A stretch of 43,600 nt of DNA from a virus. Position 1 is the first letter of the stretch; each line of letters opens with the position of its first letter. Shown here piece after piece: positions 1 to 43,600 of the stretch. The translations under genes were made by a program, and so were the position numbers. The notes beneath the pieces were generated by a model. It was not told the DNA's origin, searched no databases, and worked only from the letters and a program-made list of their open reading frames with translations. The DNA lies in the IMG/VR virus record IMGVR_UViG_3300020467_000001, positions 1-43,600 of that record; one strand, written 5' to 3'.

Positions 1-77
1 AAAAAACTATGTTTCGGATTATGGTTTGCTCGATATAAAGCCATCATTTCTGGATCTATTTCAACACCACCTAAGAC
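1..77. repeat. Terminal direct repeat, left copy
   Basis: Bases 1-77 are identical to 43524-43600. The methyltransferase frame is unbroken across the join, so this is the overlap of a circular contig. A length of 77 equals a common assembler k-mer, so it is more likely an assembly overlap than a physical phage terminus. Confidence 0.95.
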
Positions 78-206
78 ATGAAAGCCTGCGAGTTTATATC
101 CCATTGAAGAACCACCACCACAATGGAAGCAGCTAAAAACTTTAAAACCGTTCTTTTTTATTCCAGAAAGATCGGTCAGGTGCCACGGCCCTTTAATTTT
201 TTCCAT
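1..206 (-). CDS. C5-cytosine DNA methyltransferase, N-terminal part (continues at 43600)
   Basis: The leftward frame starts with ATG at 206 and runs off base 1 into the copy that ends at 42674. Joined across the circle it gives 351 residues. This part holds motif I (FSCFHCGGGSSMG, about residues 24-36), the S-adenosylmethionine-binding loop, and the following acidic residue in VEID. The ATG overlaps the last 14 bases of the ParB-fold gene, so the two are probably translated together. The start was chosen because it is the first ATG before motif I at the usual distance. The gene is broken only by the way the circle was opened. Confidence 0.9.
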   Translation of the reverse strand, partial: MEKIKGPWHLTDLSGIKKNGFKVFSCFHCGGGSSMGYKLAGFHVLGGVEIDPEMMALYRANHNPKHSF

Positions 207-696
207 CAAATTCAAATCCACATCTAGGGCAAGTGTGTTGGAAGTTATCAAAATCTTCTTCTGATTGTTCTTGTGATCCTTCGTATTCCTTGATATCAGT
301 TTGACCCAGCAAGTTTTCTAAGTCTTCTTCGTCAAACCAAGGACTGACATCATGGGTTTGAGAAAGGTTGTGCAGCATCTCCCGATCCCAATCGGATAAA
401 TCACTTGTTCTGTTATCAGCCAAAGCTAAACCAATTTTTTGCTCTTCTGTTAATCCTGTTCTTTTTATTGCAATTACTTCTGATCCATCTGCTTCAATTA
501 CGCGGACGTTTTTAACACCATTTGCTTTTGCCCCTTCAACAGTTCCATTACCAGCAAGAATACGATTATCTTCATCAATGACTATTGAGCGACCTGTTCC
601 ATAACGTTGAATAGATTCTTTTATAAGAGAAGCAGATCGGTCAGTTCTTTTCCGAGCATTTTGAGGATCAGGCTTAAGGTCTTGTATTGAAGTCAT
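193..696 (-). CDS. ParB-fold protein with C-terminal zinc-knuckle-like CPRC
   Basis: 167 residues. The N-terminal half has the ParB/sulfiredoxin signature: LKPDPQNAR near residue 7, a helix with SLIKESIQRYG, then VIDEDNRILAGNGTVEGA, and later LALADNRTSDLSDWD. The C-terminus ends in HTCPRCGFEF, a single Cys-x2-Cys pair that may bind zinc as a dimer or be a half ribbon. ParB-fold proteins of this size are common in phages beside DNA methyltransferases and terminases; their exact role is unsettled, and CTP- or DNA-binding is inference. It is the first gene of the leftward run and lies downstream of the palindrome at 724-736, which probably controls it. Confidence 0.85.
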   Translation of the reverse strand: MTSIQDLKPDPQNARKRTDRSASLIKESIQRYGTGRSIVIDEDNRILAGNGTVEGAKANGVKNVRVIEADGSEVIAIKRTGLTEEQKIGLALADNRTSDLSDWDREMLHNLSQTHDVSPWFDEEDLENLLGQTDIKEYEGSQEQSEEDFDNFQHTCPRCGFEFDGKN

Positions 697-723
697 TCAG
701 TATATGAAGCTTTTAATAATTTT

Positions 724-736
724 ATCTTACTAAGAT
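724..736 (-). promoter_or_regulatory. Palindromic promoter/operator site A (leftward, ParB)
   Basis: ATCTTACTAAGAT is a perfect 6-1-6 inverted repeat and matches the recurring site of this genome. Read leftward, its TAAGAT half is a -10-like element 27 bases before the ParB ATG. No good -35 is seen at 17 bp. Confidence 0.65.
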
Positions 737-773
737 TGCAACAAACCGCATCAAAAAGAAAAAGAAGGGCATT

Positions 774-786
774 ATCTCAATAAGAT
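774..786 (+). promoter_or_regulatory. Palindromic promoter/operator site B
   Basis: ATCTCAATAAGAT, one mismatch in the left half-site. TAAGAT (781-786) is a -10-like element 23 bases before the ATG at 810. The TGTACA -35 box found at other sites is missing here. AAAAACCAC (801-809) directly abuts the start codon. Confidence 0.6.
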
Positions 787-809
787 TAAAGAGTCAGTTT
801 AAAAACCAC

Positions 810-1178
810 ATGACAAAACTTACTTTTCGCTCTTCTACAGAACTCAGAAAACTAGCGGAAGAAACCCTTTCAAATTCTAAATTCAAAATTCCTTATCAAG
901 AAAAACACACTTCTGAAAAAGGTTTTTGGTTAGTAAAGGATGAAGGAGTTTATTTAATGAACTCATTCAAAAGAAATCCTAAAAATTTAATTTCTTATGC
1001 AGTTGGATACAAACCAACAAAAGCAAACAGAGATTCACTTTGGAATAAAACACACAAAGTTAGCCCAGATGACTTTGCAGAATTTATCCCATTAAATTCA
1101 CAACAACTTGAAAGGCTTTCAAAAAATGGATATGTAACAATCCATCTTTCTGCAACTGAATTAACAGTTGAAGCTTAA
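810..1178 (+). CDS. Early protein resembling DUF3085
   Basis: 122 residues, soluble, no membrane segment. The central block KGFWLVKDEGVYLMNS followed by a tyrosine-rich strand and a D-F-x-E-F-I-P segment resembles the DUF3085 family, whose function is unknown. It is the first gene of the rightward early region, led by palindrome site B and an AAAAACCAC leader with no Shine-Dalgarno, and is followed by a weak terminator. A host-takeover or regulatory role would be guesswork. Family match is from memory and moderately sure. Confidence 0.75.
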   Translation: MTKLTFRSSTELRKLAEETLSNSKFKIPYQEKHTSEKGFWLVKDEGVYLMNSFKRNPKNLISYAVGYKPTKANRDSLWNKTHKVSPDDFAEFIPLNSQQLERLSKNGYVTIHLSATELTVEA

Positions 1179-1182
1179 AAAA

Positions 1183-1212
1183 AAAGCCCTCTTTTTTAAA
1201 GGGGGTTTTTTA
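1183..1212 (+). terminator. Possible intrinsic terminator after 810-1178
   Basis: A run of A, then GCCCT, a T-rich loop, AGGGGG and T6. The stem is short and has a bulge, but the A/T runs fit a factor-independent terminator. Confidence 0.5.
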
Positions 1213-1232
1213 ATGCAAAAAAATATTGACTA

Positions 1233-1261
1233 TGTACAAAACAAGATAATCTTATTAAGAT
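1233..1261 (+). promoter_or_regulatory. TGTACA-N17-TAAGAT promoter with palindrome (before 1312)
   Basis: -35 TGTACA at 1233-1238, -10 TAAGAT at 1256-1261, exact 17-bp spacer. The perfect 6-1-6 palindrome ATCTTATTAAGAT (1249-1261) covers the -10. GTACAAA lies 8 bases before the palindrome, as at three other sites. Confidence 0.75.
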
Positions 1262-1311
1262 AACTGTATAAGAATTTATTTCTTATTTCCAAAAACCACA
1301 CGGAGTTTCAA

Positions 1312-1461
1312 ATGGGTCAACTTGCTGACAGCCTCAGAGAAATCGTTCAAACAATGAAAGATGGCGACGAGGTTTTTAGACAGAACATTAAAGAGATTGA
1401 AAAAGCTGCAAATGAATTAACTAAAGCAGCCGACAATTTGATTGAATCAATCGAAGACTAA
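1312..1461 (+). CDS. Small early helical protein, 49 aa
   Basis: 49 residues, almost wholly predicted helix with an acidic end: heptad-like hydrophobic spacing through IVQTMKDGDEVF and IEKAANELTKAADNLI suggests a short coiled coil. It is one of few early genes with a clear Shine-Dalgarno (GGAG, 7 bases before ATG). It forms a complete single-gene unit with its own promoter (1233-1261) and a strong terminator (1467-1490), which supports it as a real gene. No family recognised; a small protein binding a host partner is one possibility. Confidence 0.75.
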   Translation: MGQLADSLREIVQTMKDGDEVFRQNIKEIEKAANELTKAADNLIESIED

Positions 1462-1466
1462 ACAAC

Positions 1467-1490
1467 AGCCCCTTCGGGGGCTTTTTATTT
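1467..1490 (+). terminator. Strong intrinsic terminator
   Basis: GCCCC-TTCG-GGGGC stem with a UUCG tetraloop, extended by one A-T pair, then T5-A-T5. It closes the 1312 unit. Confidence 0.93.
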
Positions 1491-1516
1491 TTCCTACATT
1501 TACCCCCCTATAAAAA

Positions 1517-1849
1517 ATGTCTAACGAAATTAGATGGATTAAAGGCAGCCTTCATAGAGAAACTTCTGCTGGAAGTTGGGAACCTATTGAAACAACAGCA
1601 ACAAATGATGCTGAAATTGCCTATCGATCTATCCAACGACTCCTTTTATCAATTACAAATGGAGAAATAAGAAAAGCTGGATTAACTCGCTCTGAATTAA
1701 ATCCTTTAATAGAAGCTCTTGATACTCTTCAAGCCATAAAGACTAATAACGATAAGTGCTTAGAAGATGAGCTTAAGCCTAATCCTTGGACTGAAGCAGC
1801 AAATGCTGATGGGTATTTATTTGATGAATACAACGAAATTGCAAAGTAA
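1517..1849 (+). CDS. Early hypothetical protein, 110 aa
   Basis: 110 residues. The N-terminus has a Trp-rich strand pattern (IRWIKGSLHRETSAGSWEPI), followed by a helical region (AYRSIQRLLLSITNGEIRKAGL) that could pack as a helix pair. The start ATG lies only about 26 bases after the preceding terminator's T-run, with CTATAAAAA just before it and no Shine-Dalgarno, so the message may have a very short leader. No family recognised and no function suggested. Confidence 0.7.
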   Translation: MSNEIRWIKGSLHRETSAGSWEPIETTATNDAEIAYRSIQRLLLSITNGEIRKAGLTRSELNPLIEALDTLQAIKTNNDKCLEDELKPNPWTEAANADGYLFDEYNEIAK

Positions 1850-1850
1850 G

Positions 1851-1879
1851 TGTACAAAGGTTCCTAATCTTATTAAGAT
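1851..1879 (+). promoter_or_regulatory. TGTACA-N17-TAAGAT promoter with palindrome (before DUF2958)
   Basis: -35 TGTACA 1851-1856, -10 TAAGAT 1874-1879, 17-bp spacer; perfect palindrome ATCTTATTAAGAT at 1867-1879. AAAAACCACA (1893-1902) then abuts the ATG at 1903. Confidence 0.77.
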
Positions 1880-1902
1880 TAAATTGTTCAATAAAAACCA
1901 CA

Positions 1903-2181
1903 ATGAAGCTATTAACAAAAGCTCTTGAGAAAAAGCTCCCTGCTTTACATTCGGCAACTGGTAAAGCTTTCGTCAAATGGTTTACTCCTGATGCTAATTG
2001 GACTTGGTATGTAATGGAGTATGACCCCAAAACCGGAGAATGCTTTGGTTTGGTTGACGGTCTTGAAAAAGAGTTTGGCTACTTCACACTTAATCAAGTA
2101 CAAGAAGTAAGAGGCAAATTCGGACTACCAGTTGAAAGAGATTTGTTGTTTGAGACAACAGACGTTAAGGAATTGGTTTAA
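1903..2181 (+). CDS. DUF2958 family protein
   Basis: 92 residues. The order LLTKALEKKLPALHS, KWFTPDANWTWYVMEYDP, FGLVDGLEKEFGYFTL, and VRGKFGLPVERDLLF is the DUF2958 signature over the whole length. The family is widespread on phages and mobile elements; no biochemical function is established. The leader is AAAAACCACA with no Shine-Dalgarno. The stop codon overlaps the ATG of the next small gene (TAATG), and a terminator hairpin follows at once, so most transcripts probably end there. Confidence 0.93.
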   Translation: MKLLTKALEKKLPALHSATGKAFVKWFTPDANWTWYVMEYDPKTGECFGLVDGLEKEFGYFTLNQVQEVRGKFGLPVERDLLFETTDVKELV

Positions 2182-2312
2182 TGAGATTCCTTTTATTTGC
2201 CGCCTTCGGGGCGGTTCTTTTTTGGGGTGTTAATTCATCTCTTTCCGATATGACTAAACACGATTGTGAGGTCAACAAAATCCAATTAGCTTGCGAGTCT
2301 TTAAGAAAATGA
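2181..2312 (+). CDS. Small membrane-anchored protein, 43 aa
   Basis: 43 residues: one N-terminal hydrophobic segment (FLLFAAFGAVLFW, residues 3-15), then a short polar tail with two cysteines (DCEVNKIQLAC) that could form a disulphide outside the membrane. It overlaps both neighbours: TAATG with the DUF2958 gene and ATGA with the ParB-fold gene at 2309, the pattern of translational coupling. A terminator hairpin lies inside it (2200-2223), so it may be read only on read-through messages. Signal peptide or single-pass anchor cannot be told apart. Confidence 0.6.
   Translation: MRFLLFAAFGAVLFWGVNSSLSDMTKHDCEVNKIQLACESLRK
2200..2223 (+). terminator. Intrinsic terminator inside the 43-aa gene
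   Basis: CCGCC-TTCGG-GGCGG stem followed by TTCTTTTTT. It lies within codons 7-15 of the 2181 gene and probably attenuates transcription into the ParB-fold gene downstream. Confidence 0.85.
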
Positions 2313-3268
2313 GAACAAGAAGAACAAGAAGGTCGTCAAACATTACTGAGATTAAAAAGCTTAGAAAACCCGACCTTGACTATTCAAAAGTAACTTTTGA
2401 TGTTGAATTAATCGACAAAGAAAAAGCTTTAGAGTATTTAGAAACTAATTTTGAAAACAACAGAAAGATTAGATCTTCTAGTGTTGCTCAAATAGTTAGT
2501 GACATAAAAGACGGCAATTTTCACTTAAGTTGGGACTGTCTTGCTTTTAATGAATTAGGCCAATTAGTTAATGGTCAACACCGATTATCGGCTGTTGTTG
2601 TAGCAGATATTCCTTGTCATTTTAATGTTTTAAGGAACATTGATCACACAACAGTTAAGCATTTTGATATTGGTAACAAGCGAAGTCAAGCTGATCGTAT
2701 TGCTGTTCATGGAACACCTATGCACCCTAAAGCTTGTGCAGTTATTAAAGCTTCATTTGGCGATTGGGATGCAAATTTTACAGGATCAGCCAAGTTTGCT
2801 AACTCAAAATATGATGATTTAATTGCCTCTTATTACAAAAGACACTCAGAATATTTTGAACAACTTGAAGCAGACGGGTACTTAAGAGCTAAATACATTG
2901 GGAACTATGTTTCTTCTGCTTTTAAAATTTTCTTAGAAATGAAAGTAGGAAAAGCACGCTTTAACGAGTTTCCTCATGGAATGGAACCTTATGAGAGAAG
3001 CGCTTATTGGTTGGATTTATGTATTGATGGCAAATCAAAAAACCACATGATTGACTACAACACAGATCAAATTCCATTTAAGTTAAAAGAAAAGCTAATT
3101 GCTAGAAAAGGTTTAGGTAAAACCATGTATGGGCAAGACGCTTTCAAGCTTTATTGCACTGCTGCCTATTACTTTATGCAAGGAAGAGCACCTGCTTTAA
3201 GAGTTGACAATATGACAAAAGATCCTTTTAGCGTCTTTAGAGGTATTCCATTAACTAACGAGAAATAG
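2309..3268 (+). CDS. ParB-fold/DGQHR-like protein
   Basis: 319 residues from the ATG at 2309. An in-frame TTG at 2291 is possible, but the ATGA overlap with the preceding stop favours 2309. A basic N-terminus (RTRRTRRSS) is followed by a domain with LVNGQHRLSA (NGQHRL at residues 88-93), the hallmark of the DGQHR/ParB-fold group seen in DndB-like and many phage proteins, then a helical C-terminal region. Possible roles are DNA binding or regulation of phage DNA metabolism. It is unrelated in detail to the ParB-fold protein at 193-696. Confidence 0.75.
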   Translation: MRTRRTRRSSNITEIKKLRKPDLDYSKVTFDVELIDKEKALEYLETNFENNRKIRSSSVAQIVSDIKDGNFHLSWDCLAFNELGQLVNGQHRLSAVVVADIPCHFNVLRNIDHTTVKHFDIGNKRSQADRIAVHGTPMHPKACAVIKASFGDWDANFTGSAKFANSKYDDLIASYYKRHSEYFEQLEADGYLRAKYIGNYVSSAFKIFLEMKVGKARFNEFPHGMEPYERSAYWLDLCIDGKSKNHMIDYNTDQIPFKLKEKLIARKGLGKTMYGQDAFKLYCTAAYYFMQGRAPALRVDNMTKDPFSVFRGIPLTNEK

Positions 3269-3270
3269 AA

Positions 3271-3456
3271 ATGACAACTCAAAAAGAGATGGATACTCGA
3301 ATTAAAATCCAACGATTGGAATATGTTCTTGACCTTCTTTGCCAAGAAGCAGATCGACAGATTTGTGTTTTTTTACCGGAGAAGCTGGAAGAACAAATTC
3401 CTTACCTAAAGAAAGAGATTAAACTAACTTTAGACAGAATAAATGATGGACATTAA
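3271..3456 (+). CDS. Small helical early protein, 61 aa
   Basis: 61 residues, strongly helical with a mixed-charge heptad pattern (RIKIQRLEYVLDLLCQEA and LEEQIPYLKKEIKLTL), a likely coiled-coil pair. It starts three bases after the stop of the ParB-fold gene and overlaps the next gene by 14 bases, so it sits in one operon with both. No family recognised. Confidence 0.7.
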   Translation: MTTQKEMDTRIKIQRLEYVLDLLCQEADRQICVFLPEKLEEQIPYLKKEIKLTLDRINDGH

Positions 3457-3625
3457 AAAAATTCCTGAGTCCATGCCTCTTGAGTACCTTGATCCAAAGG
3501 TACTCAAAGAGCTAAAAACAGAAGATTGGTCAGGTTTAGCTTTTCAAAGAAAATGGTCTAATCAAAAGCTCGGGAAAGAAATAATTAAAGCAGGAAAACT
3601 TATTTACGAGAAGGACTGGACTTAG
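3443..3625 (+). CDS. Small early protein, 60 aa
   Basis: 60 residues; two ATG codons in tandem (3443, 3446) could start it. It overlaps the previous gene by 14 bases. The sequence is mostly helical with a basic C-terminal half (WSNQKLGKEIIKAGKLIYEKDW) and no cysteine or membrane segment. It is the last gene of the 1903-3625 unit. Function unknown. Confidence 0.65.
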   Translation: MMDIKKIPESMPLEYLDPKVLKELKTEDWSGLAFQRKWSNQKLGKEIIKAGKLIYEKDWT

Positions 3626-3828
3626 TTTTGGGGCGTTAGCCGTGACTTTCTTTCCATTTTTCACGACAAAAAAAGTTAAGTTAGTGGTTTTTCTTTCTTT
3701 TTTGCTATGTAAGACCCCTAAACAAATACAAAGAAACCGCATCAAAACGCATCAATTTTAAAAACCACGCTTACGACTTCAAATAATCTCAATAATATTA
3801 AAGAGTAAAAACCACACAGGTCTTTTAA
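3626..3828. other. Longest non-coding stretch (203 bp)
   Basis: No credible frame. It holds AAACCGCATCAAAA (3734-3747), which also occurs at 743-756, an AAAAACCACG copy near 3759-3768, and palindrome site 3786-3798 before the next gene. A 5-bp CGTGA/TCACG inverted repeat near 3645 lacks a T-run on the correct side and is not a convincing terminator. Confidence 0.6.
3786..3798 (+). promoter_or_regulatory. Degenerate palindromic site before 3829
   Basis: ATCTCAATAATAT keeps 11 of 13 consensus positions; TAATAT (3793-3798) is a good -10. No TGTACA at 17 bp. AAAAACCACA (3807-3816) follows. Confidence 0.55.
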
Positions 3829-4083
3829 ATGGCTAAAAAACCATTCTCTCACATAAACCCAGCTACTAACAAAGTTTGGAACCGTGACGAGTTATTCAAA
3901 GCTTTTCAAGCAGAACAAGCTAAGAATAAAAAAAGCAATTCAGGTATTATCACTTGGAACGCTCAACAAACCAATCTGATTAAAAGATGGGAAATTCACA
4001 CAACAGAATTTAATTCAGCTGTTCGTGATCTTCGTCAAGCAACTCAGATGACCCGCAAAATGTTTGATAAAACTTTTGCTTAA
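3829..4083 (+). CDS. Early basic protein, 84 aa
   Basis: 84 residues, lysine/arginine-rich (many K, R, Q, N), helical, no cysteine. The basic surface and small size would suit a nucleic-acid-binding protein, but no motif proves it. It is a single-gene unit: palindromic promoter before it and a strong terminator 7 bases after it. AAAAACCACACAGG lies upstream of the ATG. Confidence 0.72.
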   Translation: MAKKPFSHINPATNKVWNRDELFKAFQAEQAKNKKSNSGIITWNAQQTNLIKRWEIHTTEFNSAVRDLRQATQMTRKMFDKTFA

Positions 4084-4090
4084 CTAAAAC

Positions 4091-4117
4091 GGCTCCCGAA
4101 AGGGGGCCTTTTTTTTT
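4091..4117 (+). terminator. Strong intrinsic terminator after 3829-4083
   Basis: GGCTCCC-GAAA-GGGGGCC stem (one G-T pair) with GNRA loop, then nine T. Confidence 0.93.
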
Positions 4118-4143
4118 GCCTTGCAACAGTAAAGATGCAATTG

Positions 4144-4172
4144 TGTACAAATAGAATTATTCTTAATAAGAT
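4144..4172 (+). promoter_or_regulatory. TGTACA-N17-TAAGAT promoter (before 4199)
   Basis: -35 TGTACA 4144-4149, -10 TAAGAT 4167-4172, 17-bp spacer. Palindrome TTCTTAATAAGAT at 4160-4172 has one mismatch. AAAAACCACA (4188-4197) sits one base before the ATG. Confidence 0.75.
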
Positions 4173-4198
4173 TAAAGAGTTCAATAAAAAAACCACAA

Positions 4199-4429
4199 AT
4201 GTCTTGCCCAGTTGAATCAGATTTAAACCGCCACCTCGAACAACTTGATATTCAAGCAAGAGAGGAAAAACATGCGGAAGACAATCCAGGTTATTACTGG
4301 TTCATCACAACTAACAAATGGGATGAACATGCTTATTCAGAAGACGAGAAGAACGAACTTATTGCAGATGCAAAAAAAGAAGGTCTTACTTGGTCTTGCA
4401 CAAAGCACATTGAAGGAGAATCTTACTAA
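4199..4429 (+). CDS. Early acidic protein, 76 aa
   Basis: 76 residues, acidic, with an aromatic centre (NPGYYWFITTNKWDEHAY) flanked by two helices; one Cys near each end. Not recognised. First gene of a unit that runs 4199-5210 with TAATG overlaps between the first three genes, so translation is coupled. Leader AAAAACCACA, no Shine-Dalgarno. Confidence 0.72.
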   Translation: MSCPVESDLNRHLEQLDIQAREEKHAEDNPGYYWFITTNKWDEHAYSEDEKNELIADAKKEGLTWSCTKHIEGESY

Positions 4430-4887
4430 TGACAAAAGAAACAACAAACCTTGGGCCAATCGCTCAAGGTTTTTTAAATCATTTAACTACAGGTCTTGAA
4501 CTTTTTGATTTAGATTTCAACAAGTTTGATCCTTTTTTTGCTGTTCATCAAGATTACGGCAAAGGAATTATTTTTAATCAAGTCCAAATTAAAGGACGTG
4601 GTAAATATAAATTCAAAAGAGGAGAAAACAAAAATCTATTTTTAATTAGTATTGATGAAAAATCAATAAGATGGCCTGCTGTAAAAAATAGTGGAAGCTT
4701 TCCTATTGGACATGGAAAGCAAGACAACAATCCACAAGAAGCTGCTTTATTAGTTCTATCAGCAATTGTTAGAAAAATGCCAATCTACCCATTACCATTG
4801 TGCGAAACTTGTTCAAAAACTAAAGCACAAGAAATTGTAGATGGAGTTGTTGAAATTTCAGTAGAAGAATTACAAGGAAAAAAATAA
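4429..4887 (+). CDS. Early hypothetical protein, 152 aa
   Basis: 152 residues; starts within the stop of the previous gene (TAATG). The middle is beta-rich (GKGIIFNQVQIKGRGKYKFKRG), and the C-terminal third has a Cys-x2-Cys (LCETCSKTKA) that might bind metal as a dimer. No family recognised. Co-transcribed with 4199 and the two small genes that follow. Confidence 0.72.
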   Translation: MTKETTNLGPIAQGFLNHLTTGLELFDLDFNKFDPFFAVHQDYGKGIIFNQVQIKGRGKYKFKRGENKNLFLISIDEKSIRWPAVKNSGSFPIGHGKQDNNPQEAALLVLSAIVRKMPIYPLPLCETCSKTKAQEIVDGVVEISVEELQGKK

Positions 4888-5030
4888 TGGATTGTTTTGA
4901 TAAAGATGAATCTAAATTAATTCTCGAAGCTTTAAATGCTTATTTAGATTGGGATGATGATGTGTACAACATAGAAATACACAAGCTAATCAATAAAATT
5001 AATTATATTATTGAGATTAATGAACGCTAA
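4887..5030 (+). CDS. Small acidic protein, 47 aa
   Basis: 47 residues, start ATG at 4887 inside the preceding TAA (TAATG). Helical, with a run of acidic residues (LDWDDDVYNIE) and an Ile-rich C-terminus (HKLINKINYIIEINE). The tight overlap and the next gene 3 bases later support it. Function unknown. Confidence 0.6.
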   Translation: MDCFDKDESKLILEALNAYLDWDDDVYNIEIHKLINKINYIIEINER

Positions 5031-5033
5031 GTA

Positions 5034-5210
5034 ATGCCAAACAAAACAAGAGGCAGTGAATTATGGAGTGAAATCCTTCAAGTAAGTGTCACTCCAGAAG
5101 TCAAAAAACAGATCGCTCGATTAGCTATTGATGCGAACACAAGCCAGAGCAATGTTGTCCGCGAACTTTTAAATCAGGCACTTGGGCGAGAACCTTTTGC
5201 AGCCGATTGA
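5034..5210 (+). CDS. Ribbon-helix-helix (CopG/Arc-like) DNA-binding protein
   Basis: 58 residues. The pattern is classic RHH: strand ILQVSVT (residues 14-20), helix PEVKKQIARLAIDAN, turn TSQS, second helix NVVRELLNQAL (to about 50). RHH dimers bind short inverted or tandem sites through the strand. As one of only two recognisable DNA-binding regulators here (with 6345-6659), it is a candidate for binding the repeated 13-bp palindrome, but that link is inference. Its last 86 bases overlap the tail of an opposing gene. Confidence 0.82.
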   Translation: MPNKTRGSELWSEILQVSVTPEVKKQIARLAIDANTSQSNVVRELLNQALGREPFAAD

Positions 5211-5319
5211 CTTGATCTAAAAGTCGATCACCTCTTTCTATTGCTTCAGCAGCAACTTGAAAAGGATCAACCCCATAACATTGGAGATCTTTTTTAATTT
5301 GTTGAGTCCTAGTGGTCAT
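5125..5319 (-). CDS. Leftward small helical protein, 64 aa
   Basis: 64 residues from ATG 5319 (TTG at 5325 also in frame). The first 40 residues read as a real helical protein (DPFQVAAEAIERGDRLLDQV); the last 25 overlap the RHH gene in antisense and look less protein-like. AGAGG lies 9 bases before the ATG, and a perfect TATAAT lies at 5357-5352 upstream. It is the only leftward gene in the early block besides 8882-9217. Function unknown; could antagonise or be controlled with the RHH gene. Confidence 0.6.
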   Translation of the reverse strand: MTTRTQQIKKDLQCYGVDPFQVAAEAIERGDRLLDQVNRLQKVLAQVPDLKVRGQHCSGLCSHQ

Positions 5320-5351
5320 TGGCAAAGGCCTCTGAGCTTCAGGTCAAGTAC

Positions 5352-5357
5352 ATTATA
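5352..5357 (-). promoter_or_regulatory. Leftward -10 box TATAAT
   Basis: Perfect TATAAT preceded by TG, about 33 bases before the leftward ATG at 5319. A weak TTGCAA lies 19 bp upstream. Plausible sigma-70-type promoter. Confidence 0.5.
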
Positions 5358-5422
5358 CATATCGACACAAACAACATTGCAATTTATTTCAATAAGGGTG
5401 GCCTCCAAAAACTGCATACAGC

Positions 5423-6070
5423 ATGATTAAGCATGAAATATGCATAAAAACCCCACATTTAGTACATTCAATGCCCACTAAAAACGTCCCAATTGATGAA
5501 GGTTTATTATCAGCCTGTCAAACAGAAAAGCCTCCTTGGCTTTCTACCACTGCCTTTGTGAACGAAATGGTTTCACAAGGATTAAAAGGGGTTGCAGAGC
5601 ACGTTACCCTTAAAGTACCTAGCGGTACAGAGACACACAAAAAAGAACGAAAGAAAGAAAACAAAAGCGACGGTACTTTATCTAATACAAATAGAGTATC
5701 TAATAGTATAAATAAAGAAAAAGAAATTTTTAAAAAAACAAGGTTTAAATTCAGTAAAGAATTAATTCCTTTTGAACTTCAATCTTTATCAACTTTGATT
5801 GAGGATTTTTGGTATAGCAAAAAAGGAAAAAAGACAGAAGCAGCTTTTGATTTATTAATGAGTGAAAAAGGTTTATTAGGAATAAAGAAGAAATATGGAG
5901 AGACAGCAGCTAGAGAACAACTTGAATTAGCTATTGCCAGTGAGTGGCAAAGCATCCTTTTAAAAAACCATGAAAACTTTTCAGTAAGTAAAAAACCAGC
6001 ATGGAACCCTGAACCAACAGCCGGACATCCTGCACAACGCGTCTTTACGGCTTCCAGAGGCTTCGATTAA
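5423..6070 (+). CDS. Hypothetical two-part protein, 215 aa
   Basis: 215 residues (start 5423; ATG 5471 also possible). The N-terminal 60 residues include LSTTAFVNEMVSQGLKGVAE, which is helix-turn-helix- or RHH-like. A lysine/serine-rich linker follows (residues 70-105), then a helical C-terminal domain with IEDFWYSKKGKKTEAAFD and IASEWQSILL. This layout recalls phage replication or loader-type accessory proteins, but no ATPase or primase motif is present. It begins the run 5423-7784, in which genes overlap or lie within 5 bases of each other. A degenerate palindrome (5386-5398) lies upstream. Confidence 0.7.
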   Translation: MIKHEICIKTPHLVHSMPTKNVPIDEGLLSACQTEKPPWLSTTAFVNEMVSQGLKGVAEHVTLKVPSGTETHKKERKKENKSDGTLSNTNRVSNSINKEKEIFKKTRFKFSKELIPFELQSLSTLIEDFWYSKKGKKTEAAFDLLMSEKGLLGIKKKYGETAAREQLELAIASEWQSILLKNHENFSVSKKPAWNPEPTAGHPAQRVFTASRGFD

Positions 6071-6342
6071 TGGAACCCTTATATAACAAAGCCTCGGTCA
6101 TCAAACTGCTCAAACGAGGTCTAAAAAGCCCAAACCCTTCAAATCCAGAAAAACCACTTTGGACTCTTGAAGATTTAGACAAACCAAGTCCAGGTGCTCA
6201 ACGGTGTATTGATGATGCAAATTCTAATCTTGCAATCTTTTCTAGAGGTTACGAAGGTGTGAGATTTAAAAACCTTGCAAGAGAAGCAACACCTCCTACT
6301 GAATCAGTAGAACTTGTAGACCCTAAAGATTTTCCTGCATAA
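6070..6342 (+). CDS. Hypothetical protein, 90 aa
   Basis: 90 residues; ATG overlaps the previous stop (TAATG). Proline-rich, few long helices (SPNPSNPEKPLWTLEDLDKP), acidic C-terminus. Looks partly disordered. In the same transcript as the nuclease and RusA genes. Not recognised. Confidence 0.68.
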   Translation: MEPLYNKASVIKLLKRGLKSPNPSNPEKPLWTLEDLDKPSPGAQRCIDDANSNLAIFSRGYEGVRFKNLAREATPPTESVELVDPKDFPA

Positions 6343-6344
6343 AA

Positions 6345-6659
6345 ATGAATTACTACAACACCACAAAAGAAACAGGTTCAGAACTTGCTGAATCTCATGA
6401 AAAAGCTAAAACTCAAGGCGAAAAAATTTTGGCTTGTTTTAATTCTTATAACGAACCTATGAGTCCCTCAATGGTTCTTGCTCGAGCAGGACTTAATTGT
6501 CCAATCACATCAATTAGACGAGCAATGACAAATTTATCTAATGAAGGCCACCTTGAAAAAACAGATGACTATGTTTTTGGAATGTATTCAAAAAGAGAAC
6601 ATCTTTGGACTTTACCAACAGAAAAAAATTACAGCCAACCTAGTTTGAAACTGATTTAA
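6345..6659 (+). CDS. Winged-helix DNA-binding protein
   Basis: 104 residues. Residues 25-75 fit a winged helix: GEKILACFNSYNEPMSPSMV, a turn with ARAGLNCPITSIRRAMTNL as the recognition helix, then NEGHLEKTDD as the wing. Such small proteins in phage recombination operons are usually transcription regulators. Starts two bases after the previous stop. Candidate regulator of the early promoters, along with the RHH protein; target unknown. Confidence 0.72.
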   Translation: MNYYNTTKETGSELAESHEKAKTQGEKILACFNSYNEPMSPSMVLARAGLNCPITSIRRAMTNLSNEGHLEKTDDYVFGMYSKREHLWTLPTEKNYSQPSLKLI

Positions 6660-6663
6660 AAAA

Positions 6664-7341
6664 ATGAGATACCAAGAACTAAGTAACAATCCAAGTCTTC
6701 ACCGTGACCCACCTTGGAGCCATTTGAGACTTACTCCACTTCCCATGTATCGGGATGAAGAACGCCATCAATATTGTTGGGAACCAACAGGCGAATGGTT
6801 AGCTTTTTCTACTACACAAATTTCAAGTCAAAAAAGCCCAGAGGCTTTAGCAAACATTGAAAGATACAGGCACATCTGGCAACCCAGAGGGGAAAAAGTG
6901 CATTGGTGTTTAGAACAAAAAATGTTAGGCGACCCAAATCCTGACCCTGGAGAATATAAAGAATGGGTAACACCACTTCTTGAAGAAAAATTTTGGATGA
7001 ACTTCGAACCTTGGGCAGTTGAATACATGCTGGCAGATTTAGAAAAGTCAGTAGGCGGTCAGTTTGATCTTTTAGGTTATGACCATGATTTAGGACAATT
7101 AGTTTTAATAGATTTAAAAACTCAATCTAAGAAAAATGCAAAACCATATTCAACTGATGCTCAATTAGGAAGCTATGTAGAAGCCCTTGCAAATCATCAT
7201 GGAATAGTAGTTGATAGTTGCAGGACAGTTTGGGCAAGACCTGGCAAATGCACAATTGGAGACCATCAAGATCCATTAACTTGTCGTTTAAAATGGAACG
7301 AAGCTTGGGAAAACTTTGAAGATAATAGGGAAGCATTTTGA
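6664..7341 (+). CDS. PD-(D/E)XK nuclease (Cas4/RecB-like exonuclease)
   Basis: 225 residues. Catalytic layout: His80 in KVHWCLEQ, then GGQFDLLGYD with Asp135, then LVLIDLKTQ with Asp150-x-Lys152, and YSTDAQLGSYVEAL as the Q-x3-Y motif (Gln167, Tyr171). This is the RecB/Cas4/lambda-Exo-type core. No Fe-S cysteine cluster as in Cas4 is seen. Beside Erf, SSB-like and RusA genes, it most likely resects DNA ends for single-strand annealing. The stop overlaps the TTG start of RusA. Confidence 0.85.
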   Translation: MRYQELSNNPSLHRDPPWSHLRLTPLPMYRDEERHQYCWEPTGEWLAFSTTQISSQKSPEALANIERYRHIWQPRGEKVHWCLEQKMLGDPNPDPGEYKEWVTPLLEEKFWMNFEPWAVEYMLADLEKSVGGQFDLLGYDHDLGQLVLIDLKTQSKKNAKPYSTDAQLGSYVEALANHHGIVVDSCRTVWARPGKCTIGDHQDPLTCRLKWNEAWENFEDNREAF

Positions 7342-7784
7342 GTTCAATTACTATTCGAGTTATTGGTATTCCAGGCGCTCAAGGTTCAAAACGTGTAACT
7401 CGTTATGGAGCTTTAATTGAAAATTCAAAAAAAGTACATCCTTGGCGACAAGATATAAGGCATGCATGTTTAGAAGCTTATCAAGATGATCCAATTGATA
7501 AGGCTTGCATAGTTACAATAACTTTTCGATTTCCTCGTCCTAAATCACATTTTGGAACAGGAAAAAATAAAAACAAATTAAAACCTTCAGCCCCTGAATT
7601 TTTAACAAGTCATGCTAGTGGTGACATTGATAAATTATGCAGAAGCACACTTGATGGATTGTCGATGACATCAGGGGGAACAGTATTAAAAGATGATAGT
7701 TTTGTTATTTCAATTACTGCAACAAAGAAATACGTTGTAAAGAACGAATTACCGGGGGCAACTATTGAAATATTTCCTTTATAG
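7338..7784 (+). CDS. rusA: RusA-family Holliday junction resolvase
   Basis: 148 residues. The RusA core is present: basic N-terminal strand IRVIGIPGAQGSKRV, then SGDIDKLCRSTLDGL with Asp96, Asp98 and Asp106, and LKDDSFV with Asp119-Asp120, the metal-binding acids. It resolves four-way junctions made during recombination or replication of phage DNA before packaging. The start is TTG at 7338, within TTGA of the upstream stop; no better ATG lies before the first conserved strand. Last gene of its operon. Confidence 0.9.
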   Translation: MSSITIRVIGIPGAQGSKRVTRYGALIENSKKVHPWRQDIRHACLEAYQDDPIDKACIVTITFRFPRPKSHFGTGKNKNKLKPSAPEFLTSHASGDIDKLCRSTLDGLSMTSGGTVLKDDSFVISITATKKYVVKNELPGATIEIFPL

Positions 7785-7786
7785 GG

Positions 7787-7815
7787 TGTACAAATGGATC
7801 TATTCTTATTAAGAT
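7787..7815 (+). promoter_or_regulatory. TGTACA-N17-TAAGAT promoter (before Erf)
   Basis: -35 TGTACA 7787-7792, -10 TAAGAT 7810-7815, 17-bp spacer. Palindrome TTCTTATTAAGAT (7803-7815), one mismatch. Here the leader lacks AAAAACCACA. Confidence 0.75.
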
Positions 7816-7837
7816 TAAATAGTTCCTCTAATCGCTT

Positions 7838-8530
7838 ATGGCTGTTGCTACAAAAGCACCATCAAGCCTAGCTGAAGCTCTTGCAAAATTCCAACAAGAA
7901 CATCATGCTGCTGGCAAAGATGGGAAAGCTAATTATGGTTTTTATACCACACTTGCAGGTGGATTAAATGCAGTCCAACCCGCAACTCATTTAGGTTTAT
8001 GTCATACACAAACCTTTGACTCTGTTATCACTAATGACGGTAAAGTTATTACTGTTTTAGTTACAACTTTAAAACATGTTGGCGGAGAAGAAGTAGTAAG
8101 TCGTTTGCCTTTTCCTGAATTGGTTCCTAATCGAGGGAACATTATGCAGGCTCTAGGTTCAGCAGTTACTTATGCAAGACGTTATGCACTTTTAGCTATT
8201 TATGGTTTAGCAGGAGATGATGATGACGCAGAAGGATCAGGTTCAGCACCAAAAGTTGAACAAAAAAAAGGAATTACTAGAACTCCAACTGCTCCAAAGC
8301 AATCACAATTTATTGCTCCAGCTTTCAAATCTCAAATTGAAAATGATTTAAGAGATCTTGATTCAGTGCAAAGATCACTTGCTCTTGAGCAGTTTAAAAA
8401 GAAGTTTAATATTTCGGCTAAAGCAATTTCACCAAATCACATTACAACAAATGAACATGGTGAGTTCTTAGTCAAAATGATTAAAGTCTACAAAGACGCA
8501 AAAGAACAAGTTTTAGAGAATGACTCCTGA
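7838..8530 (+). CDS. erf: Erf-type single-strand annealing recombinase
   Basis: 230 residues. Residues 30-130 carry the ERF family signature: NYGFYTTLAGGLNAVQPA, TTLKHVGGEEVVSRLPFP, GSAVTYARRYALLAIYGLAG and then the acidic DDDDAE. A linker and a helical C-terminal domain follow. Erf proteins form rings that anneal complementary single strands; with the nuclease at 6664 and the SSB-like protein next door this makes a self-contained recombination system, which could also help circularise or concatenate the genome. It has its own promoter. Confidence 0.93.
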   Translation: MAVATKAPSSLAEALAKFQQEHHAAGKDGKANYGFYTTLAGGLNAVQPATHLGLCHTQTFDSVITNDGKVITVLVTTLKHVGGEEVVSRLPFPELVPNRGNIMQALGSAVTYARRYALLAIYGLAGDDDDAEGSGSAPKVEQKKGITRTPTAPKQSQFIAPAFKSQIENDLRDLDSVQRSLALEQFKKKFNISAKAISPNHITTNEHGEFLVKMIKVYKDAKEQVLENDS

Positions 8531-8589
8531 TCAAGCAACCCAATCTGGTCAACTTATCCTTCAACAATTAAAAACACGGACACAATCAA

Positions 8590-8961
8590 ATGGCAATTCA
8601 AAACGACTACAAATTCGATCCTGCTCTCCCTTATCCAATCAAGTGGAGTGTTGGAGAAAATAGCTATGACGAAGATGGCAAATTTCCAAGTCAGTTAGCT
8701 TTAGCAATTCCAATTGAATCTATTCCAGCTTTTTGTGATTATCTAATGTCTTTAGGTGACAATAGAGACAAAGTTAAAACAAATAGAGTTTGGGATTTTA
8801 GTAAAAAAGAAGAAGTGGAAGTTGATGTTGTATGGATTAATGCAAAAGGTAAAGATGGAAATTATGGAGCCTTTGGAAACATTAATCCACAAAAGACCGA
8901 ATCACAGCGTCAAGCTCTGGATGATCGGAAAATTTCTGCTTCCGAGGAAATACCTTTTTAA
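8590..8961 (+). CDS. Single-stranded DNA-binding-like protein
   Basis: 123 residues. The last residues SASEEIPF match the acidic, Phe-ended tip of SSB proteins (DDDIPF type) that recruits partner enzymes. The body is beta-rich with aromatic residues (RVWDFSKKEEVEVDVVWINA), compatible with an OB fold, but the classic SSB sequence is not seen. Position right after Erf supports a role in coating ssDNA. Its final 80 bases overlap an opposing gene. Confidence 0.72.
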   Translation: MAIQNDYKFDPALPYPIKWSVGENSYDEDGKFPSQLALAIPIESIPAFCDYLMSLGDNRDKVKTNRVWDFSKKEEVEVDVVWINAKGKDGNYGAFGNINPQKTESQRQALDDRKISASEEIPF

Positions 8962-9217
8962 GTAAACGCTTCCAACAAGAGTTAGAGCTTTCTAGTTCCA
9001 TGTGAACCAACTTCCCCTCTAACTCTCCAATTCTTCCAAGACAATTTTTTAATACTTCGTCTTTATACCAATTCTGCCTCCATAAAGAAGCACATAAATT
9101 TGCTGTCTCTTGGTGATCGTCAGAAAGTAAAATAGCCCTCTCTTGTAGTTCGAGTTTTAACTCCTGCTCAATAGAGGGTTCAACTATTAACCAATCAACT
9201 AATTTATTAATACTCAT
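8882..9217 (-). CDS. Leftward helical protein, 111 aa
   Basis: 111 residues, leucine/glutamate-rich and helical through residues 1-80 (VEPSIEQELKLELQERAILL), then a basic stretch (WKRLLKKVFPRKQK). Its ATG at 9217 overlaps the ATG of the rightward gene at 9216 (shared CATG), and its end overlaps the SSB-like gene by 80 bases. Composition argues for a real gene. No family recognised. Confidence 0.65.
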   Translation of the reverse strand: MSINKLVDWLIVEPSIEQELKLELQERAILLSDDHQETANLCASLWRQNWYKDEVLKNCLGRIGELEGKLVHMELESSNSCWKRLLKKVFPRKQKFSDHPELDAVIRSFVD

Positions 9218-9431
9218 GTATCGACCTGAATGGCTTCAAGAAGATAGACAGCGAATAAAAGATATGGATCGCTGGTATAAGCTTGATGGGAGAGAAAAAA
9301 AGACCCATAAATTTCATGGCCTTTACACAGGGTTATATAAGATCAGCAAAAGACTTGAACTAGAAGACAGAATTGAAAAAGCGTTTGAAGCTAATTTAAA
9401 AAAAATCCCGTCATGGGTAAAACGGGATTAA
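9216..9431 (+). CDS. Small basic protein, 71 aa
   Basis: 71 residues, highly charged, Trp/Tyr/Arg-rich N-terminus (RPEWLQEDRQRIKDMDRWY), helical C-terminus. Any promoter must lie inside the divergent gene on the other strand. The stop lies within an inverted repeat that works as a leftward terminator (9404-9429). Not recognised; could bind nucleic acid. Confidence 0.65.
   Translation: MYRPEWLQEDRQRIKDMDRWYKLDGREKKTHKFHGLYTGLYKISKRLELEDRIEKAFEANLKKIPSWVKRD
9398..9429 (-). terminator. Leftward intrinsic terminator
   Basis: Perfect 8-bp inverted repeat AATCCCGT (9404-9411) / ACGGGATT (9422-9429). Read leftward it is followed by a run of eight T (9405-9398). It would end the 9856-9493 transcript, and it sits inside the end of the opposite gene. 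Confidence 0.82.
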
Positions 9432-9492
9432 ACATTCCTCTTTTTCTCTAGTAGCAGATCTAATGCAGATCCAATTTAAAACTAGCTAAGTT

Positions 9493-9672
9493 TTATCTAT
9501 TACGCCAGTTGCTATTCCTTTTTGGTTCAATGCGAGCTAAATCCTGTTCTATTTTATTAAGTCGGTGGAATATTTCACGAATATCTCCTTGCCTTTTTGA
9601 CGATCTATTAGCAAGCACCATAAGCAAAGCACTTACCATTGCACCAATTAAAGCAGCATAAATTTCATGCAT
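9493..9672 (-). CDS. Small single-pass membrane protein, 59 aa (holin- or spanin-like candidate)
   Basis: 59 residues from ATG 9672. One membrane helix (YAALIGAMVSALLMVLA, about residues 5-21), then a charged helical tail (QGDIREIFHRLNKIEQDLAR). Overlaps the preceding gene by 8 bases (ATGCATGA), so the two are coupled. Small one-helix proteins of this shape act as pinholins or inner spanins in other phages, but nothing specific proves that here, and no endolysin is found nearby. Confidence 0.65.
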   Translation of the reverse strand: MHEIYAALIGAMVSALLMVLANRSSKRQGDIREIFHRLNKIEQDLARIEPKRNSNWRNR

Positions 9673-9856
9673 TTCTGTTAGACCAATATCCTTTTTGCAA
9701 TTCTATCCATTGTTTTTGCGCTTCAATTAAATCCGGTTTATTTATATCTGGATCGTTAATTAAACTCCATAATTCTATTCTTTTATTGATTTGGTAAATA
9801 GTTAGGCCATGTGCCTTTGCAATAGTCTGTTTAGCTTCCTCAGAAAGAAATTTCAT
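9665..9856 (-). CDS. Small helical protein, 63 aa
   Basis: 63 residues, soluble, helical, Trp-containing; LSEEAKQTIAKAHGLTIYQI has a helix-turn-helix-like beginning, though too short to call. First gene of a two-gene leftward unit with the membrane protein at 9493. Start ATG 9856 faces the divergent gene at 9905 across 48 bases. Confidence 0.62.
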   Translation of the reverse strand: MKFLSEEAKQTIAKAHGLTIYQINKRIELWSLINDPDINKPDLIEAQKQWIELQKGYWSNRNA

Positions 9857-9904
9857 ACTTTTAAGCCGTTTGTAGCTAATCTAATTGTGTTTACTTGTTT
9901 TTCT

Positions 9905-10378
9905 ATGGATGCCAAAGAAAAAGTCAAAAACCAAGCCAAGCAAGAAGAAAAAGAAAAAGTATTAGTTAAAGACGATCAGGATCAACCTGAGTACCAAGAA
10001 AAAATAATGTTTTTGGTATCTACAACAGCCCAGGGGGCTATTCTTTTTTGGTGTATATGTGTCTTGTCATTGGGATACATCAAACTTCCAACAAGGATGT
10101 TTGGAATGGATATTCCAGACCAGCCAAGAATCGACAGTACTTTTGCTGCAGGTCTCCTTGGGAATATTTTGGCTGGATGGGGAATTAGCGTAGGAGCCAA
10201 TAATGGCAACAAGAAAAAGAAAAAAGAGGAAGAAGCGTCTGGAGCTATACCAACAGCAGGAGGTTATCAAACTATTATTGTTAAACAGCCATTGGAACTT
10301 ATAGCCAAACAAGCTGAAGTCCAAAGGGTTGATCCAATAACTAATCGCTCTATAGGTGGAGACGGCAAGCTTCAATGA
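9905..10378 (+). CDS. Two-helix membrane protein (holin candidate)
   Basis: 157 residues from ATG 9905; the frame is open back to 9809, but that part is antisense to the leftward gene. A very charged N-terminus (KEKVKNQAKQEEKEKVLVKD), then two hydrophobic segments (IMFLVSTTAQGAILFWCICV and FAAGLLGNILAGWGISVGA), then a lysine/glutamate cluster and a polar tail. Two-helix topology with charged ends is usual for class II holins. First of four coupled genes whose other products carry signal peptides, so another envelope role is possible. Confidence 0.68.
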   Translation: MDAKEKVKNQAKQEEKEKVLVKDDQDQPEYQEKIMFLVSTTAQGAILFWCICVLSLGYIKLPTRMFGMDIPDQPRIDSTFAAGLLGNILAGWGISVGANNGNKKKKKEEEASGAIPTAGGYQTIIVKQPLELIAKQAEVQRVDPITNRSIGGDGKLQ

Positions 10379-10872
10379 AACGATTTCTTCTTTTGCTTTT
10401 ACTAGCTGCACCCGCTAATGCAGATATAGGAATAAAGCACACAACTTCAGCAAGCCTCAAAGTAGATGGAGCAGCAGTTCAAGCAATTAGGGTTCCATCA
10501 ACTTACGCGGTGTCAGGAAACAACATGAAGGTCACGACTGGCGAGCATTTCGGCAAGTTGACCGCTGGAACTGCTACAGCTGCAGCTACATTAGATGTGG
10601 GTGTTTACGAGATACACACTGCTGGAAGTGCATATTCTTTCGAAGAAAGCTGGCTCCAGGGCGATGCTATCCCAGCGATTGGAAGCGGTGTTGATGTCTC
10701 TGCAGGAGTTGTTGCTGACATGCCTGCCTTTGGTAATACTGTAGTAACTTCGGGCGGGGTTGCTGGAAATTTAGCAGGTTCTGTCCTAAGTTCTGGTGTA
10801 ATTTCTATTACTGCGGGAGGGGCTGGAACTACAGCGACGGCTCAATCAAGTTCAGAAATAAATGTTAAATAG
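10375..10872 (+). CDS. Secreted protein with signal peptide (paralogue of next gene)
   Basis: 165 residues. Signal peptide FLLLLLLAAPANA with cleavage probably after residue 16. Mature part is Ala/Gly/Thr/Ser/Val-rich and beta-like, with the segment TAGSAYSFEESW that recurs as TAGNAFSFTETL in the next gene. Starts by ATGA overlap. From memory similar small secreted proteins occur in marine cyanophages. It would act in the periplasm or on the cell surface, or be a fibre-like structural part; neither can be shown here. Confidence 0.7.
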   Translation: MKRFLLLLLLAAPANADIGIKHTTSASLKVDGAAVQAIRVPSTYAVSGNNMKVTTGEHFGKLTAGTATAAATLDVGVYEIHTAGSAYSFEESWLQGDAIPAIGSGVDVSAGVVADMPAFGNTVVTSGGVAGNLAGSVLSSGVISITAGGAGTTATAQSSSEINVK

Positions 10873-11318
10873 TGGGTAAAATATATAAGTTGTTACTGCT
10901 TATATCCTTTGCAGGAACTAGCGTTTCTGCTGTTCCCGTTGTGCCTACATTTTCTACAGGGACTTTAAATAGCAGACAAGAAACTAAAACTGTGGTAACA
11001 GAAACTATAACCTCAGTAGATTATAGATCAGGCTATGAATATGTTGTCTCAGGTCACAACATAGAGCCACTAAATACAAATACTATTTCACCTAAAGCTG
11101 TATTAAATACACCTCAAACTGTTGACGACATTACTTTCACATGGACATCAGTAGATGTAACTCCAGCAAACAAACCCGACTGGGGAATAAAAACTGCTGG
11201 CAACGCTTTTTCGTTTACAGAAACACTAGCAAATCCAGGCTTGTCAAATGTAACTACAATAAACAGAACAACAACTACAGAATCTTTAGTAGAGTCTGTA
11301 TCTGTCTTTACTCAATAA
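10872..11318 (+). CDS. Secreted protein with signal peptide (paralogue of previous gene)
   Basis: 148 residues, GTG start at 10872 sharing a base with the previous TAG. Signal peptide LLLLISFAGTSVSA, cleavage about residue 20. The mature part is threonine/valine-rich beta, with TAGNAFSFTETL shared with the previous protein, pointing to a tandem duplication. It overlaps the next frame, which is in the -1 register. Confidence 0.7.
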   Translation: MGKIYKLLLLISFAGTSVSAVPVVPTFSTGTLNSRQETKTVVTETITSVDYRSGYEYVVSGHNIEPLNTNTISPKAVLNTPQTVDDITFTWTSVDVTPANKPDWGIKTAGNAFSFTETLANPGLSNVTTINRTTTTESLVESVSVFTQ

Positions 11319-12001
11319 CATTTAGTCAACCAGTATTTGCAAATTCAACAACTATAGCCTCTCCTTCTGCGACATCACAAGGCAGTGTGATTAACCAAGG
11401 AATACAGGTTCAAAGTGGTAGCTTTATGTATCAAGAATTAGGTGATGGAATCCGTTGCAGCGGAACGACTTTAACCATTAATCCTTTTATTTCAAAAGTT
11501 AATACTTGGAAAGATCCGTTTGAACCTTATTACCAAGAAAATGTATATGACGACAGTACAGATGCAGACGGAAATTTAACTAATCCGGGTGGAGTTTTAT
11601 ATACAAAGCCAATCAGGACAGGACAGGCAAAAAATAACTTAAGCTTCAATTATGGTATAACTGCCACGATAGCTGTGCCTTTAGATCGCCGTATGGTTAA
11701 TAACTGCGTGGCTGCACAAACTAGCAGAGTTAAATATTTAGATCAAGCCTACAAAGCTAGAAAATTAGATTACGCTTTAAGCCGTTTAAAAATTTGTGCT
11801 GAGCAATTAAAATTGGGAGTATCATTTTTACCTAATTCGCCCTCATTTGTTGTCTGCGAGGATGTAACCCTAATTACGCCTCCTAATCAATTAATAGATC
11901 ATACTCATAGTATTAAATCAGAATCTACTTCAAGCGATTCTGACGCTGCTCAGTTCTCCTTTCAGAGAGGCTCTTTACAGGAGGAGTCTTTTTCCGAATA
12001 G
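11282..12001 (+). CDS. Secreted cyanophage-type protein, start codon unclear
   Basis: The frame is open from ATG 11141, but that start overlaps the previous gene by 178 bases and makes non-protein-like sequence. A typical signal peptide (FSRVCICLYSITFSQPVFA) begins at about 11282 with ATC and no ATG/GTG/TTG. From 11282 it is 239 residues. The mature part has TIASPSATSQGSV, WKDPFEPYYQENVYDDS and a helical stretch with several cysteines, resembling a protein conserved in marine cyanophages (from memory). A rare ATC start or a -1 frameshift from the previous gene may express it. Its last 77 bases overlap the opposing gene. Confidence 0.6.
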   Translation: MFSRVCICLYSITFSQPVFANSTTIASPSATSQGSVINQGIQVQSGSFMYQELGDGIRCSGTTLTINPFISKVNTWKDPFEPYYQENVYDDSTDADGNLTNPGGVLYTKPIRTGQAKNNLSFNYGITATIAVPLDRRMVNNCVAAQTSRVKYLDQAYKARKLDYALSRLKICAEQLKLGVSFLPNSPSFVVCEDVTLITPPNQLIDHTHSIKSESTSSDSDAAQFSFQRGSLQEESFSE

Positions 12002-12728
12002 CAAGCAATTTTTTAGTTAATTTTTTGGAAAAACTTTTGACTTTTCCTTTTAACTGCTTTTGAACAAATTTGGCTAGAGGCTGCCCAATAACAGTAACTC
12101 CAACAACAGAAGTAATAGCAATTGTTGATGTATTTACAAGAGTACTTGGTGGCGGCGTGTATGAATTAATGACATCAAATAACGCCCTATCTTGATAAAT
12201 AGTTTCACATAAATCACCATTTTTTTCATAGCGTAAAACAACCTTAGTTGAAAATTTGCCTGTAGCTCCGGGCGGAGGCGAGCCGGGTCTGGGACAAGGC
12301 AAGTCAATATTTTGATCTGTTTTTATTCCTGACAAATCAACTTTTGGAAGTTCTAAACCTTTTGCAAGGCTTTCTGTTTTTTGAGTTTCTTTTTCTTTTT
12401 TAGTTTCTGTTTTTGGTGTTTTTATATTTGGAGTAGGAGCAACTAATTCTGGTTCTTCTGCTTTCACAGGACCAACAGCAGAAAGACCTTCCCAATCAAT
12501 CGCCATGCTTTCCAATGTGGGTACATTGCCATCACAAAGGATCAAATTTCCTTTCTCATCATTTGTTACTAGCTGCTTATTTTTTAACGTCCTAGCCCTT
12601 ACACAGCCGGGCATTTGAATAACTGGAAAACCTATATTACTAGGAATTTGTGGACTTGATGTGCGAATTATTGTTGTATCAATTGAAGCGTCTGGTATTT
12701 CTCTAATTCCAATTTCTTCAATTTCCAT
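11925..12728 (-). CDS. Membrane-anchored protein with Pro/Lys-rich linker
   Basis: 267 residues. The N-terminal 80 residues contain two cysteines in MPGCVRARTLKNKQL and NLILCDGNVPT, likely one small domain. A long Pro/Lys/Glu/Thr linker follows (residues 90-125), then a beta part with GKFSTKVVLRYEKNG. One C-terminal membrane helix (STIAITSVVGVTVIG) precedes a very basic tail. The basic tail is probably cytoplasmic. It starts directly after the stop of 12729, in the leftward unit that begins at 14223. Function unknown. Confidence 0.68.
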   Translation of the reverse strand: MEIEEIGIREIPDASIDTTIIRTSSPQIPSNIGFPVIQMPGCVRARTLKNKQLVTNDEKGNLILCDGNVPTLESMAIDWEGLSAVGPVKAEEPELVAPTPNIKTPKTETKKEKETQKTESLAKGLELPKVDLSGIKTDQNIDLPCPRPGSPPPGATGKFSTKVVLRYEKNGDLCETIYQDRALFDVINSYTPPPSTLVNTSTIAITSVVGVTVIGQPLAKFVQKQLKGKVKSFSKKLTKKLLAIRKKTPPVKSLSERRTEQRQNRLK

Positions 12729-13286
12729 TTAGCAATCATTCCATTGACCAGCAAGATCACTTGCAACACTTCCTAACTGTTTTCGAGACTGACCAAAGAA
12801 GATTCCCGCCAATACTGGACCAATAATAGGAACGCTTGCAATGGCAGGTGTGACTTGAACAGAAGCAGCATCAGCAATCATCATCCCATTTGACTTGCCC
12901 TGTGCCATCTTTTCAATACAGGCAATCTGATCTGCTGTCAGTTTCCCGTCTGAACCTTTTGGATAAATTGCAAATTGAGCTACGTCTTGTTTATGAACAT
13001 ATTTCTTCTTAACTCCACCATTAAACGTAGGCTTGGAGTCATCAATAATTGTTGTAACTAGCTTTGGATCGTGCTGCTTAGAATTAAACATCCACTCCTC
13101 TGCACCGTCAGGTTTGGTCTCACTCCTAATTTGAATCGAACTGTAAGGAGTGTTAGAAAGCTTAGCTATATCAGGGATGCCTCCATCTTTTTTTGCAAGC
13201 ATGTTTAAGCTCATAAAATTACTTGCTATTAGTCCTGAAGCTAAAACAAGAGTAGAAAGGCCATTTAATGATTTGAATTGAATCAT
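12729..13286 (-). CDS. Exported or membrane protein, 185 aa
   Basis: 185 residues. N-terminal hydrophobic segment (LSTLVLASGLIASNFMSL, about 10-27) as signal or anchor, a polar middle, and a C-terminal hydrophobic stretch (VTPAIASVPIIGPVLAGIFF). The two apolar ends suggest a membrane protein with a periplasmic middle. Directly abuts the oxygenase-like gene upstream and the linker protein downstream. No family recognised. Confidence 0.68.
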   Translation of the reverse strand: MIQFKSLNGLSTLVLASGLIASNFMSLNMLAKKDGGIPDIAKLSNTPYSSIQIRSETKPDGAEEWMFNSKQHDPKLVTTIIDDSKPTFNGGVKKKYVHKQDVAQFAIYPKGSDGKLTADQIACIEKMAQGKSNGMMIADAASVQVTPAIASVPIIGPVLAGIFFGQSRKQLGSVASDLAGQWNDC

Positions 13287-13838
13287 TTACTTAAAGTAAT
13301 TGAAATTTAAAACAATCCTTGCTGGTTGATCTGTTGAACTAACTCCACTATGGTAGCAATTTCCTCTAAAAGTAAGCATACGATTTTCTATGCTTTCAAT
13401 TTTAGTTCCATCTAAAAATTCTGTATAACCATTATTAGTATTAATATAAAAAATTGAAGTGTAATTATCTTCAAAAGCATCAACATGAAAACCTGAAAGA
13501 ATATGATCTGTTGTTTGCGACGTTAAATTTGCTTTGATTTTAATTAACGCTTTTCCTTTTAAAAGATTGTAAATTGGTTCAATATAGTTTTGAAAATAAG
13601 TACATGTAGGAATATTATTATAATAAAATAAATGAACAAATTGATAATTAAAATTACTTTGGCAAAAAGATTGTTTAATTTTTTCTTTTACTTTTTTATT
13701 ATCTACTTGGGTTGATATTTCTTTATCCTCATCGTTTAAAATTTGACTAAAATGCCACGAAAACATTGGAGAAGTTATTAAATCTTTTACTTTTATAAAA
13801 TCATCTTGGTCTAAAAAATTATCTATACAACTAATCAT
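13287..13838 (-). CDS. 2OG-Fe(II) oxygenase-like protein
   Basis: 183 residues. The iron triad is visible: His118-x-Asp120 in GFHVD and distal His163 in CYHSG, with Arg174 eleven residues later as the likely 2-oxoglutarate anchor, in a double-stranded beta-helix context (TSIFYINTNNGYTEF). The family hydroxylates protein, nucleic-acid or small-molecule substrates; substrate here unknown. Overlaps its upstream neighbour by ATGA. Unlike the two oxygenase-like genes at 14299 and 14998, it is leftward and lies among membrane-protein genes. Confidence 0.8.
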   Translation of the reverse strand: MISCIDNFLDQDDFIKVKDLITSPMFSWHFSQILNDEDKEISTQVDNKKVKEKIKQSFCQSNFNYQFVHLFYYNNIPTCTYFQNYIEPIYNLLKGKALIKIKANLTSQTTDHILSGFHVDAFEDNYTSIFYINTNNGYTEFLDGTKIESIENRMLTFRGNCYHSGVSSTDQPARIVLNFNYFK

Positions 13839-14041
13839 CTTGCGAATGGATTAACACTGCCAGTAGAAGACGGAACGCTTGGAATTTCTGGCATAGCACT
13901 TTGTACCAAGGCAGGAAGTTCTTTCTTAACGCCATCTAATACAGCGTCAAATATTTTTGATCTGTAAAAAAAAGCCCCACCTAACCCTGCAACGCCAAGA
14001 ATAAAAGCAGCAAAATTAATCCAAGTAATAATTTTTATCAT
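13835..14041 (-). CDS. Small single-pass membrane protein, 68 aa
   Basis: 68 residues from ATG 14041 (a TTG at 14050 is in frame, but the ATGA overlap with the previous stop decides). One membrane helix (WINFAAFILGVAGLGGAFFY, about 7-26), then an amphipathic and proline-rich tail ending in NPFAR. From memory very similar small proteins occur in marine cyanomyoviruses. Could be a holin, spanin part or envelope factor. Confidence 0.7.
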   Translation of the reverse strand: MIKIITWINFAAFILGVAGLGGAFFYRSKIFDAVLDGVKKELPALVQSAMPEIPSVPSSTGSVNPFAR

Positions 14042-14223
14042 GCAGGGCAAGCCTCGCCATTGCTAGGTTTGTGGGCTTCTTTTGCCAAATTGTTTAGATC
14101 TTCTTTAAGTTTTACAACCCTTTCAGTGCTTTCTTTAAATCTATTTTGCAAATCAAGTTGAATTTGCTCCTCTTGAGCCATTTGTGCTCCAAGTTCTGCA
14201 AGGCGTTCCTGCATGTCAGCCAT
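14038..14223 (-). CDS. Coiled-coil protein, 61 aa
   Basis: 61 residues; continuous heptad pattern from residue 3 to about 50 (ERLAELGAQMAQEEQIQLDL; ERVVKLKEDLNNLAKEA). No membrane segment. First gene of the leftward unit 14223-11925, coupled to the membrane protein that follows. Faces the rightward gene 14299 across a shared inverted repeat. Confidence 0.7.
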   Translation of the reverse strand: MADMQERLAELGAQMAQEEQIQLDLQNRFKESTERVVKLKEDLNNLAKEAHKPSNGEACPA

Positions 14224-14245
14224 AAGTAAAGTAATTTATTTCTAA

Positions 14246-14279
14246 AACTATAGCAAGGCTTGACCAGTTCGCTATAGTT
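14246..14279. promoter_or_regulatory. 9-bp inverted repeat between divergent genes
   Basis: AACTATAGC (14246-14254) and GCTATAGTT (14271-14279) are perfect inverted arms around 16 bases. Each arm, read outward, has a TATAGT -10-like box, toward 14223 and toward 14299. Looks like a two-way promoter/operator. Confidence 0.6.
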
Positions 14280-14298
14280 CTCTTGTTAAAAACAATTT

Positions 14299-14997
14299 AT
14301 GAAATCTTTTCCTGTTTTATTTATTGATGATTTTTTCCCTGACGTTGAATACGTTTTAAATATTGCCAAAAACACAGAGTACGAAGTAAAACGTTCCAGT
14401 GCTACAGGTGTAACTTCAAGCTTAGGCTTAGAAAAATTAGATTTAGGATTGCATAACTACATAACAGAAAAAGTAATATCTATTTTTTGGCCTCCTAATG
14501 ACTACATCGCAAATTGCAATCTTACAATAGATTTTCATAAAATTGATTCTTTTAAATCAACAAATCAAACCTTTAACAAAGGAGCAATTCACTGTGACAA
14601 CGTTTTCGGAGCAGATCTTACTGTAATTATTTACTTAAGCGACCATAAAGAAACTAATGTAGGAACAAGTTTTTACGAAAGAAAACAAGATGTCTTTCTG
14701 CAAGGACATACTTATGTAGAAGACTTTCAAAATGCTTTACAAGCATATAATCAAGATAAAGAAATAACAGAAGAAAGAGAAATTATTTTTAATAAATACT
14801 TTGATAACTTTAAAGAAACCGCAAAAATTCAAAACAAACAAAACAGAGCTGTTATTTTTCCATCTAACCTCTGGCATGGTGTAACATCTTTTACAGAAGA
14901 AACAAGGTATGTAGCAAGATTAATACTTTTCCCGTCTAATGTTCAATGTAAATATAACAATAACTATTCAATAAATCCATTAGACAGAATTAATTAA
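14299..14997 (+). CDS. 2OG-Fe(II) oxygenase-like protein (DUF6445-like), copy 1
   Basis: 232 residues. Opens with FPVLFIDDFFPD, then a beta core with the iron triad His98-x-Asp100 (AIHCD), GTSFYE, distal His193 (LWHG) and Arg207 (VARLIL) as cosubstrate anchor. Resembles, from memory, the DUF6445 group of the 2OG-oxygenase superfamily seen in marine phages. Ends in the base before the ATG of its paralogue. Substrate unknown; modification of phage fibre or host surface is a guess. Confidence 0.8.
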   Translation: MKSFPVLFIDDFFPDVEYVLNIAKNTEYEVKRSSATGVTSSLGLEKLDLGLHNYITEKVISIFWPPNDYIANCNLTIDFHKIDSFKSTNQTFNKGAIHCDNVFGADLTVIIYLSDHKETNVGTSFYERKQDVFLQGHTYVEDFQNALQAYNQDKEITEEREIIFNKYFDNFKETAKIQNKQNRAVIFPSNLWHGVTSFTEETRYVARLILFPSNVQCKYNNNYSINPLDRIN

Positions 14998-15675
14998 ATG
15001 TCTTTCCCTGTTACTGTTGTAGACAATTTTTTCCCTGATCCAGAAAAAATTATTGAATTTTCTAATACTCTTAAATATGTAAAAGATGAATATGGTGGCG
15101 GCAGATGGCCTGGAATAAGATGTGATAATTTAGCAACTATTAACGACCAACGATGTTATGATTTTGGTCAATATGTTATTAGAAAAGTAAATAGTTTATT
15201 TTGGCAAGACCAAGTTGAAAATACGGTTGCTTCATTACATTTTCAAAAAATTAAACCTTTTGTAAAAGAAAAAAAAGATCAATTTGATCCTACAAATACA
15301 GGATGGATACACAAAGATTACAAACAGCTTGCAGGATTAGTTTATCTTTCTAAAGATCCTCAAGAAAACACAGGAACATCTATTTATAATTTTAAAAATG
15401 GTATTTATAATTATTATCAAGAAGACTTAAACTATAAAAGAAAGCTTTACAGTGGAAAACCTTTTGACAAAAAAGAATATATAAAAGCTTTTGAACGTAA
15501 TCAATCGTATTTTTATGAAACAATAAATATAAAAAACGTATATAACAGATTACTTTTGTTTAATGGACAACAATTTCATGCTGCACAAACATTTGGTTAT
15601 GGAGAAAAAGAACGATTAACTTTAAATATTTTTATAGATGATCATTTCCCAGCCACACCTCCATTTGCAAGATAG
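14998..15675 (+). CDS. 2OG-Fe(II) oxygenase-like protein (DUF6445-like), copy 2
   Basis: 225 residues, clear paralogue of 14299: FPVTVVDNFFPDPEKI start, His105-x-Asp107 (WIHKD), GTSIYNF, distal His194 (QQFHA), Arg206. All metal ligands are kept, so both copies may be active on different substrates. Directly adjacent to copy 1; followed by a terminator-like hairpin. Confidence 0.8.
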   Translation: MSFPVTVVDNFFPDPEKIIEFSNTLKYVKDEYGGGRWPGIRCDNLATINDQRCYDFGQYVIRKVNSLFWQDQVENTVASLHFQKIKPFVKEKKDQFDPTNTGWIHKDYKQLAGLVYLSKDPQENTGTSIYNFKNGIYNYYQEDLNYKRKLYSGKPFDKKEYIKAFERNQSYFYETINIKNVYNRLLLFNGQQFHAAQTFGYGEKERLTLNIFIDDHFPATPPFAR

Positions 15676-15695
15676 GTTATAAAGACAAAAAAAAA

Positions 15696-15722
15696 GTCAT
15701 AAGCTATTATGACAATAGTTTT
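15696..15722 (+). terminator. Probable intrinsic terminator after oxygenase pair
   Basis: GTCATAA-GCTA-TTATGAC stem, preceded by a run of A and followed by AATAGTTTTTT. AT-rich stem, so moderate strength; separates the oxygenase pair from the tail genes. Confidence 0.6.
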
Positions 15723-15739
15723 TTCTGCTATTACCCCTA

Positions 15740-16129
15740 ATGGCCTACGGTTCAATAAAGGCAGATTCTTTAATCTGGGATAATTCAGGATCAGATGCAA
15801 GTATAGCTCTTTCTGATCTTGCTGAACTTAGAAATATTCCACAAAATTCTAAGTCGTCAGCTTATACACTTATTGCTTCAGACAACAGTAAGCACATTTT
15901 AACAACCGCTAATGTCACAGTGCCGAACGGAGTTTTTAGTGCTGGTCATTGCGTCAGTATTGTAAATAATAGTGGTAGTGCTATTTCAATTGTTCAAGGA
16001 AGTAGTTTTACTCTTTACAACGCTGCTGATGGAACAACAGGAAATAAATCTGCCGCAGCTCGTAGCATGAGCACCATATTATTTACAGCTTCAAATGCTG
16101 GATATATAACTGGGGCTGGTATTTCATAA
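15740..16129 (+). CDS. Tail-appendage structural protein (cyanophage type)
   Basis: 129 residues. The opening MAYGSIKADSLIWDNSGSDA is the usual start of short tail-fibre or head-fibre-like proteins of marine cyanophages (from memory). The rest is Ser/Ala/Thr/Ile-rich beta strand repeats with no membrane segment. First of three rightward genes that converge on the long fibre gene, so a virion surface part is most likely. Confidence 0.65.
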   Translation: MAYGSIKADSLIWDNSGSDASIALSDLAELRNIPQNSKSSAYTLIASDNSKHILTTANVTVPNGVFSAGHCVSIVNNSGSAISIVQGSSFTLYNAADGTTGNKSAAARSMSTILFTASNAGYITGAGIS

Positions 16130-16153
16130 CCATCACTATCTAATTTAAAACAA

Positions 16154-16984
16154 ATGCCAATTCATCAACAATTAGTAGGTCAAACTGGAAGACCACCAGT
16201 AGGACAACAAGTTTTTAGTGCTGGTACAACTCAGTTTACTGTGCCAGGTGGTGTCCAAAGTGTTTCTGCTGTTTGTATTGGAGCAGGTGCAGGAGGAGGT
16301 GGTTATAGCAGTGGAGTTGCTTGTGGAGGTGGCTTAGGTTATGCACAATTTAATACTACGCCAGGAGAAACTCTTACGGTTTATGTAGGCAGCCCTGGTT
16401 CGGGCGGTGGTCCTTGGGGAGGAGGAGGAGGAGGAGGAGACTCATGGATAAAAAGAAGTAGCACGGTATTAGTAGAAGGAGAAGGAGGCGAGCAAGTAGG
16501 AAACGGTTCTTATGGAGGTGGTGGTTTTACAGGTGATGGAGGTGGACAAGGAGGAAATACAGCAGGTCAAAGTTGGTTTTCAGGTGGACAAGGTGCTGGC
16601 GGATACCAAGGGAATGGTGGAGGATATAATGGGCAATCTGGCAGTGGTGGCGGAGGTGGAGGTGCAGCAGGTCAAAGTTTTACTAATGGTTCTTCTGGAG
16701 CTGGTGGTGGTGTAGGAATTTTAGGAGAAGGTAGCAATGGGGCTGGTGGCAGTAGTGGCAGAGATGGAGGTCAAGGTGGTTCAGGTGGTCAAGATGGAGG
16801 TCAAGGAAATGGTAATGCTGGTACACAACCCACTGGGTTTGGTGGAAATTACGGAGGAGGTGGAAACGGTTGCTGGCATCAATACTCTGGCGGTGGATCA
16901 TTAAAAGGAGGAGATGGCTCAGTTAGAATTATTTGGGGAAATGGACGCTCTTATCCTTCACAAAACGTACCTGACGCTTCTTAA
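16154..16984 (+). CDS. Glycine-rich tail adhesin
   Basis: 276 residues. An N-terminal beta domain (FSAGTTQFTVPGGVQSVSAV) of the Gly-rich tail protein type is followed by more than 150 residues dominated by glycine with Ser/Gln/Asn, and a closing strand GDGSVRIIWGNGRSYPS. Polyglycine II-like glycine-rich tips are known receptor-binding adhesins (as in T4-like gp38). Likely determines host range with the fibre at 17463. Gly-rich tracts change quickly by slippage. Confidence 0.75.
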   Translation: MPIHQQLVGQTGRPPVGQQVFSAGTTQFTVPGGVQSVSAVCIGAGAGGGGYSSGVACGGGLGYAQFNTTPGETLTVYVGSPGSGGGPWGGGGGGGDSWIKRSSTVLVEGEGGEQVGNGSYGGGGFTGDGGGQGGNTAGQSWFSGGQGAGGYQGNGGGYNGQSGSGGGGGGAAGQSFTNGSSGAGGGVGILGEGSNGAGGSSGRDGGQGGSGGQDGGQGNGNAGTQPTGFGGNYGGGGNGCWHQYSGGGSLKGGDGSVRIIWGNGRSYPSQNVPDAS

Positions 16985-16986
16985 CT

Positions 16987-17466
16987 ATGGCTGATTTTTA
17001 CATAAAAATTGATTCAGATAATAAGCTTATTGGCTTACCTGAAGGCAAAAACGCTTTAGCTGCTGACTTGCCTGATCATGACTTTACAAATCCTCCATCA
17101 GGCTATGTCGAAATGGAAATGACAGCCCCACCAGATATTTCTTTTCAACCGTACAAAACATTTGACACAACAACTAGCTCATTTACTGGAGAGTCTTTTG
17201 ATTATATTTATGACAACAGTACAAATAAAGCAAAACAAGTTTGGTACACAAGAGATCTAACAGATGCAGAAAAAACAGCTAAACAAAATGAAATAAAAGA
17301 TCAATGGGCAAAAGTAGGCTTTAGTTCTTGGACATGGGATGAAGATACTTGCGGTTATAAACCGCCTGTAGCAGAACCTAATGATTCAAATAATAAAGAA
17401 GGTAGCAAAATATATCAATGGAATGAAGCAACTCAAAAATGGGATCAAATAATGGGAGATCTTTAA
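16987..17466 (+). CDS. Tail fibre-associated protein (assembly-chaperone-like)
   Basis: 159 residues. Pattern: beta N-terminus, VWYTRDLTDAEKTAKQNEIK, FSSWTWDEDTCGYKPP and IYQWNEATQKWDQI, recalling fibre-associated or tail fibre assembly proteins of cyanophages. Placed between the adhesin and the fibre. Its stop TAA overlaps the fibre's stop on the other strand (TTAA at 17463-17466). Confidence 0.6.
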   Translation: MADFYIKIDSDNKLIGLPEGKNALAADLPDHDFTNPPSGYVEMEMTAPPDISFQPYKTFDTTTSSFTGESFDYIYDNSTNKAKQVWYTRDLTDAEKTAKQNEIKDQWAKVGFSSWTWDEDTCGYKPPVAEPNDSNNKEGSKIYQWNEATQKWDQIMGDL

Positions 17467-20400
17467 GCCTGAGCAATCCATTTAGAAGTAGATGGAACTG
17501 CAATATAAGTTCCAGCAGCAACAGTTAATGTTCCATAAGATTCAGCCAAAGAACTAGCTGAAATACTGTAATTACTACTAGAAGTTTGATTAAATAAATA
17601 CTCATAAAGTCCACCTGCAACTACTGCACCGCCGCCTCCAATTGAACCCCAACCATCAGCTCCATAACCTTCAAACTCTCCTTCTGTTGTGTTGTATCTG
17701 AATAATCCAGTTGAGGGAGAACCAGGTCTTTGAGCTGTTGTTCCAGCAGCAATGTCAATAGCTCCTGTGCCTGTCATTGAAATATTTCCACTAACAGTTA
17801 ACCCAGTAAGCGTTCCAACAGAAGTCAAACTTGATGTAACAACTGTGCTTTTTAATTCTGTTCCTGTAAGTGTTCCAGCAGCAGCCGTTACCGTAATATT
17901 TGCAGACCCATCAAAACTTGTTCCATTAATTGTTCTTGCTGTTGTTAATGTTGCAGCCGATCCTGTTGTGTCTTGGTTAAGTGTTGGAACTCTAGCTGCT
18001 GCAATTGATCCAGAAGCTATGTTTGAAGCATTTAAAGAAGTTAAATTAACTCCACTAGAAGTAGGAAGTGTTGCTGGAAATCTTGCATCAGGAACAGTCC
18101 CAGAAGTTAAGTTGCTTGCAGAAAGAGCTGTTAAATCTACAGTTTGCCAAGAACAAGATCCATCACCATCTGTTCTTAAAAATTTATTAGTAGCTGATTC
18201 TCCTGTAGATAATACATCTACTCCTTCTGGAGTAGCTATTGTTTGCCAAGTATTGTCTCCTCTTAAAAACTTAGAGCTAGTTGCCCCAGAACCTAATCTG
18301 GCAACATTAACAGTTCCAGAACTTAAATTTGACGCATTTAAAGCTGTTAATGAAGTTCCAGCCCCACTAAATCCAGTTGAAGTTAATAATCCAGTTGAAG
18401 GATTATAAGTTAAGCCTGTATCTGTCTCAGCTCCTTGTGATCCTGTAGTTCCATCAGCAAATAATGGATAAACAGTTTCATCGGTTGAGTTATTAGCTGT
18501 AACAGTAAACTGGGTTGCTAAAGCTGCTGTTCCACTTGTATCTTGCGTTCCAGAAGTATTAACACCAGGAAGATTTATATTTGCTGTTCCATCAAAACTA
18601 ACCCCACCAATTGTCCTAGCAGTTTCTAAAGCTGTTGCTGTATCAGCATTACCAGTAAGATCTCCAGTTACATCTCCAGTAATTGTCCCACTAACAGTCA
18701 AAGAAGTAAGAGTTCCAACTGATGTAAGAGAACTTGCAACAACATTTGAAGCAAGAGTTGTTCCTGTTAAATCACCAGCAGCCGTATTAGTTGTATCGGT
18801 TGACCATTCAAGAGTGGTAGGTGTGCTGGCATTAGCCTTTAGCACTTGGTTGGCAGTTGGAGCTGTAGCAGGAAGGGTGTAAGTTATATCTGCTGATTGA
18901 GCTTGAGCTTTAAATCCTGAGTAATGTGCTCCGTCTGAATCTGCTTCACTTAGCCTTAATTCTTTTCCGTTATCAATAGTTAAATGATCTGTCATTGTGC
19001 CACCAGCTTTTGGCAGAGCAGCATTAGCTGTTGTATTTGCTGTATTTGCTAAGTCATAAGCAGATTTAACAGCATTTGGAGTAGCTGCTGTTGTGGCACT
19101 GGTGCTTGAAGTTGAGTCTGTTAATTGAAGAACACCAACTGCACTTGTCGTTCCTGTAGTTACTTTTGAACCTGTAATTGCAGCCGAGTTAGACACATCG
19201 GCATCAACAATTGCACCAGCAGTAATAGAAGTTAAACCTGCATTATTTATTCCAATATCACCTGTAACTGCAACTGCTGTTGGAACGTTTGATCCATTAC
19301 CAACAATAATTTGAGCAGAGGTAATATCTTCTAATTTTGAAAGAGCAATGTCGGCATTAGCAGCTAAATTTGCATTAACTAAACTTCCATCAACCATTGT
19401 TGATGTAACTGTGTTTGTATCTCCAGTGGTAATTAATGTACCTGTTATATCAGGTAAAGTTATAGTTTTATCTGAACTTTGAGGGTCAGCTACAGCAAGA
19501 GTTAGCTCATATGCGTCAATAGTTGATCCTTCAAATACAAGGCTTCCAGTATTACCAATTAACAACTCACCCGTCAATGTGCCACCAGCTTTTGCTAGCT
19601 TTTCTGTTTCTAATTCTTGAAGTGCATCTTGCAAATTAGTCGCACTAATTTGTCCATAAGGTGTGAAGGTAATATTGCTTGCAACTTGCCCAGCTACGGT
19701 CTGTGATAAATCGACCTCATTCCATGATGATCCAGCACTATTTGTTACTCCTAAAATGTAATCAGGTGGAGCAAAAGCAATAGCTGGAGCTGGAGAACTT
19801 GGCGTTCCAGAAACAGCAACTACAACATATACACCGTCAGTAGTTTGCGATGCAGTAGGTAAATTTGAACCAACAGACAAACCAGCCGCAATTCCAGCAG
19901 AGGTCGCCGCCACCATTTGGCTTGTGTTTGCGTTGTAAGTTCCACCAAAGACAAGACTTCCCTTAGTTAATGTAGTAATTGCTTGCCAAGCGTTTCCATC
20001 CCATATAAATGCGTCTTCTGACACTGTATCGAACAGTATTTGTCCTGAGAACTGGGCTGTTGGATAGCCACTTTGAGCAATAGATTGAAATATTGCTGTA
20101 GAAGTATTACTTAATTTTGTTCCATCAATAGAATCATTTGCAATCCTTGCAGCGTCTAAACTTCCACTTGTTATTTTAGTAGCAGCAAGATCAGGAATTA
20201 AAGCCGCCGTAAGGGCTGCGCCTGCTGTTGCAACGCCTTTATTGTTAACAGTAATTGATTGATATGTTCCCGCAGATATTCCACTTGTTGAAGTTGATAA
20301 ATTACCACTACCATCAACAGTTAAGCCTCCTCCAGATGTAATTTGTACTGCACCTTTAGCTGATGTTGTAGCTGTTGGAATATCATTAGCTACTAAACCT

Positions 20401-21671
20401 GTAGCAGCCGTAATCATTCCTTGATTATTAAAAGTTATTCCACTAACTGTCGCTCCAGTAACACTATTAGAAAGAGATAATGCACCTGCTCCACTAACAC
20501 TTAACCCAGTACTAACTGAAACTCCACCAACAGCAGATGTAGTAGCAACAGGTAAATCAGCAGCAGCAAGAGCAACAGTTCCAGTAATAAGTCCCTGAGC
20601 GTTATATGAAATACCTGAACGAGTAGCGGCTGTAACTGTGTTATTTATTCCAAGATTCCCACTGGCTACATTTAAAGACCTATCAATATTTGATGTATTT
20701 AATTTGGCGGCTGTGATTGTGCCATCAGTAATTTTTGCATTAGTTACAGCGTTAGCAGCAATTTTTGCTTCTGTAACTGCATTACTTTCTATGGCTGCAG
20801 CATCAACAGCATTATCAGCTAAAGCTGCTGCATCTACAGCGTTTGCTGCAAGCTTCGCACTTGTTACTGCATCATCAGATATTTTGGCACTTGTTACTGC
20901 ATTATCAGAAAGTGTTCCAGCAGAAATTGTCCCAGAAAGCTTGGCAGTTGTTACAGCTCCATCCGCTAGTTGTGCTGTGTCAATTGCCCCGTTAGCTATC
21001 TGTGTTCCTGTAATTGTGCTATTAACAATGTTCCCAGCAGCAATAGTTGCGCTTGCAATCTTCGCTCCAGTTATTGCAGAGTTAGCAACAGCAGCCGTGT
21101 CTACAGCGTTGTCCGCAAGTTTTGCAGCAGTAACAGAATCAGTTGCTAATTGAGTAGAAGTAACACTTGCACTTGTAAGTTTTGCTCCATCAATATCTCC
21201 ATCAGCAATATTTAATTTTGCATAAGCAATTGTTGCATTAGCAATCTTGGCATTAGTAACAGCAAGATTGGCAATAGCATTAGTGTCTACAGCATCATCA
21301 GCTAGTTCAGAAGAGCCAACAGCATCAGCAGCTATCTGTGTAGCAGTAACAGTATTATTAACTAACTTTGCTCCAGTTATCGTTGCGTCTGTTATCTGAG
21401 TTGCAGTTATCGTTCCATTTGCAATCTTGGCAGCAGTAACAGCATTATTTTGAATAGTTGCTGTCGCTACTGAATCAGCAGCAAAAGGCGTTGCAACTTT
21501 GGCAGCAGGTATATCTCCCGAATCAATAAGAGCTGCACCAGCAGCTATCAAATCTTTAACAGTTACTTTCTTGGTTTCGGTAGCACTGAGATCCGCTAGA
21601 GCTAATACATCAGTTCCCTGAATACCAGCTTCACCTAATGCGGGTAAAGCACTTATCTGAAGATCAGCCAT
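17463..21671 (-). CDS. Long tail fibre with short low-complexity repeats
   Basis: 1402 residues, 4.2 kb. The N-terminus (LQISALPALGEAGIQGTDVL) is a typical attachment segment. Residues about 70-330 are short repeats of the kind NAVTAAKIANGTITATQI; the centre has NNQGMITAATGLV-like repeats; the C-terminal part has AQRPGSPSTGLFRYNTTEG, a module common at phage fibre ends. No enzyme domain or intramolecular chaperone motif seen. Should form a trimeric fibre for host binding. Last gene of the late leftward run. Confidence 0.9.
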   Translation of the reverse strand: MADLQISALPALGEAGIQGTDVLALADLSATETKKVTVKDLIAAGAALIDSGDIPAAKVATPFAADSVATATIQNNAVTAAKIANGTITATQITDATITGAKLVNNTVTATQIAADAVGSSELADDAVDTNAIANLAVTNAKIANATIAYAKLNIADGDIDGAKLTSASVTSTQLATDSVTAAKLADNAVDTAAVANSAITGAKIASATIAAGNIVNSTITGTQIANGAIDTAQLADGAVTTAKLSGTISAGTLSDNAVTSAKISDDAVTSAKLAANAVDAAALADNAVDAAAIESNAVTEAKIAANAVTNAKITDGTITAAKLNTSNIDRSLNVASGNLGINNTVTAATRSGISYNAQGLITGTVALAAADLPVATTSAVGGVSVSTGLSVSGAGALSLSNSVTGATVSGITFNNQGMITAATGLVANDIPTATTSAKGAVQITSGGGLTVDGSGNLSTSTSGISAGTYQSITVNNKGVATAGAALTAALIPDLAATKITSGSLDAARIANDSIDGTKLSNTSTAIFQSIAQSGYPTAQFSGQILFDTVSEDAFIWDGNAWQAITTLTKGSLVFGGTYNANTSQMVAATSAGIAAGLSVGSNLPTASQTTDGVYVVVAVSGTPSSPAPAIAFAPPDYILGVTNSAGSSWNEVDLSQTVAGQVASNITFTPYGQISATNLQDALQELETEKLAKAGGTLTGELLIGNTGSLVFEGSTIDAYELTLAVADPQSSDKTITLPDITGTLITTGDTNTVTSTMVDGSLVNANLAANADIALSKLEDITSAQIIVGNGSNVPTAVAVTGDIGINNAGLTSITAGAIVDADVSNSAAITGSKVTTGTTSAVGVLQLTDSTSSTSATTAATPNAVKSAYDLANTANTTANAALPKAGGTMTDHLTIDNGKELRLSEADSDGAHYSGFKAQAQSADITYTLPATAPTANQVLKANASTPTTLEWSTDTTNTAAGDLTGTTLASNVVASSLTSVGTLTSLTVSGTITGDVTGDLTGNADTATALETARTIGGVSFDGTANINLPGVNTSGTQDTSGTAALATQFTVTANNSTDETVYPLFADGTTGSQGAETDTGLTYNPSTGLLTSTGFSGAGTSLTALNASNLSSGTVNVARLGSGATSSKFLRGDNTWQTIATPEGVDVLSTGESATNKFLRTDGDGSCSWQTVDLTALSASNLTSGTVPDARFPATLPTSSGVNLTSLNASNIASGSIAAARVPTLNQDTTGSAATLTTARTINGTSFDGSANITVTAAAGTLTGTELKSTVVTSSLTSVGTLTGLTVSGNISMTGTGAIDIAAGTTAQRPGSPSTGLFRYNTTEGEFEGYGADGWGSIGGGGAVVAGGLYEYLFNQTSSSNYSISASSLAESYGTLTVAAGTYIAVPSTSKWIAQA

Positions 21672-21702
21672 TGACTACTATCTAAAAACCATTAGCAATA
21701 GT

Positions 21703-22569
21703 TTAAACCTGTTCCTGCAATATGGGACTTTGATTTTCCTGAAGAACCTTATCTGAGTTCTCTTGAAGGATGTACCCAGCAGTATCTCCAGTCTTTAATC
21801 GAATAACACCATTCGTAACAAATTCAATTCTTGTGTCTATAACTTCAGCCGCATTCACACTTACAGCAACATTAGTAATGATGCAATTGGCTTCATAGTA
21901 AACATTATTCTTTTTGTTATTTGGGTCACGATAAATATAAAACAAGCCATCAAAATCCGAACCCTGTTGAGTTCTAACAATTAGTTGAGCTAAATAAAAT
22001 GCAAATTCAGATTCAGCTCCATATTCATTTTTCCTATCTCCTGTGTCATAACTATGCTCCCAAATACAACTCATTGTTCCTTGACCGCTAATTAAACCAG
22101 CCTCATATTGATTTCTAAATTCATCGCCAAGATTTGTTAAATCAACTTGCTCTCTACTCGTTGTCATCTCAAAGTCTCGAACATTGGCAACATGCCTATA
22201 TCTTTCGTTTCTAGTTTTAATTGTAATATCTTTAGCAGAGCTAGGAGCAACAAGAGTTAAAGCATTAGTAGTTAAGCCTTCAATCGCTTTTGAAAAACTA
22301 TCAAATAACTTTATTCCACCAACAGGATCAACATTTATAAACCATTTACCATCTGGATAGTTATGACTGTCAACAAGTTCAAGGTTTGATCCGTCAACCG
22401 TAGCTATTTCAACTTCATCTCCTGTTAGTAACGATCCAGAACTGTGGTCAACACTAAATCTTTTAGTCGAAGTGTTTACATCAAAAGGATCTAACTTCGT
22501 CTGCAAAGCAGCTTGAAGTGCATCTCTTTTAAGGGCTATTTCACCCGATTGCCCAAAATAAACACCCAT
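21703..22569 (-). CDS. Tail protein with tube-like fold, 288 aa
   Basis: 288 residues. The middle part (HVANVRDFEMTTSREQVDLT; later LISGQGTMSCIWEH, NVAVSVNAAEVIDTRIEFV) has the strand order of tail tube proteins, with an added N-terminal domain and a Gln/Glu-rich end. It lies between the tip proteins and the fibre, so it may form a distal tail or adaptor ring for the fibre rather than the main tube. Third tube-like protein in this genome. Confidence 0.65.
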   Translation of the reverse strand: MGVYFGQSGEIALKRDALQAALQTKLDPFDVNTSTKRFSVDHSSGSLLTGDEVEIATVDGSNLELVDSHNYPDGKWFINVDPVGGIKLFDSFSKAIEGLTTNALTLVAPSSAKDITIKTRNERYRHVANVRDFEMTTSREQVDLTNLGDEFRNQYEAGLISGQGTMSCIWEHSYDTGDRKNEYGAESEFAFYLAQLIVRTQQGSDFDGLFYIYRDPNNKKNNVYYEANCIITNVAVSVNAAEVIDTRIEFVTNGVIRLKTGDTAGYILQENSDKVLQENQSPILQEQV

Positions 22570-22572
22570 GAT

Positions 22573-23019
22573 TTAGATAGATACTTCTGTAGGTGCTCCA
22601 TTTGATTCCCAACTAATATCAGCACTTAAAACTTCACCAACGGCACTGTTCATTGATATTCCAGTAATTAAAGTTGAAAAAGTAATAAAACGACCATTAG
22701 CAGAACCATCAGCAATTTTTAATTTTAACAAAGCAGAACTAGAATCAGCAGCCGTTCCATCACCAGCTCCACTTCCAGCTTTAATACATTTATTAATTAA
22801 CGTTGTAACATCTCCACCAGATCCAGCAGAAGCTTGATAGTAAAACAATCTTGCACTACCGCTATAACTTCTAATTCCTTGAACAATCGTTCTATCAGTG
22901 TCTTCTAAAGAAGTTGTTTCAAGAACAGCTTGTGAACTAGAAAAAGACCAAGATTGGACTTTGGCGGCTTTAGTGCCGTCAATAAGAAGCTGTCCATCTT
23001 TTCCGCTATAAAAAGCCAC
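22573..23019 (-). CDS. Tail tube-like protein, second copy
   Basis: 148 residues. VQSWSFSSSQAVLETTSLED matches in pattern VQSWSFEVTRAEIDVTTIGQ of the main tube protein at 31620, and the rest (SYSGSARLFYY, SADISWESNG) completes the tube fold. Placed downstream of the tip gene, it is more likely a distal ring or tail decoration. Ends 3 bases before the next gene. Confidence 0.7.
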   Translation of the reverse strand: MAFYSGKDGQLLIDGTKAAKVQSWSFSSSQAVLETTSLEDTDRTIVQGIRSYSGSARLFYYQASAGSGGDVTTLINKCIKAGSGAGDGTAADSSSALLKLKIADGSANGRFITFSTLITGISMNSAVGEVLSADISWESNGAPTEVSI

Positions 23020-23049
23020 GACCTAAAAAATCAAAACGTTGTGTTTATT

Positions 23050-23490
23050 CTAAGGGGCATCTAGGCAAGCAACAAAACTACAGCTCACATTGCTCAAACC
23101 TTTGAAAGTACTTTGAACAGTAGGAGGACCAGAATAACGCCATAAAAGTCCAGTACCACCTTCTTTTACTAAAGATTGAAGACTACTAGCAGGATTCGTT
23201 TGACCATCAACTTCCTTGCTATTAGAGACACCAGAAACACCATCACTAGAAGTAAAAGTTACATAATCCCAAGTAGAATTAACATCTTCATAATTTTCAA
23301 GAATTAAAGCCGCTTCAGCATCAGTAATGTTTGAGAAACCAAGACTTAAAGTTGCATTAACTCTTTTATTTCCATAACGAATATGTGTTTTTGTACCATC
23401 TAAAGATTCAAAATCTGTGCTTGGATACTTTCCAGGTGTGTAACTTCTGGAAGTTGGTTTAATGCTTGGAAAAGCTCTTGCAGTTGCCAT
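23050..23490 (-). CDS. Minor tail protein, 146 aa
   Basis: 146 residues: SYTPGKYPSTDFESLDGTKT, then RYGNKRVNATLSLGFSNITD, ending in a strand LSNVSCSFVACLDAP. Beta-rich. Shares its first base with the stop of the tip gene, so it is made together with the tip. Resembles small tail proteins found after gpJ-like genes in cyanophages; likely a tip or fibre-attachment part. Confidence 0.65.
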   Translation of the reverse strand: MATARAFPSIKPTSRSYTPGKYPSTDFESLDGTKTHIRYGNKRVNATLSLGFSNITDAEAALILENYEDVNSTWDYVTFTSSDGVSGVSNSKEVDGQTNPASSLQSLVKEGGTGLLWRYSGPPTVQSTFKGLSNVSCSFVACLDAP

Positions 23491-26400
23491 TAATCTTCGT
23501 CACTAAAGATTTGCGTGTTTGAATTAGACCAGTTTTGTAACATTGCTAGTTTACCGTCTGCTGTTAATTCTGCGTACGAACCAGTTAATTCCACAAGGCC
23601 ATCATCTCCAAAAGTAATACTTTCTACTTTGTAGCACTGATCAGATGCTTCTGATTCCTTAATTGTAAATAACGAACCAGCAAAAGCCTTAACAGCATTT
23701 GTGTTAGAAAAATCTACTGTAGCTTCTGTTACTGGCATTATTTCGCCAGCCACTATTGTTGACGGATTCCAATAATAAAAAGTTTTACTTCCGCTAATAG
23801 TGTCTTTACTTACAACAGTTCCATCCTCAAGAATTGCACCATTATTAAACCTTTGAACGTGTTGTGTTGTTGAGAAAACCCTAATGTAATCGCCAGGCCT
23901 AACCCCGTTAATGTAATGAGGAGCAGTTTTAAAACTTACTGTATGGTCTAAGTGTTTTCTTAAAACTAATGTGTATTTTGCAAATAATATTGCTGCTTCA
24001 CGGCTAGTACAAAAACCACTTAAATCAAAAGTTTCTAATGGATCATCTACATGATCTGTTCCAAATAAACGAATAATGGCTGACTTTGTTTCAGGAAATC
24101 CATTTTCTTGCTCTTGACGGTAAAGAACGTTTACTTTAAAAGATTGCCTATCTTCTGGAGATAAAAAAGAAACACTTAAATCACTAATATTTCCATCAGT
24201 AAACATTGCTTTAATCTTTGGTTTACCTTCAAGATTAATAGTGAAATCGTTGTTATAAGGAACAGCAGGAAATAAACTAAATTTTCCTCCAATAATTGTA
24301 AAATCTAATAAACAATAAATAGCTTGTTGATAAATAAATTCTCTTAAATTTACTCGACTAGAAATCATTCCATCCCAAAAAAGTTTATTTGCCTTACAAA
24401 ACTTTGCTGCAATTTCCATATTTTCATCATCAACAGAATCTTCACCAATAACTGCACCAGCTCCTAGCGTTTTATCTGTTAACAACGCATAAGCAATTTC
24501 AGGAAATAAATTTGTTGCTTTTCGATTTCCATCTATCAAACTTTTAACTTTTACTCCTTCTTTAAAATAAGCAGAAAATTGACTAAAATTTGTCCATTCT
24601 TTTGAACTATTAATTCTTAATCCTGCGTAAGCTAAATCTTGATAAGTAGCTGGATTTCCTACAGCTCTACTCCCTTCTGTTTCTACAATTTCATTACAGT
24701 ATGTTATTTGATGTTCAGGACCATCTAAATGGCTTGATCTATCGCCTTCGTATTGCCAAAAATCAGCAGCAGCATCATAAGGATTTAATTCAGCAGATCC
24801 AATTTCATCACTGTAAATACTAGAAGAAGACGTATTAACATTCACATTAAATCTTATATCTGTAGCTCCAGAAGGAAGATTAATATCGTCTTTATCTAAA
24901 TAAACAGTCTGATTGTTTGAATAACCTTGTCCTACATCACTCAAAGACCACTGTGCAAACCACTCATCACCAAGGCTGTACACAGTAACATCAGCTTTTA
25001 GACCATAACCATCACCACCAGAAAGTTTTTTAACATTTACTTCCCCACTAAAAGAAGGAGTAGCAGTTAATAATTTCTGCTCATCTTTTGTAACTCCATA
25101 TTTATTGGAAGTTTGATTTGTACCAGGAGTAAATTTGCCCCCTCTTCCATCTAATGTTGTGTAGTGAAATTCAACAGCAGTATTATCACCTGGTTGTCTT
25201 ACTTGAGCATTTGCCCATGCAGGACCATCAAGACCTTGAATATTTGGAGTTACGTCAGCTTTATTAATATATAGACTCCATGTTGTCCAGCCTGATCTTG
25301 GATAATTATCCCATCTAACAATTACTGTATGGTTTGCTCCTGAACCTGATACATATCCACCAAATCCAGGGTAATAAAGTTTATTAGTAAATATTCTTTG
25401 AGACGGTCTTGCTATCGGTAAATTAGTTATCGAATAGTCATCTCTACTTCCTGCAGAAGTTGTTTGAAAACCAGTAACTTGATAACTAGCATTTCCTATT
25501 TTTACTTTATTCGGTGCTCCTAAATTCCATTCTGTGTTACTTAAATTTTGCTTGCTTAAAGCATGATAAGTATCTCCTGCAAACTCAACAGCAAAATCTT
25601 CTCCATTAACCCTACAAGTAAATTTATCTATAGATCCTGCTGTTCTTGCACCATTAGCATTTAAAAGGATAGTGTTAACAGGATTATGTCTTTGTCTTGC
25701 ATCATAAGCTTGTACTTCTTTAACAACTGCAGCACCAGGCCAAGGGAAAAATCTATATTCGTATTGATCTAAAGCTGGTTGATCAATTCTTATATAATTA
25801 TATTGAAACTCTGGAGTATTACCTTTCACACAAAACAAACCAGTATGAACATTAAGGTTCGTGCTAGGTTTTAACCAGTTCCATGTGTTTTCTCCTACTT
25901 TTCTAACTTGTAACTTAAAAAAGCTATATCTAGTAATAAATTTATTTACATTACCAAGTTGAAGTGAAGAATTATGGTCATAAATTTCATAAATTTTTTC
26001 TTCTGTAGGTTTACTATTTACATTTGCAAATTGTATTTCTTTAAATACTTTTGACTTAATTCCTATTTCTGTAATATGACATTTTCTATTGTTAGAAATT
26101 GTTCCTAAAGTAGCCTTTTGAAGCGTATATCGACTACTTGGATTAAATATATCAGTATAATTTTGTTCATAATAAAATTTATCGTCTTTATTTGTTCCAG
26201 GTCTTACTGTAAAAAAGTCTCCATTTGTATTCCAATAAGGGTTTCCGCAATGTGGTCCTAATCCATGTGTAGTGTTATTGATGGATTCATATCTTCCAGT
26301 TTCTATTACTTTAAAACCAATTGATCTAGTTTTTGTTCCATCCCACGCTCTTCCATTAACAGGCAAGTTATCTTCCAATATTTGTGTACAAGTTACCAAA

Positions 26401-27626
26401 GTTGAACCAACCATATACTGCTCACCTATTGCAATATAGGAATCAGTAGCTTCTCTAACTGTTTTAGTTGCAGAATTAATATCCTCAACCCCATGAGGAT
26501 CCATTGTTAAATTTACATCGCCACTATCTTGTTGATACCCAATTCCTTCATACAAGCCAAGTCTTCCGCTACCTACTATTTGGTATGTCAAAGAACTTCC
26601 AACAGTTGCATCAGCACTACCTGATTGCTGGAGAGCGGTTCCAGAATTAACAAAGCCTGCTCTCATAGGCCATGCACCAAGTAGTTTTCTTCTTTTTTTG
26701 TAAGTTATTCTTCCTGCTGGCCTATAATCAGAACCACTAACATCACTACGAGTCCTAACTAATTGATAAGGCAACTTATAAGCAGTAGCATTAGGTACTG
26801 GATTACTTAAACCAAATGTTGCTTGTGTCGTAGGGTTTCTTGTTCCAGAAAAATGTTTTTTATTATCAATTTTAAAAATATCATTAGGAATAATGCCTCC
26901 ATCTCTTAAAAAAGGAATATTGTTTCCTGAATGTCCATATCCATCATTTGAATAATTAAGCTTATAAATTTTATCTGAATGGTAGTTTTCTATTAATAAA
27001 TCTCCTATTGCATAACCTTTAAAATCTGGTCTTTTAGCTATTTCACCTAAAGAAAATAAAGCAAGTATTTTTAATTGTTGGTATCTTCCTAAACTAACCA
27101 TCTGTGACCAAATAAGTTGTGAATTAACACGGATACCTCCGTAAGAAATTCCACTTATTGTTTGGCGATTAGTAAAAATAAGAGGTATTAAATCTCCTAA
27201 GTTTGCTAAATCTTGAACACTATTAAAACTAAATTGCGGTGCAAACTTCTTAGTACCACCTATGTCTGCTGTTCTTTCTTGTGTACCTTGTCTTTGACTT
27301 GGTGGCTTTGGTGCTAATAAAACACTAGCAGCAGTTAAAGCAACACCAACAGCAACTTGTCCAAGAAAAGTGAGGCTACCACCCGACCAAAAAGCCCCTA
27401 TAACAGCAGGACCAGCAACAAGATCAGGTACTAAGCCATAGGCTTCTGGACGTTCTTTTACTTTTGCTGCTACACCTTCTAAAAATTGAAAATATTCTTC
27501 TTCTGTTATTCCAAGTGCATTGCAAAGGTCGGCTTCCGTTGGAAGTAACACCCTGCGAGTAAAAGGGCTTCTAGCGGCGACCATTTCACCACCAACTTTC
27601 CTAATGTTTTTTGATAACTCAGCCAT
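23490..27626 (-). CDS. Tail tip/central hub protein, gpJ-like, with gpI-like N-terminus
   Basis: 1378 residues. The N-terminal 130 residues contain a glycine/alanine-rich hydrophobic segment (FLGQVAVGVALTAASVLLAP) typical of the separate lambda gpI assembly protein, so I- and J-like parts appear fused. The large remainder has gpJ-type tip regions (PLIFTNRQTISGISYGG; later INGVRPGDYIRVFST) with many beta domains. It closes the tail tube and contacts the host. Its first 121 bases overlap the NlpC/P60-like gene in another frame. Confidence 0.85.
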   Translation of the reverse strand: MAELSKNIRKVGGEMVAARSPFTRRVLLPTEADLCNALGITEEEYFQFLEGVAAKVKERPEAYGLVPDLVAGPAVIGAFWSGGSLTFLGQVAVGVALTAASVLLAPKPPSQRQGTQERTADIGGTKKFAPQFSFNSVQDLANLGDLIPLIFTNRQTISGISYGGIRVNSQLIWSQMVSLGRYQQLKILALFSLGEIAKRPDFKGYAIGDLLIENYHSDKIYKLNYSNDGYGHSGNNIPFLRDGGIIPNDIFKIDNKKHFSGTRNPTTQATFGLSNPVPNATAYKLPYQLVRTRSDVSGSDYRPAGRITYKKRRKLLGAWPMRAGFVNSGTALQQSGSADATVGSSLTYQIVGSGRLGLYEGIGYQQDSGDVNLTMDPHGVEDINSATKTVREATDSYIAIGEQYMVGSTLVTCTQILEDNLPVNGRAWDGTKTRSIGFKVIETGRYESINNTTHGLGPHCGNPYWNTNGDFFTVRPGTNKDDKFYYEQNYTDIFNPSSRYTLQKATLGTISNNRKCHITEIGIKSKVFKEIQFANVNSKPTEEKIYEIYDHNSSLQLGNVNKFITRYSFFKLQVRKVGENTWNWLKPSTNLNVHTGLFCVKGNTPEFQYNYIRIDQPALDQYEYRFFPWPGAAVVKEVQAYDARQRHNPVNTILLNANGARTAGSIDKFTCRVNGEDFAVEFAGDTYHALSKQNLSNTEWNLGAPNKVKIGNASYQVTGFQTTSAGSRDDYSITNLPIARPSQRIFTNKLYYPGFGGYVSGSGANHTVIVRWDNYPRSGWTTWSLYINKADVTPNIQGLDGPAWANAQVRQPGDNTAVEFHYTTLDGRGGKFTPGTNQTSNKYGVTKDEQKLLTATPSFSGEVNVKKLSGGDGYGLKADVTVYSLGDEWFAQWSLSDVGQGYSNNQTVYLDKDDINLPSGATDIRFNVNVNTSSSSIYSDEIGSAELNPYDAAADFWQYEGDRSSHLDGPEHQITYCNEIVETEGSRAVGNPATYQDLAYAGLRINSSKEWTNFSQFSAYFKEGVKVKSLIDGNRKATNLFPEIAYALLTDKTLGAGAVIGEDSVDDENMEIAAKFCKANKLFWDGMISSRVNLREFIYQQAIYCLLDFTIIGGKFSLFPAVPYNNDFTINLEGKPKIKAMFTDGNISDLSVSFLSPEDRQSFKVNVLYRQEQENGFPETKSAIIRLFGTDHVDDPLETFDLSGFCTSREAAILFAKYTLVLRKHLDHTVSFKTAPHYINGVRPGDYIRVFSTTQHVQRFNNGAILEDGTVVSKDTISGSKTFYYWNPSTIVAGEIMPVTEATVDFSNTNAVKAFAGSLFTIKESEASDQCYKVESITFGDDGLVELTGSYAELTADGKLAMLQNWSNSNTQIFSDED

Positions 27627-27949
27627 CCTTCCTCATAAAAAGCTGCCATGCCATAACCATCATCTGATTTGCATAAGCCAATTGTTCCTAGTTTAGGGGG
27701 TGATTCAACTCCCCACCTATTTAATTCTTCAAAAAAGATACTATAGTCTTTTCTTTTTAATCTTCGATACCAATTACGCTCTCCTTTTGGAACAGTAAAA
27801 CCATAGTGACCCAATACTGTACGAACTAAAGATAAGCAATCTCCAGTGCCATGTTTTATAGGATCAGACCCTAAACGATACTCAAGACCTATTAATTCGT
27901 AAGGCTTCAAAGATTCTGTAATTGACCTGTTAAAGGAAGATGAGAACAC
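27506..27949 (-). CDS. NlpC/P60-like tail protein, catalytic His not seen
   Basis: 147 residues. GTGDCLSLVRTVLGHYG carries the Cys38 and following helix of NlpC/P60 peptidases (lambda gpK-like). At the usual His-Val/Gly site the sequence is DDGYGMAAFYEEG, with no His, so peptidase activity is doubtful and a structural role is possible. The order after the gpL-like and before the gpJ-like gene matches lambda. It overlaps both neighbours (43 and 121 bases). Confidence 0.8.
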   Translation of the reverse strand: MFSSSFNRSITESLKPYELIGLEYRLGSDPIKHGTGDCLSLVRTVLGHYGFTVPKGERNWYRRLKRKDYSIFFEELNRWGVESPPKLGTIGLCKSDDGYGMAAFYEEGWLSYQKTLGKLVVKWSPLEALLLAGCYFQRKPTFAMHLE

Positions 27950-28374
27950 CTTGCCTTTGTCAAAGTTTGCTGTGGAGCGTTTGCACCAACAGCATCTATA
28001 GCACTAGATAAAGTTAACTCTATTGACTCAGCATCGTAACTCATTCCAGCAGCTAACCACAGTTCACCGCTTATTTTTCCTCCATTGGCAGCAGCCGTAT
28101 CTTTATTAAAATCTGTTGTCATTAAAAATGTTTCTACTTCTACTAAATATTTATTATCCACAAATTCTTTTACATAATTCATGCTTAATGAGTTATTAGC
28201 AAGAACAAGAGAAGCTTCTAAATTATCCCCTGATCTATTCATTGCTGCTCCTTGATAAAGAAAAGACAAATAGTTATGCCCATCAACAGCAGTGTGTTTC
28301 CCATTCTGAAATTTAAGTTCTGAACCGTCTGTTTTATAAACAGTAAGGAAAGCAGTTAAAGCAACAACTGACAT
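27907..28374 (-). CDS. Minor tail protein, gpL/distal-tail-like
   Basis: 155 residues, beta-rich: FLTVYKTDGSELKFQNGKHT, then NYLSFLYQGAAMNRSGDNLE, ending SAIDAVGANAPQQTLTKARC. Placement between tape measure and NlpC/P60-like gene matches lambda gpM/gpL. It has only one Cys at the end, so the Fe-S domain of lambda gpL is absent. Likely a ring at the tail end. Shares a base overlap with the tape-measure stop. Confidence 0.7.
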   Translation of the reverse strand: MSVVALTAFLTVYKTDGSELKFQNGKHTAVDGHNYLSFLYQGAAMNRSGDNLEASLVLANNSLSMNYVKEFVDNKYLVEVETFLMTTDFNKDTAAANGGKISGELWLAAGMSYDAESIELTLSSAIDAVGANAPQQTLTKARCSHLPLTGQLQNL

Positions 28375-30824
28375 TACATTCCTATCCTTGATCTAGCTCC
28401 TCTGCTATTTCGCAGAGTAGACATTGTTCTAGATTCTCCTGCTGCTGCACCCTTAGATGCTGCTGAATTGATAATTTGACCAACAGCAGATTTAGGAACA
28501 AATTCTTCAGAGTTAAAGTTTAATATTGGACCAGAGTAGTTAACAGTTGTTTGTGCATTAGCTCCACCACCTGAAGAAGATTGACCAGTTCCAGGGATAA
28601 CAGATTCACCCCTAGCCCCTGCTGAATACCGTTGCATTGACTGAGCCATCTTAGAAGCTGGAATTATATACTCATCCTCACCTGCTTCTCCCACAAGCCC
28701 CATTGTGGGCTTAGTAACCAAACCACCTTGATTAAATGGTCTAATTCCATTAGCAACATAAGCACCTTCAGCAGCCGTTAAACCAAACGCCCCAAAGATT
28801 GCTTTTTTTAACATTAAGCTTCCAATCTGTTTAGCAATACCAGCAAGAGATTCTCCAAGCGATTTAGTTCCATCTATTAAGCCCATAACAGCATTATGTA
28901 AACCTCCAGCAATTGTTTCTTTAACACCTTCAAACGCTTCTTTTAATTTATTTACTTTAGGAGTTGTTTCTTCTGTATCTTTTTTGCCTTCCTTAAGTTG
29001 TGTATTTACTTCTTTAGTTGTGTTTAGATATTCTTTCCAAGCTGCATTAATGTCACCACCTGCATCTGCTAATGCTTGTTGGAATTTTGTCATATCAACT
29101 ATTCGAGCTTCACCGTCTTCTCCTGTGTTCATGCGTTCCCATAAATCACCAGCTTGACCCATACCTTTTGTAAAACCTTCTTGAAGTCCTCCAGCAACAT
29201 TGCCAGCAACATTAGCAACTTTTTCTCCTGCACCTTTTAAAAATTTCTTTAATGGTTCTGGTATTAAATCCCAAACTTTTTTAATTCCTTCTCCAATCCA
29301 TCCAAAGATCCTACGGAAAATCTCTGCTAGTTTTTCTGCTAATCCTTTAAATAAATTAGTTAATTGAGTTGTAAAATGGATAAACCTTTCTCTAGCATCT
29401 GCAACCCAATCAGGAACAGCTTTGTATAAAGGTTCAAATGCTAAAGCAACAGAACCAATTATTTTTCCAAGACTAGAAAATATAACAGTTGCTAATTTAA
29501 TTCCTCTATCAAATTCTAATTGGACTTTTATCCATGCGTCAGTTAAAGAAACAATTGAGCTTTCGCCTATTCCTAATGATTTTGCAATAGCACTACCAAA
29601 TCCACTAAAGACGCTAAAGACTGCATTAACAGCCTTTCCAAGCATCCCAATAATATCAACTAAAACAGATACACCTTGAATTGTTCTTTTAACAATTATT
29701 CCTAACGCTGCTTGATCGGCAAAAATATTTTTAAATGATGAACTTAATCTTTTTAATGCACCTTGTATTGTGTCACCAGCAATAGCAGCAGCTTCTTTTG
29801 CTCTTCCTTGTGAATCAGCTTGATTAGCAATTAATTGATTTAGTTTTTCTGTGTCTTGTATTGCTACTTGAATACCTTTAAATGCTTCAATACCAAACGC
29901 TTGTTGCAACTCACCAGTACTAAATTTTTCTAGTTTTTTAAGTGCTCCAGCTAAACCTTCAGTTCTTAAAGTTGCCTCGTTTAAATCAATTCCTAATTTC
30001 TTACCAGCTTGCCCACTAGATATTTTTGCAAGTGCTGAGTTTAAACCTGTGAACGCTGTTTCTATATTTGTACCTGCTGCTGTTGATTGAGCAATAACAG
30101 CATTAACTTCTTCTAATGGAACTTTTAAACCTGCTGCTGTAGTTGCAACTTTACCTATGTTTTGAGAATACTGACCAATAGTGATAATGCCGTCTGCCTG
30201 TGTTTGTGCAAATTTATCCATCAAGGAAGCAGCCTGATCAGCTCCCATTCCATAAGCGTTTAATACTTTTACAGCAGCTCCTCCAGCCGTGTTTATATCA
30301 GTAAAACCACCAGTAGCACCAAGACTTGCTGCCTTTAATATCATTGCTGCATCAGCAGCATCAGTAAAACCAGCAGAAGCAACGTCATAAGCAGCTCCAG
30401 TTAATTCGGCTGTATCTGCTGCCCCATTTAATTCAATACTTAATGTTTTTAATTTTCCAGTTAAAGCGTCAGAATCACCTCCTAAAGTTTCAAACTTTGC
30501 AGAAGCAAAGTCCATTTCTTTCATCGTTCCAAAAATTGCTGTTACTCCTGTAAGTGCTGCTGAAAAAGCAAGAAGAGGAGCAAAGGTGCTTTTAATAGCG
30601 GTTCCTAAAACTTTGACTCCTACAGCTCCAACTTTTGCACCTGCTCCTGCTGCAACTGAAGCCTTTCCAAATAGCCCAACACCTTTTGCTGCTTTCCCTG
30701 CTTTACCTCCTAATTGATCAAACGCCTTTTCTGTTTTCTTTGCAGCTTCAGCAGTCTTCTTTAATTTGGCTGGCGTCCCAAAATCGTCATATCTTATTCC
30801 AACTGTTGAAATTAACGAGGTCAC
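28374..30824 (-). CDS. Tail tape measure protein
   Basis: 816 residues. Residues about 100-330 are the TP901-type core (ELTGAAYDVASAGFTDAADA; FAQTQADGIITIGQYSQNIG). Hydrophobic segments lie around 370-480, and the end has NQGGLVTKPTMGLVGEAGED followed by YIIPASKMAQSMQ, a common C-terminal motif. At roughly 1.5 angstrom per residue the tail would be about 120 nm. It follows the G/GT genes, as in lambda. Confidence 0.93.
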   Translation of the reverse strand: MTSLISTVGIRYDDFGTPAKLKKTAEAAKKTEKAFDQLGGKAGKAAKGVGLFGKASVAAGAGAKVGAVGVKVLGTAIKSTFAPLLAFSAALTGVTAIFGTMKEMDFASAKFETLGGDSDALTGKLKTLSIELNGAADTAELTGAAYDVASAGFTDAADAAMILKAASLGATGGFTDINTAGGAAVKVLNAYGMGADQAASLMDKFAQTQADGIITIGQYSQNIGKVATTAAGLKVPLEEVNAVIAQSTAAGTNIETAFTGLNSALAKISSGQAGKKLGIDLNEATLRTEGLAGALKKLEKFSTGELQQAFGIEAFKGIQVAIQDTEKLNQLIANQADSQGRAKEAAAIAGDTIQGALKRLSSSFKNIFADQAALGIIVKRTIQGVSVLVDIIGMLGKAVNAVFSVFSGFGSAIAKSLGIGESSIVSLTDAWIKVQLEFDRGIKLATVIFSSLGKIIGSVALAFEPLYKAVPDWVADARERFIHFTTQLTNLFKGLAEKLAEIFRRIFGWIGEGIKKVWDLIPEPLKKFLKGAGEKVANVAGNVAGGLQEGFTKGMGQAGDLWERMNTGEDGEARIVDMTKFQQALADAGGDINAAWKEYLNTTKEVNTQLKEGKKDTEETTPKVNKLKEAFEGVKETIAGGLHNAVMGLIDGTKSLGESLAGIAKQIGSLMLKKAIFGAFGLTAAEGAYVANGIRPFNQGGLVTKPTMGLVGEAGEDEYIIPASKMAQSMQRYSAGARGESVIPGTGQSSSGGGANAQTTVNYSGPILNFNSEEFVPKSAVGQIINSAASKGAAAGESRTMSTLRNSRGARSRIGM

Positions 30825-30851
30825 ATTTCAGCTTTCTGTTATGTATAGATA

Positions 30852-31405
30852 TTAGCGATACTTTGCCCTTCTCATATTGTTTTCATGCTCTTCATTTAAC
30901 AGATCAAAATAAGCAGACCAAATTAACAACTCTTCTTGTGTAATTTTTTGATTTAATTCCTGCAACGTATAACCCAATTCTTTCGCTACTCCTAATTGAA
31001 GTTGTAATAAATTATCTTTTTTAAGTGCTTCTTTTATTCTTTTGGGTCAAAGTCATCTACCTCCTCTTGTTCAGGCAACATTGCCAACATCAATTTGTCC
31101 ATATTTTCCGCACTAACATCATTCTTTAGTTCATCAATTTGACCAGCAGCAAACATTCTCCGCCCATCTTCAAACATTGCTTTACGAACAAATAAACGAA
31201 TAGCAAAAGCATTAGCATCATCCTTTGCTCCTTTTTGCGCCTGCTCTCTTTCTGCCATTGTCATAGGAGTACACCAAAACTCAAACTCCGTGCCATCACT
31301 AAGTTTTACCGTTTTTTTTGTAGCTGTTAAATTAGAAGCCTTTTTTAAACGATCTAAAGGACTAAGTTTTCTTTGACTAGCAGACATAAAAAGATCCAAT
31401 TGCAT
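30852..31405 (-). CDS. Tail assembly chaperone GT (-1 frameshift product)
   Basis: If ribosomes slip -1 at CCCAAAA (31046-31040), the G frame continues into a 62-residue extension that begins RIKEALKKDN and ends with LLIWSAYFDLLNEEHENN and MRRAKYR, stopping at 30852, 27 bases before the tape measure ATG. The fused product would be 184 residues. The extension has no start codon and no other explanation. This matches the lambda G/GT arrangement, where the longer protein binds the tape measure. Read directly from sequence; frequency of slipping unknown. Confidence 0.85.
31034..31405 (-). CDS. Tail assembly chaperone G
   Basis: 123 residues. Basic N-terminus, a short beta pair (VKLSDGTEFEFWCTPMTMAE), then a long helical, acidic C-terminus ending VDDFDPKE. 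Position between tail tube and tape measure, size and acidic end fit gpG-type chaperones. Stop lies just after the slippery CCCAAAA. ATG at 31387 is an alternative start. Confidence 0.85.
   Translation of the reverse strand: MQLDLFMSASQRKLSPLDRLKKASNLTATKKTVKLSDGTEFEFWCTPMTMAEREQAQKGAKDDANAFAIRLFVRKAMFEDGRRMFAAGQIDELKNDVSAENMDKLMLAMLPEQEEVDDFDPKE
31040..31046 (-). other. Programmed -1 frameshift site CCCAAAA
   Basis: Zero-frame codons CCA AAA preceded by C make a perfect X-XXY-YYZ heptamer four bases before the G stop. Both tRNAs can re-pair after slipping (CCA to CCC, AAA to AAA). Confidence 0.82.
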
Positions 31406-31426
31406 GAATTATATCAATAATAATAA

Positions 31427-31448
31427 AGGCCAGCCATACGGCTAGCCT
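31427..31448 (-). terminator. Leftward hairpin between tail tube and chaperone
   Basis: AGGCTAGCC/GGCTGGCCT stem (8 of 9 pairs) with a 4-base loop, followed leftward by TTTATTATTATT. A terminator or attenuator that would lower chaperone and tape-measure expression relative to capsid and tube. Confidence 0.72.
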
Positions 31449-31618
31449 CTATTTCTATCTGCCAAGATCATGTGAATTAATCTTGTCTTGTCGTAATGAC
31501 TTGTTGTTCCTGCTAACTGTCTTAATTTCCTGTTTGGTAAATAACGCAAAAAGGAAGCGAACCCTTGTCCGGGCTTAGGACTTCGATAAACAAATAAAGA
31601 CCCTATAGCATTAAGCAC
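31442..31618 (-). CDS. Small protein with SAP/Rho-N-like helix pair, 58 aa
   Basis: 58 residues starting GTG at 31618, directly after the tail tube stop; ATG in the TAATG overlap leads to an early stop, so GTG is the only usable start. The second half NRKLRQLAGTTSHYDKTRLI resembles the helix-extended-loop-helix of SAP/Rho-N/LEM domains. Its end lies in the hairpin at 31427-31448. A small tail-region gene of unknown role; may be translationally coupled to tail tube. Confidence 0.62.
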   Translation of the reverse strand: MLNAIGSLFVYRSPKPGQGFASFLRYLPNRKLRQLAGTTSHYDKTRLIHMILADRNRG

Positions 31619-31619
31619 A

Positions 31620-32378
31620 TTAAGAAGATGAACTTAAGTCGAATGTTGGTGAGCCTGTTGGCCTAAATGCAATCTCAACCATTTGTGCATCATCTGGGTT
31701 AATGTTCCAACTTGCAGAAAGTAAAGCAGCATCCATTGAAATACTTCTGCTTAATGCTTCGGTTGATTGTTTATCTGTGTAAAGCCTAAATGCAGCTCCA
31801 ACTTGCTGACGTTGTAAAACATCTTCTACAAGTCTGTTAGATAAAGCAGCATCTTCGTCTGTAACATAAACACTTGCACTACCTGAACCATCAGCAAAGC
31901 CAGGAATATAAGCTTTAAATGGGGCTGTTTGTCCTACGGTTTGACCAATAGTAGTTACGTCAATTTCAGCCCTTGTTACTTCAAAAGACCATGATTGAAC
32001 TTGTCCAATGGCAGCGTAATCGTTGTAATAAACCTCAAATTCATTAGGAGCTGCTGCTGTTCCTACATCAGTTAGGTTTACATCAGATCCGCCATTAGTA
32101 GCAGAAACCTTTAAAGCTCCAGTACTTGCGGTGTAAGCACTAACGTAATAAGTAGTTCCAGCAGTTAAACCAGCAGGTAAAGTTCCTGTTCCTGCTCCTC
32201 CAGAAGAAGAATCAACAACTTTAAATTTAACTGGATCTCCTACTTTTAAATTTAAGTAGGATTGAACAACCATAGTTTCAGTGCCTATGGTGACATCAGA
32301 AGGCGAGAATGTCCCTGTTGTACCAGCAGGTTTGTAGTACAAAGCTCCAGACGTACCTGATAAAACAGTAACAGCCAT
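31620..32378 (-). CDS. Major tail tube protein
   Basis: 252 residues. Long beta-rich N-terminal part with a SPSDVTIGTETMVVQSYLNL strand set and a Ser/Gly/Thr-rich insertion domain (residues 55-100), then QVQSWSFEVTRAEIDVTTI and GSASVYVTDEDAALSNRLVE, the tail tube core. Sits after the tail terminator and before G/GT, as in lambda-like tails. The added insertion may be surface-exposed on the tail. Confidence 0.87.
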   Translation of the reverse strand: MAVTVLSGTSGALYYKPAGTTGTFSPSDVTIGTETMVVQSYLNLKVGDPVKFKVVDSSSGGAGTGTLPAGLTAGTTYYVSAYTASTGALKVSATNGGSDVNLTDVGTAAAPNEFEVYYNDYAAIGQVQSWSFEVTRAEIDVTTIGQTVGQTAPFKAYIPGFADGSGSASVYVTDEDAALSNRLVEDVLQRQQVGAAFRLYTDKQSTEALSRSISMDAALLSASWNINPDDAQMVEIAFRPTGSPTFDLSSSS

Positions 32379-32387
32379 TGGATTAGA

Positions 32388-32813
32388 TCAATCTAAGTAT
32401 GCGTCAAATGTAGCTGAGAATTGCGTTTGATAAAACGCTTCTTGCTCTGCTGGTTGTATTGTAGCTAATCCTGAACAAGGATCAAAAATAATACTACTGA
32501 ATTTAGCTCTGTCAAACTTATCTTTAATACGTTCTCCAATTGTTAAGTTTGCACCTGCCCCAACACCAGCAGGACTAAATACATTAATAACCAAAGTGCC
32601 TGTTTGACGGTTAAACGATTCCCCTGTCGCTGGTGCTTGTAATGTTGCATAATTATTAGTTCCAAATCTTAGAAAGACTTGCACCCAAGGAGTGTTGTTT
32701 GGTGGAGTAAATGGAGCGTTTTGATAGGCAACAGGATAAGCAGGACTTAATGCCATTTCTGTAGCAATACGTCCTTCTATGGCTGCTCTAACGTCATTAA
32801 AAGTGCTGCTCAT
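32388..32813 (-). CDS. Tail terminator protein (gpU-like)
   Basis: 141 residues. Helix NDVRAAIEGRIATEMALS, NTPWVQVFLRFGTNNYATL, and RQTGTLVINVFSPAGVG fit the tail terminator (lambda gpU type) fold. Placed between the gp10-like gene and the tube, overlapping the former by 4 bases. Stops tail polymerisation and joins tail to head. Confidence 0.82.
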   Translation of the reverse strand: MSSTFNDVRAAIEGRIATEMALSPAYPVAYQNAPFTPPNNTPWVQVFLRFGTNNYATLQAPATGESFNRQTGTLVINVFSPAGVGAGANLTIGERIKDKFDRAKFSSIIFDPCSGLATIQPAEQEAFYQTQFSATFDAYLD

Positions 32814-33220
32814 ACGCTTTCCTTACCAATTCGTTTTGCATTGATTTGAATCCAGCCTTGCATATCTTTTGCAATTTGCTGAATCCATCCAGCAGGTGCT
32901 TGTTTACTGTGTCCTGCTGCTAATGCTTCTGCATAGGGGAGTGAGTTATGAATTGTATAAGTATTACCAATTTTTTCATTTCCTACGGTGTAATTCATTC
33001 CCTTAGGAGGTTTTATTCCTGTTCCTTCTCCTCCGTTATATTCACCTGTTCCATTCTCTCCAATCTGCCAACTATTTTGAAAAGTTCCAAAATCAACAGG
33101 ACTTTCTTGCTTTAGCATTGTGTCTGTATGTAAGACAGCCTGACTAAGCAAAGCGTTCATCCTTTTCTCAATTACGAATGCAAATTTTTCAGGCTTTGGA
33201 CCTTTCCACTTAGCAGCCAT
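32810..33220 (-). CDS. HK97 gp10-like neck/tail completion protein
   Basis: 136 residues. SPVDFGTFQNSWQIG, then YTIHNSLPYAEALAAGHSKQ with APAGWIQQIAKDM at the end is the HK97 gp10 family pattern. A neck component linking head closure and tail terminator. First base overlaps the previous stop. Confidence 0.85.
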   Translation of the reverse strand: MAAKWKGPKPEKFAFVIEKRMNALLSQAVLHTDTMLKQESPVDFGTFQNSWQIGENGTGEYNGGEGTGIKPPKGMNYTVGNEKIGNTYTIHNSLPYAEALAAGHSKQAPAGWIQQIAKDMQGWIQINAKRIGKESV

Positions 33221-33579
33221 TACAACCTCAGAATTAGTTCATAACTAATAGCAGTATTACCTTGCTCTGTTGTTTCAACTCGAATTATTTGATAAACCTT
33301 AGAACTAATAACAACACGATCTGAAACTGTTGGAGTGTAGTCCAAATCAGAAGCAGCAATTGTTAACCGTTTATCAGTTGCTTTTACTAAATCATCAACT
33401 TGTCTTGCAATAACACCTTCAACAAATCCTTTAACAGTTGTATCTGCTGTTGTTTCTCCCATCGTTCCAGTTGCCGTGTTATAAGCACTTCCTGTAACTT
33501 TACGAATTGTTACATCACCACCAACGGCTTTAAGAACTTTCTTTGCAGCTTTCCTAAAGCCTTTAGGTTTTACAGCCAT
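33220..33579 (-). CDS. Head closure (stopper) protein
   Basis: 119 residues. Very basic N-terminus (KPKGFRKAAKKVLKAVGG), then beta pattern VTIRKVTGSAYNTATGTMGE and DYTPTVSDRVVISSKVYQII, which fits head closure proteins of the gp16/gpFII type. Located between adaptor genes and gp10-like gene. Confidence 0.75.
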   Translation of the reverse strand: MAVKPKGFRKAAKKVLKAVGGDVTIRKVTGSAYNTATGTMGETTADTTVKGFVEGVIARQVDDLVKATDKRLTIAASDLDYTPTVSDRVVISSKVYQIIRVETTEQGNTAISYELILRL

Positions 33580-33815
33580 TAGATTCTGTAAGCAATAAGT
33601 GACCCTGCACTTGTTTGAGTAATGCTTGTAAAGATTCCTTCAATGTCTGTGCTTGCTTTTAAATCAATTCCAGAAACAGTCGAAGAACCATTTTTAGTGA
33701 CATTTGAAGAAACTAAAGTAACAGTTGAATCTGTTAAACAAGTAATTTTTCCAAACCTCCCAGTATGGGCGTTTGTATCTGTGATGATGATTGCAGCAGG
33801 ATAAGAGATTCCCAT
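33579..33815 (-). CDS. Small beta-rich neck-region protein, 78 aa
   Basis: 78 residues: Ile/Thr/Ser/Val-rich strands (PAAIIITDTNAHTGRFGKIT), no charges clustered. TAATG overlap with the adaptor stop. Size and position suggest a neck or head decoration part, similar small genes occur here in related cyanophage siphoviruses (from memory). Function not known. Confidence 0.68.
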   Translation of the reverse strand: MGISYPAAIIITDTNAHTGRFGKITCLTDSTVTLVSSNVTKNGSSTVSGIDLKASTDIEGIFTSITQTSAGSLIAYRI

Positions 33816-34375
33816 TAGCTTCTTTTTACAGCAATGTTTCCAGGTCCACTAATTCTAATGCCTGTGAAGTATCTTTCAAACATTGGTGGGACACGATCAG
33901 CACCAACAGCACCATAATTATTAGGAGTTGCATCCAAAGATCCAACTTTAATGTTCTGATAATCTTCTAATCCACTAAGTCCTAAACCATCTTTATTGTT
34001 ATTCAAATAAACAGCTAAAACTGCTAATGCTTTTTTTATTTGGTCTGGAATTTCTGTGTCTGTAAAATAATCTGTTGTTATACGAAAAGGAAAACCAGTT
34101 GCATAAGTATTGATATAAGTATCAGGTTTTCTTACTCCTGTTCGAGGCCATTGCAAAGCTTGTGTATCTGTTGCCCTTGCACCTAAAAATCTTTCACGGT
34201 CAATCCGTTGAGTTGCTGAATATAAAGCTCTATTTTTTTGGTCAGTTGTAGCAGTTCCCCAAGCAACAACATCATCATCTTCCATCAGACCATCAATAAG
34301 ATCTTGTGTATCAGAAAGACTTAAATAACTGTTTGCGTTAGCTGCTCCTGCTGTCGCTACTATCGTTATTGCCAT
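33815..34375 (-). CDS. Head-tail connector (adaptor) protein
   Basis: 186 residues from ATG 34375; an in-frame TTG at 34429 would only add sequence that is antisense-like to the previous gene's better frame. SYLSLSDTQDLIDGLMEDDD, KNRALYSATQRIDRERFLG and DQIKKALAVLAVYLNNNKDG form the helical adaptor (gp6/gp15-like, also annotated DnaT-like) core. Connects portal to stopper. Confidence 0.8.
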   Translation of the reverse strand: MAITIVATAGAANANSYLSLSDTQDLIDGLMEDDDVVAWGTATTDQKNRALYSATQRIDRERFLGARATDTQALQWPRTGVRKPDTYINTYATGFPFRITTDYFTDTEIPDQIKKALAVLAVYLNNNKDGLGLSGLEDYQNIKVGSLDATPNNYGAVGADRVPPMFERYFTGIRISGPGNIAVKRS

Positions 34376-34496
34376 TAGAAGAAACTTTAGTTTTACGCTT
34401 TTTTTTGGGCTTTGGTTTAGGAGTTTCAACAGAAATAGAGGCCGCTTTTTCGGCAGCCTCTCTTTCTTTCATCCGCCTAAATGCGAACATTCCCAT
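34338..34496 (-). CDS. Small Lys-rich head-region protein, 52 aa
   Basis: 52 residues, ATG 34496 in a TAATG overlap with the decoration gene. Begins MGMFAFRRMKEREAAEKAAS and continues with KPKPKKKRKTKV and a Ser/Asn tail. Small Ala/Lys-rich proteins starting with an aromatic-Arg segment are common just before the adaptor in phage head operons. Overlaps the adaptor by 38 bases in another frame. Perhaps capsid- or portal-associated. Confidence 0.65.
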   Translation of the reverse strand: MGMFAFRRMKEREAAEKAASISVETPKPKPKKKRKTKVSSNGNNDSSDSRSS

Positions 34497-34861
34497 TAGC
34501 TAGATGCACCCTTTAAGAGTACGAAGTTAATGACAATTGCTTGGCTTAAAGAACCGCCGGAAACATTTCCAACAGTAACTTTAAAAGAACCAGCCGCTAC
34601 AGCAGAAACATTAACTGTGTATGCACCAGCAGTTCCAGCAGACCCATGACAGGCATAAGGAACATCAGTTGCAGCTACACGGTCATTAGTAACTGTGAAA
34701 GTGGCTTCTGCTCCGTCACCAAGAGCAGCATTGTTCATTGTGATCTGGCCTGACTCAGTATTGAGTGTGACTCCAGTTGTTTTGTTAGTCGCTTGAGTAA
34801 CAGTTCCACCAGTAGTAGGACCAACGGCCTTACCAGCAGTAACTTCAAATTTAGATGGCAT
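34496..34861 (-). CDS. Head decoration-like protein
   Basis: 121 residues. Regular beta pattern: ESGQITMNNAALGDGAEATF, TVTNDRVAATDV, AYTVNVSAVAAGSFKVTVGN, then LSQAIVINFVLLKG. Immunoglobulin- or fibre-like strand repeats directly downstream of the major capsid gene suggest a capsid surface decoration or head fibre protein; from memory similar proteins occur in marine phages. Confidence 0.7.
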   Translation of the reverse strand: MPSKFEVTAGKAVGPTTGGTVTQATNKTTGVTLNTESGQITMNNAALGDGAEATFTVTNDRVAATDVPYACHGSAGTAGAYTVNVSAVAAGSFKVTVGNVSGGSLSQAIVINFVLLKGASS

Positions 34862-34873
34862 TAGTTTTTACCT

Positions 34874-35899
34874 CTAATCCTGATTGGATACGTTAGTTGC
34901 TCTAACGATTCCGATATTCTTTTGCTCGTAGACCTTCGACCAGTTGCCTACTGTTTCTAGTTGAGCACGAGTTGGGTTAACAGTAGTTACTGCCCACTTA
35001 GTCCCAACAGTGTGATATGTGTAATGCAAATCAACAGCCATAGCGTCTGATTTAGCAAGAATATCTCTATCAGTTTCTGTGCTTAAACCTGCTTGCTCAC
35101 CAGATGCAATTGATCCAGGTGTAAAGAAGTAGGTTGAGTACTCGGTAGAAGCACCAGAACCAGTAGTTGCAACGTCATCAGAAACGATAACTCGAAGCCC
35201 GCAATATGTAGGAACCGAGCCATTGCCGCCATAAGCAGGAGCAATAGAACCACCAGAAGCAGTTGCAGTTGCGTTTGTGTCAGAGGCAAGAACATAGTCA
35301 ACTAACTTACGTTCTACTAAGTCGTAATACACTTTTGAGTGCATACAAACAGCAGAAAGTTGATCACCAGCATCACCAAGAATTGATTTTGCTTTTGCAA
35401 CATGCTTTGGACTTAAAGCTGTTGGAGTGTCACCACTTTCTGAGTCAATGCAATTAGCAAATAAAGCAGAATTACTGTCATTTGCATTAATTGAACCAAA
35501 AACTCCAGAAAGAACTGAAAGTAAATCTTTTTGTCTTTGGTTAGCAATATAAGCACCAACTTTTGAACCAATAGCAGCCATAGGATCAGATCCAGCAGCT
35601 AAAGCAGCCAAGTCTCTTGCTTCCCATGCACGACCTCTATGAAGAATCACAGAAATCTGCTTATCAGCCTGAATTTTTCCAGGTGTTAAAGAAGTGCTAT
35701 CACTTAGAACTTCAAAATCTCCAGAAAGGTTTGCTTTCCAGAATGGAACGTTAACAAAATCACCACCTTCAGTCGCATTAAGCTCAGCCATTGGTTGAAC
35801 CACACCGCTAGCCAAAAAGGCATCACGCTGAGTTGTTTGCTCAATCAAATACGGCGTAAAGACCTCAGGAATGATTACGTCCGACCTTACGGTGGCCAT
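34874..35899 (-). CDS. Major capsid protein
   Basis: 341 residues. IIPEVFTPYLIEQTTQRDAF, WKANLSGDFEVLSDSTSLT, ISVILHRGRAWEARDLAALA and KHVAKAKSILGDAGDQLSAV are the pattern of an HK97-fold coat protein without a prodomain; a separate scaffold gene lies upstream. Spacing of 79 bases to the scaffold stop may hold its own ribosome-loading signal. Confidence 0.9.
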   Translation of the reverse strand: MATVRSDVIIPEVFTPYLIEQTTQRDAFLASGVVQPMAELNATEGGDFVNVPFWKANLSGDFEVLSDSTSLTPGKIQADKQISVILHRGRAWEARDLAALAAGSDPMAAIGSKVGAYIANQRQKDLLSVLSGVFGSINANDSNSALFANCIDSESGDTPTALSPKHVAKAKSILGDAGDQLSAVCMHSKVYYDLVERKLVDYVLASDTNATATASGGSIAPAYGGNGSVPTYCGLRVIVSDDVATTGSGASTEYSTYFFTPGSIASGEQAGLSTETDRDILAKSDAMAVDLHYTYHTVGTKWAVTTVNPTRAQLETVGNWSKVYEQKNIGIVRATNVSNQD

Positions 35900-35978
35900 A
35901 AAAATTACAAGAAATTAGTTTTACGGTGTGGGTCACAAACCCTTACGGCTCAGCACAACTTTGCCTTATGCAAATATA

Positions 35979-36659
35979 TTAGCGTTTAACTGAGTTTTTC
36001 AAGCGATCATATAGATCTTTATCTGTTCTGTATAGCCTCATTTGCTCTGTAATATTAAAACTTTCTTGTGCAAATGGATTTTTAGTTCCAGCAGGAATTT
36101 CCCCTCCACTAGATCGACCAGCAGGAGCACCACTACCTTGCGGTTTTGGTTGTTTTAAAATGTAATCAGGCAACTTTCCTTTTGCCCACTCATTAACAGG
36201 TGTTCTTTCGTATCCATCAACAACAACAGGAACACCATTATCAACTTCAATTTTGTCTTTAGGCAAGAAATTATTTAAGACTAAAGTTGGATCATGTACT
36301 ATTTCCGCCAAGGTTTGTAAGGCGGGGGAAATAAGTTCCAGCTCTCGAACTTTTGTTTCAAGTTCTGTAATTTTTTTATCTTTTTCGGCTGATCTTTCTC
36401 TGTATTGTTCCTCAAGTTTTGATCTGGCTTCTGTATATTTTCCTTGTTTTTCAAGTTCAAGTTGTTCAGCATTGTTTTTAAAATCAATTAAGGCTTGAAC
36501 ATCAACATCAGGAGGAACAGCTTTTGCTTTTTCTCTTGCTTTTTTGTAATCATCTAAAAGCTCAGCGTTTTTTTTACGCATTGCATCTAGTTCGGCTTTA
36601 AGATTCTCTTTTTCAGAATCAACAGCTTGCTCCACAGGAGCAGTTGTTTCGTCAGGCAT
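35979..36659 (-). CDS. Capsid scaffolding protein
   Basis: 226 residues from ATG 36659 (GTG 36668 also in frame). Long coiled coil (about residues 15-115: KENLKAELDAMRKKNAELLD, SKLEEQYRERSAEKDKKITE), a Pro/Gly linker, and a helical C-terminus (FNITEQMRLYRTDKDLYDRL) that would bind the shell. No protease motif. Position right before the capsid gene is standard. Confidence 0.87.
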   Translation of the reverse strand: MPDETTAPVEQAVDSEKENLKAELDAMRKKNAELLDDYKKAREKAKAVPPDVDVQALIDFKNNAEQLELEKQGKYTEARSKLEEQYRERSAEKDKKITELETKVRELELISPALQTLAEIVHDPTLVLNNFLPKDKIEVDNGVPVVVDGYERTPVNEWAKGKLPDYILKQPKPQGSGAPAGRSSGGEIPAGTKNPFAQESFNITEQMRLYRTDKDLYDRLKNSVKR

Positions 36660-36697
36660 AAAAACCACAAGTTTTGTGAGCTAGCGTAGCAACTGCA

Positions 36698-36726
36698 TTT
36701 GCAAAAGTCACTAATCTTATTAAGAT
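36698..36726 (+). promoter_or_regulatory. Early-type promoter inside the late region
   Basis: TTTGCA (36698-36703) - N17 - TAAGAT (36721-36726), with the perfect palindrome ATCTTATTAAGAT at 36714-36726. Same layout as the early promoters. It points rightward against late transcription. Confidence 0.72.
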
Positions 36727-36738
36727 AGAGAAAAACTA

Positions 36739-36903
36739 ATGGCAAAAGAAAAACGTGACTCAAGCCGTTTTACAGATGTAAATATTGGCTATTCTGTTGA
36801 CACAGAAGATAAAAGAACAAAAAAGGAAATTTTGAAAGATATGGAAAAAAATGGAGTTAAAGTTATTCGTGCATCAAAAAGACCTCCTGAAGCTTCTTTT
36901 TAA
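36739..36903 (+). CDS. Lone rightward small gene in the late operon, 54 aa
   Basis: 54 residues: KEKRDSSRFTDVNIGYSVDT, then EILKDMEKNGVKVIRASKRP and PPEASF at the end. Highly charged, no membrane segment, not recognised. It has its own palindromic promoter and reads against all neighbours for 16 kb. Its TAA overlaps the stop of the MuF gene (TTAA 36900-36903). Behaves like a moron or early gene placed inside the structural block. Confidence 0.68.
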   Translation: MAKEKRDSSRFTDVNIGYSVDTEDKRTKKEILKDMEKNGVKVIRASKRPPEASF

Positions 36904-39527
36904 AGAGCTTGTAAAATAATTTCTGTAAAAGTAAATTCTTCTCCCATTTCTTCAAATTCTGTTGTTTTTACAGATTGGACTTTGTAACGAACACCTCTAG
37001 GTTGAAGGATTTCTCTTTCTCCTAATCCATTCCAAGGTTCAATAGATGTTCCATATTTATTTACTTGCTTAATAAGAACTTGATTATTTTTTAATTCATT
37101 TGACATAAAATCACCAGCAACTCGTCTTGAAGCAGACCAACTTTCCATTGCTAAACTAGGATCTCCATTTTTATATGAATCAATAACTGATTCAACAACT
37201 TTGAAATCATCAAAAGCCATACCTCTAAAAATAGTTCCATCAGGTTCAATTTGATTTGGTAATAAGTCTTCTGGTAATCCCTTCCACTTTGGATTTTTAG
37301 AAATAAAGTCTTCCATTTTGTCGGCATCTCTAGCCCATGTACTTTGGATAGAAGATGCTTTTGCTTTTGTTTTTCCTAATTCAGTTCTAGTTTTAAACCT
37401 TTTTAAGGTTTGAACTTGTCCAGGATTTAATTGTGCTCCAACAGCTTTTGCTTGTTGAATTTGAACACCACGAAGTTCTTGATAATCTTTTCCAGCCCAT
37501 TCACCTATTAGTTCTTGAGTTTTTGTATATTGCGCTTTTGTTAAGCCAACATCTTCAGCATTAGGTTTGAAAAATAAATCTCTTGTTGTTTTCTTTCCTT
37601 TAGCAGATTGTTTCCGAACAGAACTTTTATTTGATTCAATTGCAAGATTTCTATCAAGCAAACTAGGATCATCCCATCTTCTAATGTCACGTTGAATAAC
37701 TTTTTTAGGCTCTAATGCTTTTTGTGCTGCTTTATCAAATTTAGTTTGTAATTTAGCAATTTTAGCATCTTCAATTCTTCTTGCTAATTGTTTAGGAGTA
37801 ATTGTTTTTGCTTGACCTTTAGGAATGTATTTTTGATTAAGTCCTAAAGATTTAAACCCTTCCCAATATGTTTTTTTATCTTTACTGTCAAGCTTTAAAC
37901 CTTTTAAGAAATTAATTTCATCTTGATCTACTTGAGAAAGCTTACTAAAGCTTGCAACTTCAGATACGGCAGTCTTTTTAAGGTTTGATTTGATTTCTTT
38001 TTCTATTAATTGTTTTTGTTCAGGTGTTATAGGTACAAGTTTAATAGGTTTTTTAGTTTTCAATACGGAATTAACTGCATTTAATTCAGATAAAGATTGA
38101 TTGTATTGTTTCGATCCTTTTGTGCTTGTTTGTATAGATTGTTCTAAAAATGTTTTAATATTTGTTAATTCATTTTTACTAAAGTTTTTTATTTCATTTT
38201 TATAGGATTCATCTATTACAAGTGCTTTTGGTTTGGTTTTTGTTTTTAGTTTTATATCTTCTGGATTTCCATATCTCTTTTGCAATTGAGCCAAAGAAAC
38301 TTCTGTATTGTCTTCTCTAATTAATTTCTTTAATGCTTGGTCGGGACCATATTTGTTAGACAAGCGATTAAAATATTTTGCTTTTTGTTCTCCTAATGCT
38401 GCAATCTGTTCTTTGCCAGGTTTAAATTTTGATCCTTTTACACGTTCACCATATAACCATTTTCCATAAGTTGTATTAGCAGGAACAGGACCATCTGCAC
38501 TTGCTCTTTTCCCTACAGGCGGTGGAGTAAATCCCCATTTTTTATAATTAACAACAGCAACAGTTGTAGACCTACAACCAAAATGCTGAGGAGGCACTGG
38601 ACCTTGATTGTATTTAAAAACTTGACCATCTAAATCTCTACAAACAGGAGAAGTTCTTGAATCTAAAGTAGCTACATAACGATATTCTTCAGTCACATCA
38701 GGATTGGCTTTATAAACAGCTTGGCTTGCTGTATTTGTAACTTGATTAACAGTTGTTCTAACAATTGTTGTGACTTGACTATTTGCTCTTTTTGTTACGG
38801 CTCCTCCTTGTGCAAGTAACTGACTTAAACTACCTTTTTGATCTTTTTGTAAGTTTCCTACTAACTCTTTAACAATTTCAGGCGTTGTATTTCCAGACAA
38901 AAGACCAGTTCTAACAACTTGATTTAATCGTTTTGCTTCTGCTGCTGCTAACTCACGAAATGACTTTTTAACAGTATTTCCATTAGGTAAAGTTATTGTT
39001 TGTCCTTCTTTTGCTGTTAATTTAAAAGTTCCTTGTGGTGCTTTTGCTCCTGCTAAATCACTTCTTAAAACAGAAAGGTTTAAAGCTGTTGGATCTGTAT
39101 TTACAACAGACTTAGCAAATGACGGACTAACAGCAACAGACCTTACAGAATATCCAATTTCATTTACAATTTTTTCTGTCATCCCTTTAGGAATTGAATT
39201 TTTTATTTGTTTTTCAATAAAACCTGCTTGAACATTTGCAACACCTTCTAGTTCACTAATTAATTCTTGAACACTTCCATCCGCCCATGTGTTTAAGCTC
39301 TCTTTTGTTTGTTTAATTAATGCTCTTAATCTTGCTGTTTTATAAGCAGGGCGTTCATTTAATGGTTGCTTTTCTATTTTTTCTAATTGTTCAACAGCCT
39401 TAAGAATTACATTGTTATATGAAGTAACAAGCTTTTTAGAAACACTATTACTAAAACGATTTAGATCTATTGCATTGCGGTAAAACGCAGCAGGTATTCC
39501 ATCCCCAACAGGAACAGTAGTTGACAT
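36900..39527 (-). CDS. MuF minor head protein fused to ADP-ribosyltransferase
   Basis: 875 residues. Residues about 190-330 are the MuF/SPP1 gp7 domain (VTTIVRTTVNQVTNTASQAV; SPVCRDLDGQ; PPQHFGCRS). A long Lys-rich helical middle follows (350-720). The C-terminal 120 residues have the R-S-E layout of mono-ADP-ribosyltransferases: Arg768 in TIFRGM, SWSAS at 796-800, and Glu837-Arg-Glu839 in GEREILQPRGVRYKV. Such MuF-linked enzymes are thought to be packed in the head and injected to modify host proteins. Directly follows portal. Confidence 0.85.
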   Translation of the reverse strand: MSTTVPVGDGIPAAFYRNAIDLNRFSNSVSKKLVTSYNNVILKAVEQLEKIEKQPLNERPAYKTARLRALIKQTKESLNTWADGSVQELISELEGVANVQAGFIEKQIKNSIPKGMTEKIVNEIGYSVRSVAVSPSFAKSVVNTDPTALNLSVLRSDLAGAKAPQGTFKLTAKEGQTITLPNGNTVKKSFRELAAAEAKRLNQVVRTGLLSGNTTPEIVKELVGNLQKDQKGSLSQLLAQGGAVTKRANSQVTTIVRTTVNQVTNTASQAVYKANPDVTEEYRYVATLDSRTSPVCRDLDGQVFKYNQGPVPPQHFGCRSTTVAVVNYKKWGFTPPPVGKRASADGPVPANTTYGKWLYGERVKGSKFKPGKEQIAALGEQKAKYFNRLSNKYGPDQALKKLIREDNTEVSLAQLQKRYGNPEDIKLKTKTKPKALVIDESYKNEIKNFSKNELTNIKTFLEQSIQTSTKGSKQYNQSLSELNAVNSVLKTKKPIKLVPITPEQKQLIEKEIKSNLKKTAVSEVASFSKLSQVDQDEINFLKGLKLDSKDKKTYWEGFKSLGLNQKYIPKGQAKTITPKQLARRIEDAKIAKLQTKFDKAAQKALEPKKVIQRDIRRWDDPSLLDRNLAIESNKSSVRKQSAKGKKTTRDLFFKPNAEDVGLTKAQYTKTQELIGEWAGKDYQELRGVQIQQAKAVGAQLNPGQVQTLKRFKTRTELGKTKAKASSIQSTWARDADKMEDFISKNPKWKGLPEDLLPNQIEPDGTIFRGMAFDDFKVVESVIDSYKNGDPSLAMESWSASRRVAGDFMSNELKNNQVLIKQVNKYGTSIEPWNGLGEREILQPRGVRYKVQSVKTTEFEEMGEEFTFTEIILQAL

Positions 39528-40958
39528 TTATTCGGCCTCGTCATTTGCATCTTCTGGTTCTTCTTCTATTTCCTCTTCTTCAATTTGAGGTTGTTCCATT
39601 TCAATTAATGATGCCTGTTGCGTTGCCTCCAACTCTTCCTCAACGTCAAACTCATCGCCAAGCACTTCTCCTTCGTGTAATTGCTTCAACAACGTTTCTT
39701 GTGTAATTGTTCCAGCCGTATAAAGTTGCAACAAGCTACCAATTTCTTGAGGTTCTAAACGAGCCGCCAAGAAGTCACGATTAACAAAACTACTACCTGC
39801 TGCATTATTGCCTAAATACTGTGCATGGAATACTAAAGAGTTATCTATCATGTCTTGCATCTGTTGTGCGACCACCTGCATCGTGCTATCGCCTTGCGAT
39901 CTATCTATTCGCTTTGCTTCTGCTGTTTCTGCCGATAATTTTTGCCCCAATATTGATGCAAGGCCAAGTTCGTTAATTTGATCTGCTATTCGGTCTAGTT
40001 GTTTATATTGAGCATCAAAACTTTTTCCACTTGGTTCTATGTATTCAGCTTTACCATCAGCAGGAAAAGCTATTGCTTCACCTGGACCTGCACTAACTTC
40101 CTCAGAAGTTTGTGGGTATCCATAAAAAGCCAGCATTGGAACACTGCTTATATGTAATTGGTTACTAAGGTCAGAGCCACATTGATATGCCTTTAAATTA
40201 AGTTCGGCAATATCTTCCATAGGAGGACGTGATTCTAAAATATTAATCCTGTTGGAATAAGCAACAGAGAAAGGAATCTCAGATAAAGTTGTAGTTCCTT
40301 CATCAAATAATTGAAAGTCACCGTCACTATTTCGGCGATGAATTTCAAAAGCTCCTGGTGTTAACAAACGTATTTGTTCAATAATTTCTTCACCATATTT
40401 TCCTTCAGGTTCAACTACTTTTTCTAACAACCTAAGTTGAGTAAATTTTTGTTGTCCATCTTTTAATTCTGTTCTCCAACCTAAAATTTCTCGTGGTGTA
40501 TATGTAACCCAATAAGGACGACCATTTGCATCAGCAGGAGCATCAACTAAAACACCACAATGCCCATAACGAATCATCTTTCTTGCAGTCTCGTATGTCC
40601 AAATATTTAAGTCGTTTCCTTGAAGGTCTACATCAAATAATTGCTCACGAATAACATCAGGAACATCATTCAATCTGACTGGTTTTCTTGTTAACATTCC
40701 AGCCAACATTCTTTCAAGTCGTTGGTAATAAGGTTGACAAACTGAACGAGCAAGTCTGTTGTCATAAGCTTCATCTAATTCACGCGGTTCTTGAGGCAAA
40801 TATCTTCTGTGCTTTCTTCTCATTTCATAAGACCCGCCCATTAAATCTTCAATTAATGCCCAATGAGGCTCCATGTTTTGCCATGCAGCATTTGGATCTG
40901 AAATATCTGCTGTTGCTCCAGCTTGTTCTCTTTTATAAAAGTTGTAGCCGCTATACAC
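39528..40958 (-). CDS. Portal protein (DUF4055-like)
   Basis: 476 residues from GTG 40958, with AGAGG six bases upstream. RLARSVCQPYYQRLERMLAG, TYETARKMIRYGHCGVLVDA, NLKAYQCGSDLSNQLHISSV and AETAEAKRIDRSQGDSTMQV match the DUF4055 portal type. Very acidic tail (EEEEIEEEPEDANDEAE). The ring through which DNA enters the head; sits between terminase and MuF as expected. Confidence 0.9.
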   Translation of the reverse strand: MYSGYNFYKREQAGATADISDPNAAWQNMEPHWALIEDLMGGSYEMRRKHRRYLPQEPRELDEAYDNRLARSVCQPYYQRLERMLAGMLTRKPVRLNDVPDVIREQLFDVDLQGNDLNIWTYETARKMIRYGHCGVLVDAPADANGRPYWVTYTPREILGWRTELKDGQQKFTQLRLLEKVVEPEGKYGEEIIEQIRLLTPGAFEIHRRNSDGDFQLFDEGTTTLSEIPFSVAYSNRINILESRPPMEDIAELNLKAYQCGSDLSNQLHISSVPMLAFYGYPQTSEEVSAGPGEAIAFPADGKAEYIEPSGKSFDAQYKQLDRIADQINELGLASILGQKLSAETAEAKRIDRSQGDSTMQVVAQQMQDMIDNSLVFHAQYLGNNAAGSSFVNRDFLAARLEPQEIGSLLQLYTAGTITQETLLKQLHEGEVLGDEFDVEEELEATQQASLIEMEQPQIEEEEIEEEPEDANDEAE

Positions 40959-40999
40959 GATGAACCTCTTTGGTTATGTAAACAGTTTAAACAAGAGTT

Positions 41000-42364
41000 C
41001 TAGTAAATCCTAATTCCAGTACCACGACCAGAGTGCATGTGTAATGGATTGAACTCTTTCCATATTAAATAACCAAGCGAATCAGCCATGTGATCTAAGT
41101 TTTGCGTTTTATCTGGTGTGCCATCCTCTGCATAAGCTTGAAGCTCTAAAGACTCAATTGTTTTTTTACAACGAGGATGAATATGCAATCTTACTTCATC
41201 TTTTCCATTGCACAACATTGCTTGAACTGCTGCGACTCTATCTCGGACGTAAGGATTGCTTGAACCTGATAAGTTTGTAATCCGTCTTTGCTGCAAAAGT
41301 TGGATGTCGGTCTTTGCAGCATTTGTACTTCTGTTTCCACCTGAAGCGTCTGGATATGCATAAATCGTACTGTGTGGAAATTTTTCTCGTAATTGGTCAG
41401 CCATTGAATCTGTGTCATGTGCTCCTCCAATCTCATCAAAAATGTATAAATGCCCTTTGCTAATTACTCCAATAGCTGCATTGCAGTTTCCAACGTTAAA
41501 ATCACAACCAACTCTAATAATTTCTTCTGAGTGGTCAGGCATATCTTCAGTTACATGTTTTGTTCGATCAAAACGGTCATAAACTGCGCCCGTTTGAAGA
41601 TTACAAAACTCGCCTTCTGTATAGGCTTTAACTAAAGAAGCTGGATAATTGTCAAGTAATGCTTGAAGAAAATCATCAGGAAGATAAGGATTATCTTTTG
41701 TACGAGCTTTGTAGAGTGCTCGGTCTTCCTTGTGACCTTCTCGGACAAACAAATTATAGAAGGTTCCAAAGCCTTCGGGTGTAGAAAAAAGACCTAATTG
41801 TCTACGCTGCCCTGCTCTTAATCTTCCAAGAAACTTTTCAATTGCTTTTTGCGCAATATCACTTTTGGTTGTGTCTAACTCATCTGATCCAATAAAACTA
41901 AGGTTAACTCCAATAATTCTTTGCCAAGATTCCATTGACCGACAAAGGACTGTTACCTCACCATTAGGCAAATTTAATTTGTACTCGGGTAAGGGCGAGG
42001 CTCTGTATTCATAATTAATTTCATTTGTTTCCCAAAAATCCTCAAGGGAACGCTGGACAACATCACGAACCAAAGCACCAGTAGGAGCGAAAACAGCCCC
42101 AACCGTATTGGGGTTATCAAGAGCGCATAAAGTAGTCCATGCACATAAGGTTCTTGTTTTTCCTGCTCCATAACCTGCACAAAAGCCAACAATTCTATGT
42201 TCTAAATCCTTACAGATGTTTTGCTGATAATTTAATAAACCGTTGAAAATACGCTCTCTAATAGAATTTGTTTCTACTTTTTTTTCTTCAAATGAAATTG
42301 AATAAGGCTTAAACCCTTCAGGATGTAAAACGTGCCCAGTTGTTAATTCTTTAAGAATAGTCAA
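41000..42364 (-). CDS. terL: Terminase large subunit
   Basis: 454 residues from TTG 42364 (within TTGA overlap of the TerS stop; TTG 42370 also in frame). ATPase: Walker A GYGAGKT (about 64-70), Walker B SFIGSDELD (Asp161-Glu162). Nuclease: VGCDFNVGN (Asp288), YAYPDASGG (Asp339), LDHMADSLGY. Complete ATPase plus RNase H-type nuclease. The packaging mode (cos or headful) cannot be told. Confidence 0.95.
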   Translation of the reverse strand: MTILKELTTGHVLHPEGFKPYSISFEEKKVETNSIRERIFNGLLNYQQNICKDLEHRIVGFCAGYGAGKTRTLCAWTTLCALDNPNTVGAVFAPTGALVRDVVQRSLEDFWETNEINYEYRASPLPEYKLNLPNGEVTVLCRSMESWQRIIGVNLSFIGSDELDTTKSDIAQKAIEKFLGRLRAGQRRQLGLFSTPEGFGTFYNLFVREGHKEDRALYKARTKDNPYLPDDFLQALLDNYPASLVKAYTEGEFCNLQTGAVYDRFDRTKHVTEDMPDHSEEIIRVGCDFNVGNCNAAIGVISKGHLYIFDEIGGAHDTDSMADQLREKFPHSTIYAYPDASGGNRSTNAAKTDIQLLQQRRITNLSGSSNPYVRDRVAAVQAMLCNGKDEVRLHIHPRCKKTIESLELQAYAEDGTPDKTQNLDHMADSLGYLIWKEFNPLHMHSGRGTGIRIY

Positions 42365-42684
42365 GAGCAAAGAGAAGCTAATTTAGCTGCTGTATTAATT
42401 GCACCGAGCGCAATGTGATATTGACCAGCCCTTCTGGCTTCCATCTGTAAGGTGCTGCATTGGCTCAAAAGATCCGCAATCATTTGGGGTCGCTCTATAT
42501 CCCAATCAGCTTTGAGGGCTTCCCTAGCTTGCTCTAAATAGTTATCTGCAGTTCTTTCTGACACCCCCCAGTTTTCTGAAGCATACCGAACGCAATCAGA
42601 CCTTCTTCCACCATTAGCAATGATCCGTGAAAACCTTTGAACACGGATTAAAGTTTCAGCCTTACTAGATCCTTTAGCTGCCAT
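42361..42684 (-). CDS. terS: Terminase small subunit
   Basis: 107 residues. Helix-turn-helix near residues 27-60 (CVRYASENWGVSERTADNYL) for recognising the packaging site, then helical oligomerisation part (LLSQCSTLQMEARRAGQYHI). Overlaps the methyltransferase end by 11 bases and TerL by 4. Confidence 0.87.
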   Translation of the reverse strand: MAAKGSSKAETLIRVQRFSRIIANGGRRSDCVRYASENWGVSERTADNYLEQAREALKADWDIERPQMIADLLSQCSTLQMEARRAGQYHIALGAINTAAKLASLCS

Positions 42685-43600
42685 TTGAAGCCTCCATTGG
42701 CTTTAACCAATTTTCAAGAATTTCTAAAGCAACCCTTTGAGTCATAAATGGTGGAACACTCATTCCCATGACATAAGAAGGTTCTGACTTAAGAAAATTG
42801 TAATCCTCTGGAAAAGTTTGAATACGAAGTAATTCCCCAGAACTAAAATGTCTAGGTTTATCCCACCTTATAGGGATTCCAGGCTGACTTGCAGTTAATG
42901 TTGATGTTGGTCTATATGGATTGGCAACACTAAAGTTAAAGTAGTGCCCTTTAGGATGAACTTTTGATAAAGAATCGCCTGGTTTAGTTTTTTCCCAAAG
43001 AGCTTTCACTTTTGGCGATAAAGCATGTGTCTTACCGTGATTAATAACATCTTTAATTGCATTTGAACAAGGTATTGGCTTTTCTTTAAATATTGGTTTT
43101 ATAGGTGGAAGGTTTAAATCATTCCGTCTAGCAAGAAAAAAAGTTCTTTCTCTTGCTTGAGGAACCCCCATTTTTGCTGAGTTAAAAAGGAATAATTGAG
43201 TTGAATATCCAGCTTCACGAAAGGCCGTAAAAATTTCTTTCACATATCCTTTGGCATTACCCGCAATTAAACCTTTAACATTTTCAGCCACAATTATTTT
43301 AGGCTGAAGCCTTTTTCCTACTTCAATAAAATGACCAAAAAGATCATCTAGCTTTTGCTTTTTTTGACCTTCACGGAAATAATTTTCTTTGCCCCATTTC
43401 TTTTCACGCTTGCCAGCCATGCTAAAAACTGAACAAGGTGGAGACCCATCAAGAATGTCTAAATCTTTTAATTCATCAGGAATTTCTTCTAAAGGAATTT
43501 TATTAAAATCTTGAACGCCCATTAAAAAACTATGTTTCGGATTATGGTTTGCTCGATATAAAGCCATCATTTCTGGATCTATTTCAACACCACCTAAGAC
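42674..43600 (-). CDS. C5-cytosine DNA methyltransferase, main part (starts at 206 across the join)
   Basis: Residues 44-351 of the 351-residue enzyme. All key motifs: PPC with Cys99 nucleophile in DGSPPCSVFSMAG, Glu149-Asn150-Val151, GVPQARERTFFLARR (Gln191, Arg193, Arg195), target region, FSSGELLRIQTFPEDY and the end motif YVMGMSVPPF. Complete and probably active. No restriction enzyme is nearby, so it is an orphan that may protect phage DNA from host restriction or mark the packaging site beside TerS. The true start lies at 206 through the circle join. Confidence 0.94.
   Translation of the reverse strand, partial: VLGGVEIDPEMMALYRANHNPKHSFLMGVQDFNKIPLEEIPDELKDLDILDGSPPCSVFSMAGKREKKWGKENYFREGQKKQKLDDLFGHFIEVGKRLQPKIIVAENVKGLIAGNAKGYVKEIFTAFREAGYSTQLFLFNSAKMGVPQARERTFFLARRNDLNLPPIKPIFKEKPIPCSNAIKDVINHGKTHALSPKVKALWEKTKPGDSLSKVHPKGHYFNFSVANPYRPTSTLTASQPGIPIRWDKPRHFSSGELLRIQTFPEDYNFLKSEPSYVMGMSVPPFMTQRVALEILENWLKPMEASNGS
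43524..43600. repeat. Terminal direct repeat, right copy
   Basis: Exact copy of bases 1-77. Removing one copy gives a circle of about 43,523 bp in which the methyltransferase gene is intact. Confidence 0.95.

Follow-up and report, generated by a model that had tools for sequence, protein, structure and literature searches.

Palindromic sites and promoter geometry

The window, i.e. the whole stretch of marine phage DNA analysed here (43,600 nt; positions 1 to 43,600 of IMG/VR record IMGVR_UViG_3300020467_000001), contains a ParB-led late run and an early run that diverge from each other, and a palindrome that is repeated ahead of several genes. The features relevant to this palindrome are as follows.

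193..696, minus strand: ParB-like gene, head of the minus-strand late run (PHROG match; terminal repeat)
724..736, minus strand: operator-like copy, ATCTTACTAAGAT, where the ParB-led and early runs diverge
774..786, plus strand: degenerate copy, ATCTCAATAAGAT, 5' of gene 810-1178
1247..1263, plus strand: putative operator (17 bp), predicted -10 TAAGAT 1256-1261, TGTACA 1233-1238; 5' of a 49-aa gene, 1312-1461 (site there in 10/10 clade contigs)
1865..1881, plus strand: putative operator, predicted -10 TAAGAT 1874-1879, TGTACA 1851-1856; 5' of gene 1903-2181 (DUF2958; site there in 10/11 clade contigs)
3786..3798, plus strand: degenerate copy, ATCTCAATAATAT, 5' of gene 3829-4083 (site at 2 mismatches before its counterpart in 3/3 clade contigs)
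4158..4174, plus strand: putative operator, predicted -10 TAAGAT 4167-4172, TGTACA 4144-4149; 5' of genes 4199-4429 and 4429-4887 (site there in 9/11 clade contigs)
5005..5017, plus strand: off-consensus copy, ATATTATTGAGAT, 16 nt 5' of the gene for a ribbon-helix-helix (RHH) protein
5034..5210, plus strand: 58-aa RHH protein, proposed repressor (Pfam RHH_1, PHROG)
6345..6659, plus strand: winged-helix-like protein, disfavoured as the binder (weak HTH_IclR match, below cut-off)
7801..7817, plus strand: putative operator, predicted -10 TAAGAT 7810-7815, TGTACA 7787-7792; 5' of Erf-like gene 7838-8530 (site there in 13/13 clade contigs)
36712..36728, plus strand: putative operator, predicted -10 TAAGAT 36721-36726, TTTGCA 36698-36703; 5' of the lone plus-strand gene 36739-36903 (site there in 3/3 clade contigs)

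The preliminary description of this DNA listed eight copies of the palindrome, which is partly confirmed. A motif search of the window found WTCTTAWTAAGAT exactly at five of these positions (1249, 1867, 4160, 7803 and 36714), while the copies at 724 (C at the centre), 774 and 3786 have one, one and two mismatches to it, respectively. Moreover, the copy at 5005, with two mismatches, was missing from that list. If the centre base is disregarded and no more than one mismatch in the arms is allowed, the window has 7 sites against 0.15 expected (20 Markov shuffles). At up to two mismatches, we found 28 strand-matches compared to 12.56 ± 3.74 expected and 24 in the top one of 100 shuffles; as shuffled sequences yield many such matches, a lone two-mismatch copy is weak evidence within the window.

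As had been claimed, TGTACA lies exactly 17 bp 5' of TAAGAT at four places (1233, 1851, 4144 and 7787; 0.00 expected), and GTACAAA stands 8 bp before the palindrome at the 1249, 1867, 4160 and 7803 sites. These four have the ~17 bp spacing between -35 and -10 of sigma-70-type promoters. The 36714 site carries TTTGCA at the -35 position, and 724 and 774 do not fit, as -35 scoring of the window sites gave no -35-like hexamer at 17 bp for either. The sequence supports the prediction that most early units begin with a sigma-70-type promoter whose -10 is overlapped by the palindrome.

The ParB-like gene starts next to the 724 copy, whose minus-strand TAAGAT is 27 nt ahead of the start, and identical 77-bp ends join this gene to the minus-strand late run. 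Hence, the part of the preliminary description that placed a copy at the head of the late run stands. Control of that run by the palindrome, also suggested there, is only weakly supported: it is uncertain because 724 has no -35 at the required distance and because the palindrome, present at the ParB gene in nine of the 11 clade contigs holding this gene, is absent in two. The 36714 copy faces the small plus-strand gene 36739-36903, not the late run.

Conservation of the site and variation of the -35

Comparison of relatives extends the element to a palindrome of 17 bp, TAATCTTAWTAAGATTA, with conservation across its full length, left arm and outer positions included. It precedes operon-first genes, such as erf in 13/13 contigs, and no site was found before g5423, g6070, wHTH, exo, rusA and ssb (0 of 10-13 contigs each). 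Loss of the palindrome with -35 and -10 kept had been named as evidence against a regulatory site, and the reverse was seen: the palindrome and the spacing are constant, while the -35 varies among TGTACA, TTTACA and TTGACA/T. Where relatives have TTGACA/T ahead of erf, the spacing is 17 bp as well. Of the promoter set as first described, the fixed spacing therefore holds, and TGTACA is just one of several -35 versions; its replacement by TTTACA or TTGACA/T in relatives, at one and the same promoter, is what would be expected of a -35.

In a scan of viral_contigs, TTKACW was found 8 bp ahead of the 17-bp operator in 29 stretches and, as a spacing control, 10 bp ahead of it in none. When 99 sites were read on both strands, TGTACA stood at the -35 position in only 20 and TTGACA in 19; given also 724 and 774, some sites are not standard promoters. 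A sister lineage has a second operator copy exactly 22 bp upstream, and the -35 is contained in it. Of the TTGA-type promoters, 17 of 21 have this second copy (chance 0.7%), compared to none of the ten TGTACA-type ones.

TAAGAT agrees with the -10 consensus at four of six positions and is legible on both strands, as would be expected if the palindrome were a quirk of the core promoter, a -10 box usable in both directions and bound by no regulator. We consider this extremely unlikely. Opposite-strand readings of the listed window sites reach at most 3/6 at -35, too poor for a two-way promoter, and the second copy recurs 22 bp upstream. Moreover, conservation reaches across 17 bp, to the left arm and the outer positions, which is more than a -10 requires. 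Finally, five relatives lacking the RHH gene have, as read by inspection, a TTGAYY-17-TAGACT promoter before erf and no palindrome. In six RHH-less contigs, we searched for 11-mers repeated at least four times; five had none, and one (G010) had two, both A/T-rich. The two parts of the window had no match among phage DNA records.

The RHH protein and other candidate binders

Past genes 4199-4429 and 4429-4887, their strand carries the RHH gene. Its product matches the RHH (MetJ/Arc/CopG) profile PF01402 RHH_1 (E 4.6e-6; 26.8 bits, cut-off 20.5) and an Arc-like repressor PHROG (E 2.4e-4), and a Q-[VT]-S-V-T motif is conserved across the 20 longer RHH sequences aligned. RHH proteins fold as a strand followed by two helices, form intertwined dimers and bind the operator through the N-terminal strand; an AlphaFold2 monomer model (pLDDT 77) has helices at residues 21-33 and 38-49 and no strand. 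Its structural matches are weak (PutA, Z 5.5; Arc, Z 5.1; CopG, Z 5.0), and Foldseek gave none at E 0.001 or better. The protein has no close sequence relative in PDB, where the best profile match had E 0.048, and tblastn against the phages collection yielded nothing at E 0.01.

The site and the RHH gene occur together. We searched 36 records over their full length: the site is present in each of the 20 that have the RHH gene, nine have neither, and seven, all of them fragments under 10 kb, have the site only. Of the 11 contigs that were new with a double-operator scan, ten have the RHH gene, including one with only its first 12 residues. The site is 5' of all 21 RHH genes examined, one of which is cut at the contig end. 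However, gene 4199, which has no DNA-binding match, co-occurs equally tightly, and shared descent could yield the co-occurrence, as the RHH family is known here from one lineage only. Besides, a terminator-like hairpin, seen by eye, stands directly 5' of the site before the RHH genes of many relatives, which counts against a simple account of how this gene is transcribed.

At the RHH position, contig L025 encodes a 55-aa protein that looks RHH-like by eye. Pfam gave nothing for it up to E 1, and in a 30-contig set, tblastn found only the protein itself and two partial matches at E 0.8; therefore, we do not claim a swap of regulators in L025.

Two candidate regulators had been named, and the RHH protein fits better than the winged-helix protein at 6345. 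The latter is winged-helix-like and present in 10/17 clade contigs, and it could in principle be the binder, which we find very unlikely. Two relatives (L021 and L022) keep the palindrome and have in its place an unrelated-looking 113-aa protein, perhaps a far-diverged homologue, with MarR_2 above the cut-off only in L021. Besides, the palindrome is absent before the 6345 gene itself in 10/10 contigs.

It is also quite unlikely that the palindrome is the site of a host regulator, borrowed by the phage. These promoters are presumably read by host RNA polymerase, which would suit such borrowing, yet the site tracks the RHH gene, and marine Synechococcus and Prochlorococcus isolates with related portals have no site at up to one mismatch. 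In particular, the cyanosiphoviruses KBS-S-2A, S-H1, MED4-117 and P-HS2, with portals 61-75% identical, lack both this RHH family and the palindrome at up to one mismatch.

Proposed circuit and similar systems

The palindrome is probably the operator of the phage-encoded RHH protein (5034-5210), which would act as a self-limiting, Arc/CopG-like repressor of most early promoters. At infection, host RNA polymerase would read bare DNA through the -35, the 17-bp spacer and TAAGAT. The RHH protein, encoded among the early genes, would then build up, its dimers would bind the two half-sites, ATCT and AGAT, five A/T bases apart, and the bound protein would block polymerase at the early promoters. At the weaker, off-consensus site at 5005, it may limit its own synthesis. 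The single phage regulator proposed in the preliminary description is consistent with this circuit, although for most early units, not all.

Operators of Arc (phage P22) and CopG (plasmid pMV158 family) overlap a promoter, as the palindrome is predicted to do here. The likeness extends to a small RHH protein and to symmetric half-sites with a 5-bp linker, as described for Arc and CopG (PMC3325190). Unlike in these systems, a single genome here has the site at many of its early promoters, and the operator is ATCT-TAWTA-AGAT. The YefM-YoeB operator, as reported in PMC4803016, likewise has a palindrome over the -10, with TGTACA forming the operator cores, but the 13-17 bp operator sequence differs here.

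The RHH protein could also bind the site in another role, as an immunity (prophage) repressor or as an activator of some promoters, not in early shut-off. One phage regulator with many dispersed sites is typical of mycobacteriophage immunity repressors and their stoperators, as described in PMC9283540; the 724 and 774 sites, having no -35, could need an activator; and some RHH proteins, such as AmrZ, both activate and repress, according to PMC3325190. Mycobacteriophage stoperators are asymmetric, scattered within operons and bound by monomers, while the sites here are palindromes before operon-first genes, with none before the internal genes tested. Still, this role is unlikely. Comparison of 50 window proteins, some small ORFs left out, with PHROGs gave no integrase, excisionase or CI-type match and hence no sign of a temperate immunity system, and the overlap of the sites with the -10 favours repression. 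Among the papers listed for cyanophage repressors and palindromes, cyanosiphoviruses, RHH operators and stoperators, no title or abstract opening gives an account of this system.

The early promoters may themselves be built from the repressor operator, a reading on which we are evenly divided. The 17-bp sequence would provide the -10, and in the sister lineage, the second copy, two helical turns upstream, would provide the -35 through two base changes (TAATCTTATTGACATTA). The 58-aa RHH protein would govern most early units, and the -35 with the second operator would have been swapped with TGTACA or TTTACA, the circuit being kept.

If the proposed circuit is correct, a tiny repressor that limits itself and a single operator word that also serves as a promoter would form a very simple whole-phage circuit, and an early transcription programme could be inferred for a group of uncultured marine phages. 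The natural promoter variants would allow one to track the evolution of operators and core promoter boxes that are nested in one another, and the site together with the RHH gene would serve as a marker of this lineage in metagenomes.

The virus record and its palindrome copies

The 43.6-kb virus record begins and ends with the same 77 bases (1-77 and 43524-43600). The window is therefore probably a complete genome, and the late run continues without a break from the ParB-like gene across the record ends. Its terminase, portal, head, tape-measure and tail proteins are of siphovirus type. A megablast search of the window against phage records gave no match; the phage records nearest to the portal belong to siphoviruses that infect marine Synechococcus and Prochlorococcus (61-75%), and the host, judged from sequence, is likely a picocyanobacterium. 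After an endonuclease V-like gene (13287-13838) come two adjacent genes, 14299 and 14998 (region 13287-15675), each matching phrog_1644 and, weakly, phrog_274.

The preliminary description had listed eight copies of one palindrome; five of these are exact copies of WTCTTAWTAAGAT, and the other three are inexact. One more site was found at 5005.

724 (-), site with one mismatch, 27 nt upstream of the ParB start
774 (+), site with one mismatch
1249, 1867, 4160, 7803 and 36714 (+), exact sites
3786 (+), site with two mismatches
5005, site with two mismatches, upstream of the RHH gene
193-696 (-), ParB-like gene heading the late run
5034-5210 (+), gene of the ribbon-helix-helix (RHH) protein
7838-8530, Erf-like gene (erf)
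36698-36903 (+), lone small gene together with its own operator-promoter, amid minus-strand scaffold and head genes

With the centre base disregarded, seven sites have at most one mismatch in the window, versus 0.15 expected. The fixed spacing claimed for four copies holds, as TGTACA-17-TAAGAT occurs four times versus 0.00 expected. The longer promoter-palindrome pattern has four exact matches and one with two mismatches at 36698 (0.01 expected). Small genes similar to the one at 36739 lie downstream of a palindrome in relatives G001, G002, G003, G004, G012 and G015.

Placement of the site and co-occurrence with the RHH gene

Relatives were gathered by three routes, via the motif, the Erf protein and the RHH protein; the motif route is biased to motif-bearing contigs, whereas the other two are unbiased in that respect. 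The Erf route yielded 18 loci, with the palindrome (at most one mismatch) present in 10 and absent from 8.

In 17 clade contigs, carrying the site or RHH, and 13 others, we searched up to 110 nt from every gene start and scored the best 13-mer there, whatever its sequence. In the clade, sites with at most two mismatches were found at operon-first genes, namely erf (13/13), RHH (11/11), 1312 (10/10), 1903 (10/11), 4199 (9/11), ParB (9/11), 3829 (3/3), 36739 (3/3) and 810 (1/1), whereas internal genes scored 1/12 (1517), 0/5 (2291), 0/1 (4429), 0/10 (5423), 0/12 (6070), 0/10 (6345), 0/12 (exonuclease), 0/13 (RusA), 0/13 (8590) and 0/8 (portal). Outside the clade, no gene with a homologue there had a site (erf 0/9). 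Clade membership was itself defined by the site or RHH, so comparing operon-first with internal genes inside the clade makes for a cleaner test.

The 58-aa product of gene 5034 scores 26.8 bits against PF01402, above the cut-off of 20.5. RHH profile matches were found in 7/16 and 13/20 whole records, and all 20 RHH-bearing records contain the palindrome. Nine of the 16 RHH-less records lack it as well (four uncultured, of 14-41 kb, four isolates and one single-cell record); the seven that carry it are fragments of 4.4-9.7 kb. Among 13 further short contigs from the TTKACW-operator scan, RHH is present in one, the only one matching flanking genes 4199 and 5423 in a search of the retrieved loci. 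The double-operator scan gave 11 new contigs, 10 of them with RHH, in one case reduced to 12 residues at the contig end. A site (at most two mismatches) lies 15-46 nt upstream of the start in all 21 RHH genes examined, the gene cut by a contig end included. In 17 of them its left arm is the off-consensus ATATTA, which we take to indicate weaker self-control of RHH.

Gene 4199 co-occurs with the site as tightly as RHH does; no DNA-binding match was found for it. The winged-helix-like gene 6345, the other candidate regulator, is replaced in relatives L021 and L022 by a gene for another protein, with a MarR_2 match that exceeds the cut-off only in L021, and the operator is kept in both.

Promoter designs

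Across 63 non-redundant sites of 99, a 17-bp block is conserved from -8 to +8 about the centre, TAATCTTA-W-TAAGATTA. As the 13-bp core was used to choose the sites, only the outer bases (-8, -7, +7 and +8; 1.2-1.6 bits) and the spacer (-13 to -9; at most 0.14 bits) are informative, and some sites were counted in both orientations, making the outer arms appear somewhat more similar.

At the erf promoter of 13 contigs, window included, the -35 position at 17 bp is occupied by TGTACA (5), TTGACT (4), TTGACA (3) or TTTACA (1). Scanning the viral_contigs collection, we found TTKACW 8 bp upstream of the 17-bp operator in 29 stretches, counted as 26 contigs, versus none at 10 bp. In a sister lineage, the operator occurs a second time 22 bp upstream, as TAATCTTATTGACATTA, and this copy contains the -35; the two bases at which it differs from the operator are those creating TTGACA. 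Its left arm, with at most one mismatch, stands at exactly that place in 17 of 21 non-redundant TTGA-type promoters (14 exact; four misses), at a chance of 0.7% per place, versus 0 of 10 TGTACA-type and 0 of 8 other-type promoters.

Upstream of erf, five RHH-less relatives have, by our reading, a TTGATT or TTGACC-17-TAGACT promoter and no palindrome; in four other RHH-less contigs, nothing there is readable as a promoter. By eye, a different palindrome, ATGTAGATTACAT, covers the -10 of a TTGACA-17-TAGATT promoter upstream of the 5423 homologue in L025 (about 7450-7470) and L027 (upstream of 440), both RHH-less, and is perhaps a different operator.

Proposed regulation, the late run and the leader motif

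Arc and CopG operators have 5-bp linkers, at which the minor groove is narrowed (PMC3325190); in the operator of the window phage, five A/T bases separate the half-sites ATCT and AGAT. Two RHH dimers would occupy each operator and, by overlapping the -10, would block polymerase. The RHH gene lies among the early ones, and the mechanism is therefore most naturally read as negative feedback, in which this early product would end early transcription. An immunity repressor is a less likely role for RHH, because no integrase, excisionase or CI-type repressor was found among the 50 window proteins scanned. RHH repressors, operators over promoters and dispersed phage operators are all of known kinds; among the open-access papers listed by the literature searches, we found no phage with early promoters built throughout from one RHH operator, and no regulator described for this phage lineage.

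RHH is a possible regulator of the late genes as well. The 724 copy has no -35 at 17 bp, and a conserved stretch with GATGCG and TTGCAA lies upstream of it. Contigs c30450 and c29448 carry RHH and ParB, and the palindrome is absent upstream of ParB. A second repeated word, CCGCATCAAAA, occurs at 740-760 and 3745-3760 of the window, upstream of ATCTCA-type sites without a -35, and relatives have similar words, GCATCAAA, upstream of such sites; the word could be an activator site.

A leader motif, AAAACCAC, occurs just upstream of early-gene start codons (803, 1293, 1895, 3809 and 4190 in the window). CCAC lies within 62 nt downstream of 56 of 62 clade promoter-type sites, not thinned for redundancy, versus 10.6% of random 62-mers, and the motif may act in translation or in RNA binding.

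Follow-up and report, generated by a model that had tools for sequence, protein, structure and literature searches.

The island of nine ORFs at positions 9905-14223 of the window, by which we mean the whole 43.6-kb virus record analysed here, is tentatively interpreted as a candidate module with which cyanophages disrupt the host envelope for lysis or egress. A role for the cassette at the host envelope has good support. We prefer lysis as that role because it joins the placement of the cassette at the T7 holin position, its linkage to endolysins in freshwater phages, the missing endolysin families in some carriers and the sharing of the genes across tail types. Lysis of picocyanobacteria drives the release of carbon in the ocean, and in six small cassette-carrying cyanophage genomes no lysis gene can be named with the families tested.

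A 77-bp direct terminal repeat is found at the ends of the window and a dcm-type gene continues across them, so the genome is probably complete. Its large terminase is nearest to those of the cyanosiphoviruses S-H1, MED4-184/P-HS2, MED4-117 and KBS-S-2A (51-53% identity). Four of the island ORFs, here called A to D, are on the plus strand (starting at 9905, 10375, 10872 and 11282) and five, E to I, are on the minus strand (11925-14223); nearly all of them abut or overlap their neighbours. The nine genes, the two tight facing operons and the envelope features of a preliminary description of this DNA are thus as described, but the ORF start that it gave for gene D is not a standard one. The codon at 11282 is ATC, and in 41 of the 50 scorable window-type relatives there is no ATG, GTG or TTG within 30 codons upstream of the D signal peptide. 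Scans for promoters, terminators and RNAs gave no more than chance.

The first gene of the plus strand, A (9905-10378; DUF6450, phrog_2714/721, T4-GC 218 in myoviruses), codes for a predicted inner-membrane protein in which one TM helix is strong and another weaker, both termini are basic and residues W49, Y58, D77, F80 and A82 are invariant. Judged from its sequence this topology appears holin-like, and none of the 43 A members scanned matched a holin family. It is followed by genes for three predicted exported proteins, B (10375-10872; phrog_564, T4-GC 237), C (10872-11318, with a GTG start; DUF6322, phrog_650, T4-GC 236) and D, or 'gp165' (11282-12001; phrog_848/1755, T4-GC 235). The signal peptides previously noted at 10375, 10872 and 11282 are seen in all three, with AxA-type ends assigned by eye (PANA in B, SVSA in C and PVFA in D).

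B is a remote paralogue of C, which has a conserved C-terminus that ends F-x-Q. The structural model of C (pLDDT 81) has β strands at residues 30-52 and 123-146, of 23-24 residues each, and C is predicted to carry a long β ribbon. Searching the PDB with this fold gave no match at E ≤ 0.001 (best E = 0.018); among the weak matches are phage collars, lysenin and binary-toxin pores, and there was no significant fold match that would make C an aerolysin-type or other β-hairpin pore-forming protein. In BFVD the same search returned cyanophage proteins with no functional name. D has four invariant cysteines, and its model is poor (pLDDT 68), with a β-rich part and a 42-residue helix; nothing in the PDB matched its fold at E ≤ 0.001, and its matches were weaker than those of C. 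Pores and rings recur among these weak model-based matches of C and D, which is only a hint. No catalytic residue pattern was found among the invariant positions of D and C, and when profiles of D, C, A and E were run against PDB sequences no credible match came up.

On the minus strand, E, or 'gp164' (11925-12728; phrog_570, T4-GC 234), is a proline-rich protein with one TM helix near its C-terminus and a basic tail after it; from the positive-inside rule we would guess that the proline-rich N-terminus is outside and the tail inside. Antiparallel to each other, D and E overlap by 77 bp at their 3' ends (11925-12001), and the operons do meet tail to tail, as had been noted. F (12729-13286; phrog_605, T4-GC 219) has two TM segments, at its N-terminus and C-terminus. 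G (13287-13838) is oxygenase-like by family only, and its family, phrog_274, is named 'endonuclease V'. H (13835-14041; phrog_568 / T4-GC 414, 'plasmid stability') is a small single-TM protein most likely starting at 14041 (MIK...), which matches its relatives, and in five H homologues no plasmid-stability or DNA-binding Pfam match was found. These results call both names in current use, 'endonuclease V' for G and 'plasmid stability' for H, into question. The last gene, I (14038-14223), encodes the coiled coil of the earlier account, a 61-aa coiled-coil-like peptide that matches phrog_937 ('hemolysin') weakly (E = 0.007) and is found in few relatives. TM segments in A, E, F and H agree with the membrane helices previously placed at 9905, 11925, 12729 and 13835.

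With a hydropathy cut-off of a 19-residue mean of at least 1.5, five of the nine island genes have a TM-like segment, against 9 of 59 genome-wide (hypergeometric P = 0.0024), a count that is conservative because B and D have signal peptides that score under the cut-off. A stronger argument than this enrichment is the recurrence of the arrangement in hundreds of related contigs. In PHROGs every core protein falls into a family whose function is unknown or whose name is doubtful; Pfam supplies above cut-off only DUF6450 and DUF6322 for A-H, and NCBIfam gave no match for A-H.

The profile search for shared cyanophage synteny that had been proposed recovered the cassette in five phage lineages, which are the window-like and the P-HS2-like siphoviruses, the T7-like podoviruses and, among T4-like myoviruses, a marine and a freshwater group. 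IMG/VR was scanned five times, with D proteins from different phage types as seeds, and 400 contigs were obtained, with 80-82 D-positive loci per group, partial contigs included; since all loci were chosen by D, the counts show the company that D keeps and not abundance. A, B, C, E, F and H were present in 62, 71, 77, 79, 69 and 62 of the window-like loci, respectively, and in 55, 72, 76, 75, 56 and 58 of the marine T4-like loci. The corresponding numbers were 66, 73, 78, 80, 0 and 76 for the P-HS2-like loci, 66, 0, 77, 50, 0 and 0 for the T7-like loci, and 68, 71, 78, 1, 1 and 7 for the freshwater T4-like loci. These counts make D, C and A the core that the groups share; B occurs in every group except the podoviruses, and H and F are restricted to some lineages. 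At the place of E the freshwater loci have a separate proline-rich TM family, and at that of H an H-like small TM protein. G is an optional neighbour outside the core, so that of the HxD oxygenase in the preliminary description the oxygenase likeness is retained, but not as a constant part of the cassette. D and E are usually convergent, and in window-type relatives and most marine T4-like ones their 3' ends overlap as well.

A tblastn search with D matched 440 phage records, which by organism name are nearly all Synechococcus, Prochlorococcus or unspecified cyanophages, the rest being 'Marine', uncultured or Tiamatvirus. The reference records S37C6, P-HS2, P-SSM4, NATL1A-7, S-TIM5, S-RIP2, P-SSP3, DSL-LC03, S-RIM2, P-SSM2 and S-SM1 agree with this distribution. 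At the DNA level the island gave only one short match among phages, in the oxygenase-like gene. Searching genome contigs with E gave no match; searching them with D gave 15 contigs, all with other cassette genes, which are most simply explained as phage contigs inside SAGs and MAGs. In a tree of D the groups cluster by phage type with the exception of the autographivirid S37C6, which joins the siphoviruses (support 100/98), away from the other podoviruses. The tree suggests one transfer of the cassette between tail types, which is graded as probable and not proved because the S37C6 branch is long. The cassette is not essential to all cyanomyoviruses, since S-PM2 is without the cluster (PMC3037559) and S-CREM2 has a C39/lysozyme cluster with no cassette genes in the stretch examined. 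The S-CREM2 virion proteins ORF174 and ORF176 were considered as C and D and rejected as not homologous.

Gene order in the podoviruses bears on lysis. In T7 the gp17.5 holin sits between the fibre and the small terminase. The order in P-SSP3 is tail fibre, a 59-aa gene, E, A, C, D and small terminase, and in 63 of 80 podovirus loci one small-terminase family comes just after D. In the freshwater group, a PF00959 lysozyme and a C39-peptidase endolysin are encoded within 7 kb downstream of D, on the strand of A, in 24 of the 31 loci on contigs with 7 kb of sequence after D, and the pair precedes D in none of 26. This linkage could be the inherited synteny of one lineage, and it is seen in 1 of 34 marine T4-like loci. 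Some relatives have a gene next to A that resembles XhlA; its Pfam match (E = 0.026) did not reach the cut-off, and it was set aside.

The earlier remark that no endolysin was recognised in the genome is borne out for eight Pfam families (Phage_lysozyme, Amidase_2, Peptidase_M15_3, Phage_lysozyme2, Peptidase_C39_2, NLPC_P60, SLT and Peptidase_M23) and phrog_7, which were found neither in the window nor in S37C6, P-HS2, NATL1A-7, S-RIP2 or P-SSP3. Among the cassette proteins there is no match to a known holin, spanin or endolysin, and none is a recognised enzyme; for spanins in particular, B, C and D have AxA-type sites and no lipobox, and the TM helix of E is on its C-terminal side. The preliminary description had offered lysis, superinfection exclusion or surface modification as functions. 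For lysis there is now circumstantial backing, in the T7-like position, the freshwater endolysin linkage, the six carriers lacking known endolysin families, the sharing between tail types and the absence of structural labels, but nothing was found specifically for exclusion or surface modification.

A lysis module of this kind might work as follows. The cassette would open the host envelope, presumably late in infection. A would form a holin-like hairpin within the inner membrane, and B, C and D, once exported, may assemble in the periplasm or outer membrane as β-rich rings or pores. E, proline-rich and anchored in the membrane, could together with F and H connect the layer of B, C and D with the inner membrane, and failure of the membrane would then lead to rupture of the outer membrane, with or without a peptidoglycan hydrolase. 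A bolder version, which we consider rather doubtful, is a lysis machine common to cyanophages of every tail type and with no relation to the classic holin-endolysin-spanin system, made of an inner-membrane hairpin, a proline-rich linker and exported β-ribbon pores in the outer membrane, by which the smallest phages would be released without a dedicated peptidoglycan hydrolase.

The core proteins are all membrane or exported proteins, and this would also suit superinfection exclusion or envelope remodelling, in which the receptors or DNA-entry path of later phages are blocked or altered, or the cell surface is changed. The carriers differ in tail type and infect the same hosts, which would be expected of a shared exclusion system. 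However, classical exclusion systems such as T4 Imm/Sp and T5 Llp use one or two proteins, compared with five to seven in the cassette, the core proteins have no PADLOC match, and exclusion leaves both the placement at the holin position and the endolysin linkage unexplained. We regard exclusion or remodelling as unlikely. A trans-envelope channel serving non-lytic release, vesicle production or the exchange of nutrients or metabolites, with A, F and H in the inner membrane, E as linker and β-rich B, C and D, also seems improbable, if only slightly more so. It would account for the layered design of inner membrane, proline-rich linker and exported β-rich protein, and is consistent with the weak pore- and ring-like fold matches of C and D and with invariant residues that suggest no catalysis, but those fold matches are not significant and the endolysins linked to the cassette in freshwater phages favour lysis.

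We think it quite improbable that these are virion-associated proteins, acting in the minor tail or in envelope penetration, whose N-termini merely resemble signal peptides. The cassette is indeed near tail-fibre or structural genes in the window, in S-TIM5 and in the T7-like relatives. It is, however, common to podo-, sipho- and myoviruses, a spread over tail types that speaks against a structural role tied to one kind of tail; moreover, in the S-SM1 and S-TIM5 records other genes are labelled structural and the cassette genes are not, and in Sullivan et al. 2010 the cluster is still called hypothetical after a 41-protein S-SM1 virion proteome (PMC3037559). That the cassette is selfish or mobile and is stabilised by H, the 'plasmid stability' gene, has been suggested in the literature (PMC3037559, PMC9602691) and is in keeping with the varying position and the one probable transfer between morphotypes, but is very improbable, since H, a small single-TM protein, has no domain support for the name on which the argument rests and was not found in the T7-like carriers.

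Envelope disruption leading to lysis is accordingly retained as the preferred reading. Kept across podo-, sipho- and myoviruses, and located at the T7 holin position, the cassette is a testable lysis candidate, and REEP, which has worked on S-TIP37, Syn5 and Syn9, now allows genes to be deleted from cyanophages (PMC8776855).

As a genomic feature the cassette has been known in T4-like cyanophages since 2010, with no function assigned there, and the system is not new in the sense of the preliminary description. Fifteen of 16 cyanomyoviruses have T4-GC 218, 219, 234, 235 and 237 in a cluster, frequently accompanied by a 'plasmid stability' gene, and Sullivan et al. (2010) proposed that the cluster is functionally linked and perhaps mobile (PMC3037559). 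The literature searched, in which coverage of cyanophages is partial, did not describe the cassette in siphoviruses or T7-like phages, where it lies in them, or its linkage to endolysins in freshwater phages. The locus of coliphage T7 with the 17.5 holin and the 18.5-18.7 spanins is similar in genome position, and A has a TM layout like that of a small holin; in contrast, no sequence relation was found, and the cassette has extra exported proteins and no lipoprotein o-spanin. The segment of the T7-like cyanophages P-SSP3, S-RIP2 and NATL1A-7 has homologues of A, C and D, and P-SSP3 has one of E, but B, F and H were not found, the genes are on a single strand and E is shortened to approximately 103-143 aa. 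In P-HS2 and S37C6, A, B, C and D face E as in the window, with H present in P-HS2, whereas no F was found and D is only ~33-42% identical to that of the window. Window-derived profiles of A, H, F, E, D, C and B map one to one onto SSM1_163-169 (E values of 7e-22 to 6e-77), which are annotated as GC 218, 414, 219 and 234-237. B, C and D face E, F and H in the window as in most T4-like loci, but the window is a 43.6-kb siphovirus in which G and I are inserted and A, instead of lying on the E-F-H strand, heads the B-C-D operon.

The region in which gene D begins (window 11230-11345) has no standard start codon near the signal peptide. Among the 50 window-type relatives that could be scored, ATG, GTG and TTG were all absent from the 30 codons upstream of the D signal peptide in 41, and L067, a distant relative, has an ordinary ATG in the same region. 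Translation of D could start at a conserved isoleucine codon, or through coupling to, or frameshifting from, gene C.

Upstream of A lies a gene for a 59-aa protein with a single N-terminal transmembrane helix (window 9493-9672, minus strand), which recurs across dozens of window-type relatives; a Pfam search with the copy from one relative returned no match. On the minus side of the cassette, 21 of the 31 freshwater T4-like loci with enough sequence encode an exported protein with a HEGWH (HExxH) motif (L405:2509-3252, minus strand, and relatives), as do 6/34 marine ones. A Pfam search with this protein gave no match; it is a possible envelope protease.

Three oxygenase-like proteins are encoded within the island and adjoining it: G (window 13287-13838) and those at 14299-14997 and 14998-15675. 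In PHROG, phrog_274 is labelled ‘DNA endonuclease V’ and phrog_1644 ‘minor coat protein’, names that fit badly with the DUF6445/2OG-Fe(II) matches obtained here.

A 147-aa protein flanked by tape-measure-like and J-like genes (window 27506-27949) resembles lambda K/NlpC as judged by eye; Pfam, PHROG and phage-collection searches with it gave no match.

In P-SSP3, a T7-like cyanophage, the C-terminus of D matches phrog_2738/402, and several loci of the siphovirus type have a gene of its own, close to the cassette, for a short protein of similar appearance (the loci concerned are L088:19953-20663 and L061:342-563).
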